A DNA stretch of 64,000 bases, taken from assembly GCF_022829545.1 (NCBI RefSeq), contig NZ_JAKSYM010000313.1, positions 1 through 64,000 of the forward strand, in the 5' to 3' direction. Both the position numbers and the translations under genes were made by a program. This document shows positions 1 to 64,000 of the stretch, piece after piece. This DNA is from Methylobacterium sp. J-030. GTDB lineage: Bacteria; Pseudomonadota; Alphaproteobacteria; Rhizobiales; Beijerinckiaceae. The notes beneath the pieces are model-generated. The model did no database searches. It saw only the letters and a program-made list of their open reading frames with translations, and was not told where the DNA came from. How positions within the stretch are numbered: the stretch's first letter is position 1; every line of letters begins with the position of its first letter.

Positions 1-20
1 CTGTCCGGGGTCGTGGAATG

Positions 21-87
21 GACGGGCAGGCACCCAAGCTGAGGTGCGGGCTTCAAAGCCCCAGGATGAGCCGGGGTCCTGCCCGTC
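21..87. repeat. Inverted repeat at the left edge
   Basis: Two perfect 10-base arms, GACGGGCAGG at 21-30 and CCTGCCCGTC at 78-87, enclose a 47-base spacer that itself contains CAGGA/TCCTG (62-66 and 76-80). The element lies about 140 bases beyond the end of the minus-strand ABC operon, so it could form part of a transcription end, but there is no T-tract. I see no gene in 1-230; the rest of this stretch holds nothing I can name. Confidence 0.35.
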
Positions 88-230
88 GCCGCAGATCCAA
101 CCTTACCAGATCGGACAACAGAGGACTTACAAGGATGAGGGCGTTCGATGGGCGGGCCGACGTGCGGCTTGGCAGTCACATGTCGTCCACGGTGTGCAAC
201 GCGATCGGCACGGCTCTAACGGGATCTCCG

Positions 231-1169
231 TCATTCCTTCACGGCACCCGTGAGCGCGGAGACGTAATACTCCACGAAGAACGAGTAGAGGATCACCAGC
301 GGCAGCGAGCCGAGCAGCGCGCCGGCCATCAGCGAGCCCCACTTGTAGACGTCGCCGTCCACGAACTCGCTCACCACCGCGATGGGCACCGTCTTGTTCT
401 GCGTCGAGGACAGGAAGGTCAGCGCGTAGATGAACTCGTTCCAGCACAACGTCAGGGAGAAGATCCCGGCGGAGATCAAGCCCGGGAAGGCCAGCGGCAG
501 AACGATCTTGGTGAGGATCTGCCAACGGCTCGCGCCGTCCATCAGCGCGCATTCCTCCAGCTCGTAGGGGATGGTCTTGAAGTAGCCCATCAGGAGCCAG
601 GTCGAGAATGGGATCAGGATGGTCGGATAGGCCAGGATCAGGGCGATCGGTGAGTCGAACAGCCCGTAGGCCTGCACGATCGTTGCGAGCGGGATGAACA
701 GGATCGAGGGCGGCACGAGATAGGCCAGGAAGATCGCCGCTCCGACCCAGCTCGCACCCCGGTAGCGGACCCGGACGCAGGCATAGGCGGCGAGCACGCT
801 CGCGAACAGCGACAGCACGGTGGCCGCCACCGACACGTACATCGTGTTCCAGAGCCAGCGGGGATACTGCGTCTCGAACAGCAGCTTGTGGATATGCTTG
901 AACGTCGGCTGCACAACCCAAAACGGGTTGTAGTGCTCCATGTCGATCAGCTGCTCGTCCGGTTTGATGGCGGTGAGCGCCATCCAGTAGAACGGGAACA
1001 GCAGCACCACGAGGATGAGCGCGAGCGGCAGGTAGGTGGTCACGAGCCGCCGGGGCAGGCGCTCCAGGTAGGCCATGCCCTCGGAATTGTCGGTGAGGCC
1101 GGGGGGCTGCACCGCCATCACGGGCGTGCGCAGCGGGTCGGCCTGGGCGGGCGGTGCGGGGGCGCTCAT
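231..1169 (-). CDS. ABC sugar transporter permease, MalG family
   Basis: This is an inner-membrane permease of a carbohydrate-type ABC importer, 312 aa, the usual size for MalG/UgpE proteins. It has about six membrane segments; the first is near residues 43-65. The cytoplasmic EAA loop (EECALMDGAS, from residue 205) docks on the ATPase. The start at 1169 was chosen because its ATG overlaps the stop of the upstream permease in an ATGA arrangement, which implies translational coupling. It is the last gene of a four-gene minus-strand operon (ATPase, binding protein, MalF-type permease, this gene). An N-terminal cytoplasmic tail of about 40 residues precedes the first membrane helix. The substrate cannot be read from the permease; a sugar, polyol or glycerol-phosphate-like compound is the family expectation. 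Confidence 0.93.
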   Translation of the reverse strand: MSAPAPPAQADPLRTPVMAVQPPGLTDNSEGMAYLERLPRRLVTTYLPLALILVVLLFPFYWMALTAIKPDEQLIDMEHYNPFWVVQPTFKHIHKLLFETQYPRWLWNTMYVSVAATVLSLFASVLAAYACVRVRYRGASWVGAAIFLAYLVPPSILFIPLATIVQAYGLFDSPIALILAYPTILIPFSTWLLMGYFKTIPYELEECALMDGASRWQILTKIVLPLAFPGLISAGIFSLTLCWNEFIYALTFLSSTQNKTVPIAVVSEFVDGDVYKWGSLMAGALLGSLPLVILYSFFVEYYVSALTGAVKE

Positions 1170-2122
1170 CGGTCGGATTCCCCGGCCTGCCAGGCCCGGC
1201 GCTGCAGGCCGAACCACGAGATGCCGATGGCTGCGAGCAGGAACGGCACCATGGCGGTGGCGATGGCCGCCCCCTCCCCCAGCGTCCCCGAGAGGATGCC
1301 GCGCTGGTACGACAGGGTCGCCATCAGGTGGGTGGAATTGACGGGGCCGCCGCGAGTCATCGCCCAGATCAACTGGAAGTCCGTGAAGGTGAACAGCACC
1401 GAGAAGGTCATCACCACCGCGATGATCGGCGTCAGCAGCGGCAGGGTGATCCGCCAGAAGATCTGCCAGTTCGAGGCGCCGTCGAGCGTCGCGGCCTCGT
1501 ACAGCGAGGGCGAGACCGTCTGCAGGCCGGCGAGCAGCGTGATCGCGATGAACGGCACGCCGCGCCAGATATTCGCGAAGATCACGCAGGCCCGCGCCAG
1601 ATTCGGCTCGCCCAGGAAGTCGATGTTGCCGTCGATGATCCCGAGATGCCGCAGCGACCACGAGATGATCGAGAACTGGCTGTCGAAGATCCACCAGAAC
1701 GCGATGGCCGACAGCACGGTCGGCACCACGAAGGGGATCAGCACGATCGAGCGGATGATCGCCTTGAACGGCATGTTCTTGTTGAGCAGGAGGGCGAGAT
1801 ACAGGCCCACCGCGAACTTCACCACCGAGGCGACCGCCGTGTACAGGCAGGTGTTGAACACCGAGAGCCAGAACACGTCGTCGTCCCAGAGCCACGCGTA
1901 GTTCTCCAGGCCGATGAACACGCCATCCCGGCCGATCCGCGCATTGGTGAAGGACAGCCAGATGCCCTTCAGCAGGGGATAGGCCAGGAACAGGCCGAGG
2001 ATCAGAGCGGTGGGCAGCATGAACCAGAAGCCCGCCCAGCCGCGGCTGGCCCGCAGGCGCTGCCAGCCTGAGCGGGTTGAAAGCGCGGCCGGGGCGGGCT
2101 GCGTCAGGGCCGTGTGCGCCAT
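1166..2122 (-). CDS. ABC sugar transporter permease, MalF/UgpA family
   Basis: This is the partner permease of the importer, 318 aa. The EAA motif EAATLDGASN begins at residue 209, followed by a typical RITLPLLTP stretch, and the protein has about six hydrophobic membrane segments. The start MAHTALTQ at 2122 is chosen because the first membrane helix follows some 30 residues later, as in the family; the reading frame is open further upstream, but that extension is low-complexity and overlaps the binding-protein gene. The stop overlaps the next gene's ATG. Only 23 bases separate this gene from the binding protein upstream, so the genes are almost certainly co-transcribed. Confidence 0.93.
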   Translation of the reverse strand: MAHTALTQPAPAALSTRSGWQRLRASRGWAGFWFMLPTALILGLFLAYPLLKGIWLSFTNARIGRDGVFIGLENYAWLWDDDVFWLSVFNTCLYTAVASVVKFAVGLYLALLLNKNMPFKAIIRSIVLIPFVVPTVLSAIAFWWIFDSQFSIISWSLRHLGIIDGNIDFLGEPNLARACVIFANIWRGVPFIAITLLAGLQTVSPSLYEAATLDGASNWQIFWRITLPLLTPIIAVVMTFSVLFTFTDFQLIWAMTRGGPVNSTHLMATLSYQRGILSGTLGEGAAIATAMVPFLLAAIGISWFGLQRRAWQAGESDR

Positions 2123-2145
2123 GCTGTCGCCTCTCGCGCCGGGGG

Positions 2146-3456
2146 TCAGGTGTTCCGGAAGATGCGCTGGGCGGCACGCTCGGCGCTCTTGATCGCGCCC
2201 TTCACGTCCTCGCGTCCGGTGCAATGGCTCGCGAACATGTCGACCACCACGAAATCCGCCAGCACCGCCGCGATGCGCTCGCTCACCGGCGCGAGCCCGC
2301 CCGCCGCCAGCGAGCGCCGGCCCGCCTCCGCGAAGACCGCGTTCTTCGGGTCGGCGGTCCAGATCGGGTTCTTGGGGTAGTTCGACAGCGGCTCGCACAG
2401 GTAGCCCTGCGCGGCCTCCAGCCAGGGATTGTAGTTCGCGGCCTCCATCATGAAGGCGATGAACGCCTTACAGGCATTGGGCGCCTTCGTGTACTTGAAG
2501 GCCAGGATCGGGAAGGCGAGCTGGAACTCGGTCGGCTTGCCCACCGGCCCGATCGGCCAGACCGCGTGATCCATGTCCTCGGCGAGCTTCGGGTTGTCCT
2601 TCTTGGCGGCCGCGTAGATCGAGATGCCGTTGTTGGTGAGATACAGGTCGCCCGCCAGGAACGCCTTGTTGTTCGAGGAATCATTCCACGAGACGGTGCC
2701 GGGCACGAAGGTCTCGTACAGGGACTTGACGTATTCCAGCGCCTTGGCGGTCTCGGGCGAGTTGATGACGATCTTCTCGTTGGCATCCACGAGGTTGCCG
2801 CCATGGGACCAGAGCGCCCAGTGGCACCACGTGTTGCCGTCGCCGGTGGCGTGGCCGAGGGCGAAGCCGGCCGGAGTGTTGTTTTTCTTCAGGCCCCGGC
2901 ACAGTTCGAGGAAGCCCGCCGTGTCGGTCGGAAACTTGTCGAAGCCGGCCTTGTTCATGGCGGCGACGCGGTAGTTCAGATATCCACCGTTGAACGCCAC
3001 GGGGATCGCGATCCACTTGCCCTTGACCTTGCCGTAGGCCTCCGCCGAGGGGAACCAGGGTCCGTACTTCTTGGCGAGCGACGCGGCCACGTCCTCCATC
3101 GGGACGCACTTGTCCGGGAACAGCGCCGGGAACGAGAACAGGCCCCAGACCAGGTCGGGCCCCTGCCCGGTATTGGCAGCCACCGAGGCCTTCGGCTGGA
3201 TGTCGTCGTAGGATTCGTTGCTGACCGTGATCTTGACGCCGGTCGCCTGGGTGAAGGCATCGACCAGCTTCAGGAAGGCCTCGTCCTCGCTTGGGACGAA
3301 CCGCTTCCACCGCAGAAGCGACAGGCTGGCGCCGGGCTCCGGCCTCCACTCGGCGCTCTGCGCCCAGGCTCTGGCGAAGCCGAGGAGGTCGCCGCCGGCG
3401 GCGAGCCCGGCCGCGGCGGCGCCGGCGAGGAGGGAGCGGCGATCGAGACCTTGCAT
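2146..3456 (-). CDS. ABC transporter substrate-binding protein (family 1, sugar type)
   Basis: This is the periplasmic solute-binding component, 436 aa, matching family 1 extracellular solute-binding proteins. The N-terminus has a twin-arginine-like signal (DRRSLLAGAAAAGLAAGG) ending near AWAQS, so export folded via Tat is likely. The mature part shows the typical features: FTQATGVKITVSNESYDD early, GPDLVWG, then WIAIPVAFNGG and a late hinge-region WLEAAQGYLCEPL. A GGGAGAAG-like ribosome site precedes the ATG. It sits between the ATPase and the two permeases in one operon, which fixes its role. The ligand is unknown; an aromatic-rich WCHWALWSHGG segment could contribute to sugar stacking (inference). 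Confidence 0.92.
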   Translation of the reverse strand: MQGLDRRSLLAGAAAAGLAAGGDLLGFARAWAQSAEWRPEPGASLSLLRWKRFVPSEDEAFLKLVDAFTQATGVKITVSNESYDDIQPKASVAANTGQGPDLVWGLFSFPALFPDKCVPMEDVAASLAKKYGPWFPSAEAYGKVKGKWIAIPVAFNGGYLNYRVAAMNKAGFDKFPTDTAGFLELCRGLKKNNTPAGFALGHATGDGNTWCHWALWSHGGNLVDANEKIVINSPETAKALEYVKSLYETFVPGTVSWNDSSNNKAFLAGDLYLTNNGISIYAAAKKDNPKLAEDMDHAVWPIGPVGKPTEFQLAFPILAFKYTKAPNACKAFIAFMMEAANYNPWLEAAQGYLCEPLSNYPKNPIWTADPKNAVFAEAGRRSLAAGGLAPVSERIAAVLADFVVVDMFASHCTGREDVKGAIKSAERAAQRIFRNT

Positions 3457-3529
3457 GGGTGGCTTCTCCCTGGGTGTCGTTGTCGGCCGACCCTTTCAGC
3501 GGGCCGCCGTATGAAGGGCCGGCCGTCGT

Positions 3530-4591
3530 TCAGTTCGGCAGTCGACGCCCGGTCGCGGCGTCGAACAGATGCACGCGGTTCGGTCGCAGAAACACGGTCT
3601 CCCCCGGCCGCTCGGTCACGCGTTCGCGCAGGACGCAGGTGAGATCCTGGCCGACCGCGCGCACCGCCAGCATCGTCTCCGAGCCGGTGGGCTCCACGAC
3701 TACCACCTCGGCGGCGATCCCGTCCGGGGTGAGGTCGAAATGCTCGGGGCGGATCCCGAGCACGAGGGGCCTTCCCTCGGCCCCCGCCGGCACCTCCGTG
3801 AGCGGGATGGTCAGGCCCGCATCGGTGACGAAAACCAGATGGCCGTTCGCCCTGATGTGGCCGGACAGGAAATTCATGGCCGGCGAGCCGATGAAGCCGG
3901 CAACGAACAGGTTGTCGGGCCGGTCGTAGAGGTCGAGCGGCGCGCCGATCTGCTCAACGACTCCGTCGTGCATCACGACGATCCGGTCGGCCATGGTCAT
4001 GGCCTCGATCTGGTCGTGGGTGACGTAGATCGTCGTAGTCTGCAGGCGCTGATGCAGTTCCTTGATCTCGGTGCGCATGGCGACGCGCAGCTTCGCGTCG
4101 AGATTCGAGAGCGGCTCATCGAACAGGAACACCTGTGGGTCGCGCACGATCGCCCGCCCCATGGCGACGCGCTGGCGCTGCCCGCCGGAGAGCTGGCGCG
4201 GATAGCGGTCGAGCAGGTGGGTCAGTCCCAGGATCTGCGCGGCCCGGTTGACCCGCAGTTCGATCTCGGCGGCCGGCGCCTTCCGGATGCGCATCGAGAA
4301 CGCCATGTTCTCGCGCACCGTGAGGTGCGGGTAGAGCGCGTAGTTCTGGAACACCATCGCGATGTCCCGCTCCTTGGGCGGCACATCGTTCACGACCCGC
4401 TCGCCGATGCGGATCTCTCCGCCGGAGATGTTCTCCAGCCCGGCAATCATTCGCAGGAGCGTCGATTTTCCACAACCCGACGGACCGACGAGGATGACGA
4501 ATTCCCCATCCCGGATGTCTACCGACACACCGTGAAGGATGTTCGTCGATCCGAAAGCCTTGCGAACCTCGCGGATTCCCACCGAGGCCAT
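3530..4591 (-). CDS. ABC transporter ATP-binding protein, UgpC/MalK family
   Basis: This is the cytoplasmic ATPase that powers the importer, 353 aa, the usual MalK/UgpC length. Walker [10 protein letters not shown] is at 36-44, the Q-loop glutamine at about 82, the LSGGQ signature at 134-138, Walker B VFLFDEP at 154-160 and the switch histidine at 192. The C-terminal ~120 residues form the MalK-type regulatory (TOBE/OB) domain, with VLGIRPEHF diagnostic of this subfamily. A strong AGGAGG ribosome site sits upstream of the ATG at 4591. It is the first gene of the minus-strand operon, so the operon promoter should lie in 4592-4844, shared with a divergent plus-strand gene. Confidence 0.95.
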
Positions 4592-4627
4592 GCTTCCTCC
4601 TGATCAAGGCCGCTCTGTCGGCGACTC

Positions 4628-4643
4628 TCTGAATACAGTACAC
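4628..4643. promoter_or_regulatory. Candidate operator in the divergent ABC / FAH-family gap
   Basis: The gap 4592-4844 separates two divergent genes. Around 4630-4643 it carries CTGAATACAGTACAC, a partly dyadic AT-rich island in an otherwise GC-rich gap. The core TGAATACA recurs at 12112-12119, upstream of the FAD/Fe-S oxidase. GntR-family repressors of the FCD type often bind short dyads of this flavour, and three such regulators lie nearby; assignment to one of them is inference only. Confidence 0.25.
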
Positions 4644-4844
4644 GGGAGCGTGAGCGGGAAAGCAAGGCTTCACCTTCATCATCGCGCAGATTATCCCGCT
4701 TCTGTCATTCCGCCCCGGCGGAGCGGGTGACGGGACGGTCGGGGTGAAACGGCGCGCCAGCCTCATCGGTCGTCCGGGGTGCTAAGGCTGCGCCGCCCCG
4801 GCCCGGCAGAAGGCCGCGGCCGATCGAGCAGGGAACGAAGCATC

Positions 4845-6038
4845 ATGGCGTTATCCGGTCTCGACGCGTGCGCGATCCTGCCCGCCGACGGGTGCCGCGG
4901 CTCGCTCGTCGGCCGGGTCTGGCGCCCTGACGCGGGGGGACCCAGCGTCGTGGCGATCCGCACCGATGCGTCGGGCGAAGGGCGCGTGATCGACGTCACG
5001 CCCCGCTTCCCGACGGTGAGCGACCTGTGCGAGCAGCCCGATCCCGCCGCCGCCCTGCGCGGCGCGGCGGGCGAGGATCTCGGCGGCCTCGACGCGATTC
5101 TCGCCAACACGCCGCCGGACGCACGCGACCCGAAGCGGCCGTGGCTCCTCGCGCCGGTCGATCTCCAGGCCCTGAAGGCGGCGGGCGTCACCTTCGCCAC
5201 CTCCATGCTGGAGCGGATCATCGAGGAGCGGGCCCGGGGCGACCTCGCCGCCGCCGCGGCGATCCGCGCCGAGGTCGAGCGCCTGGTCGGCCAAGATCTG
5301 CGCCGGCTCAAGCCCGGCTCGGCCGAGGCCATGGTGCTCAAGGAAGTGCTGGTCGGTCAGGGCGCCTGGAGCCAGTATCTCGAAGTCGGCATCGGCCCCG
5401 ATGCGGAGATCTTCACCAAGGCCCAACCGCTCTCGGCGGTGGGCTGCGGAGCGGATGCCGGCCTCCATCCGGACTCGCACTGGAACAACCCGGAGCCGGA
5501 GGTCGCGCTGGCCGTCAGCTCCGATCAGCGCGTGGTCGGCGCGACGCTCGCCAACGACGTGAACCTGCGCGATTTCGAGGGCCGCTCGGCCCTGCTCCTC
5601 GGCAAGGCCAAGGATAACAACGCCTCCTGCGCGCTGGGGCCGTTCCTGCGCCTGTTCGACGCGACCTTCGACCTCGACGCGATCCGGCGCACCACCGTGA
5701 CCCTGGAGGTGACCGGCGTCGACGGCTTCCGCATGGAGGGTGCCTCGCCGCTTGCCGAGATCAGCCGCGATCCCGACGAGCTGGTGGCGGCCCTGATGGG
5801 GCAGACGCATCAGTATCCGGACGGCGCGCTGCTGCTCCTCGGCACGATGTTCGCGCCGATCCAGGACCGGCACGGGCCCGGCCTCGGCTTCACCCATGTC
5901 GAGAACGACCGGGTCGTGGTGGCGAGCCCGGAACTCGGCAGCCTCGTCAACCGCATGCGCCCGTGCGATGCCTGCGAGCCCTGGATCTTCGGCACCCGCG
6001 CGCTGATGCGCAATCTCGCGGCGCGCGGGTTTCTGTGA
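4845..6038 (+). CDS. Fumarylacetoacetate hydrolase family protein
   Basis: This is a cytoplasmic enzyme of the FAH superfamily, 397 aa from the ATG at 4845. Family members hydrolyse or dehydrate 2-keto- or diketo-acids using a divalent metal. Features seen: EVGIGPDAEIFTKAQPLSAV in the middle; HWNNPEPEVAL with the acidic metal-ligand pattern; NDVNLRDFEG; and a C-terminal GLGFTHVENDRVVVASP. It is longer than classic 280-aa FAH proteins, with an N-terminal domain of about 150 residues, resembling the group found in sugar-acid (pentonate-type) pathways. A start at 4779 is open but adds a basic, unconserved-looking leader. It is followed after 46 bases by a FAD dehydrogenase, suggesting a two-gene operon for a 2-hydroxy/2-keto acid. 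Exact substrate unknown. Confidence 0.8.
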   Translation: MALSGLDACAILPADGCRGSLVGRVWRPDAGGPSVVAIRTDASGEGRVIDVTPRFPTVSDLCEQPDPAAALRGAAGEDLGGLDAILANTPPDARDPKRPWLLAPVDLQALKAAGVTFATSMLERIIEERARGDLAAAAAIRAEVERLVGQDLRRLKPGSAEAMVLKEVLVGQGAWSQYLEVGIGPDAEIFTKAQPLSAVGCGADAGLHPDSHWNNPEPEVALAVSSDQRVVGATLANDVNLRDFEGRSALLLGKAKDNNASCALGPFLRLFDATFDLDAIRRTTVTLEVTGVDGFRMEGASPLAEISRDPDELVAALMGQTHQYPDGALLLLGTMFAPIQDRHGPGLGFTHVENDRVVVASPELGSLVNRMRPCDACEPWIFGTRALMRNLAARGFL

Positions 6039-6084
6039 CACAGCGAGCGCCGTGAGCCCCGACCGTTTCCGCCGAGACCTGCCG

Positions 6085-7452
6085 ATGACGAACGCCGCCC
6101 TCCTCGACCGCTTGGCCGCGCTCGTCGGGCCGTCCGGCCTCGTAATCGGCGATGAGTTGCGTCAGCGCTCGGCGAACTGGACGCGCCCGACCGAGCCCTG
6201 CGCGGCGTTCGCCCTGGTCCGTCCGCGCAGCACCGCCGAGACGAGCGCCGTGATGGCCGCCTGCCACGCGGCCGGCGTCGCGGTGGTGCCCCGTGGCGGC
6301 GCCACCGGCCTCGTCGACGGGACCTTGTGTGCGCCCGACGAGATCACCCTCTCGACCGAGCGCATGACCCAGATCGAGCCGGTCGATCCCCTCGGCATGA
6401 CGGTGGTGGTCGGCACCGGCGCCAGTCTGGAGAGCGTCCAGAACGCGGCGACCGAGAACGGCCTGTTCTTCCCCCTCGACCTCGGCGCCCGCGGCTCGGC
6501 GACGGTCGGCGGCGCGATCTCGACCAATGCCGGCGGTCTGAGGGTGCTCCGCTACGGCATGATGCGCGAGATGGTCCTCGGGCTCGAAGCGGTGCTCGCC
6601 GACGGCACGATGGTGTCGTCGATGCGCCCGCTGATCAAGAACAACACCGGGCTCGACCTGAAGCAGCTCTTCATCGCCACCGAGGGGACGCTCGGCATCG
6701 TCACCCGTGCGGTGCTGCGGCTGCGTCCGGAGCCGGCCGGCTACGCCACCGCACTGATCGCCTGCCCCGGCGTCGACGACGGCGCACGGGTGCTGCGCGC
6801 GGCGCAGAGTGCCTTCCAGGGCCGCGTCTCCTCCTTCGAGGGCCTGTGGCCGGACTTCTATCGCGTGATGACCGCCCCCGGTCGGGCCACCGCGCCGCTC
6901 GGCCACGACTACCCGTTCTACGCGATCATCGAGATTGAGTGCGTTCCGGACGAATCCGAGCGGTTCCTCGGTCTGCTGGAAGGGCTGATGGGCGAGGGCA
7001 CGATCCTCGACGCCGCCATCGCCTCGTCCGAGGAACAGCGACGCGGCATGTGGCGCATCCGCGACCGAGTGGAGCACCTCAACGCCGACGGGATCGAGCG
7101 CGCCTTCGACGTCAGCGTCCCGCTAGCGAAGATGGACGGGTACGTGCGCGGTGCACTCGACCGCCTCGCCGCGATTCCGGGTTGCCGGGCCGTCGTCTAC
7201 GGACACATCGGCGACAACAACCTGCACTGGAATACCACCCGCCTCGACGGTGCTGGCAACGCGGCGATCGATGCAGCGCTCTACGAGCCGCTGGCGGCGC
7301 TCAACGGCTCGGTCTCGGCCGAGCACGGGATCGGACTTGAGAAGCGGGGCAAGCTGCCTCTGTCGCGCTCGCCCGAGGAAATTGCGGCGATGCGGCTGAT
7401 CAAGCGTGCGCTCGATCCGGACAACCTGCTGAACCCCGGCAAAATTTTTTGA
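6085..7452 (+). CDS. FAD-binding oxidoreductase, GlcD/D-2-hydroxyacid dehydrogenase type
   Basis: This is a flavoprotein of the vanillyl-alcohol-oxidase/GlcD family, 455 aa. It probably oxidises a D-2-hydroxy acid to the 2-keto acid and passes electrons to an acceptor. The N-terminal FAD-binding half has VVPRGGATGLVDG and the SATVGGAISTNAGG segment. The C-terminal half ends with YGHIGDNNLHWN (metal/substrate histidines), SAEHGIGLEKRG and the family-typical DPDNLLNPGKIF terminus. A GTG at 6052 would add 11 residues; the ATG at 6085 is preferred because it starts just before the conserved helix. Its position after the FAH-family gene suggests it makes the keto acid that the FAH enzyme handles, or the reverse order. 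Confidence 0.9.
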   Translation: MTNAALLDRLAALVGPSGLVIGDELRQRSANWTRPTEPCAAFALVRPRSTAETSAVMAACHAAGVAVVPRGGATGLVDGTLCAPDEITLSTERMTQIEPVDPLGMTVVVGTGASLESVQNAATENGLFFPLDLGARGSATVGGAISTNAGGLRVLRYGMMREMVLGLEAVLADGTMVSSMRPLIKNNTGLDLKQLFIATEGTLGIVTRAVLRLRPEPAGYATALIACPGVDDGARVLRAAQSAFQGRVSSFEGLWPDFYRVMTAPGRATAPLGHDYPFYAIIEIECVPDESERFLGLLEGLMGEGTILDAAIASSEEQRRGMWRIRDRVEHLNADGIERAFDVSVPLAKMDGYVRGALDRLAAIPGCRAVVYGHIGDNNLHWNTTRLDGAGNAAIDAALYEPLAALNGSVSAEHGIGLEKRGKLPLSRSPEEIAAMRLIKRALDPDNLLNPGKIF

Positions 7453-7456
7453 TGAT

Positions 7457-7747
7457 GTGGCAATGACGGTTCGGCTGGCGGTGCGGCTCACGCCCCGCGG
7501 TGGGCGCGATGCTGTCGAGGGTTGGGCTCGGGACGAGAAAGGTCAGCCCTACCTTAAGGCCCGCGTCGCTGCCCCACCGGTGGAGGGTGCCGCCAACGCC
7601 GCGCTGGCGAAGCTGATCGCCAAGGCGCTGAAGGTGAGCCGGGGGGCAGTGCGGATCGCGGCGGGGGATCAGAGCCGGCTGAAGATCCTGGAGATCGACG
7701 GGATCGCGCAGGCGGATCTGGAGAGGGTGTTCGGCAAAATCAAATAA
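7457..7747 (+). CDS. DUF167 / YggU family small protein
   Basis: This is a 96-aa protein of the DUF167 (YggU) family, conserved in bacteria but without an established function. The family pattern is clear: RLTPRGGRDAVEGW at the N-terminus, LKARVAAPPVEGAANAAL in the middle, then VRIAAGDQSRLKILEI. The start is GTG at 7457 or ATG two codons later at 7463. It begins 4 bases after the FAD dehydrogenase stop, so it is probably co-transcribed, though functional linkage is doubtful because this family usually sits beside housekeeping genes. Confidence 0.88.
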   Translation: MAMTVRLAVRLTPRGGRDAVEGWARDEKGQPYLKARVAAPPVEGAANAALAKLIAKALKVSRGAVRIAAGDQSRLKILEIDGIAQADLERVFGKIK

Positions 7748-7877
7748 AACCATAAACACGCCTGCGCCTCGTCTGCGGATGTCCGTCGTTCATTGTGTTT
7801 TCCGCGCAGAGTCCGGAGTCCGTGCATTCCTTCACAGGTCCACCGCATCAACTCATTTTTCCCGCTCACGGGACGAG

Positions 7878-8276
7878 TCAGTTCTCAACTCGCAATTTTG
7901 GTCCGCGACGAAACTCTTCGAGATTTGCGCTGACCAACATCGAGCCGGGCGCCCGGCATTGAGATGCGATGATGAGATCATTTTGACCCATCGACGTTCC
8001 TGCCCATTCGAGGGGTGCTCAGATCTCGCCGTCATGGCGATCGGCCGACGTGCCGAGCGGCAGGATGGTAATCGTTCAGCGCACGGCCTCGGCGCGTTCC
8101 GTCAACCGCCTGGAGCCCTTCCGCGCCACTCCGTACCGAACTTCGGCAGCAACGACGATGCTTGTCGCGACCTCGGCTGCACGCTCTACCATAACAGCGG
8201 CAACGCGCTCTTTTTAGCCGTGCCTGATCAGATAGGAGAGGATGTTGGTGTCGAGGAAATAAGCGGGGTCGTCACT
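7878..8276 (-). pseudogene. vapC: vapC toxin relic (PIN-domain ribonuclease), no start, multiple stops
   Basis: Read on the minus strand in one unbroken frame from 8276 to 7878 (133 codons, the normal VapC length), the translation is a PIN-domain toxin: AYFLDTNILSYLIRHG, then VVAAEVRYGVARKGSRRL, ITILPLG, GQNDLIIASQCR and a C-terminal EEFRRGPKLRVEN. The catalytic acidic residues of the PIN domain (D of LDTN, E of AEVRYG, D of QNDL) survive. Stops interrupt it at 8216-8214 (TAA), 8078-8076 (TGA), 8021-8019 (TGA) and 7880-7878 (TGA where VapC proteins commonly have Trp). No start codon remains in frame near the vapB stop. There is no indel, so decay has been by point mutation plus loss of the start. 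Intact VapC proteins cleave tRNA or rRNA; this one cannot be made. Confidence 0.85.
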
Positions 8277-8518
8277 TAAAGGACAACATCCTCGATGTCG
8301 AGTTCCGGGATCTCGTCCAGCGCATCTTCGGGACCGAGCGGCTCCAGCGTGCGCACGCGTTCGATAAGGCGCAGTCTCGGACGGATCAGAAGGCTGCCAT
8401 CCGCCTGCCGCGCGATCGTCACCTCATCGCTGGGCCGTTCGAACGCCTTGGGAATACGAATGGCCTAGCTCCGGTTGTTCCGGGAAACCCTCGCGACGCG
8501 CTCCAAGGCCGCCTCCAT
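8276..8518 (-). pseudogene. vapB: vapB antitoxin relic (AbrB/MazE-type), one nonsense codon
   Basis: The minus-strand frame 8518-8276 (81 codons) reads as a VapB antitoxin. An N-terminal swapped-hairpin DNA-binding segment has the pattern RNNRS-stop-AIRIPKAFERP, followed by DEVTIARQADGSLLIRPR and an acidic C-terminal tail EIPELDIEDVVL that would fill the toxin's active site. The single nonsense codon is TAG at 8467-8465, at the position where VapB proteins have Gln (NRSQAIRIP), consistent with one CAG-to-TAG change. The stop of this frame abuts the vapC relic, the normal vapBC arrangement. Re-initiation downstream would lack the DNA-binding segment. Confidence 0.8.
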
Positions 8519-8607
8519 CGACATAGGCCAGAACATCTGTCGCAGCTACGGGCGTCGCAAGCTCGGGGGCGGCGCAGCATGCACTCCGCCCAAGCCCCGA
8601 ACCGTTT

Positions 8608-9537
8608 TCAAAACGCGACCTTGTCGCCCCCCTTCAGCGCGAGCATCTCCCGCGCCTCGTCGGGCGAGGCCACTGCGAGCCCCAGCCCCTCGATGATCGC
8701 GCGCACGCGCCAGACCTGCGCGGCGTTGGTCTCGGCGAGCTTGCCCGGCCCGTCCCAGAGACTGTCCTCCAGCCCGACGCGCACGTTCCCGCCCATCGCA
8801 GCCGCCATGGCGGCGATATTCATCTGGTTGCGGCCCGCGCCCAGCACCGACCACCGGTACTGATCGCCGAACAGCCGGTCGGCGGTGCGCTTCATGTGCA
8901 TCACGTCGTCGGGATGCGCGCCGATGCCGCCCTGAAGCCCGAACACCGTCTGGATGAACAGCGGCGCCTGAACGAGACCCCGGTCGAGAAAGTATTTGAG
9001 ATTGTAAAGATGCGCGGTGTCGTAGCACTCGAACTCGAACTTCGTGCCGTTCGGCCCGCAGGTCGTCAGAATGTGCTCGATCTGCCCGAACGTGTTGCGG
9101 AAGATGATGTCCTTGTTGCCGAGATAGTCCCGCTCCCATTGGTGCTTCAGGTCCTTGAACCGGTCGAGCATGCCGAACAGGCCGAAATTCATCGAACCGA
9201 GATTCAACGAGGCGACCTCCGGCTTGAAGGTGGCGGCCGGCCGCACCCGCTCCTCGATCGACATGGTCGGCGCGCCGCCGGTGGTGAGATTCACCACGCA
9301 GGAGGAGCGCTGCTTGATCACCGGAAGGAACGGCGCAAAGGCCTCGGGCGACTGATCGGGCTGGCCGGTTTCCGGGTTGCGGGCGTGCAGGTGGACGATC
9401 GCCGCCCCGGCCTCGGCGGCGCCGATCGCGGCATCGGCGATTTCTTCCGGCGTGACCGGAAGATATGGTGACATGCTGGGCGTGTGGATCGCGCCCGTCA
9501 CCGCGCAGGTGATGATGACTTTCCGCTGTGCGGCCAT
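8608..9537 (-). CDS. Beta-keto acid cleavage enzyme (BKACE, DUF849)
   Basis: This is a 309-aa TIM-barrel, zinc-dependent enzyme of the BKACE family, which condenses a beta-keto acid with acetyl-CoA to give acetoacetate and a new CoA ester. The N-terminal VIITCAVTGAIHTPSMSPYLP is diagnostic. The HLHARNPETGQPDQS segment (His49 and His51) supplies zinc ligands, and the C-terminal VRVGLEDSLWDGPGKLAETN is the usual family ending. Two bases separate it from the dehydrogenase encoded upstream, so the two are translationally close. Together they fit oxidation of a 3-hydroxy acid to a 3-keto acid followed by cleavage. The BKACE subfamily specificity (3-keto-5-aminohexanoate, dehydrocarnitine or other) cannot be set by eye. 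Confidence 0.93.
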   Translation of the reverse strand: MAAQRKVIITCAVTGAIHTPSMSPYLPVTPEEIADAAIGAAEAGAAIVHLHARNPETGQPDQSPEAFAPFLPVIKQRSSCVVNLTTGGAPTMSIEERVRPAATFKPEVASLNLGSMNFGLFGMLDRFKDLKHQWERDYLGNKDIIFRNTFGQIEHILTTCGPNGTKFEFECYDTAHLYNLKYFLDRGLVQAPLFIQTVFGLQGGIGAHPDDVMHMKRTADRLFGDQYRWSVLGAGRNQMNIAAMAAAMGGNVRVGLEDSLWDGPGKLAETNAAQVWRVRAIIEGLGLAVASPDEAREMLALKGGDKVAF

Positions 9538-9539
9538 GC

Positions 9540-10463
9540 TCAATCCCCTCGTGTAGCCTTGTGGGCCCGGAGCGCCGCGAGCCGCGCGTCGCGGCGGCGC
9601 ATGCGCGCGGGCAGATCGGGTTTGTTGGGCCAATGGGCCAGGATCGCCCCCGTGGCCGGCGCCTCGTAGACCGAGGGCGGCGCTGGATCGGCGGCGAGGC
9701 GCTTGTAGAAATCGGTGTAGCGCGCGCAGTAATCGGCGATGCCGCCCGGTGCGTTCAGTTCGATCGTCTCGAACGGCCCCATGAAGCTCCAGCGCAGCCC
9801 GAGCCCGTCCGAGACAGTCCTGTCGAGATCCTGCGGCGTCACGTAGCCCTCGGCGGCAAGCCGGAACGCCTCGGCCAGCAGCGCGCCCTGCAACCGATTG
9901 AGGATGAAGCCCTCGATCTCCTTCAGCACGGTGATCGGCACCTGACCGATCTGCTCGTAGACCACGCGCGCCCGGGCCAGGGCGGCCGGGGCGGTCCAGG
10001 GCGCGCCGGAGATCTCCACGAGCGGGATCAGATGCGGCGGGTTCACCGGATGGCCGATCAGGCAGCGCGCCCGGCCCGGCAGGTCCGCGGTGAACAGCGA
10101 ACACCGGATCGCCGATGAGGATGAGGCCAGGATGGCCTCGGCCGATGCGCGCGCATCGAGTTCGGCGAACAGCGCCTGCTTGGCGGCCAGCGTCTCCGGG
10201 CCGTTCTCCTGCACGAAGCCGACACCGTCCAGACACGCCGCGAGGGTCGAAAACGCCCGGATCCGCAGCCCGGCCGCCTCCGGATCGGGGCAGAGTCCGT
10301 TCCCGGCCAGCATGTGCAGTCCTTCGACGCAGAGCGGGATCGCCGCCTCGGCAACGCCGTCGGCGGTATCGAACAGCCGGACATCCCAGCCGGCGCGGGC
10401 AAAGATCATCGCCCAGGCCCGGCCGATCAGGCCCACGCCTACGATCGCGACGCTGCCGGTCAT
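9540..10463 (-). CDS. 3-hydroxyacyl-CoA-dehydrogenase-like enzyme (L-gulonate 3-dehydrogenase / lambda-crystallin type)
   Basis: This is a 307-aa NAD-dependent dehydrogenase. The Rossmann motif VAIVGVGLIGRAWAM is at the very N-terminus from the ATG at 10463; an upstream in-frame start at 10520 would place 19 odd residues before it. SSSSAIRCSLF, IGHPVNPPHLIPLVEISG and the LKEIEGFILNRLQGALLAEA segment match the lambda-crystallin (CRYL1) / L-gulonate 3-dehydrogenase branch more closely than fatty-acid enzymes, as does VSDGLGLRWSFMGPFETIELN. L-carnitine dehydrogenases are the other close relatives. It pairs with the adjacent BKACE enzyme and is divergent from a GntR regulator. Confidence 0.85.
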   Translation of the reverse strand: MTGSVAIVGVGLIGRAWAMIFARAGWDVRLFDTADGVAEAAIPLCVEGLHMLAGNGLCPDPEAAGLRIRAFSTLAACLDGVGFVQENGPETLAAKQALFAELDARASAEAILASSSSAIRCSLFTADLPGRARCLIGHPVNPPHLIPLVEISGAPWTAPAALARARVVYEQIGQVPITVLKEIEGFILNRLQGALLAEAFRLAAEGYVTPQDLDRTVSDGLGLRWSFMGPFETIELNAPGGIADYCARYTDFYKRLAADPAPPSVYEAPATGAILAHWPNKPDLPARMRRRDARLAALRAHKATRGD

Positions 10464-10511
10464 GACAGCCCTCCCCGGCACCCATTCACGGCAGCCCACA
10501 CCTGCCGCCGC

Positions 10512-10521
10512 TGTGATCACA
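10512..10521. promoter_or_regulatory. Palindromic operator candidate in a divergent promoter region
   Basis: TGTGATCACA at 10512-10521 is a perfect 10-base palindrome followed at once by GATCAC (10522-10527), which repeats half of it. It lies in the 100-base gap between the divergent dehydrogenase/BKACE genes (minus) and the GntR gene (plus). This is the usual place for an autoregulatory GntR operator controlling both directions. Binding by the adjacent regulator is inference. Confidence 0.5.
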
Positions 10522-10563
10522 GATCACTAGCGGGATCGCGCCCATGTCGTCTAGTCTTGAGCC

Positions 10564-11277
10564 ATGGCGTCCCTGGCGGCCCTGGCCGACCTCCCGCAGC
10601 TGGAACGACGAACCCTCACCGACACCGCCTACGCGGCGCTGTCGGACCTCCTGGCGTCGGGTCGGCTTGCCCCGGGCGACAGGCTGTCCCTACGCCAGAG
10701 CGCGGCGGCCTTCGGGGTCTCGGTGATGCCGGTGCGCGAGGCCGTGAGCCGCCTCGTCGCGGAGGGCGTGCTGGAGGTTGCACCGGCGCGCATCATCCGC
10801 GTGCCCATCATGGGCGCAGGGGCGTTCCGGGCGCTCGCCGAGACGCGCATCGCCGTCGAGGGCATCGCGACCGCACGCGCCGCGGAGCGCCGGACGGAGG
10901 CGGAACTCGACGCGATCCGCCGGGCCGAGGCGGCGTTCCGAGCTGCCGCGGAATCCCCCGAGCCCGATCGGATCAGGGCTGTCCAGCTCAACCGCGACCT
11001 GCACTTCGCGATCTACGATGCCTGCGGGTTGCCCCCGCTCACGCAGATCATCGGCCGCCTGTGGCTGAAAGCCGGGCCGGTCATCAACCTGGATCTGCGC
11101 GCCTGTCCGGAGCGGCTGCACCAGGGCATCGCACTCAAGCGCCATGCCGAAGCCTGCGCGGCAATCGCGGCACGCGACGGCTTGGCCGCCTCCGCGGCGA
11201 TCGCAGCCGACATCCGCGAGGCCGCCGACTTCATCCTGGCCCGCGGCACGTTGCGGGCGGAGCCCGAGGAGGACTGA
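10564..11277 (+). CDS. GntR-family transcriptional regulator (FCD/FadR subfamily)
   Basis: This is a 237-aa DNA-binding regulator. The winged helix-turn-helix occupies roughly residues 18-80, with RLAPGDRLSLRQSAAAFGVSV and MPVREAVSRLVAEGVLEVAP as recognition-helix and wing. The C-terminal FCD ligand-binding domain is all-helical and carries NRDLHFAIYDA and an RHAEACAAIAARD segment with metal-binding-type histidines. It is divergent from the dehydrogenase/BKACE pair and 2 bases ahead of an SDR gene, so it probably represses both transcripts and is released by a pathway acid. The palindrome in the intergenic gap is a likely site. Confidence 0.93.
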   Translation: MASLAALADLPQLERRTLTDTAYAALSDLLASGRLAPGDRLSLRQSAAAFGVSVMPVREAVSRLVAEGVLEVAPARIIRVPIMGAGAFRALAETRIAVEGIATARAAERRTEAELDAIRRAEAAFRAAAESPEPDRIRAVQLNRDLHFAIYDACGLPPLTQIIGRLWLKAGPVINLDLRACPERLHQGIALKRHAEACAAIAARDGLAASAAIAADIREAADFILARGTLRAEPEED

Positions 11278-11279
11278 TC

Positions 11280-12047
11280 ATGGATCTCGGATTGGCAGGC
11301 TTGCGCGTCCTCGTCACGGCGGGGGCCGCGGGGATCGGGCGCGCGATCGTGGATGCCTTTCTGGAGGAAGGTGCCCGGGTCTTCGCCTGCGACATCGACC
11401 AGGAGGCCCTGGACACCCTGGCGGCCACAGTCGGACGCAGCCGCACCGATGTGGCCGATCGGGCCGCGGTGGCGGCGATGATGGAGGCCGCGCTCGATCA
11501 TCTCGGCGGCCTCGACGTGCTCGTGAACAATGCCGGGATCGCCGGACCGACCGGCCGCGTCGACGAGATCGCCCCGGAGGCCTGGGATCAGTGCATGACC
11601 GTCTGCCTGACCAGCCAGTTCAACTGCGCGCGCCTCGCCGTGCCGCACCTCCGGCAGAGCGCCAACGCATCGATCGTCAACCTGTCCTCGGCGGCCGGCA
11701 AGTTCGGATTCGCCCTGCGCAGTCCCTACGCGGCGGCGAAATGGGGGGTGATCGGCTTCACCAAATCGCTCGCCATCGAACTCGGCGGTGACGGCATCCG
11801 GGTCAACGCGATCCTGCCGGGACTGGTCGCGGGCGACCGCCAGCGCCGGGTGCTCGAAGCGAAGGCGCAGCAGCAGGGCACCAGCTACGCCGAGATGGAG
11901 GCTCGGGCCTTCTCGTTCGTGTCGATCAAGGACTACGTCACCGCCCGCCAGCTCGCCGATCAGGTGCTGCTGCTCTGCTCGGAGCGTGGCCGGACCATTT
12001 CCGGCCAAGCGATCTCCATCGATGGCGACACGCGGATGCTGTCCTGA
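11280..12047 (+). CDS. SDR-family NAD(P)-dependent oxidoreductase
   Basis: This is a classical short-chain dehydrogenase, 255 aa. The cofactor motif is slightly unusual, VTAGAAGIGRAI, with Ala where most have Gly. VLVNNAGIAGP follows, with the catalytic serine in NLSSAAGKFG and the YAAAK active-site motif in SPYAAAKWG. The C-terminus GRTISGQAISIDGDTRML is typical of the family. It starts 2 bases after the GntR stop, so it is in the same transcript and likely part of the same pathway as the divergent BKACE/dehydrogenase genes. The substrate is presumably a hydroxy acid or sugar acid, unproven. Confidence 0.9.
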   Translation: MDLGLAGLRVLVTAGAAGIGRAIVDAFLEEGARVFACDIDQEALDTLAATVGRSRTDVADRAAVAAMMEAALDHLGGLDVLVNNAGIAGPTGRVDEIAPEAWDQCMTVCLTSQFNCARLAVPHLRQSANASIVNLSSAAGKFGFALRSPYAAAKWGVIGFTKSLAIELGGDGIRVNAILPGLVAGDRQRRVLEAKAQQQGTSYAEMEARAFSFVSIKDYVTARQLADQVLLLCSERGRTISGQAISIDGDTRMLS

Positions 12048-12146
12048 ACTGTGTTCACCCCGCGCCGGAAGCGCGCAGGGGGATCGGATCGATTTCCGAA
12101 TGGCTGAATTTTGAATACACTTCCCTCAAGGGGCCTGGGCTGCTGT

Positions 12147-12153
12147 GGGAGGA
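12147..12153 (+). promoter_or_regulatory. Ribosome binding site that fixes a GTG start
   Basis: GGGAGGA at 12147-12153 stands 7 bases before the GTG at 12161. It decides the start of the long FAD/Fe-S dehydrogenase, since no in-frame ATG lies nearby upstream. Confidence 0.7.
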
Positions 12154-12160
12154 TGCGGAC

Positions 12161-15106
12161 GTGACGGGAACGAGGCCTCAGACAGCGCCGCGCGCTGCCG
12201 CGCGGCTCGATGCCGGCCTGGCGCGCAGGCTGGCCGAGCAACTGCAGGGCGAGGTGCGCGTCGATGCCTTTACGCGCGGCCGCTACAGCACCGACGCGTC
12301 GATCTACCAGATCATGCCGGCCGGGGTGGTGCTGCCGCGCTCGGCCGCCGACATCGCCGCGACCTTGCGGGTCGCCGCCGAGCACGGCGCGCCGGTGATT
12401 ATGCGCGGCGGTGGAACCTCGCAGAACGGCCAGCCGATCGGCGCAGGACTGGTGGTCGACTGCTCGCGCCACTTCAACGGGATCCTGGCCTACGATCCGG
12501 AGGCCGGCACGATCACGGTCGAGCCCGGCATGGTGCTGGAGCGTCTCAATACCCGTGTGAAGGCCGATGGCTGGTTCTTCCCCGTGGAGCCGTCCACGGC
12601 GACCCGATGCACCGTCGGCGGGATGGCGGGCAACAATTCCTGCGGCGCTCGCTCCCTGCGCTACGGCAAGATGAGCGACAACGTCCTTTCCCTGGACGCG
12701 CTGTTGCATGACGGCGAGGCCTTCACGTTCGGCCTGACTGGCAACACGGTCTCCGGCGTCACCGGCTCGGCCCGGGCTGAGATCCTGGCCGAGCAGGCGC
12801 GCGCCCTCGCGGACGCGCACCGGGACGAGATCGCGGCCCGCTACCCGAAGGTGCAGCGTCGGGTGGGCGGCTACAATCTGGACGCGCTGATCGAGCCGCG
12901 TCCGAACCTCGCGCACCTGTTGGTCGGCTCGGAGGGCACGCTGGCCGCCACCACGGCGGTGACGCTGAAGCTGTCCCGCCTGCCGACGCACAGGGTGATG
13001 GGGGTCTGCCATTTCCCGTCGTTCCGGGCCGCGATGGAGACCACGCGGCACATCGTGGCCCTCGACCCGGTGGCGGTGGAGTTGGTCGACAACAACGTCC
13101 TCGTGCTGGGCGCCGACATCCCGCTGTTCCGCACGACGCTCGCCGACATCACCCGCGGCAAGCCGAACTGCCTGCTGCTCACGGAATTCGCCGGCGATGA
13201 CCGCGATGCACTGGATCGCGACCTGAAGCGTCTCGAATCCTGCATGGCCGATCACGGCTATCCGGACGCGGTCGTCGAGGTCGTGGAGCCGGCCCGGCAA
13301 AAATCCGTCTGGGAGGTGCGCGAGGCCTGCCTCAACATCATGATGTCGATGAAGGGTGACGCCAAGCCGGTGTCGTTCATCGAGGATTGCGCGGTGCCCC
13401 TTGAGCACCTAGCCGACTATACCGATGCGGTCACCGAGGTGTTCACCAAACACGGCACCCGCGGCACGTGGTACGCCCACGCCTCGGTCGGCTGCCTGCA
13501 CGTTCGCCCGATCCTGGACATGAAGGACGGGGGCGACGTGCGCCGGATGCGCGCGATCGCGGAGGAAACCGCCGAGCTGGTGCGCCGGTACAAGGGTTCG
13601 TATTCTGGCGAGCACGGCGACGGGATCTCCCGCTCCGAATACATCGCGCCGCTGTTCGGCCCCGTCCTGACGAGCGCCTTCGAGACCGTGAAGGACGCCT
13701 TCGACCCCGACAACCGTCTCAATCCCGGCAAGATCGTCCGCCCGCTCGCGATGGACGACCGGTCGCTGTTCCGGTTCAAGCCGGACTACGCGGTCACGCA
13801 GCCGCTGGAGACGGCCCTCGACTGGTCCGACTGGGGCGGCTTCGGAGCCGCGGTCGAGATGTGCAACAACAACGGCACCTGCCGGAAGCTCGTCGGCGGC
13901 GCCATGTGTCCGTCCTACCGGGCGACCCGGGAGGAGCAGCACCTGACGCGGGGCCGGGCCAACTCCCTGCGGCTCGCCATGTCCGGGCAGCTCGGGAAGG
14001 ACGCCTTCACCAGCCCCGAGATGAAGCGGACCCTCGATCTCTGCGTTTCGTGCAAGGCCTGCCGGCGGGAATGCCCGACCGGCGTCGACATGGCCAAGAT
14101 GAAGATCGAGTTCCTGCACCACTACCATGCCCGGCACGGGCTGCCGCTGCGGGAGCGGCTGATCGCCCTGATGCCGATCTATGCCGGGGCGGCAGCCAGG
14201 TTCGCGCCGCTCCTGAACCTGCGGGACCGGCATCCGGCCCTGGCCCGGCTATCCGAGAAAGTCGCCGGGCTCTCGGCGAAGCGCTCCCTGCCACGCTGGC
14301 GCCGGCCATGGCGCGAGCAGGGCGAGCCCGCCCATCCGGGCGACGTGAAGGGCGATTTTCGCGACCTCATCCTGTTCGGCGATACGTTCAACCGCGCCTT
14401 CGAGCGGGAGAATCTGGAGGCGGCCGAGCGGGTGCTCGCCGCCGCGGGCTATCGCCTGCACCGCGTTCATCCGGACCGCGGGCGGCGTTCCCTGTGCTGC
14501 GGACGGACCTGGCTCGCCTCCGGTCAGACCGACCGGGCGCGGCAGGAGGCGCGGCGGACGCTCGACACGCTCCTCCCCTTCGTCCGGGCGGGGGCACGGG
14601 TGGTCGGTCTGGAGCCGTCCTGCCTTCTCACCTTCCGGGACGAGTTCTCCGCCCTCCTCCCGGGGTCGGATACCGCCCTGCTCGCCGGACAATCCATGCT
14701 GTTCGAGGAGTTGCTCGCTGCCGACCTCGCGGCGGGGCGGATCGCGCTGCCGCTGGCGGATCAGCGCGGCCGCGTGGCCCATCTGCACGGACATTGCCAT
14801 CAGAAGTCCTTCGGCCTGATGGGATCGGTGGAGACGGTGCTGCGGGCTGTTCCGGGGCTCGATGTGCGGGTGATCGAGTCGAGTTGCTGCGGCATGGCGG
14901 GTGCCTTCGGCTACAGGCCGGAATCGATCGAGACCTCCTTCGCCATGGCCGAACTGGCGCTGTTCCCGGCCCTGCGCGCCGCGGCGCCGGGTGATCTCGT
15001 CGTCGCCGACGGGACGAGCTGCCGCCATCAGATCCAGGACGGGCTCGGACTGCACGCGGAACATGTGGCATGCGTGCTCGATCGAGCCCTCACGCCTCGA
15101 CACTGA
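12161..15106 (+). CDS. Two-part FAD and Fe-S 2-hydroxyacid dehydrogenase (GlcD-GlcF/YdiJ-like fusion)
   Basis: This 981-aa protein fuses a GlcD-type flavin domain (about 1-540) to a GlcF-type iron-sulphur domain. The flavin part shows VIMRGGGTSQNGQPIG, TVGGMAGNNSCG, HLLVGSEGTLA, SGEHGDGISRSE and DPDNRLNPGKIV. A 4Fe-4S site begins near residue 567 (CNNNGTCRK...MCP) and a second near 627 (CVSCKACRRECP). Two cysteine-rich CCG motifs follow, near 778 (LCCGRTW) and 908 (SSCCGMAG). This is the architecture of D-lactate / D-2-hydroxyglutarate dehydrogenases such as YdiJ, which feed the respiratory chain at the membrane. The GTG start has a strong ribosome site. It lies between the SDR gene and a GntR regulator, so it probably oxidises a 2-hydroxy acid from this catabolic block. 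Confidence 0.92.
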   Translation: MTGTRPQTAPRAAARLDAGLARRLAEQLQGEVRVDAFTRGRYSTDASIYQIMPAGVVLPRSAADIAATLRVAAEHGAPVIMRGGGTSQNGQPIGAGLVVDCSRHFNGILAYDPEAGTITVEPGMVLERLNTRVKADGWFFPVEPSTATRCTVGGMAGNNSCGARSLRYGKMSDNVLSLDALLHDGEAFTFGLTGNTVSGVTGSARAEILAEQARALADAHRDEIAARYPKVQRRVGGYNLDALIEPRPNLAHLLVGSEGTLAATTAVTLKLSRLPTHRVMGVCHFPSFRAAMETTRHIVALDPVAVELVDNNVLVLGADIPLFRTTLADITRGKPNCLLLTEFAGDDRDALDRDLKRLESCMADHGYPDAVVEVVEPARQKSVWEVREACLNIMMSMKGDAKPVSFIEDCAVPLEHLADYTDAVTEVFTKHGTRGTWYAHASVGCLHVRPILDMKDGGDVRRMRAIAEETAELVRRYKGSYSGEHGDGISRSEYIAPLFGPVLTSAFETVKDAFDPDNRLNPGKIVRPLAMDDRSLFRFKPDYAVTQPLETALDWSDWGGFGAAVEMCNNNGTCRKLVGGAMCPSYRATREEQHLTRGRANSLRLAMSGQLGKDAFTSPEMKRTLDLCVSCKACRRECPTGVDMAKMKIEFLHHYHARHGLPLRERLIALMPIYAGAAARFAPLLNLRDRHPALARLSEKVAGLSAKRSLPRWRRPWREQGEPAHPGDVKGDFRDLILFGDTFNRAFERENLEAAERVLAAAGYRLHRVHPDRGRRSLCCGRTWLASGQTDRARQEARRTLDTLLPFVRAGARVVGLEPSCLLTFRDEFSALLPGSDTALLAGQSMLFEELLAADLAAGRIALPLADQRGRVAHLHGHCHQKSFGLMGSVETVLRAVPGLDVRVIESSCCGMAGAFGYRPESIETSFAMAELALFPALRAAAPGDLVVADGTSCRHQIQDGLGLHAEHVACVLDRALTPRH

Positions 15107-15165
15107 ATTGCCGGACACCTACACAGAGATGACAGGCACGCGGCCCTGCCATGCGTCGGGGGACC

Positions 15166-15846
15166 ATGAACAAGATCGAGTCCGGGATCGGCATCAACCG
15201 CCGCTACCTGCATGACGAGGTGGCGGACCGGATTCGCGAATTGATCCGATCCGGTGAGATGGAGCCGAAGGCGCGGATCAACGAGGGTGAGCTGACGGAG
15301 CGCTTCGGCATCTCGCGCACGCCGCTTCGGGAAGCGATCAAGATCCTGGCCACGGAAGGTCTGCTCGAACTCCTCCCCAATCGCGGTGCGCGCGTCGCCA
15401 GCATTTCCGAAATCGAGCTGGAGGAGATGATGGAGGTGATCGCCGGCCTGGAGGCCACAGCCGGCGATCTGGCTTGCCGCACGATCGGCGACGCGGAGAT
15501 CGACGCCATCACGACGGACCACGCAGCGATGGTGGCCGCTTGGAAGGCAGGCGACGAGGCCGGCTACTTCGGCCGCAACCGCCGCATCCACGAGGCCATC
15601 ATGGCGGCCAGCCGCAACACGGTGCTGGCGAACCTCTACGCGAGCCTGTCGGGGCGGATCCAGCGGTCGCGCTACTCCGCCCACCAGACCCCGGACCAAT
15701 GGGCCCGCGCGGTTGCCGAACACGAGCGCATGATCGAACTCCTGCGCGCCCGCGACGGCGGATCGCTCGCCATCCTCATGCGCGAGCATATTCGGGGAAA
15801 GAAGTCGGTCATCGCCGCCCATTACGGACCCGCCGAGGCGGTCTGA
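15166..15846 (+). CDS. GntR-family transcriptional regulator (FCD subfamily)
   Basis: This is a 226-aa regulator. The N-terminal winged helix (RYLHDEVADRIRELIRSGEMEPKA... then GELTERFGISRTPLREAIKIL) is followed by an FCD domain with NRRIHEAIMAASRN and AEHERMIELLRARD metal/ligand residues. The start at 15166 follows a GGGGGA ribosome site; an ATG at 15151 is also in frame. It lies 59 bases downstream of the large FAD/Fe-S dehydrogenase on the same strand, so it may regulate that gene, and it is convergent with another GntR gene. Confidence 0.92.
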   Translation: MNKIESGIGINRRYLHDEVADRIRELIRSGEMEPKARINEGELTERFGISRTPLREAIKILATEGLLELLPNRGARVASISEIELEEMMEVIAGLEATAGDLACRTIGDAEIDAITTDHAAMVAAWKAGDEAGYFGRNRRIHEAIMAASRNTVLANLYASLSGRIQRSRYSAHQTPDQWARAVAEHERMIELLRARDGGSLAILMREHIRGKKSVIAAHYGPAEAV

Positions 15847-15847
15847 T

Positions 15848-15872
15848 CACGACCGGCTCACGGCGGGTCGTG
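15848..15872. terminator. Bidirectional terminator between convergent GntR genes
   Basis: The 27-base gap between the two convergent genes consists almost entirely of one hairpin, CACGACC (15848-15854) and GGTCGTG (15866-15872) with an 11-base loop. There is no T-run on either side, so it would be a weak intrinsic or Rho-assisted terminator. Confidence 0.5.
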
Positions 15873-15873
15873 G

Positions 15874-16527
15874 TCAGGCCGCATTCGGCGCCCGCAGGCC
15901 GGCCACGAGATCGGTGAACCTGTCGCCCTGCACGATGACGTGGCTGCGCAGGGCGTCGGCCGCGCCCGTCGCATCACCGGCCAGGATGGCGGCCACGATC
16001 GCCTCGTGTTCGGCGAGCGATTGCGGAACGCGCTGGCGCACCCGCAATTGCAGGCGTCGGTACGGCGCCAGCCGGCGGTGCAGCGAGAGGGCCTGCTCCG
16101 CCAAGAAGTCGTTGTGGCTCGCTCGATATACCACAGTGTGGAATACGTAATTCTCGGCGTAATAGGCTTCGGCATCCTCCGTCGTCATGGCGGAGCGGCA
16201 GCCCGAGAGGGCGGTCCGCAGGGCGGCCGCATCGTCGGACGTGAGGCGCCTGGCCGCGAGCCGGCCGCAGGCGGCCTCGATCTCCGCCATGGTCTCGAAC
16301 ATGGCGAGCAACCGGTGCGGTTCGGGAGCGCTGACGATCGCGCCGCGCCGCGGCTTCGACTGGATGAGGCCGGTGGCGGCGAGTTGCAGCAGCGCTTCCC
16401 GGATCGGCGTGCGTGAGACGCCGAACCGCGCCGCGAGCTGATTCTCATCGAGCCGCGATCCGACGGCGAGTTCGCCCGAGACGATCTCCTCCTCGATCGA
16501 CTGCTTCAGACGTTGCGCGTGGTTCAT
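15874..16527 (-). CDS. GntR-family transcriptional regulator (FCD subfamily)
   Basis: This is a 217-aa regulator on the minus strand. Its DNA-binding part contains SGELAVGSRLDENQLAARFGVSR and TPIREALLQLAATGLIQSK; the FCD effector domain has YVFHTVVYRASHNDF and SLAEHEAIVAAILAGD. It is divergent from the TRAP transporter operon, with 473 bases between, making it the natural candidate regulator of C4-dicarboxylate-like uptake there. It differs clearly from the other two GntR proteins in this block, so it is not a recent duplicate. Confidence 0.92.
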   Translation of the reverse strand: MNHAQRLKQSIEEEIVSGELAVGSRLDENQLAARFGVSRTPIREALLQLAATGLIQSKPRRGAIVSAPEPHRLLAMFETMAEIEAACGRLAARRLTSDDAAALRTALSGCRSAMTTEDAEAYYAENYVFHTVVYRASHNDFLAEQALSLHRRLAPYRRLQLRVRQRVPQSLAEHEAIVAAILAGDATGAADALRSHVIVQGDRFTDLVAGLRAPNAA

Positions 16528-17000
16528 CCCTCCGATTCCCTATCGTGCGCGCGGATGCTCGCCGAAGCGGTCCCCGACCCCGTGTCGGCCGGCTCGGCGA
16601 ACGAGCGCGCTTCAGGAGGCGCAGCGTTGTCTCCGGCGACAACGTCGCGATTCAGCATCGCGCCCCAACCAGGCCGCAGCTGAGGTCCGTATCCCGATGT
16701 GACCCCGCAGGGCTTGCAGACGACGCCGCTTTCTCGGTCTCCGCAGCGCCAGGATGCCGCCGCATCGATAGGATGGAATGTAAGGCGGCTCTCCCACATC
16801 GGTGATTAATCCCGTCGCAGCCCGTATCGGCGAGCGATCCGGAACGAATCTCGGCGTCAACCGATCGCTCTGGACGACTTCGCAATATGCTTCCGGATTG
16901 ACAAGATATACAAGGCAGTCCTTCATGCATACATAACGATGGCGTGATTGATGCGCCGCACAACAGTCGAGCCGCAATGTTTGCGGTGCGGGAGAGACAG
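16528..17000. other. Gene-free control region upstream of the TRAP operon
   Basis: This 473-base gap separates the divergent GntR gene and the TRAP operon. No reading frame here looks like a protein. The half nearer the TRAP genes is distinctly AT-richer (16860-16945) and contains a -35-like TTGACA at 16898-16903, an overlapping AGATATACAAGG dyad-like stretch, and TGCATACATAACG (16926-16938). That is what a GntR-controlled promoter would look like. A precise -10 cannot be fixed. Confidence 0.45.
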
Positions 17001-18023
17001 ATGACGCCCACTCGTCGCTCGTTGGTTGCAGCCACGCTTGCAGCGCCGGCGCTGCTCAGATTAGGTCTGGGGTCAGCGCAGGCAGCCACGACGCTGAAGC
17101 TGTCGCATCAGTTTCCGGGCGGAACCATCGACGAGGGCGATTTCCGCGACCGCATGTGCCGGAAGTTCGCGAAGACGGTCGCCGAGCGCTCGAAGGGCGC
17201 GCTCGAAGTGCAGGTCTATCCCGGCTCCTCGCTGATGAAGACCAACGCCCAGTTCGGCGCCATGCGCAAGGGCGCCCTCGACATGTCGCTCTACCCGAGT
17301 CCCTACGCGGGCGGCGAGGTGCCCGAGATGAATATCGGGCTGATGCCGGCGCTGGTGACATCCTACGCGCAGGCTGTGGCCTGGAAGAACGCACCGGTGG
17401 GTCGCAAGCTGACGGAGATTCTCGATGCCAAGGGCATCATCCTCGTCTCCTGGGTCTGGCAGGCGGGCGGCGTCGCGAGCCGCGAGCGGCCCCTCGTCAC
17501 TCCGGCCGACGCCAAGGGCATGAAGGTCCGCGGCGGCTCGCGCGAGATGGACATGATGATGAAGGAGGCGGGTGCGGCCACCCTCTCAATCCCGTCGAAC
17601 GAGTCCTATGCGGCGATGCAGACGGGGGCATGCGACGCCGTGATCACCTCGTCGACCAGCCTGATCTCGTTCCGCCTGGAGGAACTGGCCAAGGCGCTGA
17701 CCTCGGGCCGGGAGCGCTCCTACTGGTTCATGCTCGAACCGATCATGATGTCCAAGATCGTGTTCACAGGTCTGCCGAAGGACCAGCAGGACCTGATCAT
17801 GGCGGTGGGTGGCGAGCTCGAAGCCTTCGGGCAAGCGGGCGCCAAGGAAGACGATACCCGCGTCGAAGAGATCTTCTCGAAGGCCGGCGCCAAGGTCTCG
17901 CAACTCGATGAGAAGACGCTGGGCGAATGGCGCGAGCTTGCCCGGGGCACGGCCTGGAAGGACTACGCGGCCAAGAACGCGAACTGCGCCGAGTTGCTGA
18001 AGCTCGCGGAGCAGGTCGCGTGA
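17001..18023 (+). CDS. TRAP transporter substrate-binding protein (DctP family)
   Basis: This is the periplasmic receptor of a TRAP transporter, 340 aa. A Tat-type signal (TPTRRSLVAATLAAPALLRLG) ends near SAQAA. The mature protein begins TTLKLSHQFPGG, typical of DctP proteins. It has the conserved arginine-bearing segment KGMKVRGGSREMDMM that holds the substrate carboxylate, and QTGACDAVITSSTSL. The start at 17001 has a GGGAGAGA ribosome site; an in-frame ATG at 16944 would hide the signal peptide. It is the first gene of a three-gene operon with the DctQ and DctM membrane subunits. Substrates of the family are organic acids. Confidence 0.94.
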   Translation: MTPTRRSLVAATLAAPALLRLGLGSAQAATTLKLSHQFPGGTIDEGDFRDRMCRKFAKTVAERSKGALEVQVYPGSSLMKTNAQFGAMRKGALDMSLYPSPYAGGEVPEMNIGLMPALVTSYAQAVAWKNAPVGRKLTEILDAKGIILVSWVWQAGGVASRERPLVTPADAKGMKVRGGSREMDMMMKEAGAATLSIPSNESYAAMQTGACDAVITSSTSLISFRLEELAKALTSGRERSYWFMLEPIMMSKIVFTGLPKDQQDLIMAVGGELEAFGQAGAKEDDTRVEEIFSKAGAKVSQLDEKTLGEWRELARGTAWKDYAAKNANCAELLKLAEQVA

Positions 18024-18694
18024 GCCACGGCTTCGACGCTGCCACGGCGGCCACGGAGGCCCGGGCTGCCGAGGAGCCGCGGGTGCCCGGCCTCCTGGGT
18101 GCCCTCGACCGGGCGATGGGGCTCCTGAACCGGGTGATCCTGGGGCTCGGCGGCCTCTGCCTCGTCGCGGCGTGCCTCGTGCTGACCCACAGCGTCGTCG
18201 TCCGCTATCTCCTGAAGGAACCGACCGAGTGGCAGGACGAGATGGCGGTGTTCCTGATCATCGGGGCCACCTTCCTGTCGGCGGCCGGGGTGCAGGCCAA
18301 GCGCGGCCACGTGGCGATCGAAGCGCTGACCGGTCTGTTGTCGCCCGCCGTAAACCGGATCCGGCTGTTGCTGGCCGACGTGATCAGCCTCACCTTCTGC
18401 CTGTTCTTCGCGTGGAAGAGCTGGTCCCTCGACCACGAGGCCTGGACCGATGGCCAGGTCTCGCAATCGACCTGGGGGCCCCCGCTCTGGATCCCCTACA
18501 CGCTCATGGCAGCGGGCATGAGCCTGCTGTGCCTGCAATTCGCCCTCCAGATCGCCGAAGCGCTGGCCTACGGCCCCCGCGCGGCTGGCTGGGCGAAGCC
18601 GAAGATCGGCCTCGGCGCCGATCTCAATCGCACGCTCGCGCCACAGGGGCCGGATCCGATGGGCCAGACGGTGACCGCCGAGGGCGAGCGATGA
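18020..18694 (+). CDS. TRAP transporter small permease (DctQ family)
   Basis: This is the four-helix small membrane subunit, 224 aa. The family core LTHSVVVRYLLKEPTEWQDEMAVF is clear, and an N-terminal cytoplasmic tail of about 30 residues precedes the first helix. The GTG start at 18020 overlaps the receptor's stop (GTGA), giving translational coupling; the frame is open further upstream but only inside the receptor gene. The C-terminal ~45 residues after the last helix are hydrophilic. It pairs with the large subunit, which overlaps its stop. Confidence 0.9.
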   Translation: MSHGFDAATAATEARAAEEPRVPGLLGALDRAMGLLNRVILGLGGLCLVAACLVLTHSVVVRYLLKEPTEWQDEMAVFLIIGATFLSAAGVQAKRGHVAIEALTGLLSPAVNRIRLLLADVISLTFCLFFAWKSWSLDHEAWTDGQVSQSTWGPPLWIPYTLMAAGMSLLCLQFALQIAEALAYGPRAAGWAKPKIGLGADLNRTLAPQGPDPMGQTVTAEGER

Positions 18695-20043
18695 GCACCG
18701 CCGCGATCGGCTTCCTCTACGCGGGTGCGACCCTCGGGGCGATGCTCTCCGGCATCCCCATCGCGTTCGCTCTGGGCTTCGTGGCCCTGGCCTTCATGGT
18801 CGCGTTCATGCCGGGCGCTTCCCTCGATACGGTGGCGCAGAACGTCTACGAGGAGATGGCCTCGATTACTCTGCTGTCGATCCCCCTCTTCATCCTGAAG
18901 GGCGCGGCGATCGGCCGGTCCCGGGCGGGCCAGGATCTCTACTCGGCCATGCATGCCTGGATGCACCGTATCCCCGGGGGGCTGGGCATCGCCAACGTCT
19001 TCGCCTGCGCGCTGTTCGCCGCCATGGCGGGCTCGAGCCCGGCGACCTGCTCGGCGATCGGCTCGGCCGGCATCCCGGAGATGCGCAAGCGCGGCTACTC
19101 GCCGGGCTTCGCGGCCGGGATCATCGCGGCCGGCGGGACGCTCGGCATCCTGCTGCCGCCCTCGATCACCATGATCCTCTACGCGGTCGCCGCCGAGCAA
19201 TCGCTCGGCCGCCTCTTCCTGGCCGGGATCGGGCCGGGGCTGCTCCTGGTCAGCCTGTTCGCGACCTGGTCGGTAATCCGCTTCCGCTCGGAATACGCGA
19301 CCGCGAAGACGGCGCTGGAACGCGGCGGCCCGGCGTCGCCGATCCTGGCGGACGAGCAGTACAGCATGGCGCAGCGCTTCTCGACGCTGCCGCGTGTGCT
19401 GCCCTTCGTGGTGCTGCTCACCGGCGTGATGGTGGCGCTCTACGGCGGCTACTCCACCCCCTCGGAGACGGCGGGGCTCGGCGGTCTGCTGGCGCTGGCG
19501 CTGATCGCGGCGATCTACGGGGTGTGGCGGTTCCGGGATGTCAGCCCGATCCTGACCGCGACGCTGCGTGAGTCGACCATGCTGATGCTGATCATCGGCA
19601 TGTCGCTGCTCTACGCCTACGTGATGAGCTATCTGCACATCTCGCAATCGGCCGCTGCGGCGATCGTGGCGATGCAGCTCTCGCCCTGGCTGCTGCTGGT
19701 GACGATCCTGGCGCTGGTGATCGTGCTGGGCTTCTTCCTGCCGCCGGTCTCGATCATCCTGATGACGGCGCCGATCATCCTGCCGCCGCTCAAGGCCGCG
19801 GGGTTCGATCTCGTCTGGTTCGGCGTGGTGATGACCATCACCATGGAGATGGGGCTGATCCACCCGCCGGTGGGCTTGAACATCTTCGTCATCAAGAACA
19901 TCGCGCCCGATATCCCGCTCTCGGACATCATCTGGGGCACCCTGCCCTTCGTGCTGCTGATGGCGGTGGCGATCCTGATCCTGTGCCTCGTGCCGGGAAT
20001 CGCGATGTGGCTGCCGGACTGGCTACTGGCGACGACGCGGTAG
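18691..20043 (+). CDS. TRAP transporter large permease (DctM family)
   Basis: This is the channel-forming sodium-coupled subunit, 450 aa with about 12 membrane segments. Family motifs include SIPLFILKGAAIGRS, FAAMAGSSPATCSAIGSAGIPEM and AAGGTLGILLPPSITMILYAV, and near the end MTITMEMGLIHPPVGLNIFVIK. The ATG overlaps the small permease stop (ATGA). With the receptor and small permease it forms a complete transporter for an organic acid, plausibly the substrate of the neighbouring 2-hydroxyacid dehydrogenase. Confidence 0.95.
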   Translation: MSTAAIGFLYAGATLGAMLSGIPIAFALGFVALAFMVAFMPGASLDTVAQNVYEEMASITLLSIPLFILKGAAIGRSRAGQDLYSAMHAWMHRIPGGLGIANVFACALFAAMAGSSPATCSAIGSAGIPEMRKRGYSPGFAAGIIAAGGTLGILLPPSITMILYAVAAEQSLGRLFLAGIGPGLLLVSLFATWSVIRFRSEYATAKTALERGGPASPILADEQYSMAQRFSTLPRVLPFVVLLTGVMVALYGGYSTPSETAGLGGLLALALIAAIYGVWRFRDVSPILTATLRESTMLMLIIGMSLLYAYVMSYLHISQSAAAAIVAMQLSPWLLLVTILALVIVLGFFLPPVSIILMTAPIILPPLKAAGFDLVWFGVVMTITMEMGLIHPPVGLNIFVIKNIAPDIPLSDIIWGTLPFVLLMAVAILILCLVPGIAMWLPDWLLATTR

Positions 20044-20050
20044 GGTGAGC

Positions 20051-20109
20051 GGGGTTGCCGTTCGTGGGGCGGAGGCCTCCGCGCAACCCCTCCCTTTCTG
20101 CGGGGAGGG
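20051..20109. repeat. Compound palindromic element, probable terminator
   Basis: Just after the TRAP operon lie nested inverted repeats. GGGGTTGC (20051-20058) pairs with GCAACCCC (20083-20090), around the 14-base perfect palindrome GCGGAGGCCTCCGC (20069-20082). Directly after, CCCCTCCC (20087-20094) pairs with GGGGAGGG (20102-20109). The two outer structures compete for the C-tract. It probably terminates the TRAP transcript. It also looks like a dispersed intergenic palindrome family (inference; copies elsewhere cannot be checked here). Confidence 0.55.
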
Positions 20110-20211
20110 AGAGACGCGGGAAGGCCATCTCCAGAACGTGCTTCCGGTCGCGCTTCGTATGGAGCCGGCGTAGATGAATGCCCGCACCGTCGAGCGCTCC
20201 CAGGAGCCGCC

Positions 20212-20679
20212 ATGAGTCTCGCCTCCGTCCGGGCGTTCTTCGCCCAGAACGCGCCCGATATCGCGGTTTTGGAACTGGAGACCCGCACCGCCACCGTGTC
20301 GGAGGCCGCCGCGGCTCACGGCGTCCCTCCGGCGCAGATCGCCAAGACGCTCTCGCTCCGCGTCGGCGCTCAAATCGTCCTGTTGGTGACCCGCGGCGAT
20401 GCCCGCCTCGACAACCGCAAGGCCAAGGCGTCTTTCGGCGGCAAGGTCCGGATGCTCGATCTCGCAGAGGTCGAGGCGGTCACCGGCCATCCGGTCGGCG
20501 GCGTCTGCCCCTTCGGCCTGATCGCATCGCTGCCGGTCTATTGCGACGTCTCGCTCAAGGCGTTCGACGTGGTGGTGCCGGCCGCCGGCAGCACGCACAG
20601 CGCGGTCCGGATCGCGCCGGAGCGGATGGCCGCGCTGACCGCGGCCACCTGGGTCGATGTCTGCCAGCAGATTGGCTGA
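20212..20679 (+). CDS. YbaK/EbsC-type aminoacyl-tRNA deacylase
   Basis: This is a 155-aa single-domain protein of the YbaK / ProRS-associated editing family, which removes mischarged amino acids from tRNA in the cytoplasm. EAAAAHGVPPAQIAKTLSLR carries the conserved family lysine, followed by RGDARLDNRKAKASFGGK, MLDLAEVEAVTGHPVGGVCPFG (family glycine-rich loop), YCDVSLK and a late AAGSTHSAVRI. The length is normal for stand-alone editors. It is not obviously linked to the catabolic genes around it. An in-frame upstream extension is not needed. Confidence 0.92.
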   Translation: MSLASVRAFFAQNAPDIAVLELETRTATVSEAAAAHGVPPAQIAKTLSLRVGAQIVLLVTRGDARLDNRKAKASFGGKVRMLDLAEVEAVTGHPVGGVCPFGLIASLPVYCDVSLKAFDVVVPAAGSTHSAVRIAPERMAALTAATWVDVCQQIG

Positions 20680-20682
20680 ACC

Positions 20683-21495
20683 TCAGCGCCCGGACCAATT
20701 CGGCGGGCGCTTGCCGAGGAACGCCTCCATGCCTTCGCGGAAATCCTGGCTCATGTAGCAAAGGAGGATCAGGTCGTCGCCCGGATGGGCCGCGCCCTCT
20801 TCCGGCGCGTCCTCCTCGGCGAGGCGGCGCAGGCCCTCCTTGGTCGCCTGCATGGTCAGGGGCGCGTGGCCGGCCAGCAGTTGCGCGAGCGTGTCGACCC
20901 GCTCGGTGAGCGCCGTGCGATCCTCCACCATTTCGCCGATGAGACCGATCGCCAGAGCCTCCTCGGCTCCGACCAGGCGCGCGGTGAAGATGATGTCCTT
21001 GACGCGGGCGGGACCGATCAGCCCGGAGAGGCGCTTGAGGTTACCCTGGCTCAGGCAGTTGCCGAGCGTCCTGGCGATCGGGAAACCGAACCGGGAATCC
21101 CGGGCGGCGATGCGCAGGTCGCAGGCCGCCGCGATGGCGGCGCCCCCGCCCGTGCACGCCCCCGCGATCGCCGCGATGGTCGGCACGCGCAGCCGTTCCA
21201 GCGTCCCGAGCACCCGGTCCATGAACCGCTCATAGCCCAGCGCATCCTCGGCGGTCTCGAACTCGCGGAACTGCGCGATGTCGGTGCCGGCCGCGAATGC
21301 CTTCTCGCCGGCGCCCGTGATGATCAGCGCCTTCGCGGCCGGGTTCCCGGCGATCGCCTCGCAGCAGGTGATCAAGCCCTGGTACATCGCGAAGGTCAGC
21401 GCGTTGCGGGCCTGGGGGCGGTTGAGCACGATCCGGGCGATGCCGCCCTCGTCGATACTGAACAGCAGTTCGTCGGTGGCGGATGTGGCCTTCAT
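20683..21495 (-). CDS. Enoyl-CoA hydratase/isomerase family protein (crotonase fold)
   Basis: This is a 270-aa crotonase-superfamily enzyme that hydrates or otherwise processes a CoA thioester. The first oxyanion-hole segment is AGEKAFAAGTDIAQF and the second is ACTGGGAAIAAACDLRIA. RLSGLIGPARVKDIIFTARL and AIGLIGEMVED follow, and the C-terminus ends FLGKRPPNWSGR, as often in this family. It lies 23 bases downstream of a CoA-transferase gene and is likely in one operon with it and an MFS carrier: import of an acid, activation to its CoA ester, then hydration. Confidence 0.92.
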   Translation of the reverse strand: MKATSATDELLFSIDEGGIARIVLNRPQARNALTFAMYQGLITCCEAIAGNPAAKALIITGAGEKAFAAGTDIAQFREFETAEDALGYERFMDRVLGTLERLRVPTIAAIAGACTGGGAAIAAACDLRIAARDSRFGFPIARTLGNCLSQGNLKRLSGLIGPARVKDIIFTARLVGAEEALAIGLIGEMVEDRTALTERVDTLAQLLAGHAPLTMQATKEGLRRLAEEDAPEEGAAHPGDDLILLCYMSQDFREGMEAFLGKRPPNWSGR

Positions 21496-21518
21496 CGGAT
21501 GCGTCTCCTGGCGTCGCG

Positions 21519-22739
21519 TCAGGCCACGGTCTCGCGGACGACGCCCCGCGCGATCAGGCCATCGATCTCGGCCGTCGTGTAGCCGGCCTCGGCCAGGATC
21601 GCCCGGGAATGCTCGCCGAGCAACGGGGCCGGCCCGTGGACGCGGCCGGGCGTCTCCGAGAACTTCACCGGCAGGCCGAGCGTCTTCATCCGCCCGACCC
21701 GCGGGTGATCGACCTCGACCACCATCTCGCGGGCCAGCGTCTGCGGATCGCGGTGCATCGCGTTGACGTCGAGCACGGGACCGGCCGGGACCCCGCCGGC
21801 CTCGAGCCGCGTCAGCCACTCCGCGGAGCCGTGCGCCCGGAAGATCGGCGCGAGCGTCGCGGCGAGTTCCTGGCGGTTCTCCATCCGGTCGCGGTTGAGC
21901 GCGAAGCGCGGATCCTCGGCCAGGGCGTCGGCGCCGATCGCCTTGAGCAGCCGCAGCCAGTTCGTCTGGTTGGCCGCCCCGATGGTGATCCACCCGTCGG
22001 CGGTCTCGAACGCCTCGTAGGGGGCGTTCAGCGGATGGGCCGAGCCCATCGGGCCCGGCGCGATCCCGGTCGCCATGGCGATAGCCGATTGCCAGTAGGT
22101 GTGGGTGATGCCGGCCTCGAACAGCGAGGTGTCGACCACCTGCCCTTTGCCCGTGCGGAGCCGGTTGGCATAGGCCGCCAGCACGCCCATGGCGGCGAGG
22201 ATGCCCGCGGTGATGTCGGTGACCGGCGGCCCGCATTTCATCGGCGGTCGGCCCGGGCCCTCGCCCGTCACCGACATCAGACCGCTCATGCCCTGGGCCA
22301 CGAGATCGAAACCGGCGCGGTCGGCGTAGGGGCCGGTGCGGCCGAAGCCGGAGAGCGAGCAATAGACCAGCTCGGGAAATTCCTGCCGCAGGGTCTCGTA
22401 GCCGATCCCGAGGCGCTCCATCGTGCCGCCGCGGTAGTTCTCGATCAGCGCGTCGGCACCCTTCAGCAGGCGGCGCAGGACGGCGATGCCGTCCGGGTCC
22501 TTCAGGTCGAGGCTGATGCCGCGCTTGCCGCGGTTCATCATCATGTAGGCGGCGCTCTCGCCGTCGAGCGCCGGGGGGACGGTGCGGCGGGTGTCGTCGC
22601 CGTCCATCTTCTCGACCTTGATCACCTCCGCGCCCATGTCGGCGAGCATCAGCCCACAGACCGGGCCGGCCATGATGTGCGCGAGCTCGATCACCCGCAT
22701 CCCGGCGAGCGGGCCGGATCGCCCCGATGGCTCCGTCAT
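21519..22739 (-). CDS. CaiB/BaiF-type class III CoA-transferase
   Basis: This is a 406-aa family III CoA-transferase, which moves CoA from one acid to another. It begins PLAGMRVIELAHIMAGPVCG and has VEKMDGDDTRR, NRGKRGISLDLKDPDG and ALIENYRGGTMERLGIGYE, all standard. The catalytic aspartate is expected at residue 175 in CGPPVTDITAG. The C-terminal part VPAGPVLDVNAMHRDPQ is also typical. It is encoded between an MFS carrier and an enoyl-CoA hydratase, 7 bases from the former, so it most likely activates the carried acid using succinyl-CoA or acetyl-CoA (donor unknown). Confidence 0.94.
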   Translation of the reverse strand: MTEPSGRSGPLAGMRVIELAHIMAGPVCGLMLADMGAEVIKVEKMDGDDTRRTVPPALDGESAAYMMMNRGKRGISLDLKDPDGIAVLRRLLKGADALIENYRGGTMERLGIGYETLRQEFPELVYCSLSGFGRTGPYADRAGFDLVAQGMSGLMSVTGEGPGRPPMKCGPPVTDITAGILAAMGVLAAYANRLRTGKGQVVDTSLFEAGITHTYWQSAIAMATGIAPGPMGSAHPLNAPYEAFETADGWITIGAANQTNWLRLLKAIGADALAEDPRFALNRDRMENRQELAATLAPIFRAHGSAEWLTRLEAGGVPAGPVLDVNAMHRDPQTLAREMVVEVDHPRVGRMKTLGLPVKFSETPGRVHGPAPLLGEHSRAILAEAGYTTAEIDGLIARGVVRETVA

Positions 22740-22746
22740 CGTGAGA

Positions 22747-24039
22747 CTACTCCCCCGCCGGCACCGTCGCCGCGGATCCGAGCGGCCGATCGGCCGGCTC
22801 GACGAACTCCCGCTCGGGGTGCATCGTGAAGGCGAGGCCGGCGCCGAGCAGGCACAGGCCGATGGAGCCGACGAACGGCAGGGTCCAGCTCCCCGTCAGA
22901 TCGACGATGACGCCGAACACGATGGGCGAGACGATCGCCGCGACCGCCGAGCCGGTGTTCATCAAGCCGCTGGCGGTACCGGCATATTTCGGGGCGATGT
23001 CCATCGGCACCGACCAGATCGGCCCGATCACCAGTTCGGCGAAGAAGAAGCCGGAGGAGAGGAGCAGCGCCACCAGCGTCAGGTCGCGGGTCATGAACAC
23101 GCCCGCGAGGCTCGCCGCCGCGCCGAGGAAGCCGACCACGATCACCGAGAGTCGGGCGAGCTTCACCTTGCCGGTGCGGTGCAGGATGAAGTCGCTCATC
23201 ATCCCGCCGACCGTGTCGCCGATGACGCCCGCGAAGAACACGCCTGAGGCGAACAGTGCCGAATTCTTCAGGTCGAGGTTGTAATTCTCCTTGAAGAAGC
23301 TCGGCAGCCAGCCGAGGAACAGCCACAGGGTCCAGCCGTAGCAGAAATACGTGACCGTCACTGGCAGCATCCGGCGGGTCAAGGCGCCCCACGGCACGGA
23401 CTGCTTCGCACCGACCTTGCGCGGCGGGGGCAGCGTGTCGAGTTCGGCCTGGGTGATCCCCGGATGGTCGGAGGGGTCGTCGCGGAAATAGGTGTACCAG
23501 ATCACCACCCAGATGAAGCTGAACGCGCCCAGGATCACGAAGCTGGTGCGCCAGCCGAAATGCCAGATCAGGAACGCGACGATCGGCGGGGCCACGGCGT
23601 TGCCCAGCCGGCTGAACGCGTGGGTGATGCCCTGCGCGAAGCCGCGCTTTCCCGGCGCCGTCCAGTTCTGCATGGCGCGGGTGGCGGTCGGGAACGTCGC
23701 GCCCTCGCCGAAGCCGAGCAGCACGCGCGCGAGGAACAGGCTGACGATCCCGCCGACCGTGCCGGTCAGGATCGTCGCGGCCGCCCAGATCACGCCGCAG
23801 GCCAGCAGGGTGCGCCGGGCGCCGAACTTGTCGCCCACGGAGCCGCCGATCACCTGGAAGATCGCATAAGGGTAGGCGAAGGCCGAGAGGATCAGTCCGA
23901 AATCGGTCTTCGACATGCCGAAATCGCGCATGATCTCGGCGCCGGCCGTCGCGATGTTCACCCGGTCCAGATAGGTGATGAAATACATCACGCAGAGCAG
24001 GCCGAGCACGCCGTTCGTGGCGCTGAAGCGCTTCGACAT
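22747..24039 (-). CDS. MFS transporter, anion:cation symporter (ACS) type
   Basis: This is a 430-aa inner-membrane carrier with 12 predicted helices. The N-terminal VMYFITYLDRVNIATAGAEI and GMSKTDFGLILSAFAYPYAI segments and the loop GGSVGDKFGARRTL are those of the ACS family, which carries hexuronates, galactonate, phthalate and similar organic anions. LGFGEGATFPTATRAMQNW is a second family signature. It heads the minus-strand set with the CoA-transferase (7 bases downstream) and enoyl-CoA hydratase, and is presumably the importer for that pathway's acid. Confidence 0.93.
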   Translation of the reverse strand: MSKRFSATNGVLGLLCVMYFITYLDRVNIATAGAEIMRDFGMSKTDFGLILSAFAYPYAIFQVIGGSVGDKFGARRTLLACGVIWAAATILTGTVGGIVSLFLARVLLGFGEGATFPTATRAMQNWTAPGKRGFAQGITHAFSRLGNAVAPPIVAFLIWHFGWRTSFVILGAFSFIWVVIWYTYFRDDPSDHPGITQAELDTLPPPRKVGAKQSVPWGALTRRMLPVTVTYFCYGWTLWLFLGWLPSFFKENYNLDLKNSALFASGVFFAGVIGDTVGGMMSDFILHRTGKVKLARLSVIVVGFLGAAASLAGVFMTRDLTLVALLLSSGFFFAELVIGPIWSVPMDIAPKYAGTASGLMNTGSAVAAIVSPIVFGVIVDLTGSWTLPFVGSIGLCLLGAGLAFTMHPEREFVEPADRPLGSAATVPAGE

Positions 24040-24202
24040 CGACCGTTCCTCCCATCGGAGCGCCGCTTCTCACGGCCGCACGGCGCCTCAACCAGCGGCT
24101 GGGCGCTCTCTCGTAATGCATTATTCAAACGCTTCGAGAGCCGAATGGCAACCCGCGAAGAGCGCCTTATTCCGGAAACGTGGCTGACGGCTTGAACGAA
24201 CG

Positions 24203-24223
24203 CGGGGGCCGCCAGGGCCCCCG
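24203..24223. terminator. GC hairpin downstream of the NarK-type gene
   Basis: CGGGGGCC (24203-24210) and GGCCCCCG (24216-24223) form a perfect 8-base stem with a 5-base loop. It lies about 130 bases past the stop of the minus-strand narK-like gene and 160 bases ahead of the next gene. A second stem, TCCCGAT (24263-24269) with ATCGGGA (24279-24285), lies between it and narK. The 315-base gap 24040-24354 holds no gene, only these structures and the promoter of the MFS/CoA-transferase set. Confidence 0.5.
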
Positions 24224-24354
24224 TTCCAGTCCGGTCGATCGTGGTGGCCGGCTGAGAGCCGCTCCCGATCGCGTTGCAATCGGGAACCGCCCTGAGCTCT
24301 TGGTTTGACGCGCTCTCTTACGCCTAACCGGTGTCCACTTGTGCGGAGAACGCT

Positions 24355-25605
24355 TCAGGCGGTGGCAGGCCGCAATTGTCCAGGCTCACCGGCCGGAGCC
24401 GTGCCGAGGGCCTTGCCCCGCGGCCCAACCCAGCTTCCAACCCACTTGCGCTGCCAGAGCGCGAGGCAGCCGAGCACGATCGCTGCGAACGCGGCGTAGC
24501 CGACGAAGCCCATCGAGAACGAGCCGGTATATTGCTTCGACAGGCCCATGACGTTGGGCAGGATCGCGCCGCCGAGCGCACCGACTTCGCCGATCATCGA
24601 GCCGGCGACGGCGGTGTTCGAGGGCCAGCGCAGGGGTACGAGCTGGAACAGCGCGCCGTTGCCGGCGCCGAGCGCCGCGAAGCAGAGCATGAACAGCAGC
24701 GTCGTCAACGCCAGCGACGGGGTCGCGGTGAGCGACAGGAACGTCGCGATCGCGGCCAGCAGCACGACCGACAGGACCGCGATGCCGCCCATCCGGTCGG
24801 CGAAGTAACCGCCGACGATCCGGATGCCCGAGCCCATGAAGGCCGCGAGCATGGTCAGACGCCCGGCCTCGACCTTGGTCACGGCGAACTGCTCGTAGAA
24901 GAAGGTCGGCAGGAAGTTCGACAGGCCGACGAAGCCGCCGAAGGTGATCACGTAGATCAGCGAGAACGCCCAGCCATCCTTGGTGAACAGGCAGGAGATG
25001 TGCTCCTTGAACGACTGATGCTCGGAATCCGGCGGCTCCTTGGCGAGGACGATCATGATCACCAGCGGCAGCAGCATCACCAAGCCCGCGAAGGCGTAGG
25101 TCGTCTGCCAGCCATAGGCCTGCGCCAGCGGTGGGGCGAACAGCACGGCCAGCACGGTTCCGGAATTGCCGGCCCCCGCGATGCCCATGGCGAGGCCCTT
25201 GTGCTCCGGCGGGAACCAGCCCGAGCCGAGCGAGAGCGCGACGCCGAAGGACGCGCCGGCGATGCCGAGCAGCACGCCCATCGCCAGCACGTCGCTGTAC
25301 GAAGTGACGAAGAGATAGCCATAGGCCATCGCCAGCATGATCACGCTCATCTCGGTGATCGCGGCGTTCTTCCGGCCGATATACTGGGCCAGGACGCCGA
25401 GCGGGAAGCGCATCAGCGCGCCCGCGAGGATCGGCAGCGAGATCATGAAGCCGGTCTGGGCCGGTGTCAGCTTGTAGGTCTCGGTGATGAACGGGCCCAT
25501 GGCGCCGTTCAGGACCCAGATGGCAAAGCAGAAATCGAAGTAGAGGAAGGCGGCGAACAGCGTCGGGGGGTGACCCGATTTCATCACGGTCTTGAAGCTG
25601 GCCAT
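24355..25605 (-). CDS. narK: NarK-type nitrate/nitrite transporter (MFS, NNP family)
   Basis: This is a 416-aa, 12-helix carrier. It shows the nitrate/nitrite porter signatures: the first glycine-rich nitrate motif AGAGNSGTVLAVLFAPPLA in TM5, and the second, AALGAGNGALFQLVPLRWP, in TM11, where asparagines contact nitrate. The substrate arginines characteristic of NarK proteins are in MRFPLGVLAQ and SGIRIVGGYFADR. Length is standard. No nitrate or nitrite reductase is next to it in this window, so it stands alone here. The 486-base gap upstream could hold a regulated leader. The start at 25605 is the conserved-looking MASFKTVMKSG. Confidence 0.88.
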   Translation of the reverse strand: MASFKTVMKSGHPPTLFAAFLYFDFCFAIWVLNGAMGPFITETYKLTPAQTGFMISLPILAGALMRFPLGVLAQYIGRKNAAITEMSVIMLAMAYGYLFVTSYSDVLAMGVLLGIAGASFGVALSLGSGWFPPEHKGLAMGIAGAGNSGTVLAVLFAPPLAQAYGWQTTYAFAGLVMLLPLVIMIVLAKEPPDSEHQSFKEHISCLFTKDGWAFSLIYVITFGGFVGLSNFLPTFFYEQFAVTKVEAGRLTMLAAFMGSGIRIVGGYFADRMGGIAVLSVVLLAAIATFLSLTATPSLALTTLLFMLCFAALGAGNGALFQLVPLRWPSNTAVAGSMIGEVGALGGAILPNVMGLSKQYTGSFSMGFVGYAAFAAIVLGCLALWQRKWVGSWVGPRGKALGTAPAGEPGQLRPATA

Positions 25606-26091
25606 TGCGGGTGCTCGTCATAGAAAGGCGAACCGTCACGCGGTCGCTCATGCCGGGGATCCGGACTCACACCGTCCGCTGTCTGGAGCGCCGTTGCTCC
25701 GCCGCCGCAGCAGGTGCGGCTGATCGGGCTAAGCAGCAAGCGTGCCAGACCGGGCGACCTCGCCTCCGCGGCTGTCGACGGGTCGATCACCGCAGCGACG
25801 CGGTCCCGTGAGAGCACTCTGATGCCGCTCGCGAAGGCAGCGCTGCCGAGCAAACGGGCGGCGGCGCGCGGCCGTCGCGGATCGGCGTGCGGGAATTGCT
25901 GCATGCAGGCAACACAGAGGGGAAGAACGCGGCCGCGGCAGCGCTTAATGTGCCCGCGCAGGTTGCCGGCAACTTGGCGTCAAAGTGCGATATTTGCTAA
26001 GACACGGGATGAGCTGATCCTTGTCTTCGTGCAGGCAGGCTCGACTGCGCGCCTTGGCGTGTCCCGGCGTTGCCTCCGAGGAATCCGAACC
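25606..26091. other. Gene-free divergent region between narK and an L,D-transpeptidase gene
   Basis: This 486-base stretch separates narK (minus) and the L,D-transpeptidase gene (plus). No reading frame looks like a protein. A 12-base perfect palindrome GTTGCCGGCAAC is at 25962-25973, next to the AT-richer TTGGCGTCAAAGTGCGATATTTGCTAA area (25974-26000), likely promoter DNA. A structured nitrate-responsive (ANTAR-type) leader on the narK side is possible but I cannot demonstrate one. Confidence 0.4.
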
Positions 26092-27105
26092 ATGCCCGCC
26101 CCAATCCGTCGCCTGTTCCTGGCCGGTTTCGCCGTCCTGGCCGTCGCATCCGCCGTACACGCCCAGGGCCGCGGTCCGGTCGGCGAGGCCGGCATCGATG
26201 GGTTTGGCGATGACGGTCAGCTCTACCAGGACCAGAACGGCGCGTACTACGTGCGCCGCGGCGGCCGCTACCTGCCCTATACCGGCCGCACCGACTTCGT
26301 GCGCCCCGTTGCGCCCCCGCAGGCCGCGCAGGTCCCGCTCTCGGCACCCGCCGCTTCGCTGAACGCGGAGCCGACCGCGTCCGCTCGCCCGGGCACCGCG
26401 TCCTCGACCGAGGGCCTGTCCCCCCTGGAGGCCGCCAAGGCGAAGGCCGTGCTGCGCGCGCCCGACAACGAGGCGATCGACTACGCCAAGGTCTACGGGC
26501 CGGTCGCCGATGACGTATTTCCGGTCCAGGCATTCAATTACAAGAAGATGAACCCCGCGTTCCTGCGGCAGGAAATCGCCTATCACGGGCCCTACGAGCC
26601 CGGGACGATCATCGTCGATCCGCGCGCGCATCAGCTCACCCTGGTCCAGGAGAACGGCCGGGCCCGCCGCTACGGCGTAGGCGTCGGCAAGCAGGGCTTC
26701 TCGTGGTCGGGCTCCGCCACGGTCAATTCCAAGCAGGCGTGGCCGGACTGGTATCCGCCCAAGGAGATGATCGCCCGCAGCCCGAAGCTCGCGGGCGAGG
26801 TCGACAAGCTTCAGAGCGGGCTCGGCGTCGCGGGCGGCCTGCGCAATCCGCTCGGCGCCCGGGCCATGTACCTCTGGCAGGGCAACAAGGACACGCTGTT
26901 CCGCATTCACGGCACCCTCGAGCCGTATTCGATCGGCAAGAGCGTCTCGTCGGGCTGCATCCGGATGATCAATCAGGACGCGATCGACCTGTTCAGCCGC
27001 GTCAACGTCGGCACCAAGGTGGTGGTGCTGAACGGAAGTGGCACGGTCGAAGCGGCCGCGAATCCGCCGATGCCGCGGGGCCGCTCGGCTGACAGCCGCC
27101 TCTGA
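26092..27105 (+). CDS. L,D-transpeptidase (YkuD domain), secreted
   Basis: This is a 337-aa periplasmic enzyme that makes 3-3 peptidoglycan cross-links or attaches proteins to the wall. A Sec signal (RRLFLAGFAVLAVASAVHAQ) is followed by a proline/alanine-rich linker to about residue 130. The YkuD domain begins near GTIIVDPRAHQLTLV, and the catalytic motif HGTLEPYSIGKSVSSGCIRM has His273 and nucleophile Cys289. The start at 26092 is set by the signal peptide; the frame is open to 25714, but that extension would bury it. Downstream is glpX in convergent orientation. A second YkuD enzyme is at 46519-47631. Confidence 0.93.
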   Translation: MPAPIRRLFLAGFAVLAVASAVHAQGRGPVGEAGIDGFGDDGQLYQDQNGAYYVRRGGRYLPYTGRTDFVRPVAPPQAAQVPLSAPAASLNAEPTASARPGTASSTEGLSPLEAAKAKAVLRAPDNEAIDYAKVYGPVADDVFPVQAFNYKKMNPAFLRQEIAYHGPYEPGTIIVDPRAHQLTLVQENGRARRYGVGVGKQGFSWSGSATVNSKQAWPDWYPPKEMIARSPKLAGEVDKLQSGLGVAGGLRNPLGARAMYLWQGNKDTLFRIHGTLEPYSIGKSVSSGCIRMINQDAIDLFSRVNVGTKVVVLNGSGTVEAAANPPMPRGRSADSRL

Positions 27106-27200
27106 GGCGTTTCTGTCCGGCTTTCGGGATGGTGCGGAGGCGAGAACTTCCGCATCGCGGTTCGTCCGCGCGACGGCGCGGCGGCTTTCGTCCGCCAGGC

Positions 27201-27233
27201 GCGGTGATCCCGACCCTGGGTCTGGATCACCGC
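27201..27233. terminator. Convergent terminator between L,D-transpeptidase and glpX
   Basis: GCGGTGATCC (27201-27210) and GGATCACCGC (27224-27233) form a perfect 10-base stem with a 13-base loop in the 144-base gap between two converging genes. It has no T-tract on either strand, so it may act in both directions with Rho help. Confidence 0.6.
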
Positions 27234-27249
27234 AACTTGGTCTAAGACC

Positions 27250-28233
27250 TCAGCCCAGCCCGCGCCGATGCTCCCCGAGGATCCGGCGCACGGTGCCGGC
27301 CTCGGAACGGTAGACCACCGTCTCGGTCTGGATCCGGTCCGGCCGGAAGCGGACGCCCCGCAGCAGCGCGCCGTCGGTGACGCCCGTGGCCGCCACGATC
27401 ACGTCGCCGCTCGCCAAGTCGGTGAGGTCGTATTTTCGGTCCTGGTCCCTGATGCCCATTTCCGTGGCCCGGCGGCGGCGATCGGGCGTGTCGAGGATGA
27501 GGCGTCCCTGCATCTGGCCGCCGATGCATCGCATCGCCGCCGCAGCGAGCACACCCTCGGGCGCCGCGCCGGTCCCGAGGTAGAGATCGATGCCGGTCTC
27601 CTCCGGGCTCGCCGTGAAGATGATCCCGGCGATGTCGCCGTCCGAGATCAGCCGGACCGCGGCGCCGGATTCCCGCACCTCGGCCACGAGCGCCGCGTGG
27701 CGGGGCCGGTCCAGGATCAGCGCGGTGATCTGCTGCGGAGCGACACCCTTGGCTCGGGCGAGCGCCAGGACGTTCTCGGTCGGGCTGGCGTCCAGATCGA
27801 CGAGGCCCGGCGGATAGCCCGGGCCGATGGCGATCTTCTGCATGTAGACATCGGGGGCCGCGAGCAGCGAGCCGCGCTCCGCCATCGCCATCACGGCGAT
27901 GGCCCCGGGCATGTCCTTGGCGCAGAGCGTCGTACCTTCGAGGGGATCGACCGCGATATCCACCTCCGGGCCGTCGCCGCGCCCGAGCTGCTCGCCGATG
28001 AACAGCATCGGCGCTTCGTCACGCTCGCCCTCCCCGATCACCACGGTGCCGCGGATCGGCAGGCCATTGAGTTCGTCGCGCATGGCATCGACGGCGGCCT
28101 GATCGGCGGCCTTCTCGTCCCCCTTGCCGCGCAGGCGCGCGGCGGCGATGGCGGCCCGCTCCGTCACCCGGGCGAGTTCCAGGGCGAGCATGCGCGGGAC
28201 CCCGCGGGACGCGGGTTTGAGAGCGTCGGCCAT
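27250..28233 (-). CDS. glpX: Class II fructose-1,6-bisphosphatase GlpX
   Basis: This is a 327-aa cytoplasmic phosphatase that converts fructose-1,6-bisphosphate (and in some bacteria sedoheptulose-1,7-bisphosphate) to the monophosphate, for gluconeogenesis or the Calvin-type cycle. GlpX features are clear: LELARVTERAAIAAARLRGKGDEKAAD at the N-terminus, VIGEGERDEAPMLFIGE with metal-binding glutamates, DIAVDPLEGTTLCAKDMPGA, and GTGAAPEGVLAAAAMRCIGGQ. The ATG at 28233 is chosen; an earlier in-frame start adds 14 unrelated residues. It follows hom on the same strand, a gene order common in alphaproteobacteria. Confidence 0.96.
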   Translation of the reverse strand: MADALKPASRGVPRMLALELARVTERAAIAAARLRGKGDEKAADQAAVDAMRDELNGLPIRGTVVIGEGERDEAPMLFIGEQLGRGDGPEVDIAVDPLEGTTLCAKDMPGAIAVMAMAERGSLLAAPDVYMQKIAIGPGYPPGLVDLDASPTENVLALARAKGVAPQQITALILDRPRHAALVAEVRESGAAVRLISDGDIAGIIFTASPEETGIDLYLGTGAAPEGVLAAAAMRCIGGQMQGRLILDTPDRRRRATEMGIRDQDRKYDLTDLASGDVIVAATGVTDGALLRGVRFRPDRIQTETVVYRSEAGTVRRILGEHRRGLG

Positions 28234-28447
28234 CGTTTCCTGCCTTTGTCCGGGTCCGATCTTTTGTCGGATCACGATCTAAACGCCGTCGGACGAACGA
28301 CGTTCAGCCTAAGCGCCGTTTGACACGGGCTCATCATCTCGATTGCGTCGGCGCATTTGCGCACCGGATCGTTTCGCGAGCTTTGCCGGCCCTGCCAAAC
28401 CGGCCTTCGATACGAACGCCGTGGCGCGTTCGCCGCGGACAGAGCCG

Positions 28448-29764
28448 TTACTCGCGCTCGATCCGGATCACCTGCGGCGGCTCGGCCAGCAGGCCGTCCG
28501 CATCGATGGCGTCGAGGGCCGCGCGGATGCTGCCTTCGGTCGCCGCGTAGGTGATCAGGACCAATGGGACGGGTCGTCCCGAACGGCCGCGGGGATCCGA
28601 TCCGCCGCCCTCGGTGCGCCGCTGCAGGATACTCTCCAGGGAGATCTCGCGCTCGGCCATCCGCTGTGCGACGCCGGCCGCGACACCCGGACGGTCGTGC
28701 ACCGTGAGTCGGATGTAGTATCCGCCCTCGTGGCGCTGCATCTCGACACGTTCGCTGGACGGCATGGTGGCGGCCGGGACGCCGAAGGTCGGACGCACGA
28801 TGCCGCGGGCCACATCGGCGATGTCGGCGACGACCGCGGAGGCCGTCGCTTCGCCGCCGGCGCCCGGGCCGATCAGGGTCAGTTCGCCGATCGCGTCCGC
28901 GTCGATGGTCACGGCATTCGTCACGCCCATGACCTGGGCGATCGCCGAAGACTTCGGCACCATGGTGGGGTGCACCCGCTGCTCGATCCCCGCCTCGGTG
29001 AGTTGGGCGACGCCGAGGAGCTTGATCCGGTAGCCGAGTTCGTCCGCCATGCGCAGATCGAGGGGCTGGACTCGGGAGATCCCCTCCACCGACACGCCTT
29101 CCGCGTCGACTGCGGTGCCGAAGGCGAGGCTCGTCAGGATCGCGAGCTTGTGGGCCGTATCGAAGCCCTCGACATCGAAGGTCGGGTCCGCCTCGGCATA
29201 GCCCAGCGCCTGCGCGTCCTTGAGGCAGGCCTCGAAGGTCAGGCCCTCGCGCTCCATCCGGCTGAGGATGTAGTTACAGGTGCCGTTGAGGATCCCGTAG
29301 ACGCGGGTCAGGGCATTGCCGGGCAGTCCCTCGCGCAGGGTCTTGATGACCGGAATGCCCCCGGCGACCGCCGCCTCGAAGGCGAGCGCGACGCCGCGCG
29401 CTTCGGCCAGCGCGGCCAGTGCCGCGCCGTGGCGGGCCAGGAGCGCCTTGTTGGCGGTCACCACCGGCTTGCCGGACTGAAGCGCGGCCTCGACGACGGA
29501 CTTGGCGGCACCCTCGGCCCCGCCGATCAGTTCGACGACGGCGTCGACGGTCTCTGATCGTGCAAGGGCGACCGGATCGTCGAACCATTCCATGCCCGCC
29601 AGATCGAGCCCGCGGTCCCGACCTCTGTCGCGCGATGCGACCGCGGTGACCCGCAGATCCAGGCCAGCCGCCACCAGCGCCGACCGACGTCGTTCCACCA
29701 TCCGAACCACGGACGCGCCGACGGTGCCGAGCCCGGCGATCCCGAGGCGAAAACTCACAGTCAT
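28448..29764 (-). CDS. hom: Homoserine dehydrogenase
   Basis: This is a 438-aa NAD(P)-dependent enzyme reducing aspartate semialdehyde to homoserine in threonine, methionine and isoleucine synthesis. It begins with the nucleotide-binding loop GIAGLGTVGASVV. VVTANKALLARHG holds the catalytic-region lysine, GILNGTCNYILSRM and YAEADPTFDVEGFDTAHKLAIL are the family signatures, and an ACT regulatory domain (YYIRLTVHDRPGVAAGVAQ) is at the C-terminus, suggesting threonine feedback. The ATG at 29764 starts five residues before the Rossmann strand. glpX lies 214 bases downstream on the same strand. Confidence 0.97.
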   Translation of the reverse strand: MTVSFRLGIAGLGTVGASVVRMVERRRSALVAAGLDLRVTAVASRDRGRDRGLDLAGMEWFDDPVALARSETVDAVVELIGGAEGAAKSVVEAALQSGKPVVTANKALLARHGAALAALAEARGVALAFEAAVAGGIPVIKTLREGLPGNALTRVYGILNGTCNYILSRMEREGLTFEACLKDAQALGYAEADPTFDVEGFDTAHKLAILTSLAFGTAVDAEGVSVEGISRVQPLDLRMADELGYRIKLLGVAQLTEAGIEQRVHPTMVPKSSAIAQVMGVTNAVTIDADAIGELTLIGPGAGGEATASAVVADIADVARGIVRPTFGVPAATMPSSERVEMQRHEGGYYIRLTVHDRPGVAAGVAQRMAEREISLESILQRRTEGGGSDPRGRSGRPVPLVLITYAATEGSIRAALDAIDADGLLAEPPQVIRIERE

Positions 29765-29874
29765 GACCTGTTCCGAACCTCGGGCAACTTGGGGGAACCC
29801 GGCGCCCGATGCGGCGCAGTTCTGCAAGAAAACCGCCCGCGCCGCAAGGAAACGGCCCCGGCATCGGATGCGCC

Positions 29875-30561
29875 TCAACCCGCGGTTTCGCGATGCCGGA
29901 TCGCTGTCGCCACAAGCGCGTAGAGCACGGCGGCGTTCAGGATATGCCAAAGCGCGTGCGTCCCGGTCGGCAGGGACGTGCAGGCGGCCTGATCGACGGT
30001 GCGTGCGGCGAGCGAGACCAGGAATAGGCAGCCAATCCCGGCGAGGCGCCATCCCGTGCCGGCGATGCGCGCCTCGGGCCGTGACATGGTCGCAGCGGCG
30101 ATCCCGAACAGCGCGAGCAGGGCCGGAACGTAATCGACCGAGCCGTTGGTCGCTGCCGAGACGTCGAGCCCGGTTATATCACCGAGGACCGGCGTGAGAA
30201 GAAACCCGAAGGCGGCGAAACCGGCCGTCACCGCGACGACCGCGGCCGCCGGCAGCTGCAGATACCGGCGGAGCGCCAGCGCGAAATAGGCATAGATAAA
30301 CAGCGCGATCGGGAACACGTCGGCCAGCATCGACCATGTGACCGCCAGCGTGTGGAACAGGAACGAGCCGATTCCGACCACGGCGATCAGCCCGGAAAGG
30401 ACCAGCCCGGCGCGATCCGGCGGCGCGGTTCGCGCTGCGCGCCGTGCCGCCGCCGCCGCGGCGATCAGGAAGCCCGCATTGGACAGGGCGTTGACGGGCT
30501 CGGCCCAGAAATCGGCGTCCGTCCGCTCGCAATACGCCCGCACCGGCGCGAACCAATCCAT
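29875..30561 (-). CDS. Ceramidase-family integral membrane protein
   Basis: This is a 228-aa membrane protein with about seven hydrophobic segments, matching the alkaline ceramidase / PAQR-like CREST superfamily. The family start YCERTDADFWAEPVNALSNAGF is unmistakable, followed by the histidine in GSFLFHTLAVTWSMLADV and the C-terminal THALWHILNAAVLYAL. The conserved S, H, D and paired H residues that bind zinc in this superfamily are all present. Eukaryotic members hydrolyse ceramides; the bacterial role is not established and may concern membrane lipids or hopanoid-associated amides (inference). It sits between hom and a divergent exonuclease III gene. Confidence 0.85.
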   Translation of the reverse strand: MDWFAPVRAYCERTDADFWAEPVNALSNAGFLIAAAAAARRAARTAPPDRAGLVLSGLIAVVGIGSFLFHTLAVTWSMLADVFPIALFIYAYFALALRRYLQLPAAAVVAVTAGFAAFGFLLTPVLGDITGLDVSAATNGSVDYVPALLALFGIAAATMSRPEARIAGTGWRLAGIGCLFLVSLAARTVDQAACTSLPTGTHALWHILNAAVLYALVATAIRHRETAG

Positions 30562-30699
30562 GCGAACACCCCCTGAACAACCCAGCCGCGGGCGGAACGG
30601 CGACGCGGCAAGCTTGGATTGCGGATCCAGGCCCAGGCCGGCCTTGCCAGCGCGGCGCGAAGCGCGGATGACGGCCCTGCGGCGACCGGATGCGAGGCG

Positions 30700-31494
30700 A
30701 TGCGGATCACGACCTGGAACGTCAACTCGATCAAGCAGCGGCTGCCCCACCTTCTGGCGTTCCTCGACGAGGCGAAGCCCGACGTGGTCTGCCTGCAGGA
30801 GCTGAAGTGCCAGGACGCGGCGTTCCCCAACGCGGAGATCGAGGCGGCCGGCTACGCGGTCGAGGCGCTCGGTCAGAAGGCCTATAACGGCGTCGCCCTG
30901 CTGGTCCGCGCGCCGCTGACGATGGGCGAGGTCCGGCGCGGACTTCCCGGCGATGCCGACGACGAGCAGGCCCGCTACATCGAAGCGCTAATCTCTGGGG
31001 CGGAGACCCAGCCGGTGCGGGTCGCCTCGATCTACCTGCCGAACGGCAACCCGGTCGACAGCCCGAAATACCCCTACAAGCTCGCCTTCCTCGAACGTCT
31101 GCGGCTCCATGCGCGCGCGCTCATGCAAGACGAGACCGCCGTCGTGTTGGCGGGCGACTACAACGTCATCCCCGAACTGGCGGATGCGGCCGATCCGGAG
31201 GCATGGCGGTCCGACGCGCTGTTCCTCCTTCAGACCCGCATGGCGTTCCGCGCGCTGCTAGCCGAGGGTTACGCGGATGGCCTCCGGGCCTGCGATCCGC
31301 GCGACGGGCTCTACACCTTCTGGGACTATCAGGCCGGCTGCTGGCAGCGGAACGCCGGCATCCGCATCGATCACCTGCTGCTCTCGCCCCAGGCCGCCGA
31401 CCGGCTGGTCTCGGCCTCGGTGCAGAAGCACTTGCGCGGGCTCGACAAGCCGTCGGACCATGTTCCCGTGACGGTGGAGCTCTCGGCGGGCTGA
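30700..31494 (+). CDS. xth: Exodeoxyribonuclease III (AP endonuclease)
   Basis: This is a 264-aa enzyme of base-excision repair: AP-site cleavage plus 3'-5' exonuclease. It begins MRITTWNVNSIKQRLPHL, the exact pattern of the family. Next come CLQELKCQD with the metal-binding glutamate (Glu34), YNGVALL, ASIYLPNGNP, VVLAGDYNVIP, the DGLYTFWDYQAGCW loop, RIDHLLLSP and the terminal catalytic SDHVPVT. The ATG at 30700 has a GAGG ribosome site; an upstream in-frame start is inside the promoter gap. It is divergent from the ceramidase-family gene. Confidence 0.96.
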   Translation: MRITTWNVNSIKQRLPHLLAFLDEAKPDVVCLQELKCQDAAFPNAEIEAAGYAVEALGQKAYNGVALLVRAPLTMGEVRRGLPGDADDEQARYIEALISGAETQPVRVASIYLPNGNPVDSPKYPYKLAFLERLRLHARALMQDETAVVLAGDYNVIPELADAADPEAWRSDALFLLQTRMAFRALLAEGYADGLRACDPRDGLYTFWDYQAGCWQRNAGIRIDHLLLSPQAADRLVSASVQKHLRGLDKPSDHVPVTVELSAG

Positions 31495-31550
31495 GGCGAT
31501 GCCCTATCTTGGCGCTGTGGGAATCGGAACGAACCCACCGCGTCCCCAGC

Positions 31551-31557
31551 AGAGGAG
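31551..31557 (+). promoter_or_regulatory. Ribosome binding site that supports a TTG start
   Basis: AGAGGAG at 31551-31557 is 6 bases ahead of the TTG at 31564. It is the reason for choosing this rare start codon for the glutathione S-transferase gene; no ATG lies in frame before the conserved thioredoxin-fold strand. Confidence 0.65.
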
Positions 31558-31563
31558 TCCCGC

Positions 31564-32187
31564 TTGATCGTCTACGGCACCGGCTATTCGCCCTTCGTCC
31601 GCAAGACCCTCGTCGCGCTCGCCGAGAAGGGCGTGCCCTACGAGCACAGGCCCGTGATGTTCCACGCGCCCGATCAGGATTTCCAGGCGTGCAGTCCGCT
31701 CGGAAAAATCCCGGCCATCGAGGAGGACGGGTTTCGCCTCGCCGATTCCTCTGCGATCCTGTGGTATCTCGAGCGCAAGCACCCGGCGCCGGCCCTCGCG
31801 CCGACCGATCCGAAGGCCCTCGGCCGTGCCGTCTGGTTCGACAAGTTCGGCGATACCGAGCTGTTCGGGAAGCTGATCGTGCCCTTCGTCGAGCGGGTGC
31901 TGAAACCCAACATGATGAAGCAGCCCACCGACGAGGCCGCGGTCACGAAGGCGCTCGACAAGGACCTGCCGCCCCTCTTCGATTATCTGGAGGGCGAGAT
32001 CGCGGGTCCGTATCTGGTCGGCAAGGCCTTCAGCATGGCCGACATCTCGATCGCCACCGGCTTCTACAACTTCCATCTGGCGCAGGCCCGCGTCGATGCC
32101 GGCCGCTGGCCCAAGCTGGCCGCCTATGTCGATGCCACCCTCGGGCGGCCGTCCTTCAGGACCGCCGTGGAGGCGAAGAAGGGCTGA
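31564..32187 (+). CDS. Glutathione S-transferase family protein
   Basis: This is a 207-aa cytosolic GST. The N-terminal thioredoxin-like domain begins at once with IVYGTGYSPFVRKTLVALAEKG, where Ser9 may be the catalytic residue. It contains CSPLGKIPAIEEDG (cis-proline) and LADSSAILWYLERKHP (glutathione gamma-glutamyl contact). The helical C-terminal domain has GPYLVGKAFSMADISIATGFYN with the N-capping box. The start codon is TTG with a good ribosome site. It follows exonuclease III by 69 bases. Substrate unknown. Confidence 0.9.
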   Translation: MIVYGTGYSPFVRKTLVALAEKGVPYEHRPVMFHAPDQDFQACSPLGKIPAIEEDGFRLADSSAILWYLERKHPAPALAPTDPKALGRAVWFDKFGDTELFGKLIVPFVERVLKPNMMKQPTDEAAVTKALDKDLPPLFDYLEGEIAGPYLVGKAFSMADISIATGFYNFHLAQARVDAGRWPKLAAYVDATLGRPSFRTAVEAKKG

Positions 32188-32209
32188 TCGGTCGATCCGC
32201 CGGCGGCTT

Positions 32210-33112
32210 TCAGCGCCGCCGGCGGATCGACCCCACGGTCTGGAGCTGGGTCTGCGCCTCGGCGCGGTCGTCCTCGGCAGCGTTGGCCCAGTTCTTGTCG
32301 TAGAGCGCCACGATCCATTCGTCCTTGCGGCCCTCCGCGCCCTCCCGGGCGAGGGAGAGCCACATCAGGCCCTTCACGCGCTGGATCGGCACGCCGCCGA
32401 GGCCGTTGATCAGCATGTCGCCGAGCAGCGCCTGGGCGGGGTGATGCCCCTTCTCGGCGGCGAGGTTGAACCAGCGCGCCGCCTGCCTGGGATCGGCTTC
32501 GACGCCCGTGCCGTCGAGGTAGAGCCGGGCCAGATTGTACTGCGCGTTGGGGTCGCCGTAGTAGGACGCCGCGTAGTTGAACATGTCGTAGGCGCGCTCG
32601 GGGTTCGGGCGCACGTAGGTGCCCTTGATCCCCTCCAGGAAGTAGGTGCCCAGCGCCGTGAACGCGCTGCCCAGAACCGCGGAGTTCTGTGGATCGGGGC
32701 CGTCATCCGTGCTGGCATCGGCGATCCGGGAGAAGAACTCGAACGCCTTCAGGTCGTCGTGGGGCACGCCGTCGCCGTCGGCATACATCCGGCCGAGCTT
32801 CCACAGGGCCAGGGCATGGCCCTGCCCGGCCGCGTATTCGAGCGCCCGGGCGGCGCCCTGCTTGTCGCCGGCGTTGTATTCGCGCATCCCGGCCCGGAGC
32901 GCGTCCTTGGCCGAGCGGTAGCTCTTGTCGGCCACCGGCACCTGGACCGGCGTGCGCACATTGGCGTCGAGGGCGCGGGGCGCGCTGGCGGGCAGCGCGA
33001 GCAGAGCCAGCGCCCAGGCCGCCAGGGCGGCCCTCCCCACAGACCGGAGCCGACCGGGATCGGCCCCGGCCGGCGCCCTGCGCCGGCTGAGGTCAGTCCT
33101 AGACGTCCGCAT
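32210..33112 (-). CDS. Sel1-repeat periplasmic protein, ExoR-like
   Basis: This is a 300-aa protein with several Sel1-type TPR repeats: LEYAAGQGHALALWKLGRMY, MFNYAASYYGDPNAQYNLA, and RWFNLAAEKGHHPAQALLGD. An N-terminal hydrophobic stretch (AALAAWALALLALPASAPRA) is preceded by a basic region and looks like a signal peptide. The order of repeats and the VPIQRVKGLMWLSLA ending resemble ExoR, the periplasmic inhibitor of the ExoS/ChvI two-component system in rhizobia; equivalence is inference. Its ATG lies inside the 3' end of ilvD (14-base overlap); a later GTG near residue 25 is an alternative start. Confidence 0.8.
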   Translation of the reverse strand: MRTSRTDLSRRRAPAGADPGRLRSVGRAALAAWALALLALPASAPRALDANVRTPVQVPVADKSYRSAKDALRAGMREYNAGDKQGAARALEYAAGQGHALALWKLGRMYADGDGVPHDDLKAFEFFSRIADASTDDGPDPQNSAVLGSAFTALGTYFLEGIKGTYVRPNPERAYDMFNYAASYYGDPNAQYNLARLYLDGTGVEADPRQAARWFNLAAEKGHHPAQALLGDMLINGLGGVPIQRVKGLMWLSLAREGAEGRKDEWIVALYDKNWANAAEDDRAEAQTQLQTVGSIRRRR

Positions 33113-34829
33113 AGCTCTGCGTCTCCTTGGCCCCTCCGGGGTGCGTGACGGCGCCGTAAAGCGCCGGGCCGACGCCCTGCGCGTATTTCCAGAGGTAGCC
33201 GGAGGTCGCTGTGTTGCAACGCGGCATCCAGGCCTTGCGCCGCTCTGCGAGTTCGTCGTCCGACAGGGCGACGCTGAGCGTGCCCTGGATCGCGTCGAGG
33301 GTGATCATGTCGCCGTCGCGGATCAGGCCGATCGGACCACCGACCGCCGCCTCGGGTCCGACATGGCCGACGCAGAAGCCGCGGGTCGCGCCGGAGAAGC
33401 GCCCGTCCGTGATCAGCGCGACCTTGTCGCCCATGCCCTGGCCGTAGAGGGCCGCGGTGGTCGACAGCATCTCGCGCATGCCGGGACCGCCGCGCGGCCC
33501 CTCGTAGCGGATGACGAGCACGTCGCCTTCCCGGTAGGTCCGCGCCTGCACGGCCTGGAAACACGCCTCCTCGCCGTCGAACACCCGGGCTGGGCCGGTG
33601 AAGACCTGCTTCTCGACCGCCATGCCGGCGACCTTCACGATCGCGCCCTCGGGGGCGAGGTTGCCCTTGAGGCCGACGACGCCGCCGGTCGGGGTGATCG
33701 GCCGGTTGGCCGGGTAGACCACGTCCTGATCCGAGTTCCAGGTCACCCGGTCCATGTTCTCCGCGATGGTGCGCCCGGTGACCGTCAGGCAATCGCCGTG
33801 CATGAAGCCGTGATCGAGGAGCGTCTTCATCAGGAGCGGGATGCCGCCGACCTCGAACATGTCCTTGGCAACGTAGCGCCCGCCGGGCTTCAGGTCGGCG
33901 ATGTAGGGGGTCCGCCGAAAAATCTCGGCGACGTCGAACAGCGTGAATTCGATGCCGCACTCGTGCGCGATCGCCGGTAGGTGGAGCGCCGCGTTGGTCG
34001 AGCCGCCCGAGGCCGCCACGACGGTCGCGGCGTTCTCCAGGGCCTTGCGGGTGACGATGTCGCGCGGGCGGATCTGCTTGGCCAGCAGCTCCATCACCTT
34101 CTCGCCGGCCGTGGCGCAGAACTTGTCCCGGATCTCGTAGGGCGCCGGGGCGCCGGCCGAGTAGGGCAGCGCCAGGCCGATCGCCTCGGAGACGGTCGCC
34201 ATGGTGTTGGCGGTGAACTGCGCGCCGCAGGCGCCGGCGGAGGGGCAGGCGACCTGCTCCAGCTCGTCGAGATCCTCCAGGCTCATGTCGCCGACCGCGA
34301 CCTTGCCCACCGCCTCGAACAGGTCCTGGACGGTCACGGGCTTGCCGCGGAACGAGCCGGGCAGGATCGAGCCGCCGTAGATGAAGATCGACGGCACATT
34401 GAGGCGCACCATCGCCATCATCATGCCGGGCAGCGACTTGTCGCAGCCGGCGAGCCCGACCAGCGCGTCGTAGGCATGGCCGCGCATGGTCAGCTCGACC
34501 GAATCGGCGATGACCTCGCGCGAGGGCAGCGAGGCACGCATGCCGCCATGGCCCATGGCGATGCCGTCGGTGACCGTGATGGTGCAGAACTCGCGCGGCG
34601 TGCCGTGCGCGGCGGCGACACCCTTCTTAACCGCCTGGGCCTGACGCATCAGCGAGATGTTGCAGGGCGCGGCCTCGTTCCAGCAGGAGGCGACGCCGAC
34701 CAGCGGCTGGTGGATCTGCTCGCGGGTCAGACCCATGGCGTAGAGATAGGAGCGGTGCGGAGCGCGATCCGGCCCCTCGGTGACGTGGCGGCTCGGCAGC
34801 TTCGACTTGTCGTTCAAACGCGTCACCAT
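33099..34829 (-). CDS. ilvD: Dihydroxy-acid dehydratase
   Basis: This is a 576-aa Fe-S enzyme of valine, isoleucine and pantothenate synthesis, dehydrating 2,3-dihydroxy acids to 2-keto acids. The family cluster cysteines and signatures are present: GVASCWNEAAPCN, DGIAMGHGGMRASLPSRE, ALVGLAGCDKSLPGMMMAM, VACPSAGACGAQFTANTM and, late, ALITDGRFSGATRGFCVGH with the catalytic serine region. Length and order match ilvD rather than sugar-acid dehydratases. No other ilv gene is adjacent. The stop lies inside the next gene's 5' end. Confidence 0.96.
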   Translation of the reverse strand: MVTRLNDKSKLPSRHVTEGPDRAPHRSYLYAMGLTREQIHQPLVGVASCWNEAAPCNISLMRQAQAVKKGVAAAHGTPREFCTITVTDGIAMGHGGMRASLPSREVIADSVELTMRGHAYDALVGLAGCDKSLPGMMMAMVRLNVPSIFIYGGSILPGSFRGKPVTVQDLFEAVGKVAVGDMSLEDLDELEQVACPSAGACGAQFTANTMATVSEAIGLALPYSAGAPAPYEIRDKFCATAGEKVMELLAKQIRPRDIVTRKALENAATVVAASGGSTNAALHLPAIAHECGIEFTLFDVAEIFRRTPYIADLKPGGRYVAKDMFEVGGIPLLMKTLLDHGFMHGDCLTVTGRTIAENMDRVTWNSDQDVVYPANRPITPTGGVVGLKGNLAPEGAIVKVAGMAVEKQVFTGPARVFDGEEACFQAVQARTYREGDVLVIRYEGPRGGPGMREMLSTTAALYGQGMGDKVALITDGRFSGATRGFCVGHVGPEAAVGGPIGLIRDGDMITLDAIQGTLSVALSDDELAERRKAWMPRCNTATSGYLWKYAQGVGPALYGAVTHPGGAKETQSYADV

Positions 34830-35464
34830 GAGCCCGGGCCAAGCCTTCGCACAACCGATCCCGAGGGCGCGCGACGGACCGCGACGCGTCGCCGTTCGCG
34901 ATACGCCGATTGAACCATCCGCGGGCTCGGGAAACCTCGTTCGTTAACGGTAAAGCGTTGTCGAAATTGCCGTTTACCGCCGATGTTGAGGTGGGCCCGG
35001 ACTATGGCGGGATCGCGGCGTTTACGGGCGGGTCTCGGGGCGGACCCGGGATCGTTTTACGGTGTTGCGACCCCGCCACAGCCACGCTTCGAGGCATTTC
35101 GAAAGCCTGCGATAAGTCTTGATGATGCGCGTCGAGGGCGGACAAATCGGAGAGGTGGGACGTACGACGCGTTGGCCGGCGGCATCGCTCAACCGGGAGG
35201 GCGATTGGTCCTGAACGAGATGGCAGTCGCGAATACAACGTATGCCCGGTCTGCGCGCGCCAGCGCGGCACGTTGAACTTGTCCTCTGGTTCGGCCGATA
35301 GTGTGAGTTAGCCAGATCGGCCCATCATTTGGGCCGGACCCGGGCGCACCGCCGATAAGGGTTCCGCCTCGGCAGCGGTGCCGGGAGGTTTGCACGACAT
35401 TGCGCCCGATCCGAGCGCGGCCGGCACGGCGTAAAGGCCCCCCGATATCCGGCCGCTTTCGAGC
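34830..35464. other. Long gene-free stretch downstream of a transglutaminase-like gene
   Basis: These 635 bases lie upstream of ilvD (minus, start 34829) and downstream of the minus-strand transglutaminase-like gene. No frame here looks like a protein. Just upstream of ilvD, the area 34935-34980 is AT-richer and contains GGTAAA (34949-34954) and TTTACC (34973-34978) as a 6-base dyad, a possible operator or hairpin of the ilvD leader. Nothing else is recognisable. Confidence 0.4.
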
Positions 35465-36325
35465 TCAGGCCGCCCCGGCATGGGGGGCCGGGATCTCGGT
35501 CGAGATCGCGTCCACGGTGCGCGGCATCGGGCTGCCCTGCCCGTCGGAGCGCTGGATCCGCACCTGCTGGTTGACGGGTTGCATGTCGCCGAAGGGCGTC
35601 GAGAACGCGATCTCGGCGGCGTCGCGCCCGACGCCGATCCGCACCAGCCCGTCGAGATCCGCCTGCCGCGTGGCGTCGAACAGCCACCAGCGGCCGTCGA
35701 GATAGGCCTCGAAGACGGCGTGGAAGTCGCTCGGCACGAGACCGTGGGCGTAGCAGCTCACGAATCGGGCCGGGATGCCCAGCGCCCGGCAGAAGGCGGT
35801 GCCGATATGGGCGAAATCCCGGCAGACGCCGGCGCGCTTCAGCAGGGACTCGTCGGCGGTGGTTTCGCCGTCGCTCGTGCCCGGCTGGTAGGTGATGTGA
35901 TCGTGGATCCAGTTGCAGATCTCGTTCACCCTTGCATGCCCCTTCGGCAGGGCGCCGAATTCCGCCAGGGCGAACGGCGTCAGCCGGTCCGACGAGACGA
36001 ACCGGCTCGGCAACAGGAACGGCAGGATGTCGAGGGGGAGCTCACCGATCGGCGTCTCGTTGATGGTCGCCGGGTCGGCCCGGTGCACCGTCAAATCCAC
36101 CTCTGCATTGTACTCCAGCGAGAACTGGCCGGTGGGCACGTTCACCGCGAGATAGCGGTTCAGCAGATCGGGCGTGGTGTAGAGGTCGCGCTTCAGGTTC
36201 GGCGTCAAGACCAGGGTCTCGCTCAGAATCTCGACGCTCTTTAGCTTGGCTACCTCCAGGTTGAAGATGAAGGTGGTGTCGGACAGGATGTTGTAGGACA
36301 GGCTGCAACCAAGTGTGTAGCGCAT
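35465..36325 (-). CDS. Transglutaminase-like domain protein
   Basis: This is a 286-aa protein with a bacterial-type transglutaminase/protease-like fold. An N-terminal beta domain of about 140 residues is followed by the core: LLKRAGVCRDFAHIGTAFCR (catalytic Cys), DFHAVFEAYLDG (His) and RWWLFDAT (Asp). This arrangement is shared with cysteine peptidases of the family; whether it cross-links or cleaves is unknown. The start MRYTLGCSLSY at 36325 has a strong AAGGAG ribosome site; a longer in-frame start at 36364 is not needed. No signal peptide is seen. It follows the lut operon with its own apparent start. Confidence 0.87.
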   Translation of the reverse strand: MRYTLGCSLSYNILSDTTFIFNLEVAKLKSVEILSETLVLTPNLKRDLYTTPDLLNRYLAVNVPTGQFSLEYNAEVDLTVHRADPATINETPIGELPLDILPFLLPSRFVSSDRLTPFALAEFGALPKGHARVNEICNWIHDHITYQPGTSDGETTADESLLKRAGVCRDFAHIGTAFCRALGIPARFVSCYAHGLVPSDFHAVFEAYLDGRWWLFDATRQADLDGLVRIGVGRDAAEIAFSTPFGDMQPVNQQVRIQRSDGQGSPMPRTVDAISTEIPAPHAGAA

Positions 36326-36395
36326 CGGATCTCCTTGCCGGGGGACGACCTGTTCTTCGTCCAAGCAAAGGGCGCGCCCGAATGGCGGTTCCGGC

Positions 36396-36989
36396 TCACG
36401 CCATTCGCGGCAGCATCACCACCGTCAGCGAACGCACCCCCTGCGCCCCGTGGATCAGCACGCCCTCAATGTCGGCGGTGGCCGAGGGACCGGTGTGCAG
36501 CACCGCGTAGGCCGAGCGGCCGAATTCGGACCGGCGATAGGCCGCCTGCACATTGGGCAGGATGTCGGAGGGATCGAGCAGGACGATCAGGTGCTGGGCC
36601 AGGTAGGCCACGGCGTTCACGATCAGCTGGTCTTGCGTGAACAGCACCGAGCCAGTCTCGGCGATGCCGAACACCGCCCGGACCACCGCCACGTCGACAT
36701 CCTCGACCTCCTGCGGGTAGCGAACGCTCCGCAGGTCGCGGTTGCCGGTCAGTTCCGGCACCGCCGAGGCGATGACCTTTGCGCCGTCGAGCCGTTCGCG
36801 CACCCCCGCAAAGACATCGCCGGGGCCGGGCGCGACCACCCGACCGCCCATCCGCTTCAGCCGCTCGCCGAACTCGGCCACGAGGTCGTCGCCGACCAGG
36901 GGCTCGAACAGGGGCACCTCCGGCAAAGGAAAATCCCCCGCCGGCAGGTTCCGGCGGATGTCAGCCAGGATCGCGTCGCGGGCGCTCAT
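36396..36989 (-). CDS. lutC: Lactate utilisation protein LutC
   Basis: This is a 197-aa LUD-domain protein, the third component of the L-lactate oxidising LutABC complex. VFGIAETGSVLFTQDQ is the LUD signature, followed by NAVAYLAQHLIVLLDPSDI and HTGPSATADIEGVLIHGAQGVRSL. The ATG at 36989 overlaps the lutB stop (ATGA), so lutABC is one translationally coupled operon on the minus strand. Length is normal. Confidence 0.94.
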   Translation of the reverse strand: MSARDAILADIRRNLPAGDFPLPEVPLFEPLVGDDLVAEFGERLKRMGGRVVAPGPGDVFAGVRERLDGAKVIASAVPELTGNRDLRSVRYPQEVEDVDVAVVRAVFGIAETGSVLFTQDQLIVNAVAYLAQHLIVLLDPSDILPNVQAAYRRSEFGRSAYAVLHTGPSATADIEGVLIHGAQGVRSLTVVMLPRMA

Positions 36990-38557
36990 CGGCCGGCGTC
37001 CTTCATGCGGTTCTGCCTGTACCACGCGTGAAAGGTCTGGCGCGGGGCGTCTGGCATCTCGCGCTTCTTCCCCCAGGTGTTCAGCGGGTTGTAGACCGCG
37101 AAGCGCGGCAGCACCTTGAGCGCGGAATCGGCCGCGCCGATCGCCGCCCGGTAGGCGGCCGGTCGCGACAGGACCGCGCCCGCGGCCTTCATCATGCCTT
37201 GCTTCAGCGCCGGGATCTGGTGTTCCTCGACCAGCACCTTGCGCCAGGCGAAGATCTGCTCATGGATGTTGATCTTCACTGGGCAGACGTTGGTGCAGGA
37301 GCCGTTCATCGTCGATGAGAATGGCAGCGTCGAGTATTTCCGCTTGTTGAAGGTCGGGTCTATGATCAGGCCGATTGGCCCGGAATAGGTCGCCCCGTAG
37401 GAGAGCCCGCCCGAGCGCCGGTAGACCGGGCAGGTATTCATGCAGGCGCCGCAGCGGATGCACTTCAGGGAGGTCCAGAACTCCTCCATGCCGAGCCGCT
37501 CGGAGCGGCCGTTGTCGACCAGCACCATGTGCATCTCGGTGCCCTTGCGGGGCGCGCGGAAATGCGAGGTGTACTGGGTGATGGGCGAGCCCAAGGCGGA
37601 ACGCGAGAGCAGCCGGATGAAGACGCCGAGATGCTCGGTTTTCGGGATGATCTTCTCGATGCCGATCGAATGGATTTGCAGCGGCGGCACGTTGCCGGAG
37701 AGGTCGGCATTGCCCTCGTTGGTGCAGGTCACGACCGAGCCGGTCTCCGCGATGGCGAAGTTGCAGCCGGTCATGCCGGCATCGGCCTTCAGGATGTAGG
37801 GCCGGGTCGTCTCGCGCTGGCTCTCGGCGAGGTAATGGGCGTCGTCGTTGTCGGGGTCGGTGCCGAGGGTCTTGGCGAAGACCTCGGCCACGTCCATCCG
37901 GGTCTTGTGAACCGCCGGGGCGACGACGTGGCTCGGCTCCTCGTTGTCGAGCTGCTGGATCCGCTCGCCGAGATCGGTCTCGATGATCTCGATGCCGTTG
38001 GCCGCCATGTGATGGCGGAAGCCGCATTCCTCGGTGAGCATCGACTTCGATTTGACCAGGGTCTTGGCGCCGTGGCTCCGCAGGATCTCCAGCACGATGC
38101 GGTTGTGATCGGCCCCGTCCCGCGCCCAGTGAACGTGGACACCGTTGGCCTTCGCGGCCGCCTCGAACTGCTCGAGGTAGCGGTCGAGGTGGCTGAGCGT
38201 GTGCGTCTTGATCTGCGAGGCGAGCTCGCGCAGCTCCTCCCATTCGGGGATGCCGTGGGCCGAAACGTCGCGCTTCTTGCGCAGGTCCCACAGGCGCTCG
38301 TCGTGGGCCGCCTGATGCAGTGGCGCGGCGAGGAAGCGCTCGGCGGCCTCGGCCTGGTCGATCGGCCGGTCGCCGCGGATCTTGGCGCCGCGGGGCTGGG
38401 GCTCGCGGACCTGCGGGGCGCGGATCGGCTTGGAGGCGGCCTCAGCGTGCTGGAGACGGACTCCGTCCGGGGCGCGCTCGCTCTCATCGTCACGGGCGCG
38501 CACCTCCGGGTGGATGACGCCCTCGCGCTCGCGCGGGTTCAGATCCTCAACACTCAT
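36986..38557 (-). CDS. lutB: Lactate utilisation iron-sulphur protein LutB
   Basis: This is a 523-aa protein: a LUD domain with TGCNFAIAETGSVVTCTNEGN, then two ferredoxin-type 4Fe-4S sites, CIRCGACMNTCPVYRR (near residue 364) and SCTNVCPVKI (near 418), and a C-terminal domain ending PRQTFHAWYRQ. It oxidises L-lactate to pyruvate with LutA and LutC. The start at 38557 gives an N-terminal extension of roughly 55-60 charged residues (EREGVIHPEVRARDDESER...) before the conserved part, longer than typical LutB. An in-frame start further upstream lies inside lutA. Coupled by ATGA overlaps on both sides. Confidence 0.94.
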   Translation of the reverse strand: MSVEDLNPREREGVIHPEVRARDDESERAPDGVRLQHAEAASKPIRAPQVREPQPRGAKIRGDRPIDQAEAAERFLAAPLHQAAHDERLWDLRKKRDVSAHGIPEWEELRELASQIKTHTLSHLDRYLEQFEAAAKANGVHVHWARDGADHNRIVLEILRSHGAKTLVKSKSMLTEECGFRHHMAANGIEIIETDLGERIQQLDNEEPSHVVAPAVHKTRMDVAEVFAKTLGTDPDNDDAHYLAESQRETTRPYILKADAGMTGCNFAIAETGSVVTCTNEGNADLSGNVPPLQIHSIGIEKIIPKTEHLGVFIRLLSRSALGSPITQYTSHFRAPRKGTEMHMVLVDNGRSERLGMEEFWTSLKCIRCGACMNTCPVYRRSGGLSYGATYSGPIGLIIDPTFNKRKYSTLPFSSTMNGSCTNVCPVKINIHEQIFAWRKVLVEEHQIPALKQGMMKAAGAVLSRPAAYRAAIGAADSALKVLPRFAVYNPLNTWGKKREMPDAPRQTFHAWYRQNRMKDAGR

Positions 38558-39297
38558 GCGGCCGCTCCGTTCAACACCTGCGCGATGTGGATGTATTTGA
38601 GCGGCACCCCGAGGCGCTCGGCGCAGCCCTTCTGGTGCATCAGGCAGGAGGAGTCCGCCGAGACGACGTACTCCGCCCCGGCCCGGTTCTGATCGGCGAC
38701 CTTGTCGTAGCCCATCTTGGCCGAGACCGCCGGCTCGAACACCGAGAAGGTGCCGCCGAAGCCGCAGCACTCGTCGGGCCGGGCGAGGTCGACCAGCTCG
38801 ACGCCCGGAACGAGGCGCAGCAGATCGAGGGGTTTGGAATAGTAGGGCTTCACCAGCTCGGAGGGCCGGGCGTGGTGGATGCCGCGGAGCGCGTTGCAGT
38901 TGCCGTGATAGGCGACCTTGTGCGGGAACCGCGCCCAGGGCAGCGCCTCGACCTTCAGCACGTCGTGCAGGAACTCGACCAGCTCGTAGGTGCTGGCGCG
39001 GACCTTCCTGACCTCCTCCGTCTGCGGAATCGCGGTCAGGTGCTCACGGACCTGATGGACGCAGGAACCGGAGGGCGCCACGACGTAGTCGAAGCCCGAA
39101 AAGTTCTTGACGAACAGCGCCTCCGTGGCGGCGGCCTCGGCGTGGCAGCCGGTGTTGGTCATCGGCTGGCCGCAGCAGGTCTGGTCGAACGGGTACTCCA
39201 CCGTGCAGCCGAGCCGCTCCAGCAGCTCCAGCGTGGCGATTCCGACCTCCGGCTCGAAGGCGTCGACGTAGCACGGCACGAACAGGCCGACCCGCAT
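38554..39297 (-). CDS. lutA: Lactate utilisation protein LutA (CCG-domain)
   Basis: This is a 247-aa protein with two cysteine-rich CCG domains: DQTCCGQPMTNTGCH near residue 40 and PDECCGFGGTFS near 180, each expected to bind a non-cubane iron-sulphur cluster. It begins MRVGLFVPCYVDAFEPEVG, the family start. It is the first gene of lutABC; with LutB and LutC it forms the L-lactate dehydrogenase complex. No lactate permease or LutR-type regulator is directly adjacent; the gene upstream is poxB, 66 bases away on the same strand. Confidence 0.94.
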   Translation of the reverse strand: MRVGLFVPCYVDAFEPEVGIATLELLERLGCTVEYPFDQTCCGQPMTNTGCHAEAAATEALFVKNFSGFDYVVAPSGSCVHQVREHLTAIPQTEEVRKVRASTYELVEFLHDVLKVEALPWARFPHKVAYHGNCNALRGIHHARPSELVKPYYSKPLDLLRLVPGVELVDLARPDECCGFGGTFSVFEPAVSAKMGYDKVADQNRAGAEYVVSADSSCLMHQKGCAERLGVPLKYIHIAQVLNGAAA

Positions 39298-39363
39298 GGT
39301 CCGGAACCTCCCTGGAGCGTCCGTTCCGCTGGTCTGGAACGGTTCGAGACTGATCCTCAGGGT

Positions 39364-41094
39364 CTATCGGATGAGGTTGGTCTTGGCGAGATCGAGGACC
39401 GCGTCACCGCGTCCATCCATGACGGCGCGCAGGACGTAGAGACTGAACCCCTTCACCTGCTGGCCGTCGATCTTAGGCGGCATCGACAATTCGTTGCCCG
39501 CCGTGCGCACGTCGAGGAGCGACGGGCCGTCAAAGGCCAGGAACTCACGCATCGCGCCCGGCAACTCGGCGGGATCCTCGACCCGCAGGGCGAAGATGCC
39601 GGCGGCGCGCGACATCGCGGCGAAGTCCGGATTGTCGAGGGCCACGCCGGTTTCGAGGTAGCCGGCCGCCTTCATCTCCAGCTCGACGAAGCCGAGGGTG
39701 CCGTTGTTGAAGATGACGACCTTCAGCGGCAGCCGATGCTGGCGCAGGGTCAGGAAGTCGCCCATCAGCATGGCGAAGCCGCCGTCGCCGCAGAGCGCGA
39801 TCACCTGCCGATCGGGCTGGCAGGCCTGCGCGCCGATCCCCTGCGACAGGGCATTGGCCATGGAGCCGTGGACCCAGGAGCCGAGGAGCCGCCGCCGCCC
39901 GTTCATCGCGAGGTAGCGCGCCGCCCAGATCGTCGGCGTGCCGACATCGGCGGTGAACACGGCGTCCTCGGATGCCATCTCGCTGATCGTGCGGGCGAGG
40001 AATTGCGGGTGCAGCGAGCCACCGGGCTTGCCGGTGGCGAGGTCATCGAGGCCTGCGCGCGCCTTGGCATAGTGCTTCAAGCTGGCATCCAGGAAGGACC
40101 GATCGGTCTTCGGCTTAAGCCGGGGCAGCAGCGCCCGGAGCGTCGCGGCGACATCGCCCACGAGACCCAGCTCGATCCGGCAGCGGCGGCCGAGCTCGGA
40201 CGGGCGCAGGTCGATCTGCGCGACCTTCGCCTCCTGCGGGTAGAATTGCTTGTAGGGGAAGCCGGTGCCGAGCATCAGCAGCGTGTCGCAGGCCATCATG
40301 GCGGCGTAGCCCGACGCGTAGCCGATCAGCCCGGTCATGCCGACATCGTAGGGATTGTCGAACTCCACGAACTCCTTGCCGCCGAGCGCGTGGACGATCG
40401 GGCTCTTGAGCGCGTCGGCGAGTTGGAGAAGCTCGGCATGGGCACCGGCGCAGCCGCGCCCGCATAGGAGCGTCACCCGGTTGCCGGCATTGAGCATCGC
40501 GGCCAGGGCATCGAGCTCCGGATCCGCTGGCCGGACCACCGGCTTGGCGGGGATCAGCCCGGCCCGCGGCGCCAGGGCGCGCTTCGGCGCCTCGCGGAGA
40601 GCCACGTCACCCGGCAGGACGATCACCGCCACACCCCCCTCCCCCACGGCGGCGCGGATCGCGTTCTCCAGCACGAACGGCATCTGCGCCGGGTCCGAGA
40701 TCATCTCGCAGTAATGGCTGCAATCGCGGAACAGCTCGGTGGGCTTGGTCTCCTGGAAATAGCCGGAGCCGATCTCGGGCGACGGGATATGGGCCGCGAT
40801 GGCGAGAACCGGGGTCCGACTGCGATGCGCGTCGTAGAGCCCATTGATCAGGTGCAGATTGCCCGGCCCGCAGGACCCGGCGCAGACGGCGAGCTGGCCG
40901 GTGACCTGCGCCTCCCCCGCCGCCGCGAAGGCCGCAGCCTCCTCGTGGCGTGTGTGGATCCATGCGATCCGCCCCCGCGCCCGCAGCGCTTCCGTAATCC
41001 CATTCAGGCTGTCGCCAACCACCCCGTAGATGCGGGCGACGCCCGCTTCCCGAAGGGTCTCGGCGACGACGTCGGCAACGTTGCTGATGCGCAT
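39364..41094 (-). CDS. poxB: Pyruvate dehydrogenase (quinone) / pyruvate oxidase
   Basis: This is a 576-aa thiamine-diphosphate flavoenzyme that oxidises pyruvate to acetate and CO2, passing electrons to ubiquinone at the membrane. The N-terminal domain has [16 protein letters not shown] and the catalytic glutamate in [13 protein letters not shown]. The FAD domain is in the centre. The ThDP-binding motif runs from [13 protein letters not shown] to VVIFNN. The C-terminal [20 protein letters not shown] segment matches the E. coli PoxB membrane-binding tail. It directly precedes lutABC, so lactate made into pyruvate by Lut could go on to acetate. Confidence 0.95.
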
Positions 41095-41262
41095 GATCGG
41101 GCTCCGGTTTCAGCCTCGGCCAGGAATGTGGAACCCGAGGACCGGAAGTCACCCCGGGTCCCGACGCACCGGGGACTATCCCGGGCAACCCGGGGCGCGC
41201 GCTTGATTTCCGGCGTCCCAGAGTCGAAGGACGTCTGGAAACGTTCCGAAGAGATCATCACC

Positions 41263-41655
41263 ATGGAAGAACTGCTTGCCCGCGTGACTGCCCGCACCGG
41301 GCTCGACGCCGCGACGGCCCAGACCGCGATCGGTCACATCCTCGCCTTCCTGCAGAAGGAGGGGCCCGAGACGGAGGTGAACCAGCTTCTGGCGGCGCTG
41401 CCGGGATCCGATTCGCTGATCGCCGAGGCGAATGCCGGCGAAAGCGGTGGTGGCGGCCTGATGGGTATGCTCGGCGGCATGATGGGCGGCGGCGGTGTCA
41501 TGGCGCTCGGGCAGAAGTTGATGGCCGCCGGCGTGCCGATGGGCCAGATGCAGCCGCTCGGTCAGGAACTGTTCGCGTTCGGCCGCGAGAAGGTCGGCGA
41601 GGACGCGATGGGGCCGATCATCGGCTCGATCCCCGGTCTCAACCAGTTCGTCTGA
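41263..41655 (+). CDS. Small hypothetical protein with Gly/Met-rich centre
   Basis: This is a 130-aa protein I do not recognise with certainty. The N-terminal 50 residues form helices (ELLARVTARTGLDAATAQTAIGHILAFLQKEG), followed by a flexible GESGGGGLMGMLGGMMGGGG stretch and a C-terminal helix region ending EKVGEDAMGPIIGSIPGLNQFV. The layout resembles DUF2267/DUF2780-type small proteins, function unknown. The ATG at 41263 is chosen because the protein-like part begins there; the frame is open upstream into the gap. It is divergent from poxB. Confidence 0.7.
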   Translation: MEELLARVTARTGLDAATAQTAIGHILAFLQKEGPETEVNQLLAALPGSDSLIAEANAGESGGGGLMGMLGGMMGGGGVMALGQKLMAAGVPMGQMQPLGQELFAFGREKVGEDAMGPIIGSIPGLNQFV

Positions 41656-41827
41656 TCTCGTTGCGGGTGTGAGAGCGCACAGAATTCGGCCACGGCCTGG
41701 ACGATCGTGAAAAAACAGTTTCCGGGCGGAAGCTTGACGGAACCTGTCACCGCGATCCCCGTTATTGGGGTGCGGTCGGAATCGACGCTATCGGCGACGT
41801 TCGCGACCGCAATCCAGCAGGCCGGCC

Positions 41828-42046
41828 ATGCCCGTCTTCGAAGCGAAGAATCTGGACAGTGCATTCGAGGGCCAAGCCCTCCTCGCCGCGATTCTGCATC
41901 CGACGCGCGCGGCCCAGACACGCGCGCTGCGTCACGGCCGCCGTCGCGCCGAGCGTGCGACCGCCATGGCCGATCCGCTCACCCTGGAACCGCGGTTTCC
42001 GGTGACCGTCGACGGGCTGGCCCCGACGCCCTGCCCGTCGCGCTGA
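41828..42046 (+). CDS. Possible small basic protein, unrecognised
   Basis: This is a 72-codon frame starting MPVFEAKNLDSAFEGQALLAAILHP, then an arginine/alanine-rich middle. It lies in a 649-base stretch (41656-42304) with no other gene. The N-terminal half looks protein-like, but the ribosome site is weak and the C-terminal half has the bland composition of GC-rich noncoding DNA. It could be a real small protein or chance; I see nothing else in this stretch. Confidence 0.3.
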   Translation: MPVFEAKNLDSAFEGQALLAAILHPTRAAQTRALRHGRRRAERATAMADPLTLEPRFPVTVDGLAPTPCPSR

Positions 42047-42304
42047 AGCGCCGACGGCGGCCCTTAGAGGCGGGTGGCCGCGGGCACGTCGTGGGCTCGT
42101 CGCGCCTGAGCCGATCACGCGCACCCCCTGTTCCGGATCGGTGAAGCGACGCGAAACCTGATCCGGGTTACAGCGCGAGGCTCGCCGCGCCAGCGTTACA
42201 GATCGACCAGTTTGCTGCCGCCGCATGCGCCCGGGAAAGGATCGGTACAGATCCGATGGCATCGGACCTTTCCACACGACGTGAGAAGCACCGGCTCCGA
42301 ACAG

Positions 42305-43207
42305 TTACCAGGGCTGTGGGGTAACAAGGCCCTGGCGGGTCACCACCACCCAGTCGCGCCCGCGGCGCTCGACGCCCTCGACACGGCCGAAACCGGGAAG
42401 AATCTCGCCCGGCCCGATTTCCAGGAGCCGGTGCCGGCGGTTCTCCAGGATCGCCATCCCGTCATAGACCTCGCGGACCGCCCAGGCGTCGATCACGGGG
42501 GGCTTGTCGCTCACCGGAGCCTTCGGCTTCACGTCGGCCGGCTTGACATCGGCGAGCTTCGCCTCGGTGATCCTGGCGTCCGTGACCTTGGCCTCGACCA
42601 CCTTCGGCTCGACGCTGCGGGTCTCGGCAAGACTTCCGGTCTGGGACGGCTCGGCTTTGGCGACCGTCGCGGCGCGACGTTCGATCTGGGCTGCGAGGCC
42701 GGCGATTCGGGCGGTTTGCTCCCGCTCGACCTGTTCGAGACGTTCGCCGAGGGCAGCCGTCTTGGCGGTCAGATTCTTGTCGAGCTGCGCAAGGCGCTCG
42801 CCGAGCGCGCCGCTGCGGCTCGACGCCTCCTTGCGTGCGGAGTCGGTGGAGGCGCGCAGGTCGGCCAGGACCTGATGGAGCTGCGCGATATCGCTCCCAA
42901 GGCGCGCGGTCTCGGTCCGGCCGGCATCGAGGGTCGTGCTGAGCGCCGCGACGGCGTCGCTCGACAAAGCGGACGAGCGAGTCAACGCGATGAGGCCGCC
43001 GCCGAACAGGGCGCCGAGCGCGAGGCAGGCGCCCGGAACCGCAAGCCTCCGCCGGTCGATCCGCGACAGCGACCGAAGCACAACCAGCGCAGGCGCAGCG
43101 GTTTTCGGCGCCTTGACGGCATCCGCTGCCGATTCGGCCTGGCCGCTCACCACGGCCTTGAGCAGGTCGTCCGGCGTGGCGGCCGGCTTGGTCTCGGTCT
43201 TGATCAT
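42305..43207 (-). CDS. Membrane-anchored coiled-coil protein, unrecognised
   Basis: This is a 300-aa protein with no family I can name. A cytoplasmic N-terminus of about 60 residues precedes a single membrane helix (AVPGACLALGALFGGGLIAL). A long helical, coiled-coil-prone segment follows, with repeated ALGERLAQLDKNL / ALGERLEQVEREQ units, then a low-complexity run of V/A/K-D repeats (VEAKVTDARITEAKLADVK). It ends in a compact C-terminal domain (VREVYDGMAILENRRHRLLEIGPGEILPG) that looks like a small periplasmic fold. The ATG at 43207 has GGAG upstream; a TTG at 43216 is less likely. Envelope scaffold or tether is the natural guess. Confidence 0.75.
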   Translation of the reverse strand: MIKTETKPAATPDDLLKAVVSGQAESAADAVKAPKTAAPALVVLRSLSRIDRRRLAVPGACLALGALFGGGLIALTRSSALSSDAVAALSTTLDAGRTETARLGSDIAQLHQVLADLRASTDSARKEASSRSGALGERLAQLDKNLTAKTAALGERLEQVEREQTARIAGLAAQIERRAATVAKAEPSQTGSLAETRSVEPKVVEAKVTDARITEAKLADVKPADVKPKAPVSDKPPVIDAWAVREVYDGMAILENRRHRLLEIGPGEILPGFGRVEGVERRGRDWVVVTRQGLVTPQPW

Positions 43208-43290
43208 CGCCCCCAACTCCGCCTGCAGGATGTCGCTGCAAGCGTTCGTTAAGGACGTTTGTTTACGAAAGCCTTACCGGCCGGGCCTGC

Positions 43291-45366
43291 TCAAGCCGCC
43301 AGGCCACGCTTCTTCAGCAGCGGCTCGATGCTCGGCATCCGCCCGCGGAACGCCGTGTAGGCCTCGCGCGGATCCCGCAGGTTGCCGGCGCCGTACACGA
43401 AAGTGCGCAGGCGCTTGGCGGTCTCCGCATCGAAGATGTCGCCGGCCTCTCGGAAGGCGTCGAACGCGTCGGCATCCAGCACCTCCGACCAGAGATAGCT
43501 GTAGTAGCCCGCCGCGTAGCCGTCGCCGGAGAAGATGTGGGCGAAGTGCGGCGTGCGATGCCGCATGCCGATCTCGGCCGGCATGCCGATCCGCCGGAGC
43601 GCTTCGCCCTCGAAAGCCGGCACGTCGAGCCCCGCCTCACCCTCGGCCGAGAGATGGAGCGTCATGTCGACGATCGCCGAGGCGGTGTACTCGACGGTGG
43701 CGAAGCCCTGGTTGAAGGTGCGGGCGGCGAGCAGCTTCCGGAGCAGCGCATCCGGCATCGGCGCCCCGGTCTGGTGATGGCGCGCGTGGGTGCGCAGGAC
43801 TTCCGGCTGCTCCAGCCAGTGCTCGTAGAGCTGCGAGGGCAGTTCCACGAAGTCGCGGGCCACCGCCGTGCCGGAGAGCATCGGATAGGTCACGTCCGAC
43901 AGGAGCCCGTGCAGGGCGTGGCCGAACTCGTGGAACAGGGTGCGCGCGTCGTCGAACGACAACAGCGTGCTCTCGCCCTCCGGCGCCTTGGCGAAGTTCA
44001 TCACGTTGACGATGATCGGCGTGATCGGCCCGTTCAGCCGCTCCTGCGAGCGGAACGCACTCATCCAGGCGCCGGAGCGCTTGGTGGCCCGGGCGAAGTA
44101 GTCGCCCAGGAACAGCCCAACCTCGGATCCGTCCGGGTTGCCGACCCGCCAGACCCGCACGTCGGGGTGGTAGCGCGGCACGTCGGCCAGTTCCTCGAAG
44201 GTCAGCCCGAACAGCCGGGAAGCCGTATCGAAAGCCGCCTGGATCATCCGTTCCAGGGGCAGGTAGGTCTTGATCTCGCTCTCATCGAGATCGTGCTCGG
44301 CGCGCCGCACCTTCTCGGCATAGTGGCGCCAATCATGTGCCTGGAGGGTGAAGTTGTGGCCCTCGTCCTGGATCGCCGCCTGGAGCCGGTCGCGCTCGTC
44401 GCCCGCCCGCGCCCGGGCGGGGGTCCAGACCTCGCGCAGGAGGCCGGTGGCCGCATCGGGGCTCGCCGCCATCGTATCGTCGAGGGCGAAGTGCGCGAAG
44501 CTGTCGAAGCCCAGCAGGCGCGCCCGCTCGGCGCGCAACTGGATGATCTCGGCGGCAATCGCGCGGTTGTCGGTCTCGCCGCCATTCTCACCGCGCCGAG
44601 TCCAGGCCGCGTAGGCGCGCTCGCGCAGGTCGCGGCGGGTGGAGCAGACCAGGAACGGCTCGATGAGCGAGCGCGACAGGGTGATGACGTGGCCCTCCAG
44701 CCCCCGCTCTTCCGCGGCACTCCGGGCGGCGGCTCGCAAGAACGGCGGCAGTCCGGCGAGGTCGTCCTCGGTCTGGAGCGGGAGCGTGAAGCTGCTCTCG
44801 TCGGCCAGGAGGTTCTGGCTGAACCGGGTGCCGAGCTCCGACATCCGGGCCGCGATCTCGGCGATGCGCGCCTTGGCGTCGGATTCGAGCGTCGCGCCGG
44901 CCCGGCGGAAGCGGACACGGTAGCGATCGAGGACACGCCGCTCCTCCGGACCGAGGCCGTCGGCCTCCGCGTCGACCGCCGAGATCCGCGCCCAGAGTTG
45001 CGGGTTCAAGTAGATCGCGCTGCCGTGGCGGGCGAGTTTCGGCCCGATCTCGCGCTCGATCGCCTGCAGCTCCGGGTTCGTGTGGCTGCCGGTCAGGTTG
45101 TAGAAGACGCCGGCGACCCGATCGAGGGCCTGCCCCGCCCGCTCCATGGCCGCCACGGTGTTGGCGAAGGTCGCGGGCGTCGTCTCGGACGCGATGGCCT
45201 CGATCTCGCCGGCATGGGCCGCGAGCGCCGCCTCGAAGGCCGGGCGGTAATGCTCCGGCGTGATCCGCTCGAAGGGCGGAAGCCCGTGGGGCGTGGTCCA
45301 GCGCGCCTCGTGAAAGGGATTGTCCCGCGGCAGGCTGGGGAGCCCGGCTTCAAAGGCGTCCGGCAT
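43291..45366 (-). CDS. M3-family zinc oligopeptidase (Dcp / oligopeptidase A type)
   Basis: This is a 691-aa metallopeptidase, the usual length for oligopeptidase A / peptidyl-dipeptidase Dcp. The zinc-binding HEFGHALHG motif is near residues 478-486, with the third ligand expected in the downstream FVELPSQLYEHW segment. C-terminal motifs HIFSGDGYAAGYYSYLWSEVLDADAF are family-typical. The N-terminus has NPFHEARWTTPHGLPPFERI, as in Dcp relatives. No signal peptide is seen, so it is probably cytosolic and degrades short peptides. It stands alone on the minus strand between a coiled-coil membrane protein and a divergent extensin-like gene. Confidence 0.94.
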   Translation of the reverse strand: MPDAFEAGLPSLPRDNPFHEARWTTPHGLPPFERITPEHYRPAFEAALAAHAGEIEAIASETTPATFANTVAAMERAGQALDRVAGVFYNLTGSHTNPELQAIEREIGPKLARHGSAIYLNPQLWARISAVDAEADGLGPEERRVLDRYRVRFRRAGATLESDAKARIAEIAARMSELGTRFSQNLLADESSFTLPLQTEDDLAGLPPFLRAAARSAAEERGLEGHVITLSRSLIEPFLVCSTRRDLRERAYAAWTRRGENGGETDNRAIAAEIIQLRAERARLLGFDSFAHFALDDTMAASPDAATGLLREVWTPARARAGDERDRLQAAIQDEGHNFTLQAHDWRHYAEKVRRAEHDLDESEIKTYLPLERMIQAAFDTASRLFGLTFEELADVPRYHPDVRVWRVGNPDGSEVGLFLGDYFARATKRSGAWMSAFRSQERLNGPITPIIVNVMNFAKAPEGESTLLSFDDARTLFHEFGHALHGLLSDVTYPMLSGTAVARDFVELPSQLYEHWLEQPEVLRTHARHHQTGAPMPDALLRKLLAARTFNQGFATVEYTASAIVDMTLHLSAEGEAGLDVPAFEGEALRRIGMPAEIGMRHRTPHFAHIFSGDGYAAGYYSYLWSEVLDADAFDAFREAGDIFDAETAKRLRTFVYGAGNLRDPREAYTAFRGRMPSIEPLLKKRGLAA

Positions 45367-45541
45367 TCCATCCTCAGATTCGTGTCAGGCAGCGCGGGCC
45401 GTCGTCGCGGCAATTTGGCGACGGGGCTCGCGCATCCAATCCGGCAGAGAAAATCCTGTTCGCGCCATCCGTCAACCGCGCCGGCGATCCGAAGGGCTGC
45501 TCGCTCGTTTGTGTGAACCGACGCCCACGCTTCGAGGCCCC

Positions 45542-46444
45542 ATGCCGGGACGATCTTTCTTGACGATTCACCGTTCGCCGACGGCCCTGGCGTTCGGCGC
45601 CCTTGCCCTGGTGCTCTCTCTCGCGGCGGGCCGGGCGGCCGAGACGCCGGCCTCGACCGTTCCAGTACCCCCGCCTCTCCCGCCGGAGCGGCCGGAGGCG
45701 CTGAAGGCGCCGCCCGTGCCCGAGGCGCCTCCGCCGACGCCGCCGGCCCGCCCGGCCGAGCTGACGCCCCCCGCTGCCAAACCCAGCGAGGCCACCGAAA
45801 CGCCGGCGGCGGAGAAGCCCGAAATCCCGACTCCGCCCCCGACCCCGCCCGGACGGCCGCCGGAGCTTTCCGGCGAGGCGGCCCTGGCACTTAAGGTCGC
45901 AGCGCCGGACGACACCGCGTGCCGGACCCGGCTGAAGCGGCTCGGCGTCGCGTTCGAGCCCCTGCCGCCGATCGCCGACGGCCAGTGCACGGCGCCGCTG
46001 CCGCTGAAGGTCGTACGGCTCGCCGACGATGTCGCGCTGCCGCAGGGCGCGACGCTCACCTGCCGGTCGGCCGAAGCCCTCGCGCGCTGGGTGACCGAGG
46101 TTCAGATCGAGGCGGATCGGACCCTCAAGCACGGATTGACGGGCCTCGAACTCGGCGGCTCCTACGTCTGCCGCGGTCAGAACCACGACGTCGATGCAAA
46201 GCTCAGCGAGCACGCCTTCGCCAACGCCGTCGACGTGATGGGTTTCACCTTTGCGGGTCGCGGCAGCATCGCGGTGAAGGCGATGCCGGAGGGAACCGAC
46301 GAGGCACAGTTCCTGAACGCCGTCCGCGGCAAGGCCTGCGGCTTTTTCCGCACGGTCCTGGGGCCGGGCACGAACGCGGCCCACGCCAATCACTTCCACC
46401 TCGACGAGCGCGAGCGGACCGCCGGCCATCGTCTCTGTGAATGA
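45542..46444 (+). CDS. Extensin-like secreted protein with Pro-rich stalk
   Basis: This is a 300-aa protein: signal peptide (ALAFGALALVLSLAAGRAAE), then a striking proline-rich stalk (PVPPPLPPERPEALKAPP, PPPTPPARP and so on to about residue 115), then a C-terminal extensin-like (PF06904) domain with CRTRLKRLGVAFEPL, YVCRGQNHDVDAKLSEHAFANAVDV and AAHANHFHLDERER. The last part carries the S-x-H-x-x-x-x-A-x-D and H-x-H motifs of D-Ala-D-Ala/VanY-like metallopeptidases, suggesting peptidoglycan binding or cleavage (inference). The start at 45542 is fixed by the signal. An L,D-transpeptidase gene follows within 75 bases, reinforcing a wall role. Confidence 0.88.
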   Translation: MPGRSFLTIHRSPTALAFGALALVLSLAAGRAAETPASTVPVPPPLPPERPEALKAPPVPEAPPPTPPARPAELTPPAAKPSEATETPAAEKPEIPTPPPTPPGRPPELSGEAALALKVAAPDDTACRTRLKRLGVAFEPLPPIADGQCTAPLPLKVVRLADDVALPQGATLTCRSAEALARWVTEVQIEADRTLKHGLTGLELGGSYVCRGQNHDVDAKLSEHAFANAVDVMGFTFAGRGSIAVKAMPEGTDEAQFLNAVRGKACGFFRTVLGPGTNAAHANHFHLDERERTAGHRLCE

Positions 46445-46518
46445 CGCGGGTGGAACGTTCGGGCAGACGCGGCATTTCTGCGTGCGAAGCGCCTACGCTT
46501 CCGGAGACGGCGATCTCA

Positions 46519-47631
46519 ATGAGTCCGAAACCCTGGCGGCCGGTCCTTGCGGCGCTCTCGGCGACGCTTCTGGCAACCAGCCTCGCGATGCCGGCTGCCG
46601 AAGCCCGCCCGAGCGCGAAAGCCGTGGACCGCGAAGCGCCATCGCCTGCTCTCACCGCGGAGGCCGTCAACACGGCGTCGCTGTCGCCGCCGGCCGATGA
46701 CAGGTCGTCCGCCAAGGGGCAGAGCAAAGACAAGGCGGGGGACGACAAGCCCGATCCGCTGATCGTCAAAGCCCAGGTGCTGCTGGATCGCGCCCACTTC
46801 TATCCCGGCGCCATCGATGGCCTGCTGGGCGACAATTACAAGCGGGCGCTGTCCGCCTTCGCGACGGCGCAGGGCCTTCCCGCCACGCAGGCGCTGACGC
46901 CGGAGGTCTGGGACAAGCTCAAGGCCACGAGCGACAAGCCCGTGGTCACGGACTACACCATCACGGAAGCCGACGTTAAGGGCCCCTACGTCGACACGAT
47001 CCCGCCCAAGATGGAGCAGCAGGCCGATCTGAAGGCGATGAGCTACACGAACCCGCGGGAAATGCTGGCCGAACGCTTTCACATGGCCCGCGCGCTGGTC
47101 ACGACGCTCAATCCGGACAAACCCCTCGACAAGGCCGGTACGACGATCTCGGTGGCGGCAGTAGACCCGATGGGGACCGACAAGCCGAAGGCGAAGGAGT
47201 TGCCGCAGGACCCCAAGGTCGAGCGCATCGAAGTCGACAAGAGCAGTCGCGACGTGCGTGCTTTCGGAACGGACGGGAAACTGTTGGCCTATTACCCCGC
47301 TTCGATCGGCAGCACCGAGAAGCCGGCTCCGAGCGGTGACACGAAGGTCAAGGGCGTCGCGTTCGATCCCGACTATACTTATAACCCGAAATACGCATTC
47401 AAAGGCGTGAAAGCGCAGCACAAGTTCACCATCCAGTCCGGTCCGAATAACCCGGTTGGACTCGTCTGGATCGACCTTGCGATCCCGAGTTACGGTATCC
47501 ACGGGACGCCAGAGCCTGAGAAGGTCGGTAAGACCGAATCCCATGGTTGCATCCGGCTGACCAATTGGAATGCCCGCGATCTTGCGGCCCACGTCGCGCG
47601 CGGTGCGAAGGTCAGCTTCAAGGACGAATGA
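46519..47631 (+). CDS. L,D-transpeptidase with peptidoglycan-binding domain
   Basis: This is a 370-aa secreted enzyme. A signal (RPVLAALSATLLATSLAMPAAEA) is followed by a basic/Ser linker, then a peptidoglycan-binding-1-type helical repeat (VLLDRAHFYPGAIDGLLG, ALSAFATAQGLPATQ). The YkuD catalytic domain ends in GIHGTPEPEKVGKTESHGCI with nucleophile Cys344 in SHGCIRLTNW. It makes 3-3 cross-links in the wall. The ATG at 46519 is preferred over the frame's earlier start at 46441, which overlaps the extensin-like stop. Two genes in a row for wall metabolism suggest one transcript. Confidence 0.92.
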   Translation: MSPKPWRPVLAALSATLLATSLAMPAAEARPSAKAVDREAPSPALTAEAVNTASLSPPADDRSSAKGQSKDKAGDDKPDPLIVKAQVLLDRAHFYPGAIDGLLGDNYKRALSAFATAQGLPATQALTPEVWDKLKATSDKPVVTDYTITEADVKGPYVDTIPPKMEQQADLKAMSYTNPREMLAERFHMARALVTTLNPDKPLDKAGTTISVAAVDPMGTDKPKAKELPQDPKVERIEVDKSSRDVRAFGTDGKLLAYYPASIGSTEKPAPSGDTKVKGVAFDPDYTYNPKYAFKGVKAQHKFTIQSGPNNPVGLVWIDLAIPSYGIHGTPEPEKVGKTESHGCIRLTNWNARDLAAHVARGAKVSFKDE

Positions 47632-47887
47632 CGCCGTCGCCCGCCGATTGGGCGGTCCTCGCTGCGAATATGTAACATCGGTTAACATACTGCGCGAACA
47701 CCGGCCGGGAACGGCTCAGGAACGCTTGACACGTTGCGCGTTACGGGCGACGCCACAGGCTGCCTCGTGAACCGTTCGTCGTGGCGGCGTTGCGTATTTC
47801 TGGACGCCGACCAAGCGGTTCTCGAGTAAAACCAATCGGACGGCTTGGTCCCCGGTGCGGGGGCGCTCGAAGGGAAGACGGCCCGGC

Positions 47888-48277
47888 GTGACTGCTGACT
47901 CCAACGATGATGTTCTCAACGGCGTCCGCGTACTCGTCGTGGAGGATGAGGCTGCGATCTCGATGCTGCTGGAGGACATGCTGCTCGATTTCGGCTGCGC
48001 CGTCGTCGGACCGGCCGCGCGCCTGTCCTCCGCCCTCGAAATGGCCGCCCAGGAGACGTTCGAGGTCGCGATCCTCGATGTGAACGTGGCCGGTGAGCCG
48101 ATCTATCCGGTCGCCGAGGCGATCGCGAAGCGCGATCTCCCGCTGGTCTTCTCGACCGGCTACGGCGGCGCCGGCATCCGGGAGCCGTTCCGTGATCGGC
48201 CGGTGGTTCAGAAGCCCTTCAGTCAAGCTGAGCTGAAGCGCACGCTGATCGGCGCCATCCGCGCTGCCAGAGCTTGA
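47888..48277 (+). CDS. Single-domain response regulator (receiver only)
   Basis: This is a 129-aa CheY-like receiver without output domain. LVVEDEAAISMLLEDML gives the acidic pocket, Asp64 in AILDVNVAG is the phospho-acceptor, and Lys109 in VVQKPFSQAEL completes the site. The GTG at 47888 is chosen; another GTG at 47855 is in frame. No kinase lies nearby. Such stand-alone receivers often shuttle phosphate or compete for a kinase in stress or motility signalling. The gap upstream (47632-47887) is AT-richer near 47670-47700 and may hold its promoter. Confidence 0.88.
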   Translation: MTADSNDDVLNGVRVLVVEDEAAISMLLEDMLLDFGCAVVGPAARLSSALEMAAQETFEVAILDVNVAGEPIYPVAEAIAKRDLPLVFSTGYGGAGIREPFRDRPVVQKPFSQAELKRTLIGAIRAARA

Positions 48278-48293
48278 TCCGGCGGCCGTCGCG

Positions 48294-48683
48294 TCACAGG
48301 CCTTCGATCGTGAACGCGTCGGCGACATGCGCCGGCCATTCACGGGCGCCGACGAATACGGCATCCGCCCGGAACGTCATGCTCGTGCACCAGGGATTGT
48401 GCCCGATCCAGGATCTGACGGCCCTGGAGAAGCGGCGCTTCTTGGCCGCGTCGATCGCCTCCCGGGCGTCATCGCGCCGGGACCGCGCCTTGACCTCCAC
48501 GAACGCGATCGTGTTCCAGCGCTGGACGACGAGGTCGATCTCGCCCCCCGCGAAACTCACGCGCCGGCCGATCGGCCAATAACCCTTCAGCATCAGCGCC
48601 GCCAGGGCCAGCCACTCCGCGCGATGGCCGCGTCGATAGGCCGCCCGGCGCTTCCCGGCCTGTTCAGGCCGCGCATCGGTCAT
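48294..48683 (-). CDS. yraN: YraN family protein (UPF0102)
   Basis: This is a 129-aa protein of the UPF0102 family, with a predicted endonuclease-like (Holliday-junction-resolvase-type) fold of unproven function. Signatures: RRGHRAEWLALAALMLKGY, FAGGEIDLVVQRW and FVEVKARSRRDDAREAI with the acidic/lysine active-site pattern. Its ATG overlaps the rsmI stop (ATGA), so the two are co-translated, a gene pair seen widely in alphaproteobacteria. Confidence 0.94.
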   Translation of the reverse strand: MTDARPEQAGKRRAAYRRGHRAEWLALAALMLKGYWPIGRRVSFAGGEIDLVVQRWNTIAFVEVKARSRRDDAREAIDAAKKRRFSRAVRSWIGHNPWCTSMTFRADAVFVGAREWPAHVADAFTIEGL

Positions 48684-49648
48684 CCCTCGCTCCGCGCCAG
48701 GGCGAGCGCCCGCGTGTAGACGAGGCGGCGCGGCTGCCCGGTCTCATCGGCCACGAGGCTTGCGGCATCCTTGATCGAGTGCCGCTCCAGAGCCGTGCGG
48801 AGCAGGGCATCGAGGGCTTCGTCATCGTCCGCGGTACGCTCCACGGCGGTGGCGGCGCCGATGATCACGACGATCTCGCCCTTCGGCGGCCCGTCCTCGG
48901 CGAAGCGCTGGCTGAGGCCGCCGAGGGTGTCGCGGCGGATCGTCTCGTAGAGTTTGGTCAATTCCCGGGTCACCGCAGCGGGGCGGTCGGTCCCCAGCAC
49001 CGCGGCGGCATCGCTCAGCATCTCGGGCAGCCGGTGCGGCGATTCGAACAGGACCAGCGTGCCCGGCACCTGGATCAATGCCTCCAGGCGGTTGCGCCGG
49101 GCGCCGGCTTTCTGCGGTAGAAACCCCTCGAAGAAGAACCGGTCGGTCGGCAGGCCCGCCGCGACCAGGGCGGTCATCACCGCCGAGGGACCGGGAACCG
49201 GTGTGATCGGGATCCCGGCCTCGATGACCGCCTGGACCAGCTTGTAGCCCGGGTCCGAGACGAGGGGCGTGCCCGCATCCGAGACGAGCGCCAGAGCCGC
49301 GCCGGCCCGCAGCCGGCCGACCATCCGCTCATGCACGGCATCGTTCGAATGCTCGTGATAGGCGAGCAGCGGCGTCGTGATGCCGTAGTGGGCGAGCAGG
49401 TTCCGCGTCACGCGGGTATCCTCGGCAAGAACCGCATCGGCCGCCGCGAGGGTGGCGAGCGCGCGGATGGTGATATCGCGCAGGTTGCCGATCGGCGTGG
49501 CCACGATGTGTAGGCCAGGGGCGAGCGGTTCAGCCTCGCTCGCCAGCCCGAAGGCCGTGAAGGTGGTGCTCCGCGGCCGGTCGGCTGGCTTCTGGGATGG
49601 GACTGTCGGCGACGCGGAGCGCCCCGAGGTGTCGAATCGGCGGGTCAT
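48680..49648 (-). CDS. rsmI: 16S rRNA (cytidine-1402-2'-O)-methyltransferase RsmI
   Basis: This is a 322-aa SAM-dependent methyltransferase that modifies C1402 in the ribosomal decoding centre. Family motifs: LHIVATPIGNLRDITIRAL, LAEDTRVTRNLLAHYGI, LVSDAGTPLVSDPGYKLVQ and PVPGPSAVMTALVAAGLPTDRF. The ATG at 49648 is chosen; an earlier in-frame start adds six residues. The N-terminal ~45 residues are low-complexity and may be partly unstructured. It is divergent from a LpoA-like lipoprotein gene, the conserved alphaproteobacterial arrangement. Confidence 0.95.
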   Translation of the reverse strand: MTRRFDTSGRSASPTVPSQKPADRPRSTTFTAFGLASEAEPLAPGLHIVATPIGNLRDITIRALATLAAADAVLAEDTRVTRNLLAHYGITTPLLAYHEHSNDAVHERMVGRLRAGAALALVSDAGTPLVSDPGYKLVQAVIEAGIPITPVPGPSAVMTALVAAGLPTDRFFFEGFLPQKAGARRNRLEALIQVPGTLVLFESPHRLPEMLSDAAAVLGTDRPAAVTRELTKLYETIRRDTLGGLSQRFAEDGPPKGEIVVIIGAATAVERTADDDEALDALLRTALERHSIKDAASLVADETGQPRRLVYTRALALARSEG

Positions 49649-49783
49649 GGCTGGCGATCTTGCCACACTGGGCGTCTCTCGTCGCGCGGGAGCCGCGTCG
49701 CCGGGAGCAAGTCCTTCGCGGTGCGTTTACATTTTCGGATCCCACGATCACGTTGCCATGGCCTGCCCGAAGGAGACCGCGCC

Positions 49784-51067
49784 ATGACGCGCCTGATCGG
49801 CGCGCCGGTCCGTCTTGCGCGCGTCACCGCCCTGAGCGCCCTCATGTGCGCAGCGCTGCTGCCCCTCGGCGGCTGCCTCGGCAGCGATGATGGCCGGCGC
49901 AGGCCGCCTCCGCAGGCCAGCCTCGCACCCCCCGTCGAGGTGCCGCAGGCGGTTCCGTCGGCAGCCACGCCGGTGCCGGGCGTGCCTGGGTCGGTCACCC
50001 CCATGGCGTCGCCCGGGCCGCGGATCGGCGGCGGCTCGGTGAAGGTCGCCCTCGTCCTGCCGCTTACCGGACAGGGATCGGCCGTCGGCACCGCCATGCG
50101 CAACGCCGCGCAGCTGGCCTTCGAGGAGGCGCAGCAGCCGGACCTGACGATCCTCGTGGAGGACGACCGTGGCACGCCCGACGGGGCGCGGGACGCCACC
50201 CAGGAGGCCCTGCGGCAGGGCGCCGAGATCGTCCTCGGCCCCCTCTTCGCCGGCAGCGTCCAATCCGCGGCCGCGGTGGCGAAGACAAGTGGCAAGCCGG
50301 TGATCGGCTTCTCGACCGACGTCACCGTGGCTGCACTCAACGTCTATCTCCTGAGCTTCCTGCCGCAGCCGGAGGTCGACCGGGTGGTCGAGGATTCGGT
50401 GGCGGGCGGCAAGCGCTCCTTCGCCGCGCTCATCCCCGAGACCGCCTACGGCAACGCCGTCGAGGCGGCCTTCCGCGAGACGGTGGCACGCCGGGGCGCC
50501 CGCGTGGCGGCGGTGGAACGCTACCCGGCGGGCGCTCCGGGCCCGGCGGTGGAGCGGTTGGCCCGCGTCATCACGGGTCCCGGCGCGACGGCCGACGCGC
50601 TGTTCATCCCGGACACCGCCGAGACGCTGCCGGCCGTCGCCGCCGCGCTGACCAAGGCCGGCTTCTCCCCGGCCCGGGTGCGGCCGGTCGGCACGGCCCT
50701 GTGGAACGAACCGGCGCTGTTCGCCCTCCCGGCCCTTCAGGGCGGCCATTTCGCCGCGCCGGACCGCAGCGGCTTCTCGGCGTTCAGCGGGCGTTATCAG
50801 GCGCGGTTCGGCGCCGTTCCGCCACGCGTCACATCCCTGACCTACGACGCCGTCACGCTCGCCGCGGCGCTCGCCCGGCAATACGGCTCGCAGCGCTTCG
50901 CGGGAGCGACCTTGACCAACGGAGCCGGTTTCGCCGGGGTGGACGGCACCTTCCGCTTCCGTCCCGACGGGCAGAGCGAACGAGCGCTGGCCGTCTACGA
51001 GATCCGCAACAACGCCGCGACGGTGGTGAGCCCGGCCCCTCGGGTTCTGGCCAAGCCCGGCCTCTGA
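49784..51067 (+). CDS. Penicillin-binding protein activator-like lipoprotein (LpoA-like)
   Basis: This is a 427-aa outer-membrane lipoprotein candidate. The signal ends in a lipobox-like LPLGGCLGS with the modified Cys near residue 31, then a Pro/Ala-rich linker to about 85, then a periplasmic-binding-protein type 1 fold (KVALVLPLTGQGSAVGTAMRNAA, GAEIVLGPLFAGSVQSAAAVA). LpoA proteins activate class A penicillin-binding proteins; this assignment rests on domain layout and divergence from rsmI-yraN. A leucine/amino-acid binding-protein relative is the alternative. The ATG at 49784 has an AGGAG site. Its stop directly abuts the hemW stop. Confidence 0.87.
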   Translation: MTRLIGAPVRLARVTALSALMCAALLPLGGCLGSDDGRRRPPPQASLAPPVEVPQAVPSAATPVPGVPGSVTPMASPGPRIGGGSVKVALVLPLTGQGSAVGTAMRNAAQLAFEEAQQPDLTILVEDDRGTPDGARDATQEALRQGAEIVLGPLFAGSVQSAAAVAKTSGKPVIGFSTDVTVAALNVYLLSFLPQPEVDRVVEDSVAGGKRSFAALIPETAYGNAVEAAFRETVARRGARVAAVERYPAGAPGPAVERLARVITGPGATADALFIPDTAETLPAVAAALTKAGFSPARVRPVGTALWNEPALFALPALQGGHFAAPDRSGFSAFSGRYQARFGAVPPRVTSLTYDAVTLAAALARQYGSQRFAGATLTNGAGFAGVDGTFRFRPDGQSERALAVYEIRNNAATVVSPAPRVLAKPGL

Positions 51068-52243
51068 TCAGCCGGCGAGTTCGGCCACGATCGCGTTGAG
51101 AACCGGTGCGCCCCAAGCGGTGACGGCGATGCGGCCGCCGGGACGCCGCTCCAGCAGTCCGTCGCCCGCCAGCATGCCGATCCGGTTGTCGTTGAGGGGC
51201 CGACCCTTCAGGGCGGCGTAGCGCTCCGGATCGATCCCCTCGCGCAGCCGCAGGCCCATCACCAGGAACTCGTCGGCCTGATCGGCCGGCGAAAGCGCCT
51301 CGGTCTCGACGATGCCGTGGCCGTCGCCCTCGACCCGGGCGAGCCACGCCTCGGGCCCGCGCTCTGTCACGGTGCCGATCCGACCCGCCTCGGTGACGAG
51401 GCGCCCGTGCGCGCCGGGACCGATCCCCGCATATTCGCCGTAGCGCCAGTAGAGCAGGTTGTGGCGCGATTCCGCGCCGGGCCGGGCATGGTTCGAAATT
51501 TCGTAGGCGGGCAACCCGGCCCGTGCGCAGAGTTCCTGCGTCACGTCGTAGAGCGCGCGCGCCATGTCGTCGTCCGGGACCACAAGTTTGCCCGCGTTGG
51601 CGAGGCCGTGGAAGGGCGTGCCCGGCTCGATGGTGAGCTGGTACAGGGACAGATGCTCGCCGGCCCGCTCCAGCGCCTCGCCCAGCTCGTCCCGCCACAT
51701 CGCGAGTGTCTGGCCCGGCCGGGCATAGATCAGGTCGAAGGATGTGCGCGCGAAGGTCGCCTGGGCGACGCGGATCGCATCGCGCGCCTGCCCCACGTCG
51801 TGCAAGCGGCCGAGCGCCCGAAGCGATGCGTCGTCCAGCGCCTGCACGCCGAGCGAAACCCGGTTGACCCCGGCTGCGCGATAGCCGCGGAAGCGGGCCG
51901 CCTCCACGCTCGACGGGTTGGCCTCCAGGGTGATCTCCGCGTCCTTCGCCACCGGCCAGTGCGCCGCCACGGCGTCGAGCAGGCCGGCGACCGTGGCGGG
52001 CTGCATCAGCGATGGGGTGCCGCCGCCGAGGAAGATGCTGGTGACGGTGCGGCCGGGCGTCCGCGCGGCGGCATGGTCGATCTCGGCCCGGAAGGCGTCG
52101 AGGAAGCGCGGCTCGTCAACGCGGGCGTGGCGGACGTGGCTGTTGAAGTCGCAGTACGGGCACTTCGCGGCGCAGAAAGGCCAGTGCAGGTAGATGCCGA
52201 AACCCACGTCGCGGGTCGGATGGTCCGGGCCGGTCGCTTGCAT
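51068..52243 (-). CDS. hemW: Radical-SAM heme chaperone HemW
   Basis: This is a 391-aa radical-SAM protein, formerly called HemN-like or coproporphyrinogen-oxidase-like. The cluster motif is Cys24, Cys28 and Cys31 in CAAKCPYCDFN. TSIFLGGGTPSLM, ITLEANPSSVEAARF, GVNRVSLGVQAL and YEISNHARPG follow. It transfers heme to respiratory enzymes rather than oxidising porphyrinogen (family knowledge). The ATG at 52243 is right for the family N-terminus; the frame runs on upstream through rdgB territory. It lies 38 bases after rdgB and completes a rph-rdgB-hemW run. Confidence 0.94.
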   Translation of the reverse strand: MQATGPDHPTRDVGFGIYLHWPFCAAKCPYCDFNSHVRHARVDEPRFLDAFRAEIDHAAARTPGRTVTSIFLGGGTPSLMQPATVAGLLDAVAAHWPVAKDAEITLEANPSSVEAARFRGYRAAGVNRVSLGVQALDDASLRALGRLHDVGQARDAIRVAQATFARTSFDLIYARPGQTLAMWRDELGEALERAGEHLSLYQLTIEPGTPFHGLANAGKLVVPDDDMARALYDVTQELCARAGLPAYEISNHARPGAESRHNLLYWRYGEYAGIGPGAHGRLVTEAGRIGTVTERGPEAWLARVEGDGHGIVETEALSPADQADEFLVMGLRLREGIDPERYAALKGRPLNDNRIGMLAGDGLLERRPGGRIAVTAWGAPVLNAIVAELAG

Positions 52244-52281
52244 GATGGCGGGGATGTGAGCGCCGCAACCCGGTTTGGCAA

Positions 52282-52911
52282 TCAGGCGCCGGGCGCGAGG
52301 CAGGCCCGGCTCAGTTCCACGAAGGCCCGGGCACGGTGCGACAGGCCCTGACCCCGCTGCCAATCGACGCCGTGCTTCTCCTCCGCGCTCATCTCGCCGA
52401 AGGTCCGGTCGTGCCCGTCCGGCCGGAAGATCGGATCGTAGCCGAAGCCGGCCGAGCCGCGGAGTTCCACGAGGTCGCCGAACACCCGGCCCTCGAACAG
52501 CTCGGTGTGGCCGTCCGGCCATGCGAGCACCAGGGCCGAGACGAAATGCGCGCGGCGATCCGATGCGCCGCGCCGGTCGAGTTCCGAAAAGATCCGCGCC
52601 ATGGCGCCGGCAAAGTCCTTGGTCGGGCCGGCCCAGCGGGCGGAAAAGATACCCGGCGCTCCGTCGAGGGCGTCGACGCACAGGCCTGAATCGTCCGCGA
52701 AGGCCGGGAGGCCAGTGGCGTCGGCGGCGGCCTTGGCTTTGATCGCGGCGTTCTCGGCGAACATCGTGCCGGTCTCGTCCGGCTCGGGCAGGCCGAGTTC
52801 GCCGGCCGATACGGCTTCGATCCCGAACGGCGCCAGCAGCGCGCGCATCTCGGCGAGCTTGCCGGCATTGTGCGTGGCGATGACGACCTTCCCCGTCAGC
52901 CGCCGGCTCAC
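52282..52911 (-). CDS. rdgB: XTP/dITP pyrophosphatase (RdgB/HAM1)
   Basis: This is a 209-aa house-cleaning nucleotidase that hydrolyses inosine/xanthosine triphosphates. The start [18 protein letters not shown] is the family signature, followed by [27 protein letters not shown] with metal-binding acids and [21 protein letters not shown] and a C-terminal SHRARA. The start is GTG at 52911, overlapping the rph stop (GTGA), as in many alphaproteobacteria. It lies in the conserved rph-rdgB-hemW run. Confidence 0.95.
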
Positions 52912-53621
52912 GCGATCGCCTCCTTCTGGAGGGCGACCAGCCGGTCGGTGCCGGCGCGGGCAAGGCGCAGCAGCTCGAGGAGCTGAGCTTCCGAGAACGG
53001 CTCCATCTCGGCGGTGCCCTGCACCTCGACGATGCCGCCGCGGCCGGTGAGCACGAAGTTGGCATCGGTCTCGGCCGCCGAATCCTCGGCGTAGTCGAGA
53101 TCGAGTACCGGCGTGCCCTTGTAGAGGCCGCAGGAGACGGCCGCGACGTGGTCGCGCAGCGGATCGACCGAGATGATCGAGCGCGCCCGCATCCAGCCGA
53201 AGCAATCGTGCAGCGCCACCCAGGCGCCCGTGATCGCGGCGGTGCGGGTGCCGCCATCGGCCTGGATCACGTCGCAATCCACGGTGACCTGCCGTTCGCC
53301 CAGCGCCTGCAGGTTGGTCACGGCCCGGAGCGACCGGCCGATCAGGCGCTGGATCTCCTGTGTCCGCCCCGAGGGCTTGCCGGAACCGATTTCGCGGCGG
53401 GTGCGTTCGTGCGTCGCACGCGGGAGCATGGCGTATTCGGCCGTGACCCAGCCCTTGCCCGAACCGCGCAACCACGGCGGTCCGCGCTCCTCCAGCGAGG
53501 CGGTGCAGAGCACCCGGGTGTTGCCGAAGCTGACGAGGCACGAGCCCTCGGCGTAGCGCGAGACCGCGCGCTCCAGGCTCACGGGCCGCAACTCGTCGGC
53601 GCCACGCTTGGAAGGCCGCAT
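52908..53621 (-). CDS. rph: Ribonuclease PH
   Basis: This is a 237-aa phosphorolytic 3'-5' exoribonuclease that trims tRNA 3' ends. The N-terminal [39 protein letters not shown], the [20 protein letters not shown] arginine-rich active-site segment, [19 protein letters not shown] and [17 protein letters not shown] all match RNase PH. It is divergent from hrcA and first in the rph-rdgB-hemW minus-strand run. Confidence 0.97.
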
Positions 53622-53762
53622 TGCGGACCCCTTCTGTGAGGAAAGTCGAGGGCCGGGCTCTTAGGCCGCCGGGTCCGCGCCGGCAAGCGGCGCAGGCGAA
53701 CCGCTTGAGACGGATTGATCCCGAGCGGGCGGTTGGACATGATCGGACCACAGGATCAAAGC

Positions 53763-54857
53763 GTGACAGACCCGAACCCGCGATTTCCCGATTGTCCATC
53801 GATGCAAGCGCTTGCCGCGCTCAACGAACGCGCCCGGGAGATCTTCCGGCAGATCGTCGAGAGCTATCTCACCACGGGTGAGCCGGTGGGCTCGCGCAAC
53901 CTCGCGCGAATCCTCCCGATGGCCCTGTCACCGGCGTCGATCCGCAACGTGATGGCGGATCTGGAGCATTCCGGCCTCATCTTCGCGCCGCACACCTCGG
54001 CCGGCCGGCTGCCGACGGAACTCGGCCTGCGCTTCTTCGTCGACGCGATGCTGGAACTCGGCGACGTCGGCCAGGACGAGCAGGCTCGGATCGAGGCGCA
54101 GATGCGGGCCGCGGCCTCGGGCCACACCTTCGATTCGGCGCTGGCCGAAGCCTCCACCATGCTGTCGGGCATCTCGCGCGGCGCCGGCGTGGTGCTGACC
54201 ACCAAGGCGAACGTGAACCTGAAGCACATCGAGTTCGTGCGCCTGGACCCGGCCCGGGCGCTCGTCGTGATGGTCTCCGACGATGGCTCCGTCGAGAATC
54301 GCCTCGTGGACCTGCCGCCCGGCCTGCCCGCCAGCGCGCTGCGGGAGGCGACGAACTTCCTGAACGCCCGCCTCCAGGGCCGGACCCTCGGCTCCCTGCG
54401 CGCGGAGATCGAGGCCGGCCGTCAGGCGATGAAGCGCGAACTCGACGCCCTGACCGAGCGCCTCGTAGATGCCGGGCTCGCGACGCCGGTCGGCCCCACC
54501 GAGGCGCGCCAACTGATCGTGCGCGGGCAGGCGAACCTCCTCGGCGACCTCAAGGCCGCCGAGGATCTGGAGCGTATCCGCCTGCTGTTCAACGATCTGG
54601 AGAGCCAGAAGGACGTCATCGACCTCCTCGCCCGGGCCGAAGGGGGGGACGGCGTGCGCATCTTCATCGGCTCCGAGAACAAGCTGTTCTCGCTCTCGGG
54701 CTCGTCGCTGATCGCCGCGCCGTTCCGGGACGGAGCCCAGAAGATCGTCGGCGTGGTCGGGGTGATCGGGCCGACGCGGCTGAACTACGCACGCATCGTG
54801 CCGATGGTCGATTACACCGCTCGCGTGGTGTCGAAACTTCTGGACGGGGGGCGGTGA
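53763..54857 (+). CDS. hrcA: Heat-inducible transcription repressor HrcA
   Basis: This is a 364-aa repressor (from the GTG at 53763) that controls groESL/dnaK-type heat-shock genes through CIRCE elements. The N-terminal winged helix has [26 protein letters not shown] and [26 protein letters not shown]; the inserted GAF-like effector part and [22 protein letters not shown] end are typical. In-frame ATGs at 53739 and 53715 are alternative starts; an AGGA site precedes the GTG. No CIRCE inverted repeat was seen near it, and grpE is not adjacent downstream. Confidence 0.92.
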
Positions 54858-55277
54858 CGCGACCGTTGCTGTGCCCGGCGCGGGGCGCGTCATCTTCGGG
54901 AGCGGGATTGGCAGCGGTGACCGCCGATCCCTGGCATTCACCGTTTCCGGTGTTGCCGTGTCCAGAGACGAATGCGCGGCGCAGTGTGACCCGCCGTTCG
55001 CTTTTCTGGACCATGCCGGAGCGATGACCATCCTCTGCACTCCCGGCCGCGCGCGGCCTTCGCAGGTTAGTCGGTCAAGCTCACGACCCGTTTCAGCCGG
55101 CCGGGCTTTCGGAGTAATCATGCATCGGCGGTATGCCAGCGGCTGCTGCACGCTTTGACAAGTTTGCGCCGAACTCGTCAGCTCGCTGCCGAAGGCGACT
55201 CGCTGTCGTGAATGACATTGGCCTGGAAGAGGCGTAGGGCGGCGTCTTCGGCGCGACCTTTGGCGGGACGGATCGAC
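54858..55277. other. Gene-free stretch between hrcA and a LysE gene
   Basis: These 420 bases hold no frame that looks like a protein. A TTGACA at 55155-55160 could be the -35 of the LysE-type gene, with no clear -10. I see no CIRCE element or RNA gene here. Confidence 0.35.
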
Positions 55278-55910
55278 ATGCCTGATCTGGGCAATGACCT
55301 GACTTTTGCTTTCGTCTCGCTGGGCATGGCCCTGACGCCGGGGCCGAATATGGTCTATCTGATCTCCCGCTCGATCGCGCAGGGGCGGACGGCCGGCCTG
55401 ATCTCGCTCGGCGGCATCCTCGCGGGCCATATCGTCTACATGGTGTGTGCAGCCGTGGGCCTGACGGCGCTGCTCATCGCGGTCCCTTACGCCTACGATG
55501 CCGTCCGCCTCGCCGGCGCACTCTACCTCCTGTACCTCGCGTGGCAGGCGGTCCGGCCCAACGGCCGATCCCCGTTCGAGGTCCGCGACCTGCCGAAGGA
55601 CAGCCGGCGCAGGCTCTTCATGATGGGTCTGCTGACCAACCTGCTCAACCCGAAGATCGCGGTCCTGTACCTGTCGCTGCTCCCTCAAATCATCGTCCCC
55701 GAGAACGGAAGCGTGCTAGCCCAGGCTCTGATCTTTTGCGGCACGCAGCTCGCCGTCAGCGTGGGGATGAATGCCGTCTTCGTCCTTGCCGCCGGGACGA
55801 TCGCCGCATTCTTCAACCAGCGCCCGCTCTGGAGCGTCGTGCAGCGCTGGGTGATGGGGACGGTGCTGGCGTCGCTCGCGGTCCGCATGGTGGCCGACGC
55901 TCACCGCTGA
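55278..55910 (+). CDS. LysE/RhtB-family amino acid exporter
   Basis: This is a 210-aa inner-membrane exporter with about six helices. The family N-terminus FVSLGMALTPGPNMVYLISRSIAQG, GILAGHIVYMVCAAVGLTALL, LAGALYLLYLAWQAVRP and GLLTNLLNPKIAVLYLSLLPQ are clear. Members export lysine, threonine, homoserine lactone or related compounds; which one is unknown. The ATG at 55278 is chosen, since upstream in-frame codons give a basic leader. It ends near a strong hairpin facing the DUF1236 gene. Confidence 0.92.
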   Translation: MPDLGNDLTFAFVSLGMALTPGPNMVYLISRSIAQGRTAGLISLGGILAGHIVYMVCAAVGLTALLIAVPYAYDAVRLAGALYLLYLAWQAVRPNGRSPFEVRDLPKDSRRRLFMMGLLTNLLNPKIAVLYLSLLPQIIVPENGSVLAQALIFCGTQLAVSVGMNAVFVLAAGTIAAFFNQRPLWSVVQRWVMGTVLASLAVRMVADAHR

Positions 55911-55960
55911 TCGCGCCGCGATCGGCGGTGATACGTCCATCGTGCGGCCCGGTGGTCAAC

Positions 55961-55996
55961 GCCGCACGCCGAAACAAGGTCGGTCCGGCGTGCGGC
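55961..55996. terminator. Convergent terminator between the LysE and DUF1236 genes
   Basis: GCCGCACGCCG (55961-55971) and CGGCGTGCGGC (55986-55996) form a perfect 11-base stem with a 14-base loop in the 102-base gap between two converging genes. There is no T-tract, as usual for this GC-rich genome. Confidence 0.6.
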
Positions 55997-56012
55997 ATTC
56001 GTCGTGGGCCGG

Positions 56013-56741
56013 TCAGCCCGGGATCACGTCCACGATCTCGTAGGTGTCGGGATCGACGATCACGATGTCATCGCGCACCAGGACGAAGTCGTAGCCCTCG
56101 TATTCCGGCACGATCTCGACGAGGGACGGCGGCAGCCGGTGCAGGCCCACCGAGCGCGGGATCGCCGTGCCGACCGCCAGACCGAAGGCGACGTCCCGGA
56201 GCGGCGAGACGCCCAGGCGGGTGATTGACGAGCGGAACTCGGTGCGCTGCCGCGTGTCGAGCCGGCCCGCCGCACCGCGGACCGAGCCGCCATCACGCAC
56301 GCCTGCACGGCCTCCGCGCTCACCGGCGGGACCACGTTCACCGGCGGGACCGCGGCCGCCCTGATCGGGCCCGGCATCGCGGTTGCCGCGCTCTCCGCCC
56401 GGTCCGGGCTGCCGCGCGCCGCGCTCAGCCGGTCCGCCGCGCTCGTTCGCACCGCCGACGCGGCCAGGCCCTTCGGCACCGCGCCCACCGGGTCCACCCG
56501 GCTCGGCACTGCGCTGGCCACCCTCGGCCCCGCCCCGCATGCCGCCGCCTGCTCCGCCCTGACCGGCGCCGCCACCCCCCGGACCACCGCCGCCGGCCGG
56601 ACCAGCGCCGGCGCCAGGCGGTCCCCCGCCTCCACCGGGCCCGCCGCCCCCGGGACCGCCCGGTCCGCCCTGCGCGAACGCGGTCGCCGCCCCCGCGACG
56701 ACGATGGCAAATGCCACCGTGTCCATCACAATCCGCTTCAT
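56013..56741 (-). CDS. DUF1236 protein with long Gly/Pro-rich (collagen-like) region
   Basis: This is a 242-aa protein. A signal peptide (DTVAFAIVVAGAATAFAQ) is followed by roughly 120 residues of Gly/Pro/Ala-rich sequence (GGPGGPGGGGPGGGG and many PGG or GER units), then a C-terminal DUF1236 domain ending EYEGYDFVLVRDDIVIVDPD-TYEIVDVIPG. DUF1236 is common in Hyphomicrobiales and has no defined role. The low-complexity centre is encoded by GC-rich repeats and likely varies in length between strains (inference). GGAGGAGAGG precedes the ATG at 56741. It is divergent from an MHS transporter. Confidence 0.85.
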   Translation of the reverse strand: MKRIVMDTVAFAIVVAGAATAFAQGGPGGPGGGGPGGGGGPPGAGAGPAGGGGPGGGGAGQGGAGGGMRGGAEGGQRSAEPGGPGGRGAEGPGRVGGANERGGPAERGARQPGPGGERGNRDAGPDQGGRGPAGERGPAGERGGRAGVRDGGSVRGAAGRLDTRQRTEFRSSITRLGVSPLRDVAFGLAVGTAIPRSVGLHRLPPSLVEIVPEYEGYDFVLVRDDIVIVDPDTYEIVDVIPG

Positions 56742-56979
56742 GGCCTCTCCTCCAGCCTTCGTGGGAGCGCCATCGGCGCCCGGACCGGCCCGCAACGGCC
56801 CCCCGGGGTAAACCGTTCCGGACGCTGCGACTGCGGCAGTGCCGCGGATGACAGGCGCCGAGCGCGTCCTGAGGAAAGAATCATCACGGACTTGCGATCA
56901 CGGTCATCAGCTGTAACGTCGGATCGTACGAAGAAGAGGCCGGCAGTCGCCGTGCCATAAAGCGATCGACGGAGACGCC

Positions 56980-58344
56980 ATGTCCGCCTTGCGAGACGAT
57001 ACGATCGGTATCGCACCGGGCACATACGACGATGCCGCCGACCGGAAGCGGCGCATCTGGGCGATCGTCGGCTCGTCCTCGGGCAATCTGGTCGAGTGGT
57101 ACGACTTCTACTGCTACGCATTCTTCGCGCTCTACTTCGCGCCGGCCTTCTTCCCGAAGGGCGATTCCACCAGCCAGCTGCTCCAGACCGCCGGCATCTT
57201 CGCCGTCGGCTTCTTCATGCGTCCGGTCGGGGGGTGGCTGTTCGGGCGGATCGCCGACCGGGTCGGGCGGCGGACCTCGATGGTCATCTCCGTGCTGATG
57301 ATGTGCTTCGGCTCGCTGCTGATCGGCGTGTTGCCGACCTACGCGCATGTCGGCACCCTGGCGCCCGTGCTGCTGCTCCTCGCCCGCATGCTCCAGGGCC
57401 TCTCGGTCGGCGGCGAGTACGGTACCTCGGCGACTTACATGAGCGAGGTGGCGATCAAGGGGAAACGCGGCTTCTTCGCCTCGTTCCAGTACGTGACGCT
57501 GATCGGCGGGCAGCTCCTCGCCTCGCTGGTCCTCGTCGTGCTCCAGACCGTGATGACCGGTCCCGAACTCACCGCCTGGGGCTGGCGCATCCCGTTCTTC
57601 ATCGGCGCCGGGCTTGCCATCGTGGCGCTCTATCTCCGGCGCTCGCTGGCCGAGACCAAGGGCAGCGGCGACAAGGAGAGCGCCGGCACCTTCGCCGAGT
57701 TGTTCAAGCACTGGCGGGCGTTCCTCGTGGTCGTGGCCTACACGGCCGGCGGCAGCTTGAGCTTCTATACGTTCACGACCTACATGCAGAAGTATCTCGT
57801 CAACACCGCCGGCATGCCGAAAACATCGGCCTCGCAGGTCATGACCGTGGTGCTGTTCGTCTACATGGCGATCCAGCCGATCTTCGGAGCGCTGTCCGAC
57901 AAGATCGGCCGCAAGGCCAACATGCTGCTCTACAGCGGCCTTGGAACGCTCATGGTCGTGCCGCTGATGACGGCGCTCGGCACCAACAAGGACCCGTATC
58001 TCGCCTTCGCGCTGATCACGCTGGGGCTGGCCGTGGTGTCGTTCTACACGGGCATCAGCGGCATCGTGAAGGCCGAACTGTTCCCGACCAACGTGCGCGC
58101 GCTCGGCGTCGGTCTGTCCTACGCGATCGCCAACGCCATCTTCGGCGGCACCGCCGAGTTCGTCGCCCTGTGGTTCAAGGACAACGGCATGGAGAGCACG
58201 TTCTTCTGGTACGTGACCGTGCTGATGGCGATCGCCTTCGTGGCGTCGCTGATCATGCCGAACCCGAAGGTGCATGGTTATCTCGACGGCGCCGGCACCG
58301 TCGAGGAGGCGCTGGGCAAGAAGTCCCGCTTCGCGCACGCCTGA
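56980..58344 (+). CDS. MFS transporter, metabolite:H+ symporter (MHS) family, KgtP-like
   Basis: This is a 454-aa, 12-helix carrier. [20 protein letters not shown] at TM1 and the loop [13 protein letters not shown] are the MHS signature, with [20 protein letters not shown] in TM4. [13 protein letters not shown] is the second-half loop. KgtP (2-oxoglutarate), ProP and ShiA are relatives; the closest by eye is the dicarboxylate/2-oxoglutarate group. It stands alone with a divergent DUF1236 gene. No regulator is adjacent. Confidence 0.92.
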
Positions 58345-58393
58345 GGGCGGCCGCGCCGCGCTGGACCGGGCGACCCATTCGCGCTGATATACC

Positions 58394-58420
58394 CCCGCGG
58401 ACGCGCGAGACGTCCGCGGG
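58394..58420 (+). promoter_or_regulatory. Hairpin abutting a ribosome binding site
   Basis: CCCGCGGACG (58394-58403) and CGTCCGCGGG (58411-58420) form a perfect 10-base stem with a 7-base loop. Its 3' arm shares GGG with the ribosome site GGGAGGA (58418-58424) of the hydrolase gene starting at 58429. It may end the MHS transporter transcript, or limit translation of the next gene if read through. Confidence 0.5.
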
Positions 58421-58428
58421 AGGACATC

Positions 58429-59610
58429 ATGCTGAGGAAGACCACCGCAGGGGTCTTGGCCCTGCTCTGCCTCGCCGCCGGACCGGCTCCGCGGGCCGCC
58501 GAACAGGGGTCGGCCTCGGCACCGTTCAAGCCGCATCAGACGAGCGGCTACTTCTTTGTTGGCGGCGGCTATGCCGGCGCGAATGGCAAGACCACGGCCC
58601 TCGGGCAGATGTTCGTGGAATACCGCGCGCCGGAGCGGATCACGCAGCCCTACCCGGTCGTCATGGTGCACGGCACCGCGCAGTCCGGAACGAACTTCCT
58701 CGGCACGCCCGATGGCCGGCCCGGCTGGGCGGACCGGTTCGCCGCGAAGGGCTTCGCGGTGTATGTCGTGGATCAGGTCGGACGGGGCCGCTCCGGTGGC
58801 GATCCGGATACCTATGGTCCCTATGCCCGCCTTCCGGTCGAAGATCTGGAGACCGTCTTCACCGGGCAGGAACGCTTCTCGCTCTATCCGCAGGCAAAGC
58901 TGCACAGCCAGTGGCCGGGCGGCCCGGGGGTGCGCGGCAACGCCGCCTTCGATCAGTTCTACCTCTCGCAAATCCCCTATATCGCCAGCGCGCTGAGAAC
59001 CGAGGAGTTGGTCGATCCGGCACTGATCGCGCTCCTTGAGAAGATCGGCCCCGCGATCCTTGTCACGCATTCGCAGGCCGGGGTCTTCGGCTGGGCGGTG
59101 TCGGACCAGCGACCTGACCTTGTGAAGGCGCATGTCGCCGTGGAGCCAAACGGGCCGACCTTCTACGACATCCGGTTCAAGGGCGGCGCCGACTGGTACG
59201 AGCGCGTCGGCGACGCACGCGCCCGGCCCTACGGCATCACCCGGGTCCCGCTGCATTTCGAGCCGCCGGTGCGTGGCCCGACCGACCTCACCGTCATGCA
59301 GGCCGAGACGGCGGCCGCGCCCGACAAGATCCGCTGCTGGCTTCAGGCGGAGCCTGTCCGTACCCTTCCGAACCTCGCCCGGGTGCCTGCCGTGATCGTC
59401 ACCGCCGAGGCCTCGTTCCGCGCCACGATGGATGATTGCACCGCGGCGTTCCTCACCCAGGCCGGCGCCAGGCCGGACCGGCTCGACCTCGCCGAGCACG
59501 GCATCCATGGAAACGGCCACATGATGATGCTGGAGTCCAACAGCGACGCGGTGGCGGATGCGATCCTCGACTGGATCGTGGGGCGGATCCAGGCGCCGGC
59601 CCGGCCTTAA
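58429..59610 (+). CDS. Secreted alpha/beta hydrolase
   Basis: This is a 393-aa protein with a signal peptide (TAGVLALLCLAAGPAPRAA). The alpha/beta hydrolase core has the oxyanion HG in VMVHGTAQSGTNF, a nucleophile elbow in LVTHSQAGVFGWAVS (Ser within S-Q-A-G), and a late catalytic histidine in GIHGNGHMMMLESN. Esterase or lactonase activity is likely; the substrate is unknown. GGGAGGA lies 4 bases before the ATG. The gene is short of the MHS transporter by 84 bases, same strand, with a hairpin between. Confidence 0.85.
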   Translation: MLRKTTAGVLALLCLAAGPAPRAAEQGSASAPFKPHQTSGYFFVGGGYAGANGKTTALGQMFVEYRAPERITQPYPVVMVHGTAQSGTNFLGTPDGRPGWADRFAAKGFAVYVVDQVGRGRSGGDPDTYGPYARLPVEDLETVFTGQERFSLYPQAKLHSQWPGGPGVRGNAAFDQFYLSQIPYIASALRTEELVDPALIALLEKIGPAILVTHSQAGVFGWAVSDQRPDLVKAHVAVEPNGPTFYDIRFKGGADWYERVGDARARPYGITRVPLHFEPPVRGPTDLTVMQAETAAAPDKIRCWLQAEPVRTLPNLARVPAVIVTAEASFRATMDDCTAAFLTQAGARPDRLDLAEHGIHGNGHMMMLESNSDAVADAILDWIVGRIQAPARP

Positions 59611-59665
59611 CCGATCGCTTACCCTGCGCCGGCGAGGATACCCTCGTCATCCGACGAGGAATTGC

Positions 59666-59947
59666 ATGACCGATATGACCGACACCGTGGGCGTCGCGGG
59701 CGACCGGATCCGCTCGATCATCGAGCGCATCGAGCGGCTGGACGAAGAGATCAAGGACCTGATGGAGGCCAAGAAGGAGATCTTCGCCGAGGCCAAGGGC
59801 GAGGGCCTGGACGTCAAGATCCTCAAGGAGATCCTGAAGATCCGCAAGCAGGACAAGGACGAACGCGACGAGCACGAGACGCTGCTCGACGTGTACCTCC
59901 GGGCGATGGATGCGCCCGCCCCGGCCCCAATGGCGGCGGCCGCCTGA
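59666..59947 (+). CDS. gapR: Nucleoid-associated protein GapR (DUF2312)
   Basis: This is a 93-aa coiled-coil protein of the DUF2312 family. The core is VGVAGDRIRSIIERIERLDE, IKDLMEAKKEIFAEAKGEGLD and LKEILKIRKQDKDERDEHET, matching GapR of Caulobacter, which clamps overtwisted DNA ahead of replication and transcription to help topoisomerases. A GACGAGGA ribosome site precedes the ATG at 59666; the frame is open upstream but within the hydrolase gene. It is convergent with purC. Confidence 0.95.
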   Translation: MTDMTDTVGVAGDRIRSIIERIERLDEEIKDLMEAKKEIFAEAKGEGLDVKILKEILKIRKQDKDERDEHETLLDVYLRAMDAPAPAPMAAAA

Positions 59948-59964
59948 GCCTTCGCGCACAACCC

Positions 59965-59987
59965 GGGGCGGCGCGGTGTGCCGCCCC
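59965..59987. terminator. Convergent terminator between gapR and purC
   Basis: GGGGCGGC (59965-59972) and GCCGCCCC (59980-59987) form an 8-base stem with a 7-base loop, immediately before the purC stop codon. It fills most of the 40-base gap between the two converging genes. Confidence 0.55.
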
Positions 59988-60977
59988 TTACCGGTCCGGA
60001 TTGGCCGCCAGATAGGCGTCGAGGTTGCGGCGCACCCGATCGAGCGGCACCTCGGACGGGTCCGGCAGGACGAAGCGTGCTCCGGTGATGATTTCGTAGG
60101 CCCTGATGTAGACCGCGGCGGTCTCGAGAACCACGTCCGCCGGAATCTCGGGGATCGGCTCGCGATAGGGATCACAGCGCGCCACGACCCAGTTGCGCAC
60201 GAAATCCTTGTCGAAACTCTCGGGCGCGGCCCCGCGGCCGAAGCGATCGGCATAGCTCTGCGCGAACCAGTAACGGCTGCTGTCCGGGGTGTGGATCTCG
60301 TCCGCCAGGACGATCCGGCCCTCAGCGTCCGTGCCGAACTCGTACTTGGTGTCCGCCAGGATCAGGCCGCGCTCCGCCGCCACGGCCTGCCCCCGGGCGA
60401 ACAGGGCCAGAGCCGCGTCCGAGACGACGCGCCACTGCTCCGCACTCAGCAGGCCGCGAGCCAGGATCTCGGTCTCCGTCAGGGGTTCGTCGTGGCCGCC
60501 GTCGAAGGCCTTGGTGGTCGGCGTGATGATCGGGACCGGCAGCTGCTCATTCGGGCGCATTCCGTCGGGGAAGCGATGCCCGTACATCTCCCGTTCGCCG
60601 GCCCGGTACCGGGTCAACACGGAGGTCGAGGTCGTGCCGGCGAGATAGCCGCGGACCACCACCTCCACCGGCAGGATCTCGAGGCGCCGACCGACCACGA
60701 CGTTGGGATCCGGGTAGGCCAGGACGTGGTTCGGGCACAGATCAACGGTCTGCTCGAACCAGAAGCGCGCGGTTTGTGTCAGCACCCGCCCCTTGAACGG
60801 GATCGCGGCGAGCGCGCGGTCGAACGCGCTGATCCGGTCGGTGGTGATCAGGATGCGCCGTCCGTCCGGAAGATCGTAATTGTCCCGGACCTTCCCGCGG
60901 TAGTGGTCCGGCAATCCGGACAGCGTCGCCTCGGCCAGGACCTGATGCGCGTGCGGGGCGAGATCGGCCGTGTTCAT
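59988..60977 (-). CDS. purC: Phosphoribosylaminoimidazole-succinocarboxamide synthase
   Basis: This is a 329-aa ATP-dependent enzyme of purine synthesis that joins aspartate to [36 protein letters not shown] is the N-terminal signature; [49 protein letters not shown] and [11 protein letters not shown] follow. It is of the longer (about 300-330 aa) type. No other pur gene is adjacent. The 336-base gap upstream (60978-61313) holds the divergent promoters and no gene. Confidence 0.96.
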
Positions 60978-61313
60978 CCGAGCGTTCCGTCAGGCAGGGC
61001 GGCGATGCTGCCGCGCCGCCTGTGTGCGCGGACGGCAAGGAGATTGCCAGCCCCGTTTCACCACGGCGCTTCCGCGCATCGCGCGTCGATGAAGCCCTTC
61101 GCCGGGCCATCGCGATCCGGAACAGCGGAGGGTCTACTCCCCGCATCGATGCATTTTGAGCTGCGACAAGTACAATCTCGATGGAAATATTCGTATCGGA
61201 TCTATCTTCAGGCCTCGATTGCATCAATTGGTGTTGGCGGAGCACCAGGATACTGCGTGCCGGTCGGACGCGCGCATTCCGTGCGGTGTCTGCCCAAAGC
61301 CGATTGAGATGAG
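60978..61313. other. Divergent promoter region between purC and a Crp/Fnr gene
   Basis: These 336 bases contain no gene. The section 61150-61260 is AT-richer and includes CGATTGCATCAATTGG near 61216-61231, a loose CRP/FNR-like half-dyad that does not fit the standard spacing. No further element can be fixed. Confidence 0.35.
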
Positions 61314-62054
61314 ATGAACGGTTCAAACCAGAACGCGACTCGGCATCCTCTGCTGCGCAAGGTCGACAGCATAGCGCTGTTCGAGCTCTCATCCGAGGAA
61401 CGCGGCGCTCTCGAGGCTCTGCCGATGCAGGTAGCTCAGTTCGAGGCCTACCAGGACATCGTGCGCGAGGGAGACCGGCCGGGCCGCAGCTTCGCACTCC
61501 TGTCCGGTATCGCCAGTACCTATAAGACCACCCGGGGCGGCAAACGACAGGTCATGAGCTATTACGTCCCCGGCGACGTGCCCGATTTCCAGAGCCTTCA
61601 CCTCCAGACCCTCGACATCAGCATCGCGGCCATCAGTCCGTGCCGTGTCGGGTTCGTGCAGCACGAGGCGGTGCGCGCGCTGCTCCGCGCGCATCCGAGG
61701 CTCGGCGAAGTCTTCTGGCGGGCGACGCTGATCGATGCCGCCGTCGTCCGCGAATGGATGCTGAATACCGGTCGCCGGGATGCCTACGCCCGGATGGCCC
61801 ATCTCGTCTGCGAGTTGGTCACGCGCCTCGATGCTGTCGGGCTCGCGCCGGAGCTGAGCTGCGACTGGCCCATGACCCAGCCCGAACTGGCTGATGCCCT
61901 CGGCATCACGCCAGTTCACGTCAATCGCACGATTCGGGACCTGAAGGCCGCGGGGTTGCTATCGCTGCGGAGCCGACGTCTGACCGTACATGACTGGGCA
62001 GGCTTAGCGTCTGCAGCGGATTTCGACCCGACCTATCTGCATCTGGGTCAATAG
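61314..62054 (+). CDS. Crp/Fnr-family transcriptional regulator
   Basis: This is a 246-aa regulator. An N-terminal cyclic-nucleotide-like sensor fold ([45 protein letters not shown]) is followed by the long dimer helix and a C-terminal winged helix with [28 protein letters not shown]. No cysteine cluster typical of oxygen-sensing FNR is seen, so the signal is unknown. It resembles the many Crp-type paralogues of Methylobacterium and rhizobia that respond to oxygen, stress or light. It is divergent from purC. Confidence 0.93.
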
Positions 62055-62665
62055 GGGCGGACGCCCGCTCGGATGCTTGCGCTCTCCGATTTTGCTGCAG
62101 CGCTCCTATCCCTTCGACGTCAGCCAAACTGCGCTCTCATGTTTTTTGACCCGAGCAAGATCGACAAGTCCTTTGCTCAGCTGATCGCGGCCTCGGCAAT
62201 GGGCTTCGGCCGGGAGAAGGATTTGCCAAGCCTCAACGCTACGCCGCCAGTATGACTGGCCACCGCGCTCGCCTTCAACGACGACATGCTGCCGATCAAC
62301 GCGGTAGGTACGGCACGAGGCAGAAAGAGCGAGGTTTACATCGTGCTGCGCGACACGCCCAGCTTTCTCCCGCCGAGCCGAGCGCGGAACACGTTACCCA
62401 AGCAATCGATGGGACTGTGACGTAGGCGCCAACCGGTGCTTCCGATGATCTCTGAAGGCTGCTGGGGCTCGCCAGCTCGACAGCCGCGATAAGGACGGGG
62501 CGACCGCAGCTTTCGAGCGGCAACCGTCGACTGCTTGTGGCCGAGAGCGGAACGGCGGCTTTGGAGAAGGCTTGCCAGGAAAGCGGACGGCTTCCTGTCG
62601 GGCCGACTCAATCGCAACGCTCGCCCCGCCTCAACCCTCGAAAGCAGTCACGAGCACGCCTCAGG
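62055..62665. other. Stretch without an intact gene
   Basis: These 611 bases lie between the intact Crp/Fnr gene and the decayed one. The plus-strand frame 62073-62420 is open except for one TGA at 62253-62255 and reads FFDPSKIDKSFAQLIAASA, then after the stop LATALAFNDDMLPINAVG; it looks mildly protein-like, but I recognise no family. Base composition is lower in GC than the surrounding genes. Probably remnants of lost genes. Confidence 0.35.
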
Positions 62666-63340
62666 TTAATGCCGACCTTCGGCCGCCAAGCCGGGACGAT
62701 CAACGATCTCGATTGCGCCCCCGACGAAGTTCGATCAGACCCGTCTCGAACCATTGCCCCACAAGACGGCTGACAACCTCGCGGACGCTACCGACGCCGT
62801 CCGCGAGCTTCTGATGGGTCGCCGCCGCGACACCCCGCGGATCGGCGTCAGCAAGGAGCCGCTGCGCGAGGCGCTGCGTGAGCGGTGCGAAAGCGACCTC
62901 ATCGGTCAGCGTCAACAGGTCAGACATGAGCCGCGTATCGTCGTCCATGACGAAGCTGCGGAAGGCGGCGCTCTCGCCCATCAGGTGCTGGAACGTGCTC
63001 ACTGGCAGAGCTGCGAGTTCGGTCCTCTCCTCGGCTACGCTTTGGGCCGGGAAGGTGCGGCCAGACCGGAGGCACTGCATGGTCAGGGGGCAGGTGCCGC
63101 CCGGGCCGACCTTTTAGATCAGCATCTCGCGCCCGCTCTCCGACCTGCGGAAGATCCGCGTGCGCCCCTCCAGGCACATCGGTCGTTGGCGCACTCGCCA
63201 TCTGGGTCGTAGGCGACGGCGCCTTGGTCCAGCACTGGGAAATGCACGGTTCCCCGGGCGCTCTGGAGGTGCGCCGGGCTGAGAGCTTGGAGAAGCGCAA
63301 ACCGGTCGATCCATCGCTCGACCTTCTGGGCATCCGTCAT
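62666..63340 (-). pseudogene. Crp/Fnr-family regulator relic (two frameshifts, one nonsense)
   Basis: On the minus strand from the ATG at 63340 the text reads MTDAQKVERWIDRFALLQAL, FPVLDQGAVAYDPDGECAND. Near 63180 it must shift frame to continue MCLEGRTRIFRRSESGREML. A TAA at 63116-63114 replaces a codon usually Tyr (LIYKVGPGG). The same frame then runs KVGPGGTCPLTMQCLRSG, ERTELAALPVSTFQHLMGES, ATHQKLADGVGSVREVVSRL and VGQWFETGLIELRRGR, and a second shift near 62720 restores IEIVDRPGLAAEGRH and a TAA at 62668-62666. The sensor, dimer helix and winged helix are all recognisable, so the loss is fairly recent. Confidence 0.85.
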
Positions 63341-63526
63341 GGCTGGCGTCGTCCCCCCGGCCACGACAAAGGGCTGATCATCCGGCTCGCGTTGCGTTTT
63401 TCGCCCGCCGCGCCGGACTTGTGTGACTTGGGTCACCGACTGGGCGCAGCGGCCCGGCATACCATCGGATCGCAACGAACACGATAAGGGTGCCTGCCGT
63501 GTGCGGCGCCCACCGGGAGTGAACCG

Positions 63527-64000
63527 ATGCGCCGCCTCGCCTTGAGCTTCATGCTCGCCGTCCTCGCCGCCGGCCCCGCCGCGGCCGAACAGGACCTCCT
63601 GCTCGGGGCCGACATGACCTCGCCCGCCATGACCAAGGCCGAGATGAGCCGCGTCGACGTCGAGGCGATGATCAAGACCGCGGACGGCAAGCCCGTCGAC
63701 CTGCACGACAAGGCGCTGTCGGGACTCGATCTTTCCGGCCTGAACCTCCGGGGCGCCAACCTGCGGACCGCGCGCCTGAACAACACCAACTTGCGCGGCG
63801 CCGACCTCAGCGGCGCGAACCTCGAACAAGCGTGGTTCCTGAAGGCCGATCTATCCGGCGCCAAGCTTGCGGACGCGAAGATGTTCGGCATCACCGCCCG
63901 GGACGCCGACTTCAGCGGCGCCGATCTCAGCCGCTCCATGCCGATCGGCGACTTCAAGGGCGCCAATATGAGCGGCGCGACACTGGTCGACCTCAAGGGC
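63527..64000 (+). CDS. Secreted pentapeptide-repeat protein (partial, runs off right edge)
   Basis: This is the first 158 codons of a protein that continues beyond the window. A signal peptide (RRLALSFMLAVLAAGPAAAE) is followed by about 45 residues and then tandem A(D/N)LXX pentapeptide repeats: LSGLDLSGLNLRGANLRTAR, NLRGADLSGANLEQA, LSGAKLADAKMFG and FSGADLSRS. These fold into a right-handed beta-helix. A GGGAG ribosome site is 7 bases before the ATG at 63527. Periplasmic or secreted; function unknown, as for most such proteins. Confidence 0.88.
   Translation, partial: MRRLALSFMLAVLAAGPAAAEQDLLLGADMTSPAMTKAEMSRVDVEAMIKTADGKPVDLHDKALSGLDLSGLNLRGANLRTARLNNTNLRGADLSGANLEQAWFLKADLSGAKLADAKMFGITARDADFSGADLSRSMPIGDFKGANMSGATLVDLKG

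Follow-up and report, generated by a model that had tools for sequence, protein, structure and literature searches.

The 64,000-nucleotide stretch of Methylobacterium sp. J-030 DNA analysed here (the window) contains a divergent cluster of four genes with a short palindrome between its two halves. The features are listed below.

8608..9537, minus strand: beta-keto acid cleavage enzyme (BKACE), 309 aa; PF05853, NF053538
9540..10463, minus strand: CRYL1-like 3-hydroxyacid dehydrogenase (HAD), 307 aa; 3HCDH_N and 3HCDH
10511..10522, no strand: probable operator CTGTGATCACAG, with the core GTGATCAC at 10513-10520; motif published in PMC6365646
10564..11277, plus strand: GntR (FCD) regulator, 237 aa; PF00392 and PF07729
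11280..12047, plus strand: SDR, 255 aa, predicted 2-deoxyribonate 3-dehydrogenase; PF00106 (adh_short)

All four reading frames were found to be open and intact. The HAD stop codon is separated from the BKACE start by 2 bases, and the GntR stop codon from the SDR start also by 2 bases. The divergent gap, between the HAD ATG at 10463 and the GntR ATG at 10564, measures 100 bases. The open frames, Pfam matches and coordinates confirmed the gene calls of the initial annotation, together with the perfect palindrome it had placed in this gap. Neither a lactonase nor a dedicated importer was present in the window cluster. Sugar ABC and TRAP importers lie near the cluster in the window, and any link to it would be speculative.

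The cluster was compared with published clusters for deoxyribonate oxidation. The proteins of P. simiae, P. bryophila and B. phytofirmans were represented by those of Pseudomonas and Paraburkholderia/Caballeronia loci that share the published order of genes. In Pseudomonas simiae WCS417, the genes PS417_07240-07265 are arranged in the order GntR-SDR-BKACE-lactonase-MFS-MFS and serve the oxidation of 2-deoxyribonate, itself an oxidised form of the sugar of DNA (Price 2019, PMC6365646). The Pseudomonas locus L057 has exactly this order, with GTGATCAC at -47. The window cluster shares with the P. simiae cluster the GntR, SDR and BKACE genes, the adjoining position of GntR and SDR, and GTGATCAC some 47-51 bases ahead of the start of GntR. 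It differs in having a divergent HAD-BKACE transcript with the added CRYL1-like HAD, and in being without the lactonase or the MFS pair; deoxyribonate clusters without a close lactonase homologue have also been described (PMC6365646).

The core GTGATCAC occupies positions -51 to -44 relative to the GntR start, and an extra half site, GATCAC, adjoins the palindrome CTGTGATCACAG and reaches 10527. The idea that the palindrome is unusual per se was rejected: composition predicts 0.05 perfect 12-base palindromes per 100 bases, and the window holds 34 of them against 33.5 expected. The remarkable feature is the exact word CTGTGATCACAG, not palindromy. This word has a single occurrence in the 6.92 Mb host genome (none for the same word reversed) and turns up again at the equivalent position in related clusters from other families. 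Of 57 related clusters, 37 carry the core GTGATCAC no more than 150 bases ahead of the aligned GntR start, where 0.26 would be expected, and 20 lack it there; the 57 are not independent because many are closely related. For the published cluster of the P. simiae order GTGATCAC is conserved at -47 to -40, and the motif is also among the binding sites of Rhodobacter sphaeroides AkgR (PMC6365646). The window has the GntR gene with upstream GTGATCAC that marks the P. simiae version of such clusters, and the GntR protein would control both divergent transcripts from the palindrome. In L046 the motif immediately precedes HAD-BKACE, and in L127 it stands between GntR and the HAD-BKACE pair. The sole SDR on the L127 stretch is 34-35% identical to the window and L057 SDRs and falls outside their SDR family.

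The window BKACE was recognised by PF05853 (364 bits) and by NF053538 (547 bits, cut-off 430). It is 75% identical to BKACE15 (PDB 8RIO) and 67% identical to the BKACE of L057, which is of the P. simiae type. The catalytic residues E171 and R254 of BKACE15 correspond to E170 and R253 in the window enzyme. Among the positions compared, these two, together with H49, H51, E258 and D259, are invariant in the window BKACE, BKACE15 and L057, while positions 115, 121, 122 and 260 vary. In the BKACE tree, a 77-row clade (100 SH-aLRT) unites the window, P. simiae-type and Caballeronia enzymes. In the window the BKACE gene is clustered with the SDR gene, in an adjacent divergent operon. Similarity of the BKACE alone is not diagnostic, because 10 of 20 alphaproteobacterial BKACEs at 69-82% identity have neither an SDR nor a HAD nearby. 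The assignment therefore rests on the four genes and the operator. Among the published BKACE active-site residues, in the part of the literature accessible to us, none placed the window BKACE in a published group. In three further BKACE loci, scanning with Rfam returned only a tRNA.

A first SDR tree of 135 rows left deep branches unresolved and was superseded by a tree of 64 hand-chosen rows. In the latter, the window SDR, which has YAAAK at residue 150, belongs to a 53-row clade (support 100/99) together with the P. simiae-type and P. bryophila-type SDRs. It is also the host genome's best match to the L057 SDR, with 230.8 bits versus 115.5 for the next. The window SDR is thus a member of the deoxyribonate dehydrogenase family at the level of the 53 rows. 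Inside that clade, a subclade of 25 rows (95/91) gathers the P. simiae, P. bryophila and Caballeronia types and leaves out the alphaproteobacterial lineage to which the window SDR belongs. The family also includes members with no BKACE seen nearby (L008, L078, L083). For these reasons the exact substrate may be a different one. The window and L057 proteins are 46% identical for SDR and 34% for GntR. The best match of the L057 GntR in the host genome is another gene (111.9 bits), with the window GntR second (100.7 bits).

These data indicate that the locus probably encodes the known oxidative pathway for 2-deoxyribonate in an alphaproteobacterial form, with 2-deoxyribonate as the presumed substrate. 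The initial annotation had proposed oxidation of a 3-hydroxy acid to a 3-keto acid followed by BKACE cleavage with acetyl-CoA, and this logic is supported. Its case for a new pathway and substrate is not supported, since the P. simiae deoxyribonate cluster has a matching set of genes, regulator and operator; a matching known operon, which it had named as evidence against novelty, was thus largely found. It had also assigned the oxidation step to the CRYL1-like enzyme and given the SDR no part in it, yet the P. simiae counterpart of the SDR is a deoxyribonate dehydrogenase with in vitro evidence, the oxidised position not having been determined in that work (PMC6365646). What had looked like an orphan pathway can in this way be tested as a case of a published one, and BKACE15 of Paracoccus denitrificans gains a possible natural role.

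In the proposed scheme, the SDR would oxidise 2-deoxy-D-ribonate with NAD to the keto acid, presumably at C3. The predicted reaction of the BKACE is cleavage of a 3-keto-2-deoxyaldonate by means of acetyl-CoA into an acyl-CoA and acetoacetate; with this substrate the enzyme would exchange acetyl-CoA against the beta-keto acid and yield glyceryl-CoA, a step proposed from genetics for the published pathway (PMC6365646). Acetoacetate would continue via a CoA-transferase and glycerate via glycerate kinase. The TIGR02429 CoA-transferase subunit model has two host matches over the cut-off, and this model also covers 3-oxoadipate enzymes; acetoacetyl-CoA synthetase (TIGR01217) has none over the cut-off in the host genome. 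A glycerate kinase is present as the single host-genome match to PF13660 (DUF4147; C224, 243 bits), which we take to be of the TtuD/GckA type, and the GarK type (PF02595) was not found in the host genome. For the deoxyribonate pathway generally, no glyceryl-CoA hydrolase is known according to the accessible part of PMC9007349, and the present scheme includes none.

The CRYL1-like dehydrogenase is the remaining enzyme of the cluster without a role, and it is widespread in such clusters. No counterpart of it could be placed in the published deoxyribonate clusters. The window HAD scores 213 bits against lambda-crystallin (3ado) and 69 bits against 3-hydroxyacyl-CoA dehydrogenase (2hdh). S117, H138, E150 and N189 are invariant in 61 of 61 aligned rows including the window, three distant rows (L048, L061, L074) having been left out of the alignment. 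CRYL1 (lambda-crystallin / L-gulonate 3-dehydrogenase; PDB 3ado, 3f3s) belongs to the same fold family and is the best sequence match of the HAD. The CRYL1 product, 3-dehydro-L-gulonate, retains the C2 hydroxyl, whereas the named published BKACE substrates are unsubstituted at C2. The HAD is predicted to be an NAD-dependent 3-dehydrogenase of a free 2-deoxyaldonate. It would be a second enzyme providing this BKACE with a 3-keto acid, most likely from the free acid and perhaps from another stereoisomer or chain length.

The distribution of the HAD bears on the exact substrate. It accompanies this BKACE type widely and sits under the same operator. Of 80 SDR loci, 53 have a BKACE with 58% identity or more to that of the window, and 31 of these 53 also have a HAD with 40% identity or more. 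The P. simiae-type loci L052 and L055-L057 showed no HAD match, and L070 showed a weak one (34%). The HAD could then mark a difference in substrate, the same machinery acting on another 2-deoxyaldonate, such as the C3 epimer, a 2-deoxyhexonate or 3,4-dihydroxybutanoate. The separate sub-lineage of the window SDR is consistent with this, as are the importer types, which differ among loci (branched-chain-type ABC, sugar-type ABC, MFS). We nevertheless consider it rather unlikely, because the core motif is common to the lineages, the six BKACE residues named above do not differ between the window, BKACE15 and L057, and the HAD shares its locus with a P. simiae-clade SDR in three Pseudomonas (L046, L063, L064).

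A further alternative concerns the HAD only, is compatible with the 2-deoxyribonate reading and appears improbable. Price et al. suspected deoxyribonyl-CoA as the substrate of a 'beta-hydroxyacyl-CoA dehydrogenase' in P. bryophila and Klebsiella, and the gene so labelled in the P. bryophila cluster has a mild phenotype (PMC6365646). A family III CoA-transferase and an enoyl-CoA hydratase are encoded about 9 kb from the window cluster (20683-22739), which would suit an action of the HAD on deoxyribonyl-CoA. On the other hand, the HAD is much nearer to CRYL1 than to 3-hydroxyacyl-CoA dehydrogenase, and Pfam revealed no CoA synthetase or thiolase among the four cluster genes. We also dropped the identification of the labelled P. 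bryophila protein with the CRYL1-like HAD, because in L042 and L050 (order AraC, BKACE, MFS, X, SDR) X is a FabG-like SDR. The clusters of Paraburkholderia bryophila and B. phytofirmans (PMC6365646; stand-ins L050, L042, L053) contain the same SDR family and the same BKACE Pfam and NCBIfam family as the window. They differ from it in the AraC regulator, the MFS gene and the second FabG-like SDR in place of the CRYL1-like HAD, and their BKACE is about 54% identical to that of the window and lies outside the 77-row clade. In L053 the two SDRs stand in the other order.

The NCBIfam name of the BKACE family, '3,5-dioxohexanoate:acetyl-CoA acetone transferase' (NF053538), points to a 3,5-dioxohexanoate pathway as in phloroglucinol breakdown, and BKACE15 accepts this compound in vitro. 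This assignment is very unlikely, since the model behind the name is not specific: it is also passed by the BKACEs of a P. simiae-type locus (L057, 541 bits) and of P. bryophila-type loci (L053, 506 bits; L050, 514 bits). Least probable is a carnitine pathway, in which the HAD as a carnitine 3-dehydrogenase, an enzyme of the same superfamily, would feed a dehydrocarnitine BKACE; the carnitine dehydrogenase models match the HAD weakly (156 and 150 bits versus cut-offs of 414 and 592), and the cluster has an SDR and the deoxyribonate-type motif. The lysine-fermentation reading was likewise rejected, with 231 bits for NF052387 (Kce) versus a cut-off of 382. The carnitine scores support the sugar-acid rather than carnitine character that the initial annotation had favoured.

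Beyond the 2-deoxyribonate reading, it may tentatively be suggested that the SDR and the CRYL1-like HAD, which have unrelated folds, feed one BKACE under one operator in a general salvage of 2-deoxyaldonates of several stereoisomers or chain lengths. If so, the pathway could, within the sugar-acid island of this genus described below, mop up 2-deoxyaldonates arising from 2-keto-3-deoxy sugar acids and peroxide, a reaction that has been named as a possible source of deoxyribonate (PMC6365646). BKACE15 of Paracoccus denitrificans (PDB 8RIO, 8RIP, 9HNF) would have the same natural role; its physiological role is called unknown by its authors, and the enzyme was used in the synthetic CORE cycle (PMC11961710). 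A protein identical to BKACE15 is encoded in L010, where the gene order is SDR, GntR, ABC ATPase matches, HAD, BKACE. Unlike the window, this locus keeps a transporter region between GntR and HAD, and no GTGATCAC was found upstream of its GntR gene.

The importer genes of relatives were also compared. An exchange of a branched-chain-type ABC importer for the TRAP importer in the window was rejected, because, of the 7 relatives with the ABC importer retained, 6 have TRAP genes where the window has them. The simpler reading is that the window lost the ABC genes and an IlvD/Edd gene between the SDR and an oxidase; the binding protein of the relatives' importer has no match in the host genome. In the genus, the cluster lies within a conserved sugar-acid island with a sugar ABC importer, a FAH-type protein, an IlvD/Edd dehydratase and FAD oxidases.

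The four genes named in the initial annotation were all found intact, and the perfect palindrome that it had placed in the divergent gap was located as well.

8608-9537, minus strand: beta-keto acid cleavage enzyme (BKACE)
9540-10463, minus strand: CRYL1-like 3-hydroxyacid dehydrogenase (HAD)
10511-10522, divergent gap: palindrome CTGTGATCACAG, plus an extra GATCAC half site
10564-11277, plus strand: GntR regulator
11280-12047, plus strand: SDR

The HAD and BKACE genes are spaced by 2 bases, as are the GntR and SDR genes, and the divergent gap between HAD and GntR is 100 bases. The set had been proposed as an unassigned catabolic pathway. This proposal is mostly not supported, since the gene set and the palindrome core GTGATCAC match the cluster for deoxyribonate oxidation in Pseudomonas simiae described by Price et al. 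2019 (PMC6365646). The locus is probably a version of this known cluster, with an extra dehydrogenase that has no assigned role.

The published P. simiae cluster encodes a GntR, an SDR deoxyribonate dehydrogenase, a BKACE, a lactonase, and two MFS proteins. The purified SDR yields a ketodeoxyribonate, the keto position being left open, and growth on deoxyribonate is lost in a BKACE mutant (PMC6365646). As a stand-in, we used L057, a Pseudomonas contig from one genome-contig scan (best 80 of at least 574 confirmed stretches). It has the gene order of the P. simiae cluster (GntR, SDR, BKACE, SMP-30 lactonase, MFS, MFS), with GTGATCAC at -47. The identity between the window and L057 is 67% for BKACE, 46% for SDR, and 34% for GntR. 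With the L057 SDR as a query against the host genome, the window SDR was the top match at 230.8 bits, and the next scored 115.5. The L057 GntR query ranked the window GntR second (100.7 bits vs. 111.9 for the top gene), which counts against simple orthology of the two regulators.

The window contains 34 perfect 12-base palindromes, against 33.5 expected from composition, and the exact word CTGTGATCACAG occurs once in the 6.92 Mb host genome. Its core lies at -51 to -44 relative to the GntR start; the same eight bases are reported at -47 to -40 in P. simiae (PMC6365646). Among the 57 loci with BKACE, SDR, and GntR, 37 have GTGATCAC no more than 150 bases before the aligned GntR start, with 0.26 expected from its density elsewhere in the same loci; these are not independent cases because many of the loci are near relatives (Caballeronia and the window's genus). 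The other 20 lack the core at this place; they include Ponticoccus L006, which has an imperfect version, and Paracoccus denitrificans L010. The full 12-mer was found again in Microvirga, Caballeronia, Tardiphaga, Bordetella, Pseudomonas, and Comamonadaceae loci. The motif alone cannot name the pathway, because it also occurs in sites bound by AkgR of Rhodobacter sphaeroides (PMC6365646).

The window SDR is firmly assigned, by sequence, to the deoxyribonate-type SDR family. A tree was built from 64 chosen rows, including four other host-genome SDRs. One clade of 53 rows (100/99) unites the window SDR with those of the P. simiae and P. bryophila types, and the four other host SDRs fall outside it. 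Within this clade, a 25-row subclade (95/91) gathers the P. simiae, P. bryophila, and Caballeronia types, and the alphaproteobacterial lineage of the window stands apart from it (92/97). The 53-row clade further includes SDRs near which no BKACE was seen (L008, L078, and L083). For these two reasons, we only infer the last step, the exact substrate of the window SDR. In the BKACE tree (93 rows, quick method, SH-aLRT support only), the window BKACE groups with those of the P. simiae and Caballeronia types in a 77-row clade (support 100), and the P. bryophila-like type (L037, L038, L040, L042, L050, and L053) lies outside.

Of the 80 SDR loci (best 80 of at least 574), 53 encode a BKACE with 58% or more identity to that of the window and 13 a more divergent BKACE; the remaining 14 have none, but 9 of them are on shortened stretches. 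A HAD at least 40% identical accompanies SDR and BKACE in 31 of the 53. Because these loci were found via the SDR, a second sampling was made by BKACE, which matched 24 of 61 related genomes. Regions were taken from 19 of the 23 other matching genomes: 15 have all four genes, two (L117, L118) are truncated or incomplete, and in the remaining two (L112, which lies near a contig end, and L113) BKACE is the only one of the four. The BKACEs of L112 and L113, both genus relatives, are 88-89% identical, with no such HAD, GntR, or SDR on the stretch read. In 387 alphaproteobacterial genomes, 83 matched at 99 places, and 40 of the 98 places besides the window were sampled (20 best and 20 hand-picked lower ones). 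The 20 best comprised eight with SDR and HAD, one with SDR only, one with HAD only, and ten with neither. The 20 lower places had no SDR above 35% identity, and a HAD was found at 53% in one (L175) and at 37-38% in two. Thus, BKACE similarity alone is not diagnostic. Alphaproteobacterial BKACEs 69-82% identical to that of the window, in neighbourhoods that lack such an SDR or HAD, were seen at L148, L150, L151, L154, L155, L157, L161, L163, L164, and L166.

The extra dehydrogenase belongs to the 3-hydroxyacyl-CoA dehydrogenase superfamily and is CRYL1-like, scoring 213 bits to lambda-crystallin, 115 to pyridine-carboxylate dehydrogenase, and 69 to 3-hydroxyacyl-CoA dehydrogenase. It exceeds the NF004783 cut-off (372 vs. 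347) and is below those of both carnitine dehydrogenase models. Residues S117, H138, E150, and N189, which we take to be catalytic, are invariant in 61 of 61 aligned rows (window row counted, three distant rows removed beforehand). No counterpart of this gene was located in the published clusters. No HAD match was found in P. simiae-type loci L052 and L055-L057, and L070 has a weak one (34%). HAD shares a locus with a P. simiae-clade SDR in three Pseudomonas (L046, L063, and L064), and L046 carries the motif immediately before HAD-BKACE. In L127, the motif lies between GntR and HAD-BKACE, and the sole SDR on the stretch, which shares 34-35% identity with those of the window and L057, is outside the SDR family. 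Salipiger L123 has GntR, an ABC importer, HAD, BKACE, and an imperfect motif, with no SDR match on the single stretch read. In the simplest reading, HAD would be a second 3-dehydrogenase that also supplies BKACE. The link is not exclusive, because HADs in L124 and L128 have no BKACE on the stretch. No report on this dehydrogenase was found among open-access papers on deoxyribonate since 2019 or in paper listings for CRYL1-like enzymes with BKACE. The P. bryophila 'beta-hydroxyacyl-CoA dehydrogenase' was rejected as a HAD counterpart, since gene order in the P. bryophila-type loci L042 and L050 puts a FabG-like SDR there.

The structures 8RIO, 8RIP, and 9HNF are of P. denitrificans BKACE15, whose 'physiological role is unknown' and whose genetic context is said to suggest aromatic breakdown (PMC11961710). 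A protein identical to BKACE15 over 310 residues is encoded in plasmid locus L010. Its gene cluster resembles that of the window, with the order SDR, GntR, ABC ATPase matches, HAD, and BKACE at 6955-15137, as read from sequence matches in an unannotated part of the record. The catalytic E171 and R254 of BKACE15 correspond to E170 and R253 of the window BKACE.

For the rest of the path, the host genome has one PF13660 protein, presumably of the glycerate kinase type, and two TIGR02429 CoA-transferase matches over the cut-off; neither a GarK-type glycerate kinase nor an acetoacetyl-CoA synthetase over the cut-off was found in it. Further genes flank the locus:

231-7452: sugar-type ABC importer, FAH-family protein, and D-2-hydroxyglutarate dehydrogenase-like FAD oxidase
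12161-20043, after SDR: FAD/Fe-S oxidase (981 aa), two GntR genes, and TRAP importer

The first group is kept beside BKACE in the closest genus relatives, and the order of the second in 8 of 9. The window FAH-family protein matches 9kkt at 404 bits and the 2-keto-3-deoxy-D-arabinonate dehydratase 2q18 at 64 bits. In the nine closest genus relatives with all four genes (L103-L111, BKACE 93-97% identical), the locus is part of an island whose order is conserved: the sugar-type ABC, FAH-family protein, FAD oxidase, BKACE, HAD, a branched-chain-type ABC, GntR, SDR, IlvD/Edd, FAD/Fe-S oxidase, two GntR genes, and TRAP importer. The IlvD/Edd dehydratase lies between SDR and the FAD/Fe-S oxidase side in 8 of 9. 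L111 has no FAH match, the FAD/Fe-S oxidase-to-TRAP segment was not seen in G030 (L194), the branched-chain-type ABC genes are missing in G026 and G013, and IlvD/Edd in G013. The window has neither the branched-chain-type ABC genes nor IlvD/Edd at this position, and the binding protein of the branched-chain-type importer had no match in the host genome. More distant genus members (L114-L118, BKACE 74-76%) do not show the island.

The host genome has other BKACEs:

L196 1808-7184, contig C250: putative cyclase, CRYL1-superfamily dehydrogenase, SDR, BKACE, and ABC binding protein
L198 5584-6426 and L197 6315-7226: two further BKACEs

The L196 cluster is unrelated to the window's (BKACE 32% identical), and neither its BKACE nor its dehydrogenase reaches the cut-off of any NCBIfam model listed. 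As a candidate for a BKACE pathway with no assignment, it is better than the window cluster. Of the two further BKACEs, one passes no listed model and is flanked by an Iso_dh-family protein and an MFS transporter; the other passes the 3-oxoadipate model NF053568 (467 vs. 350).
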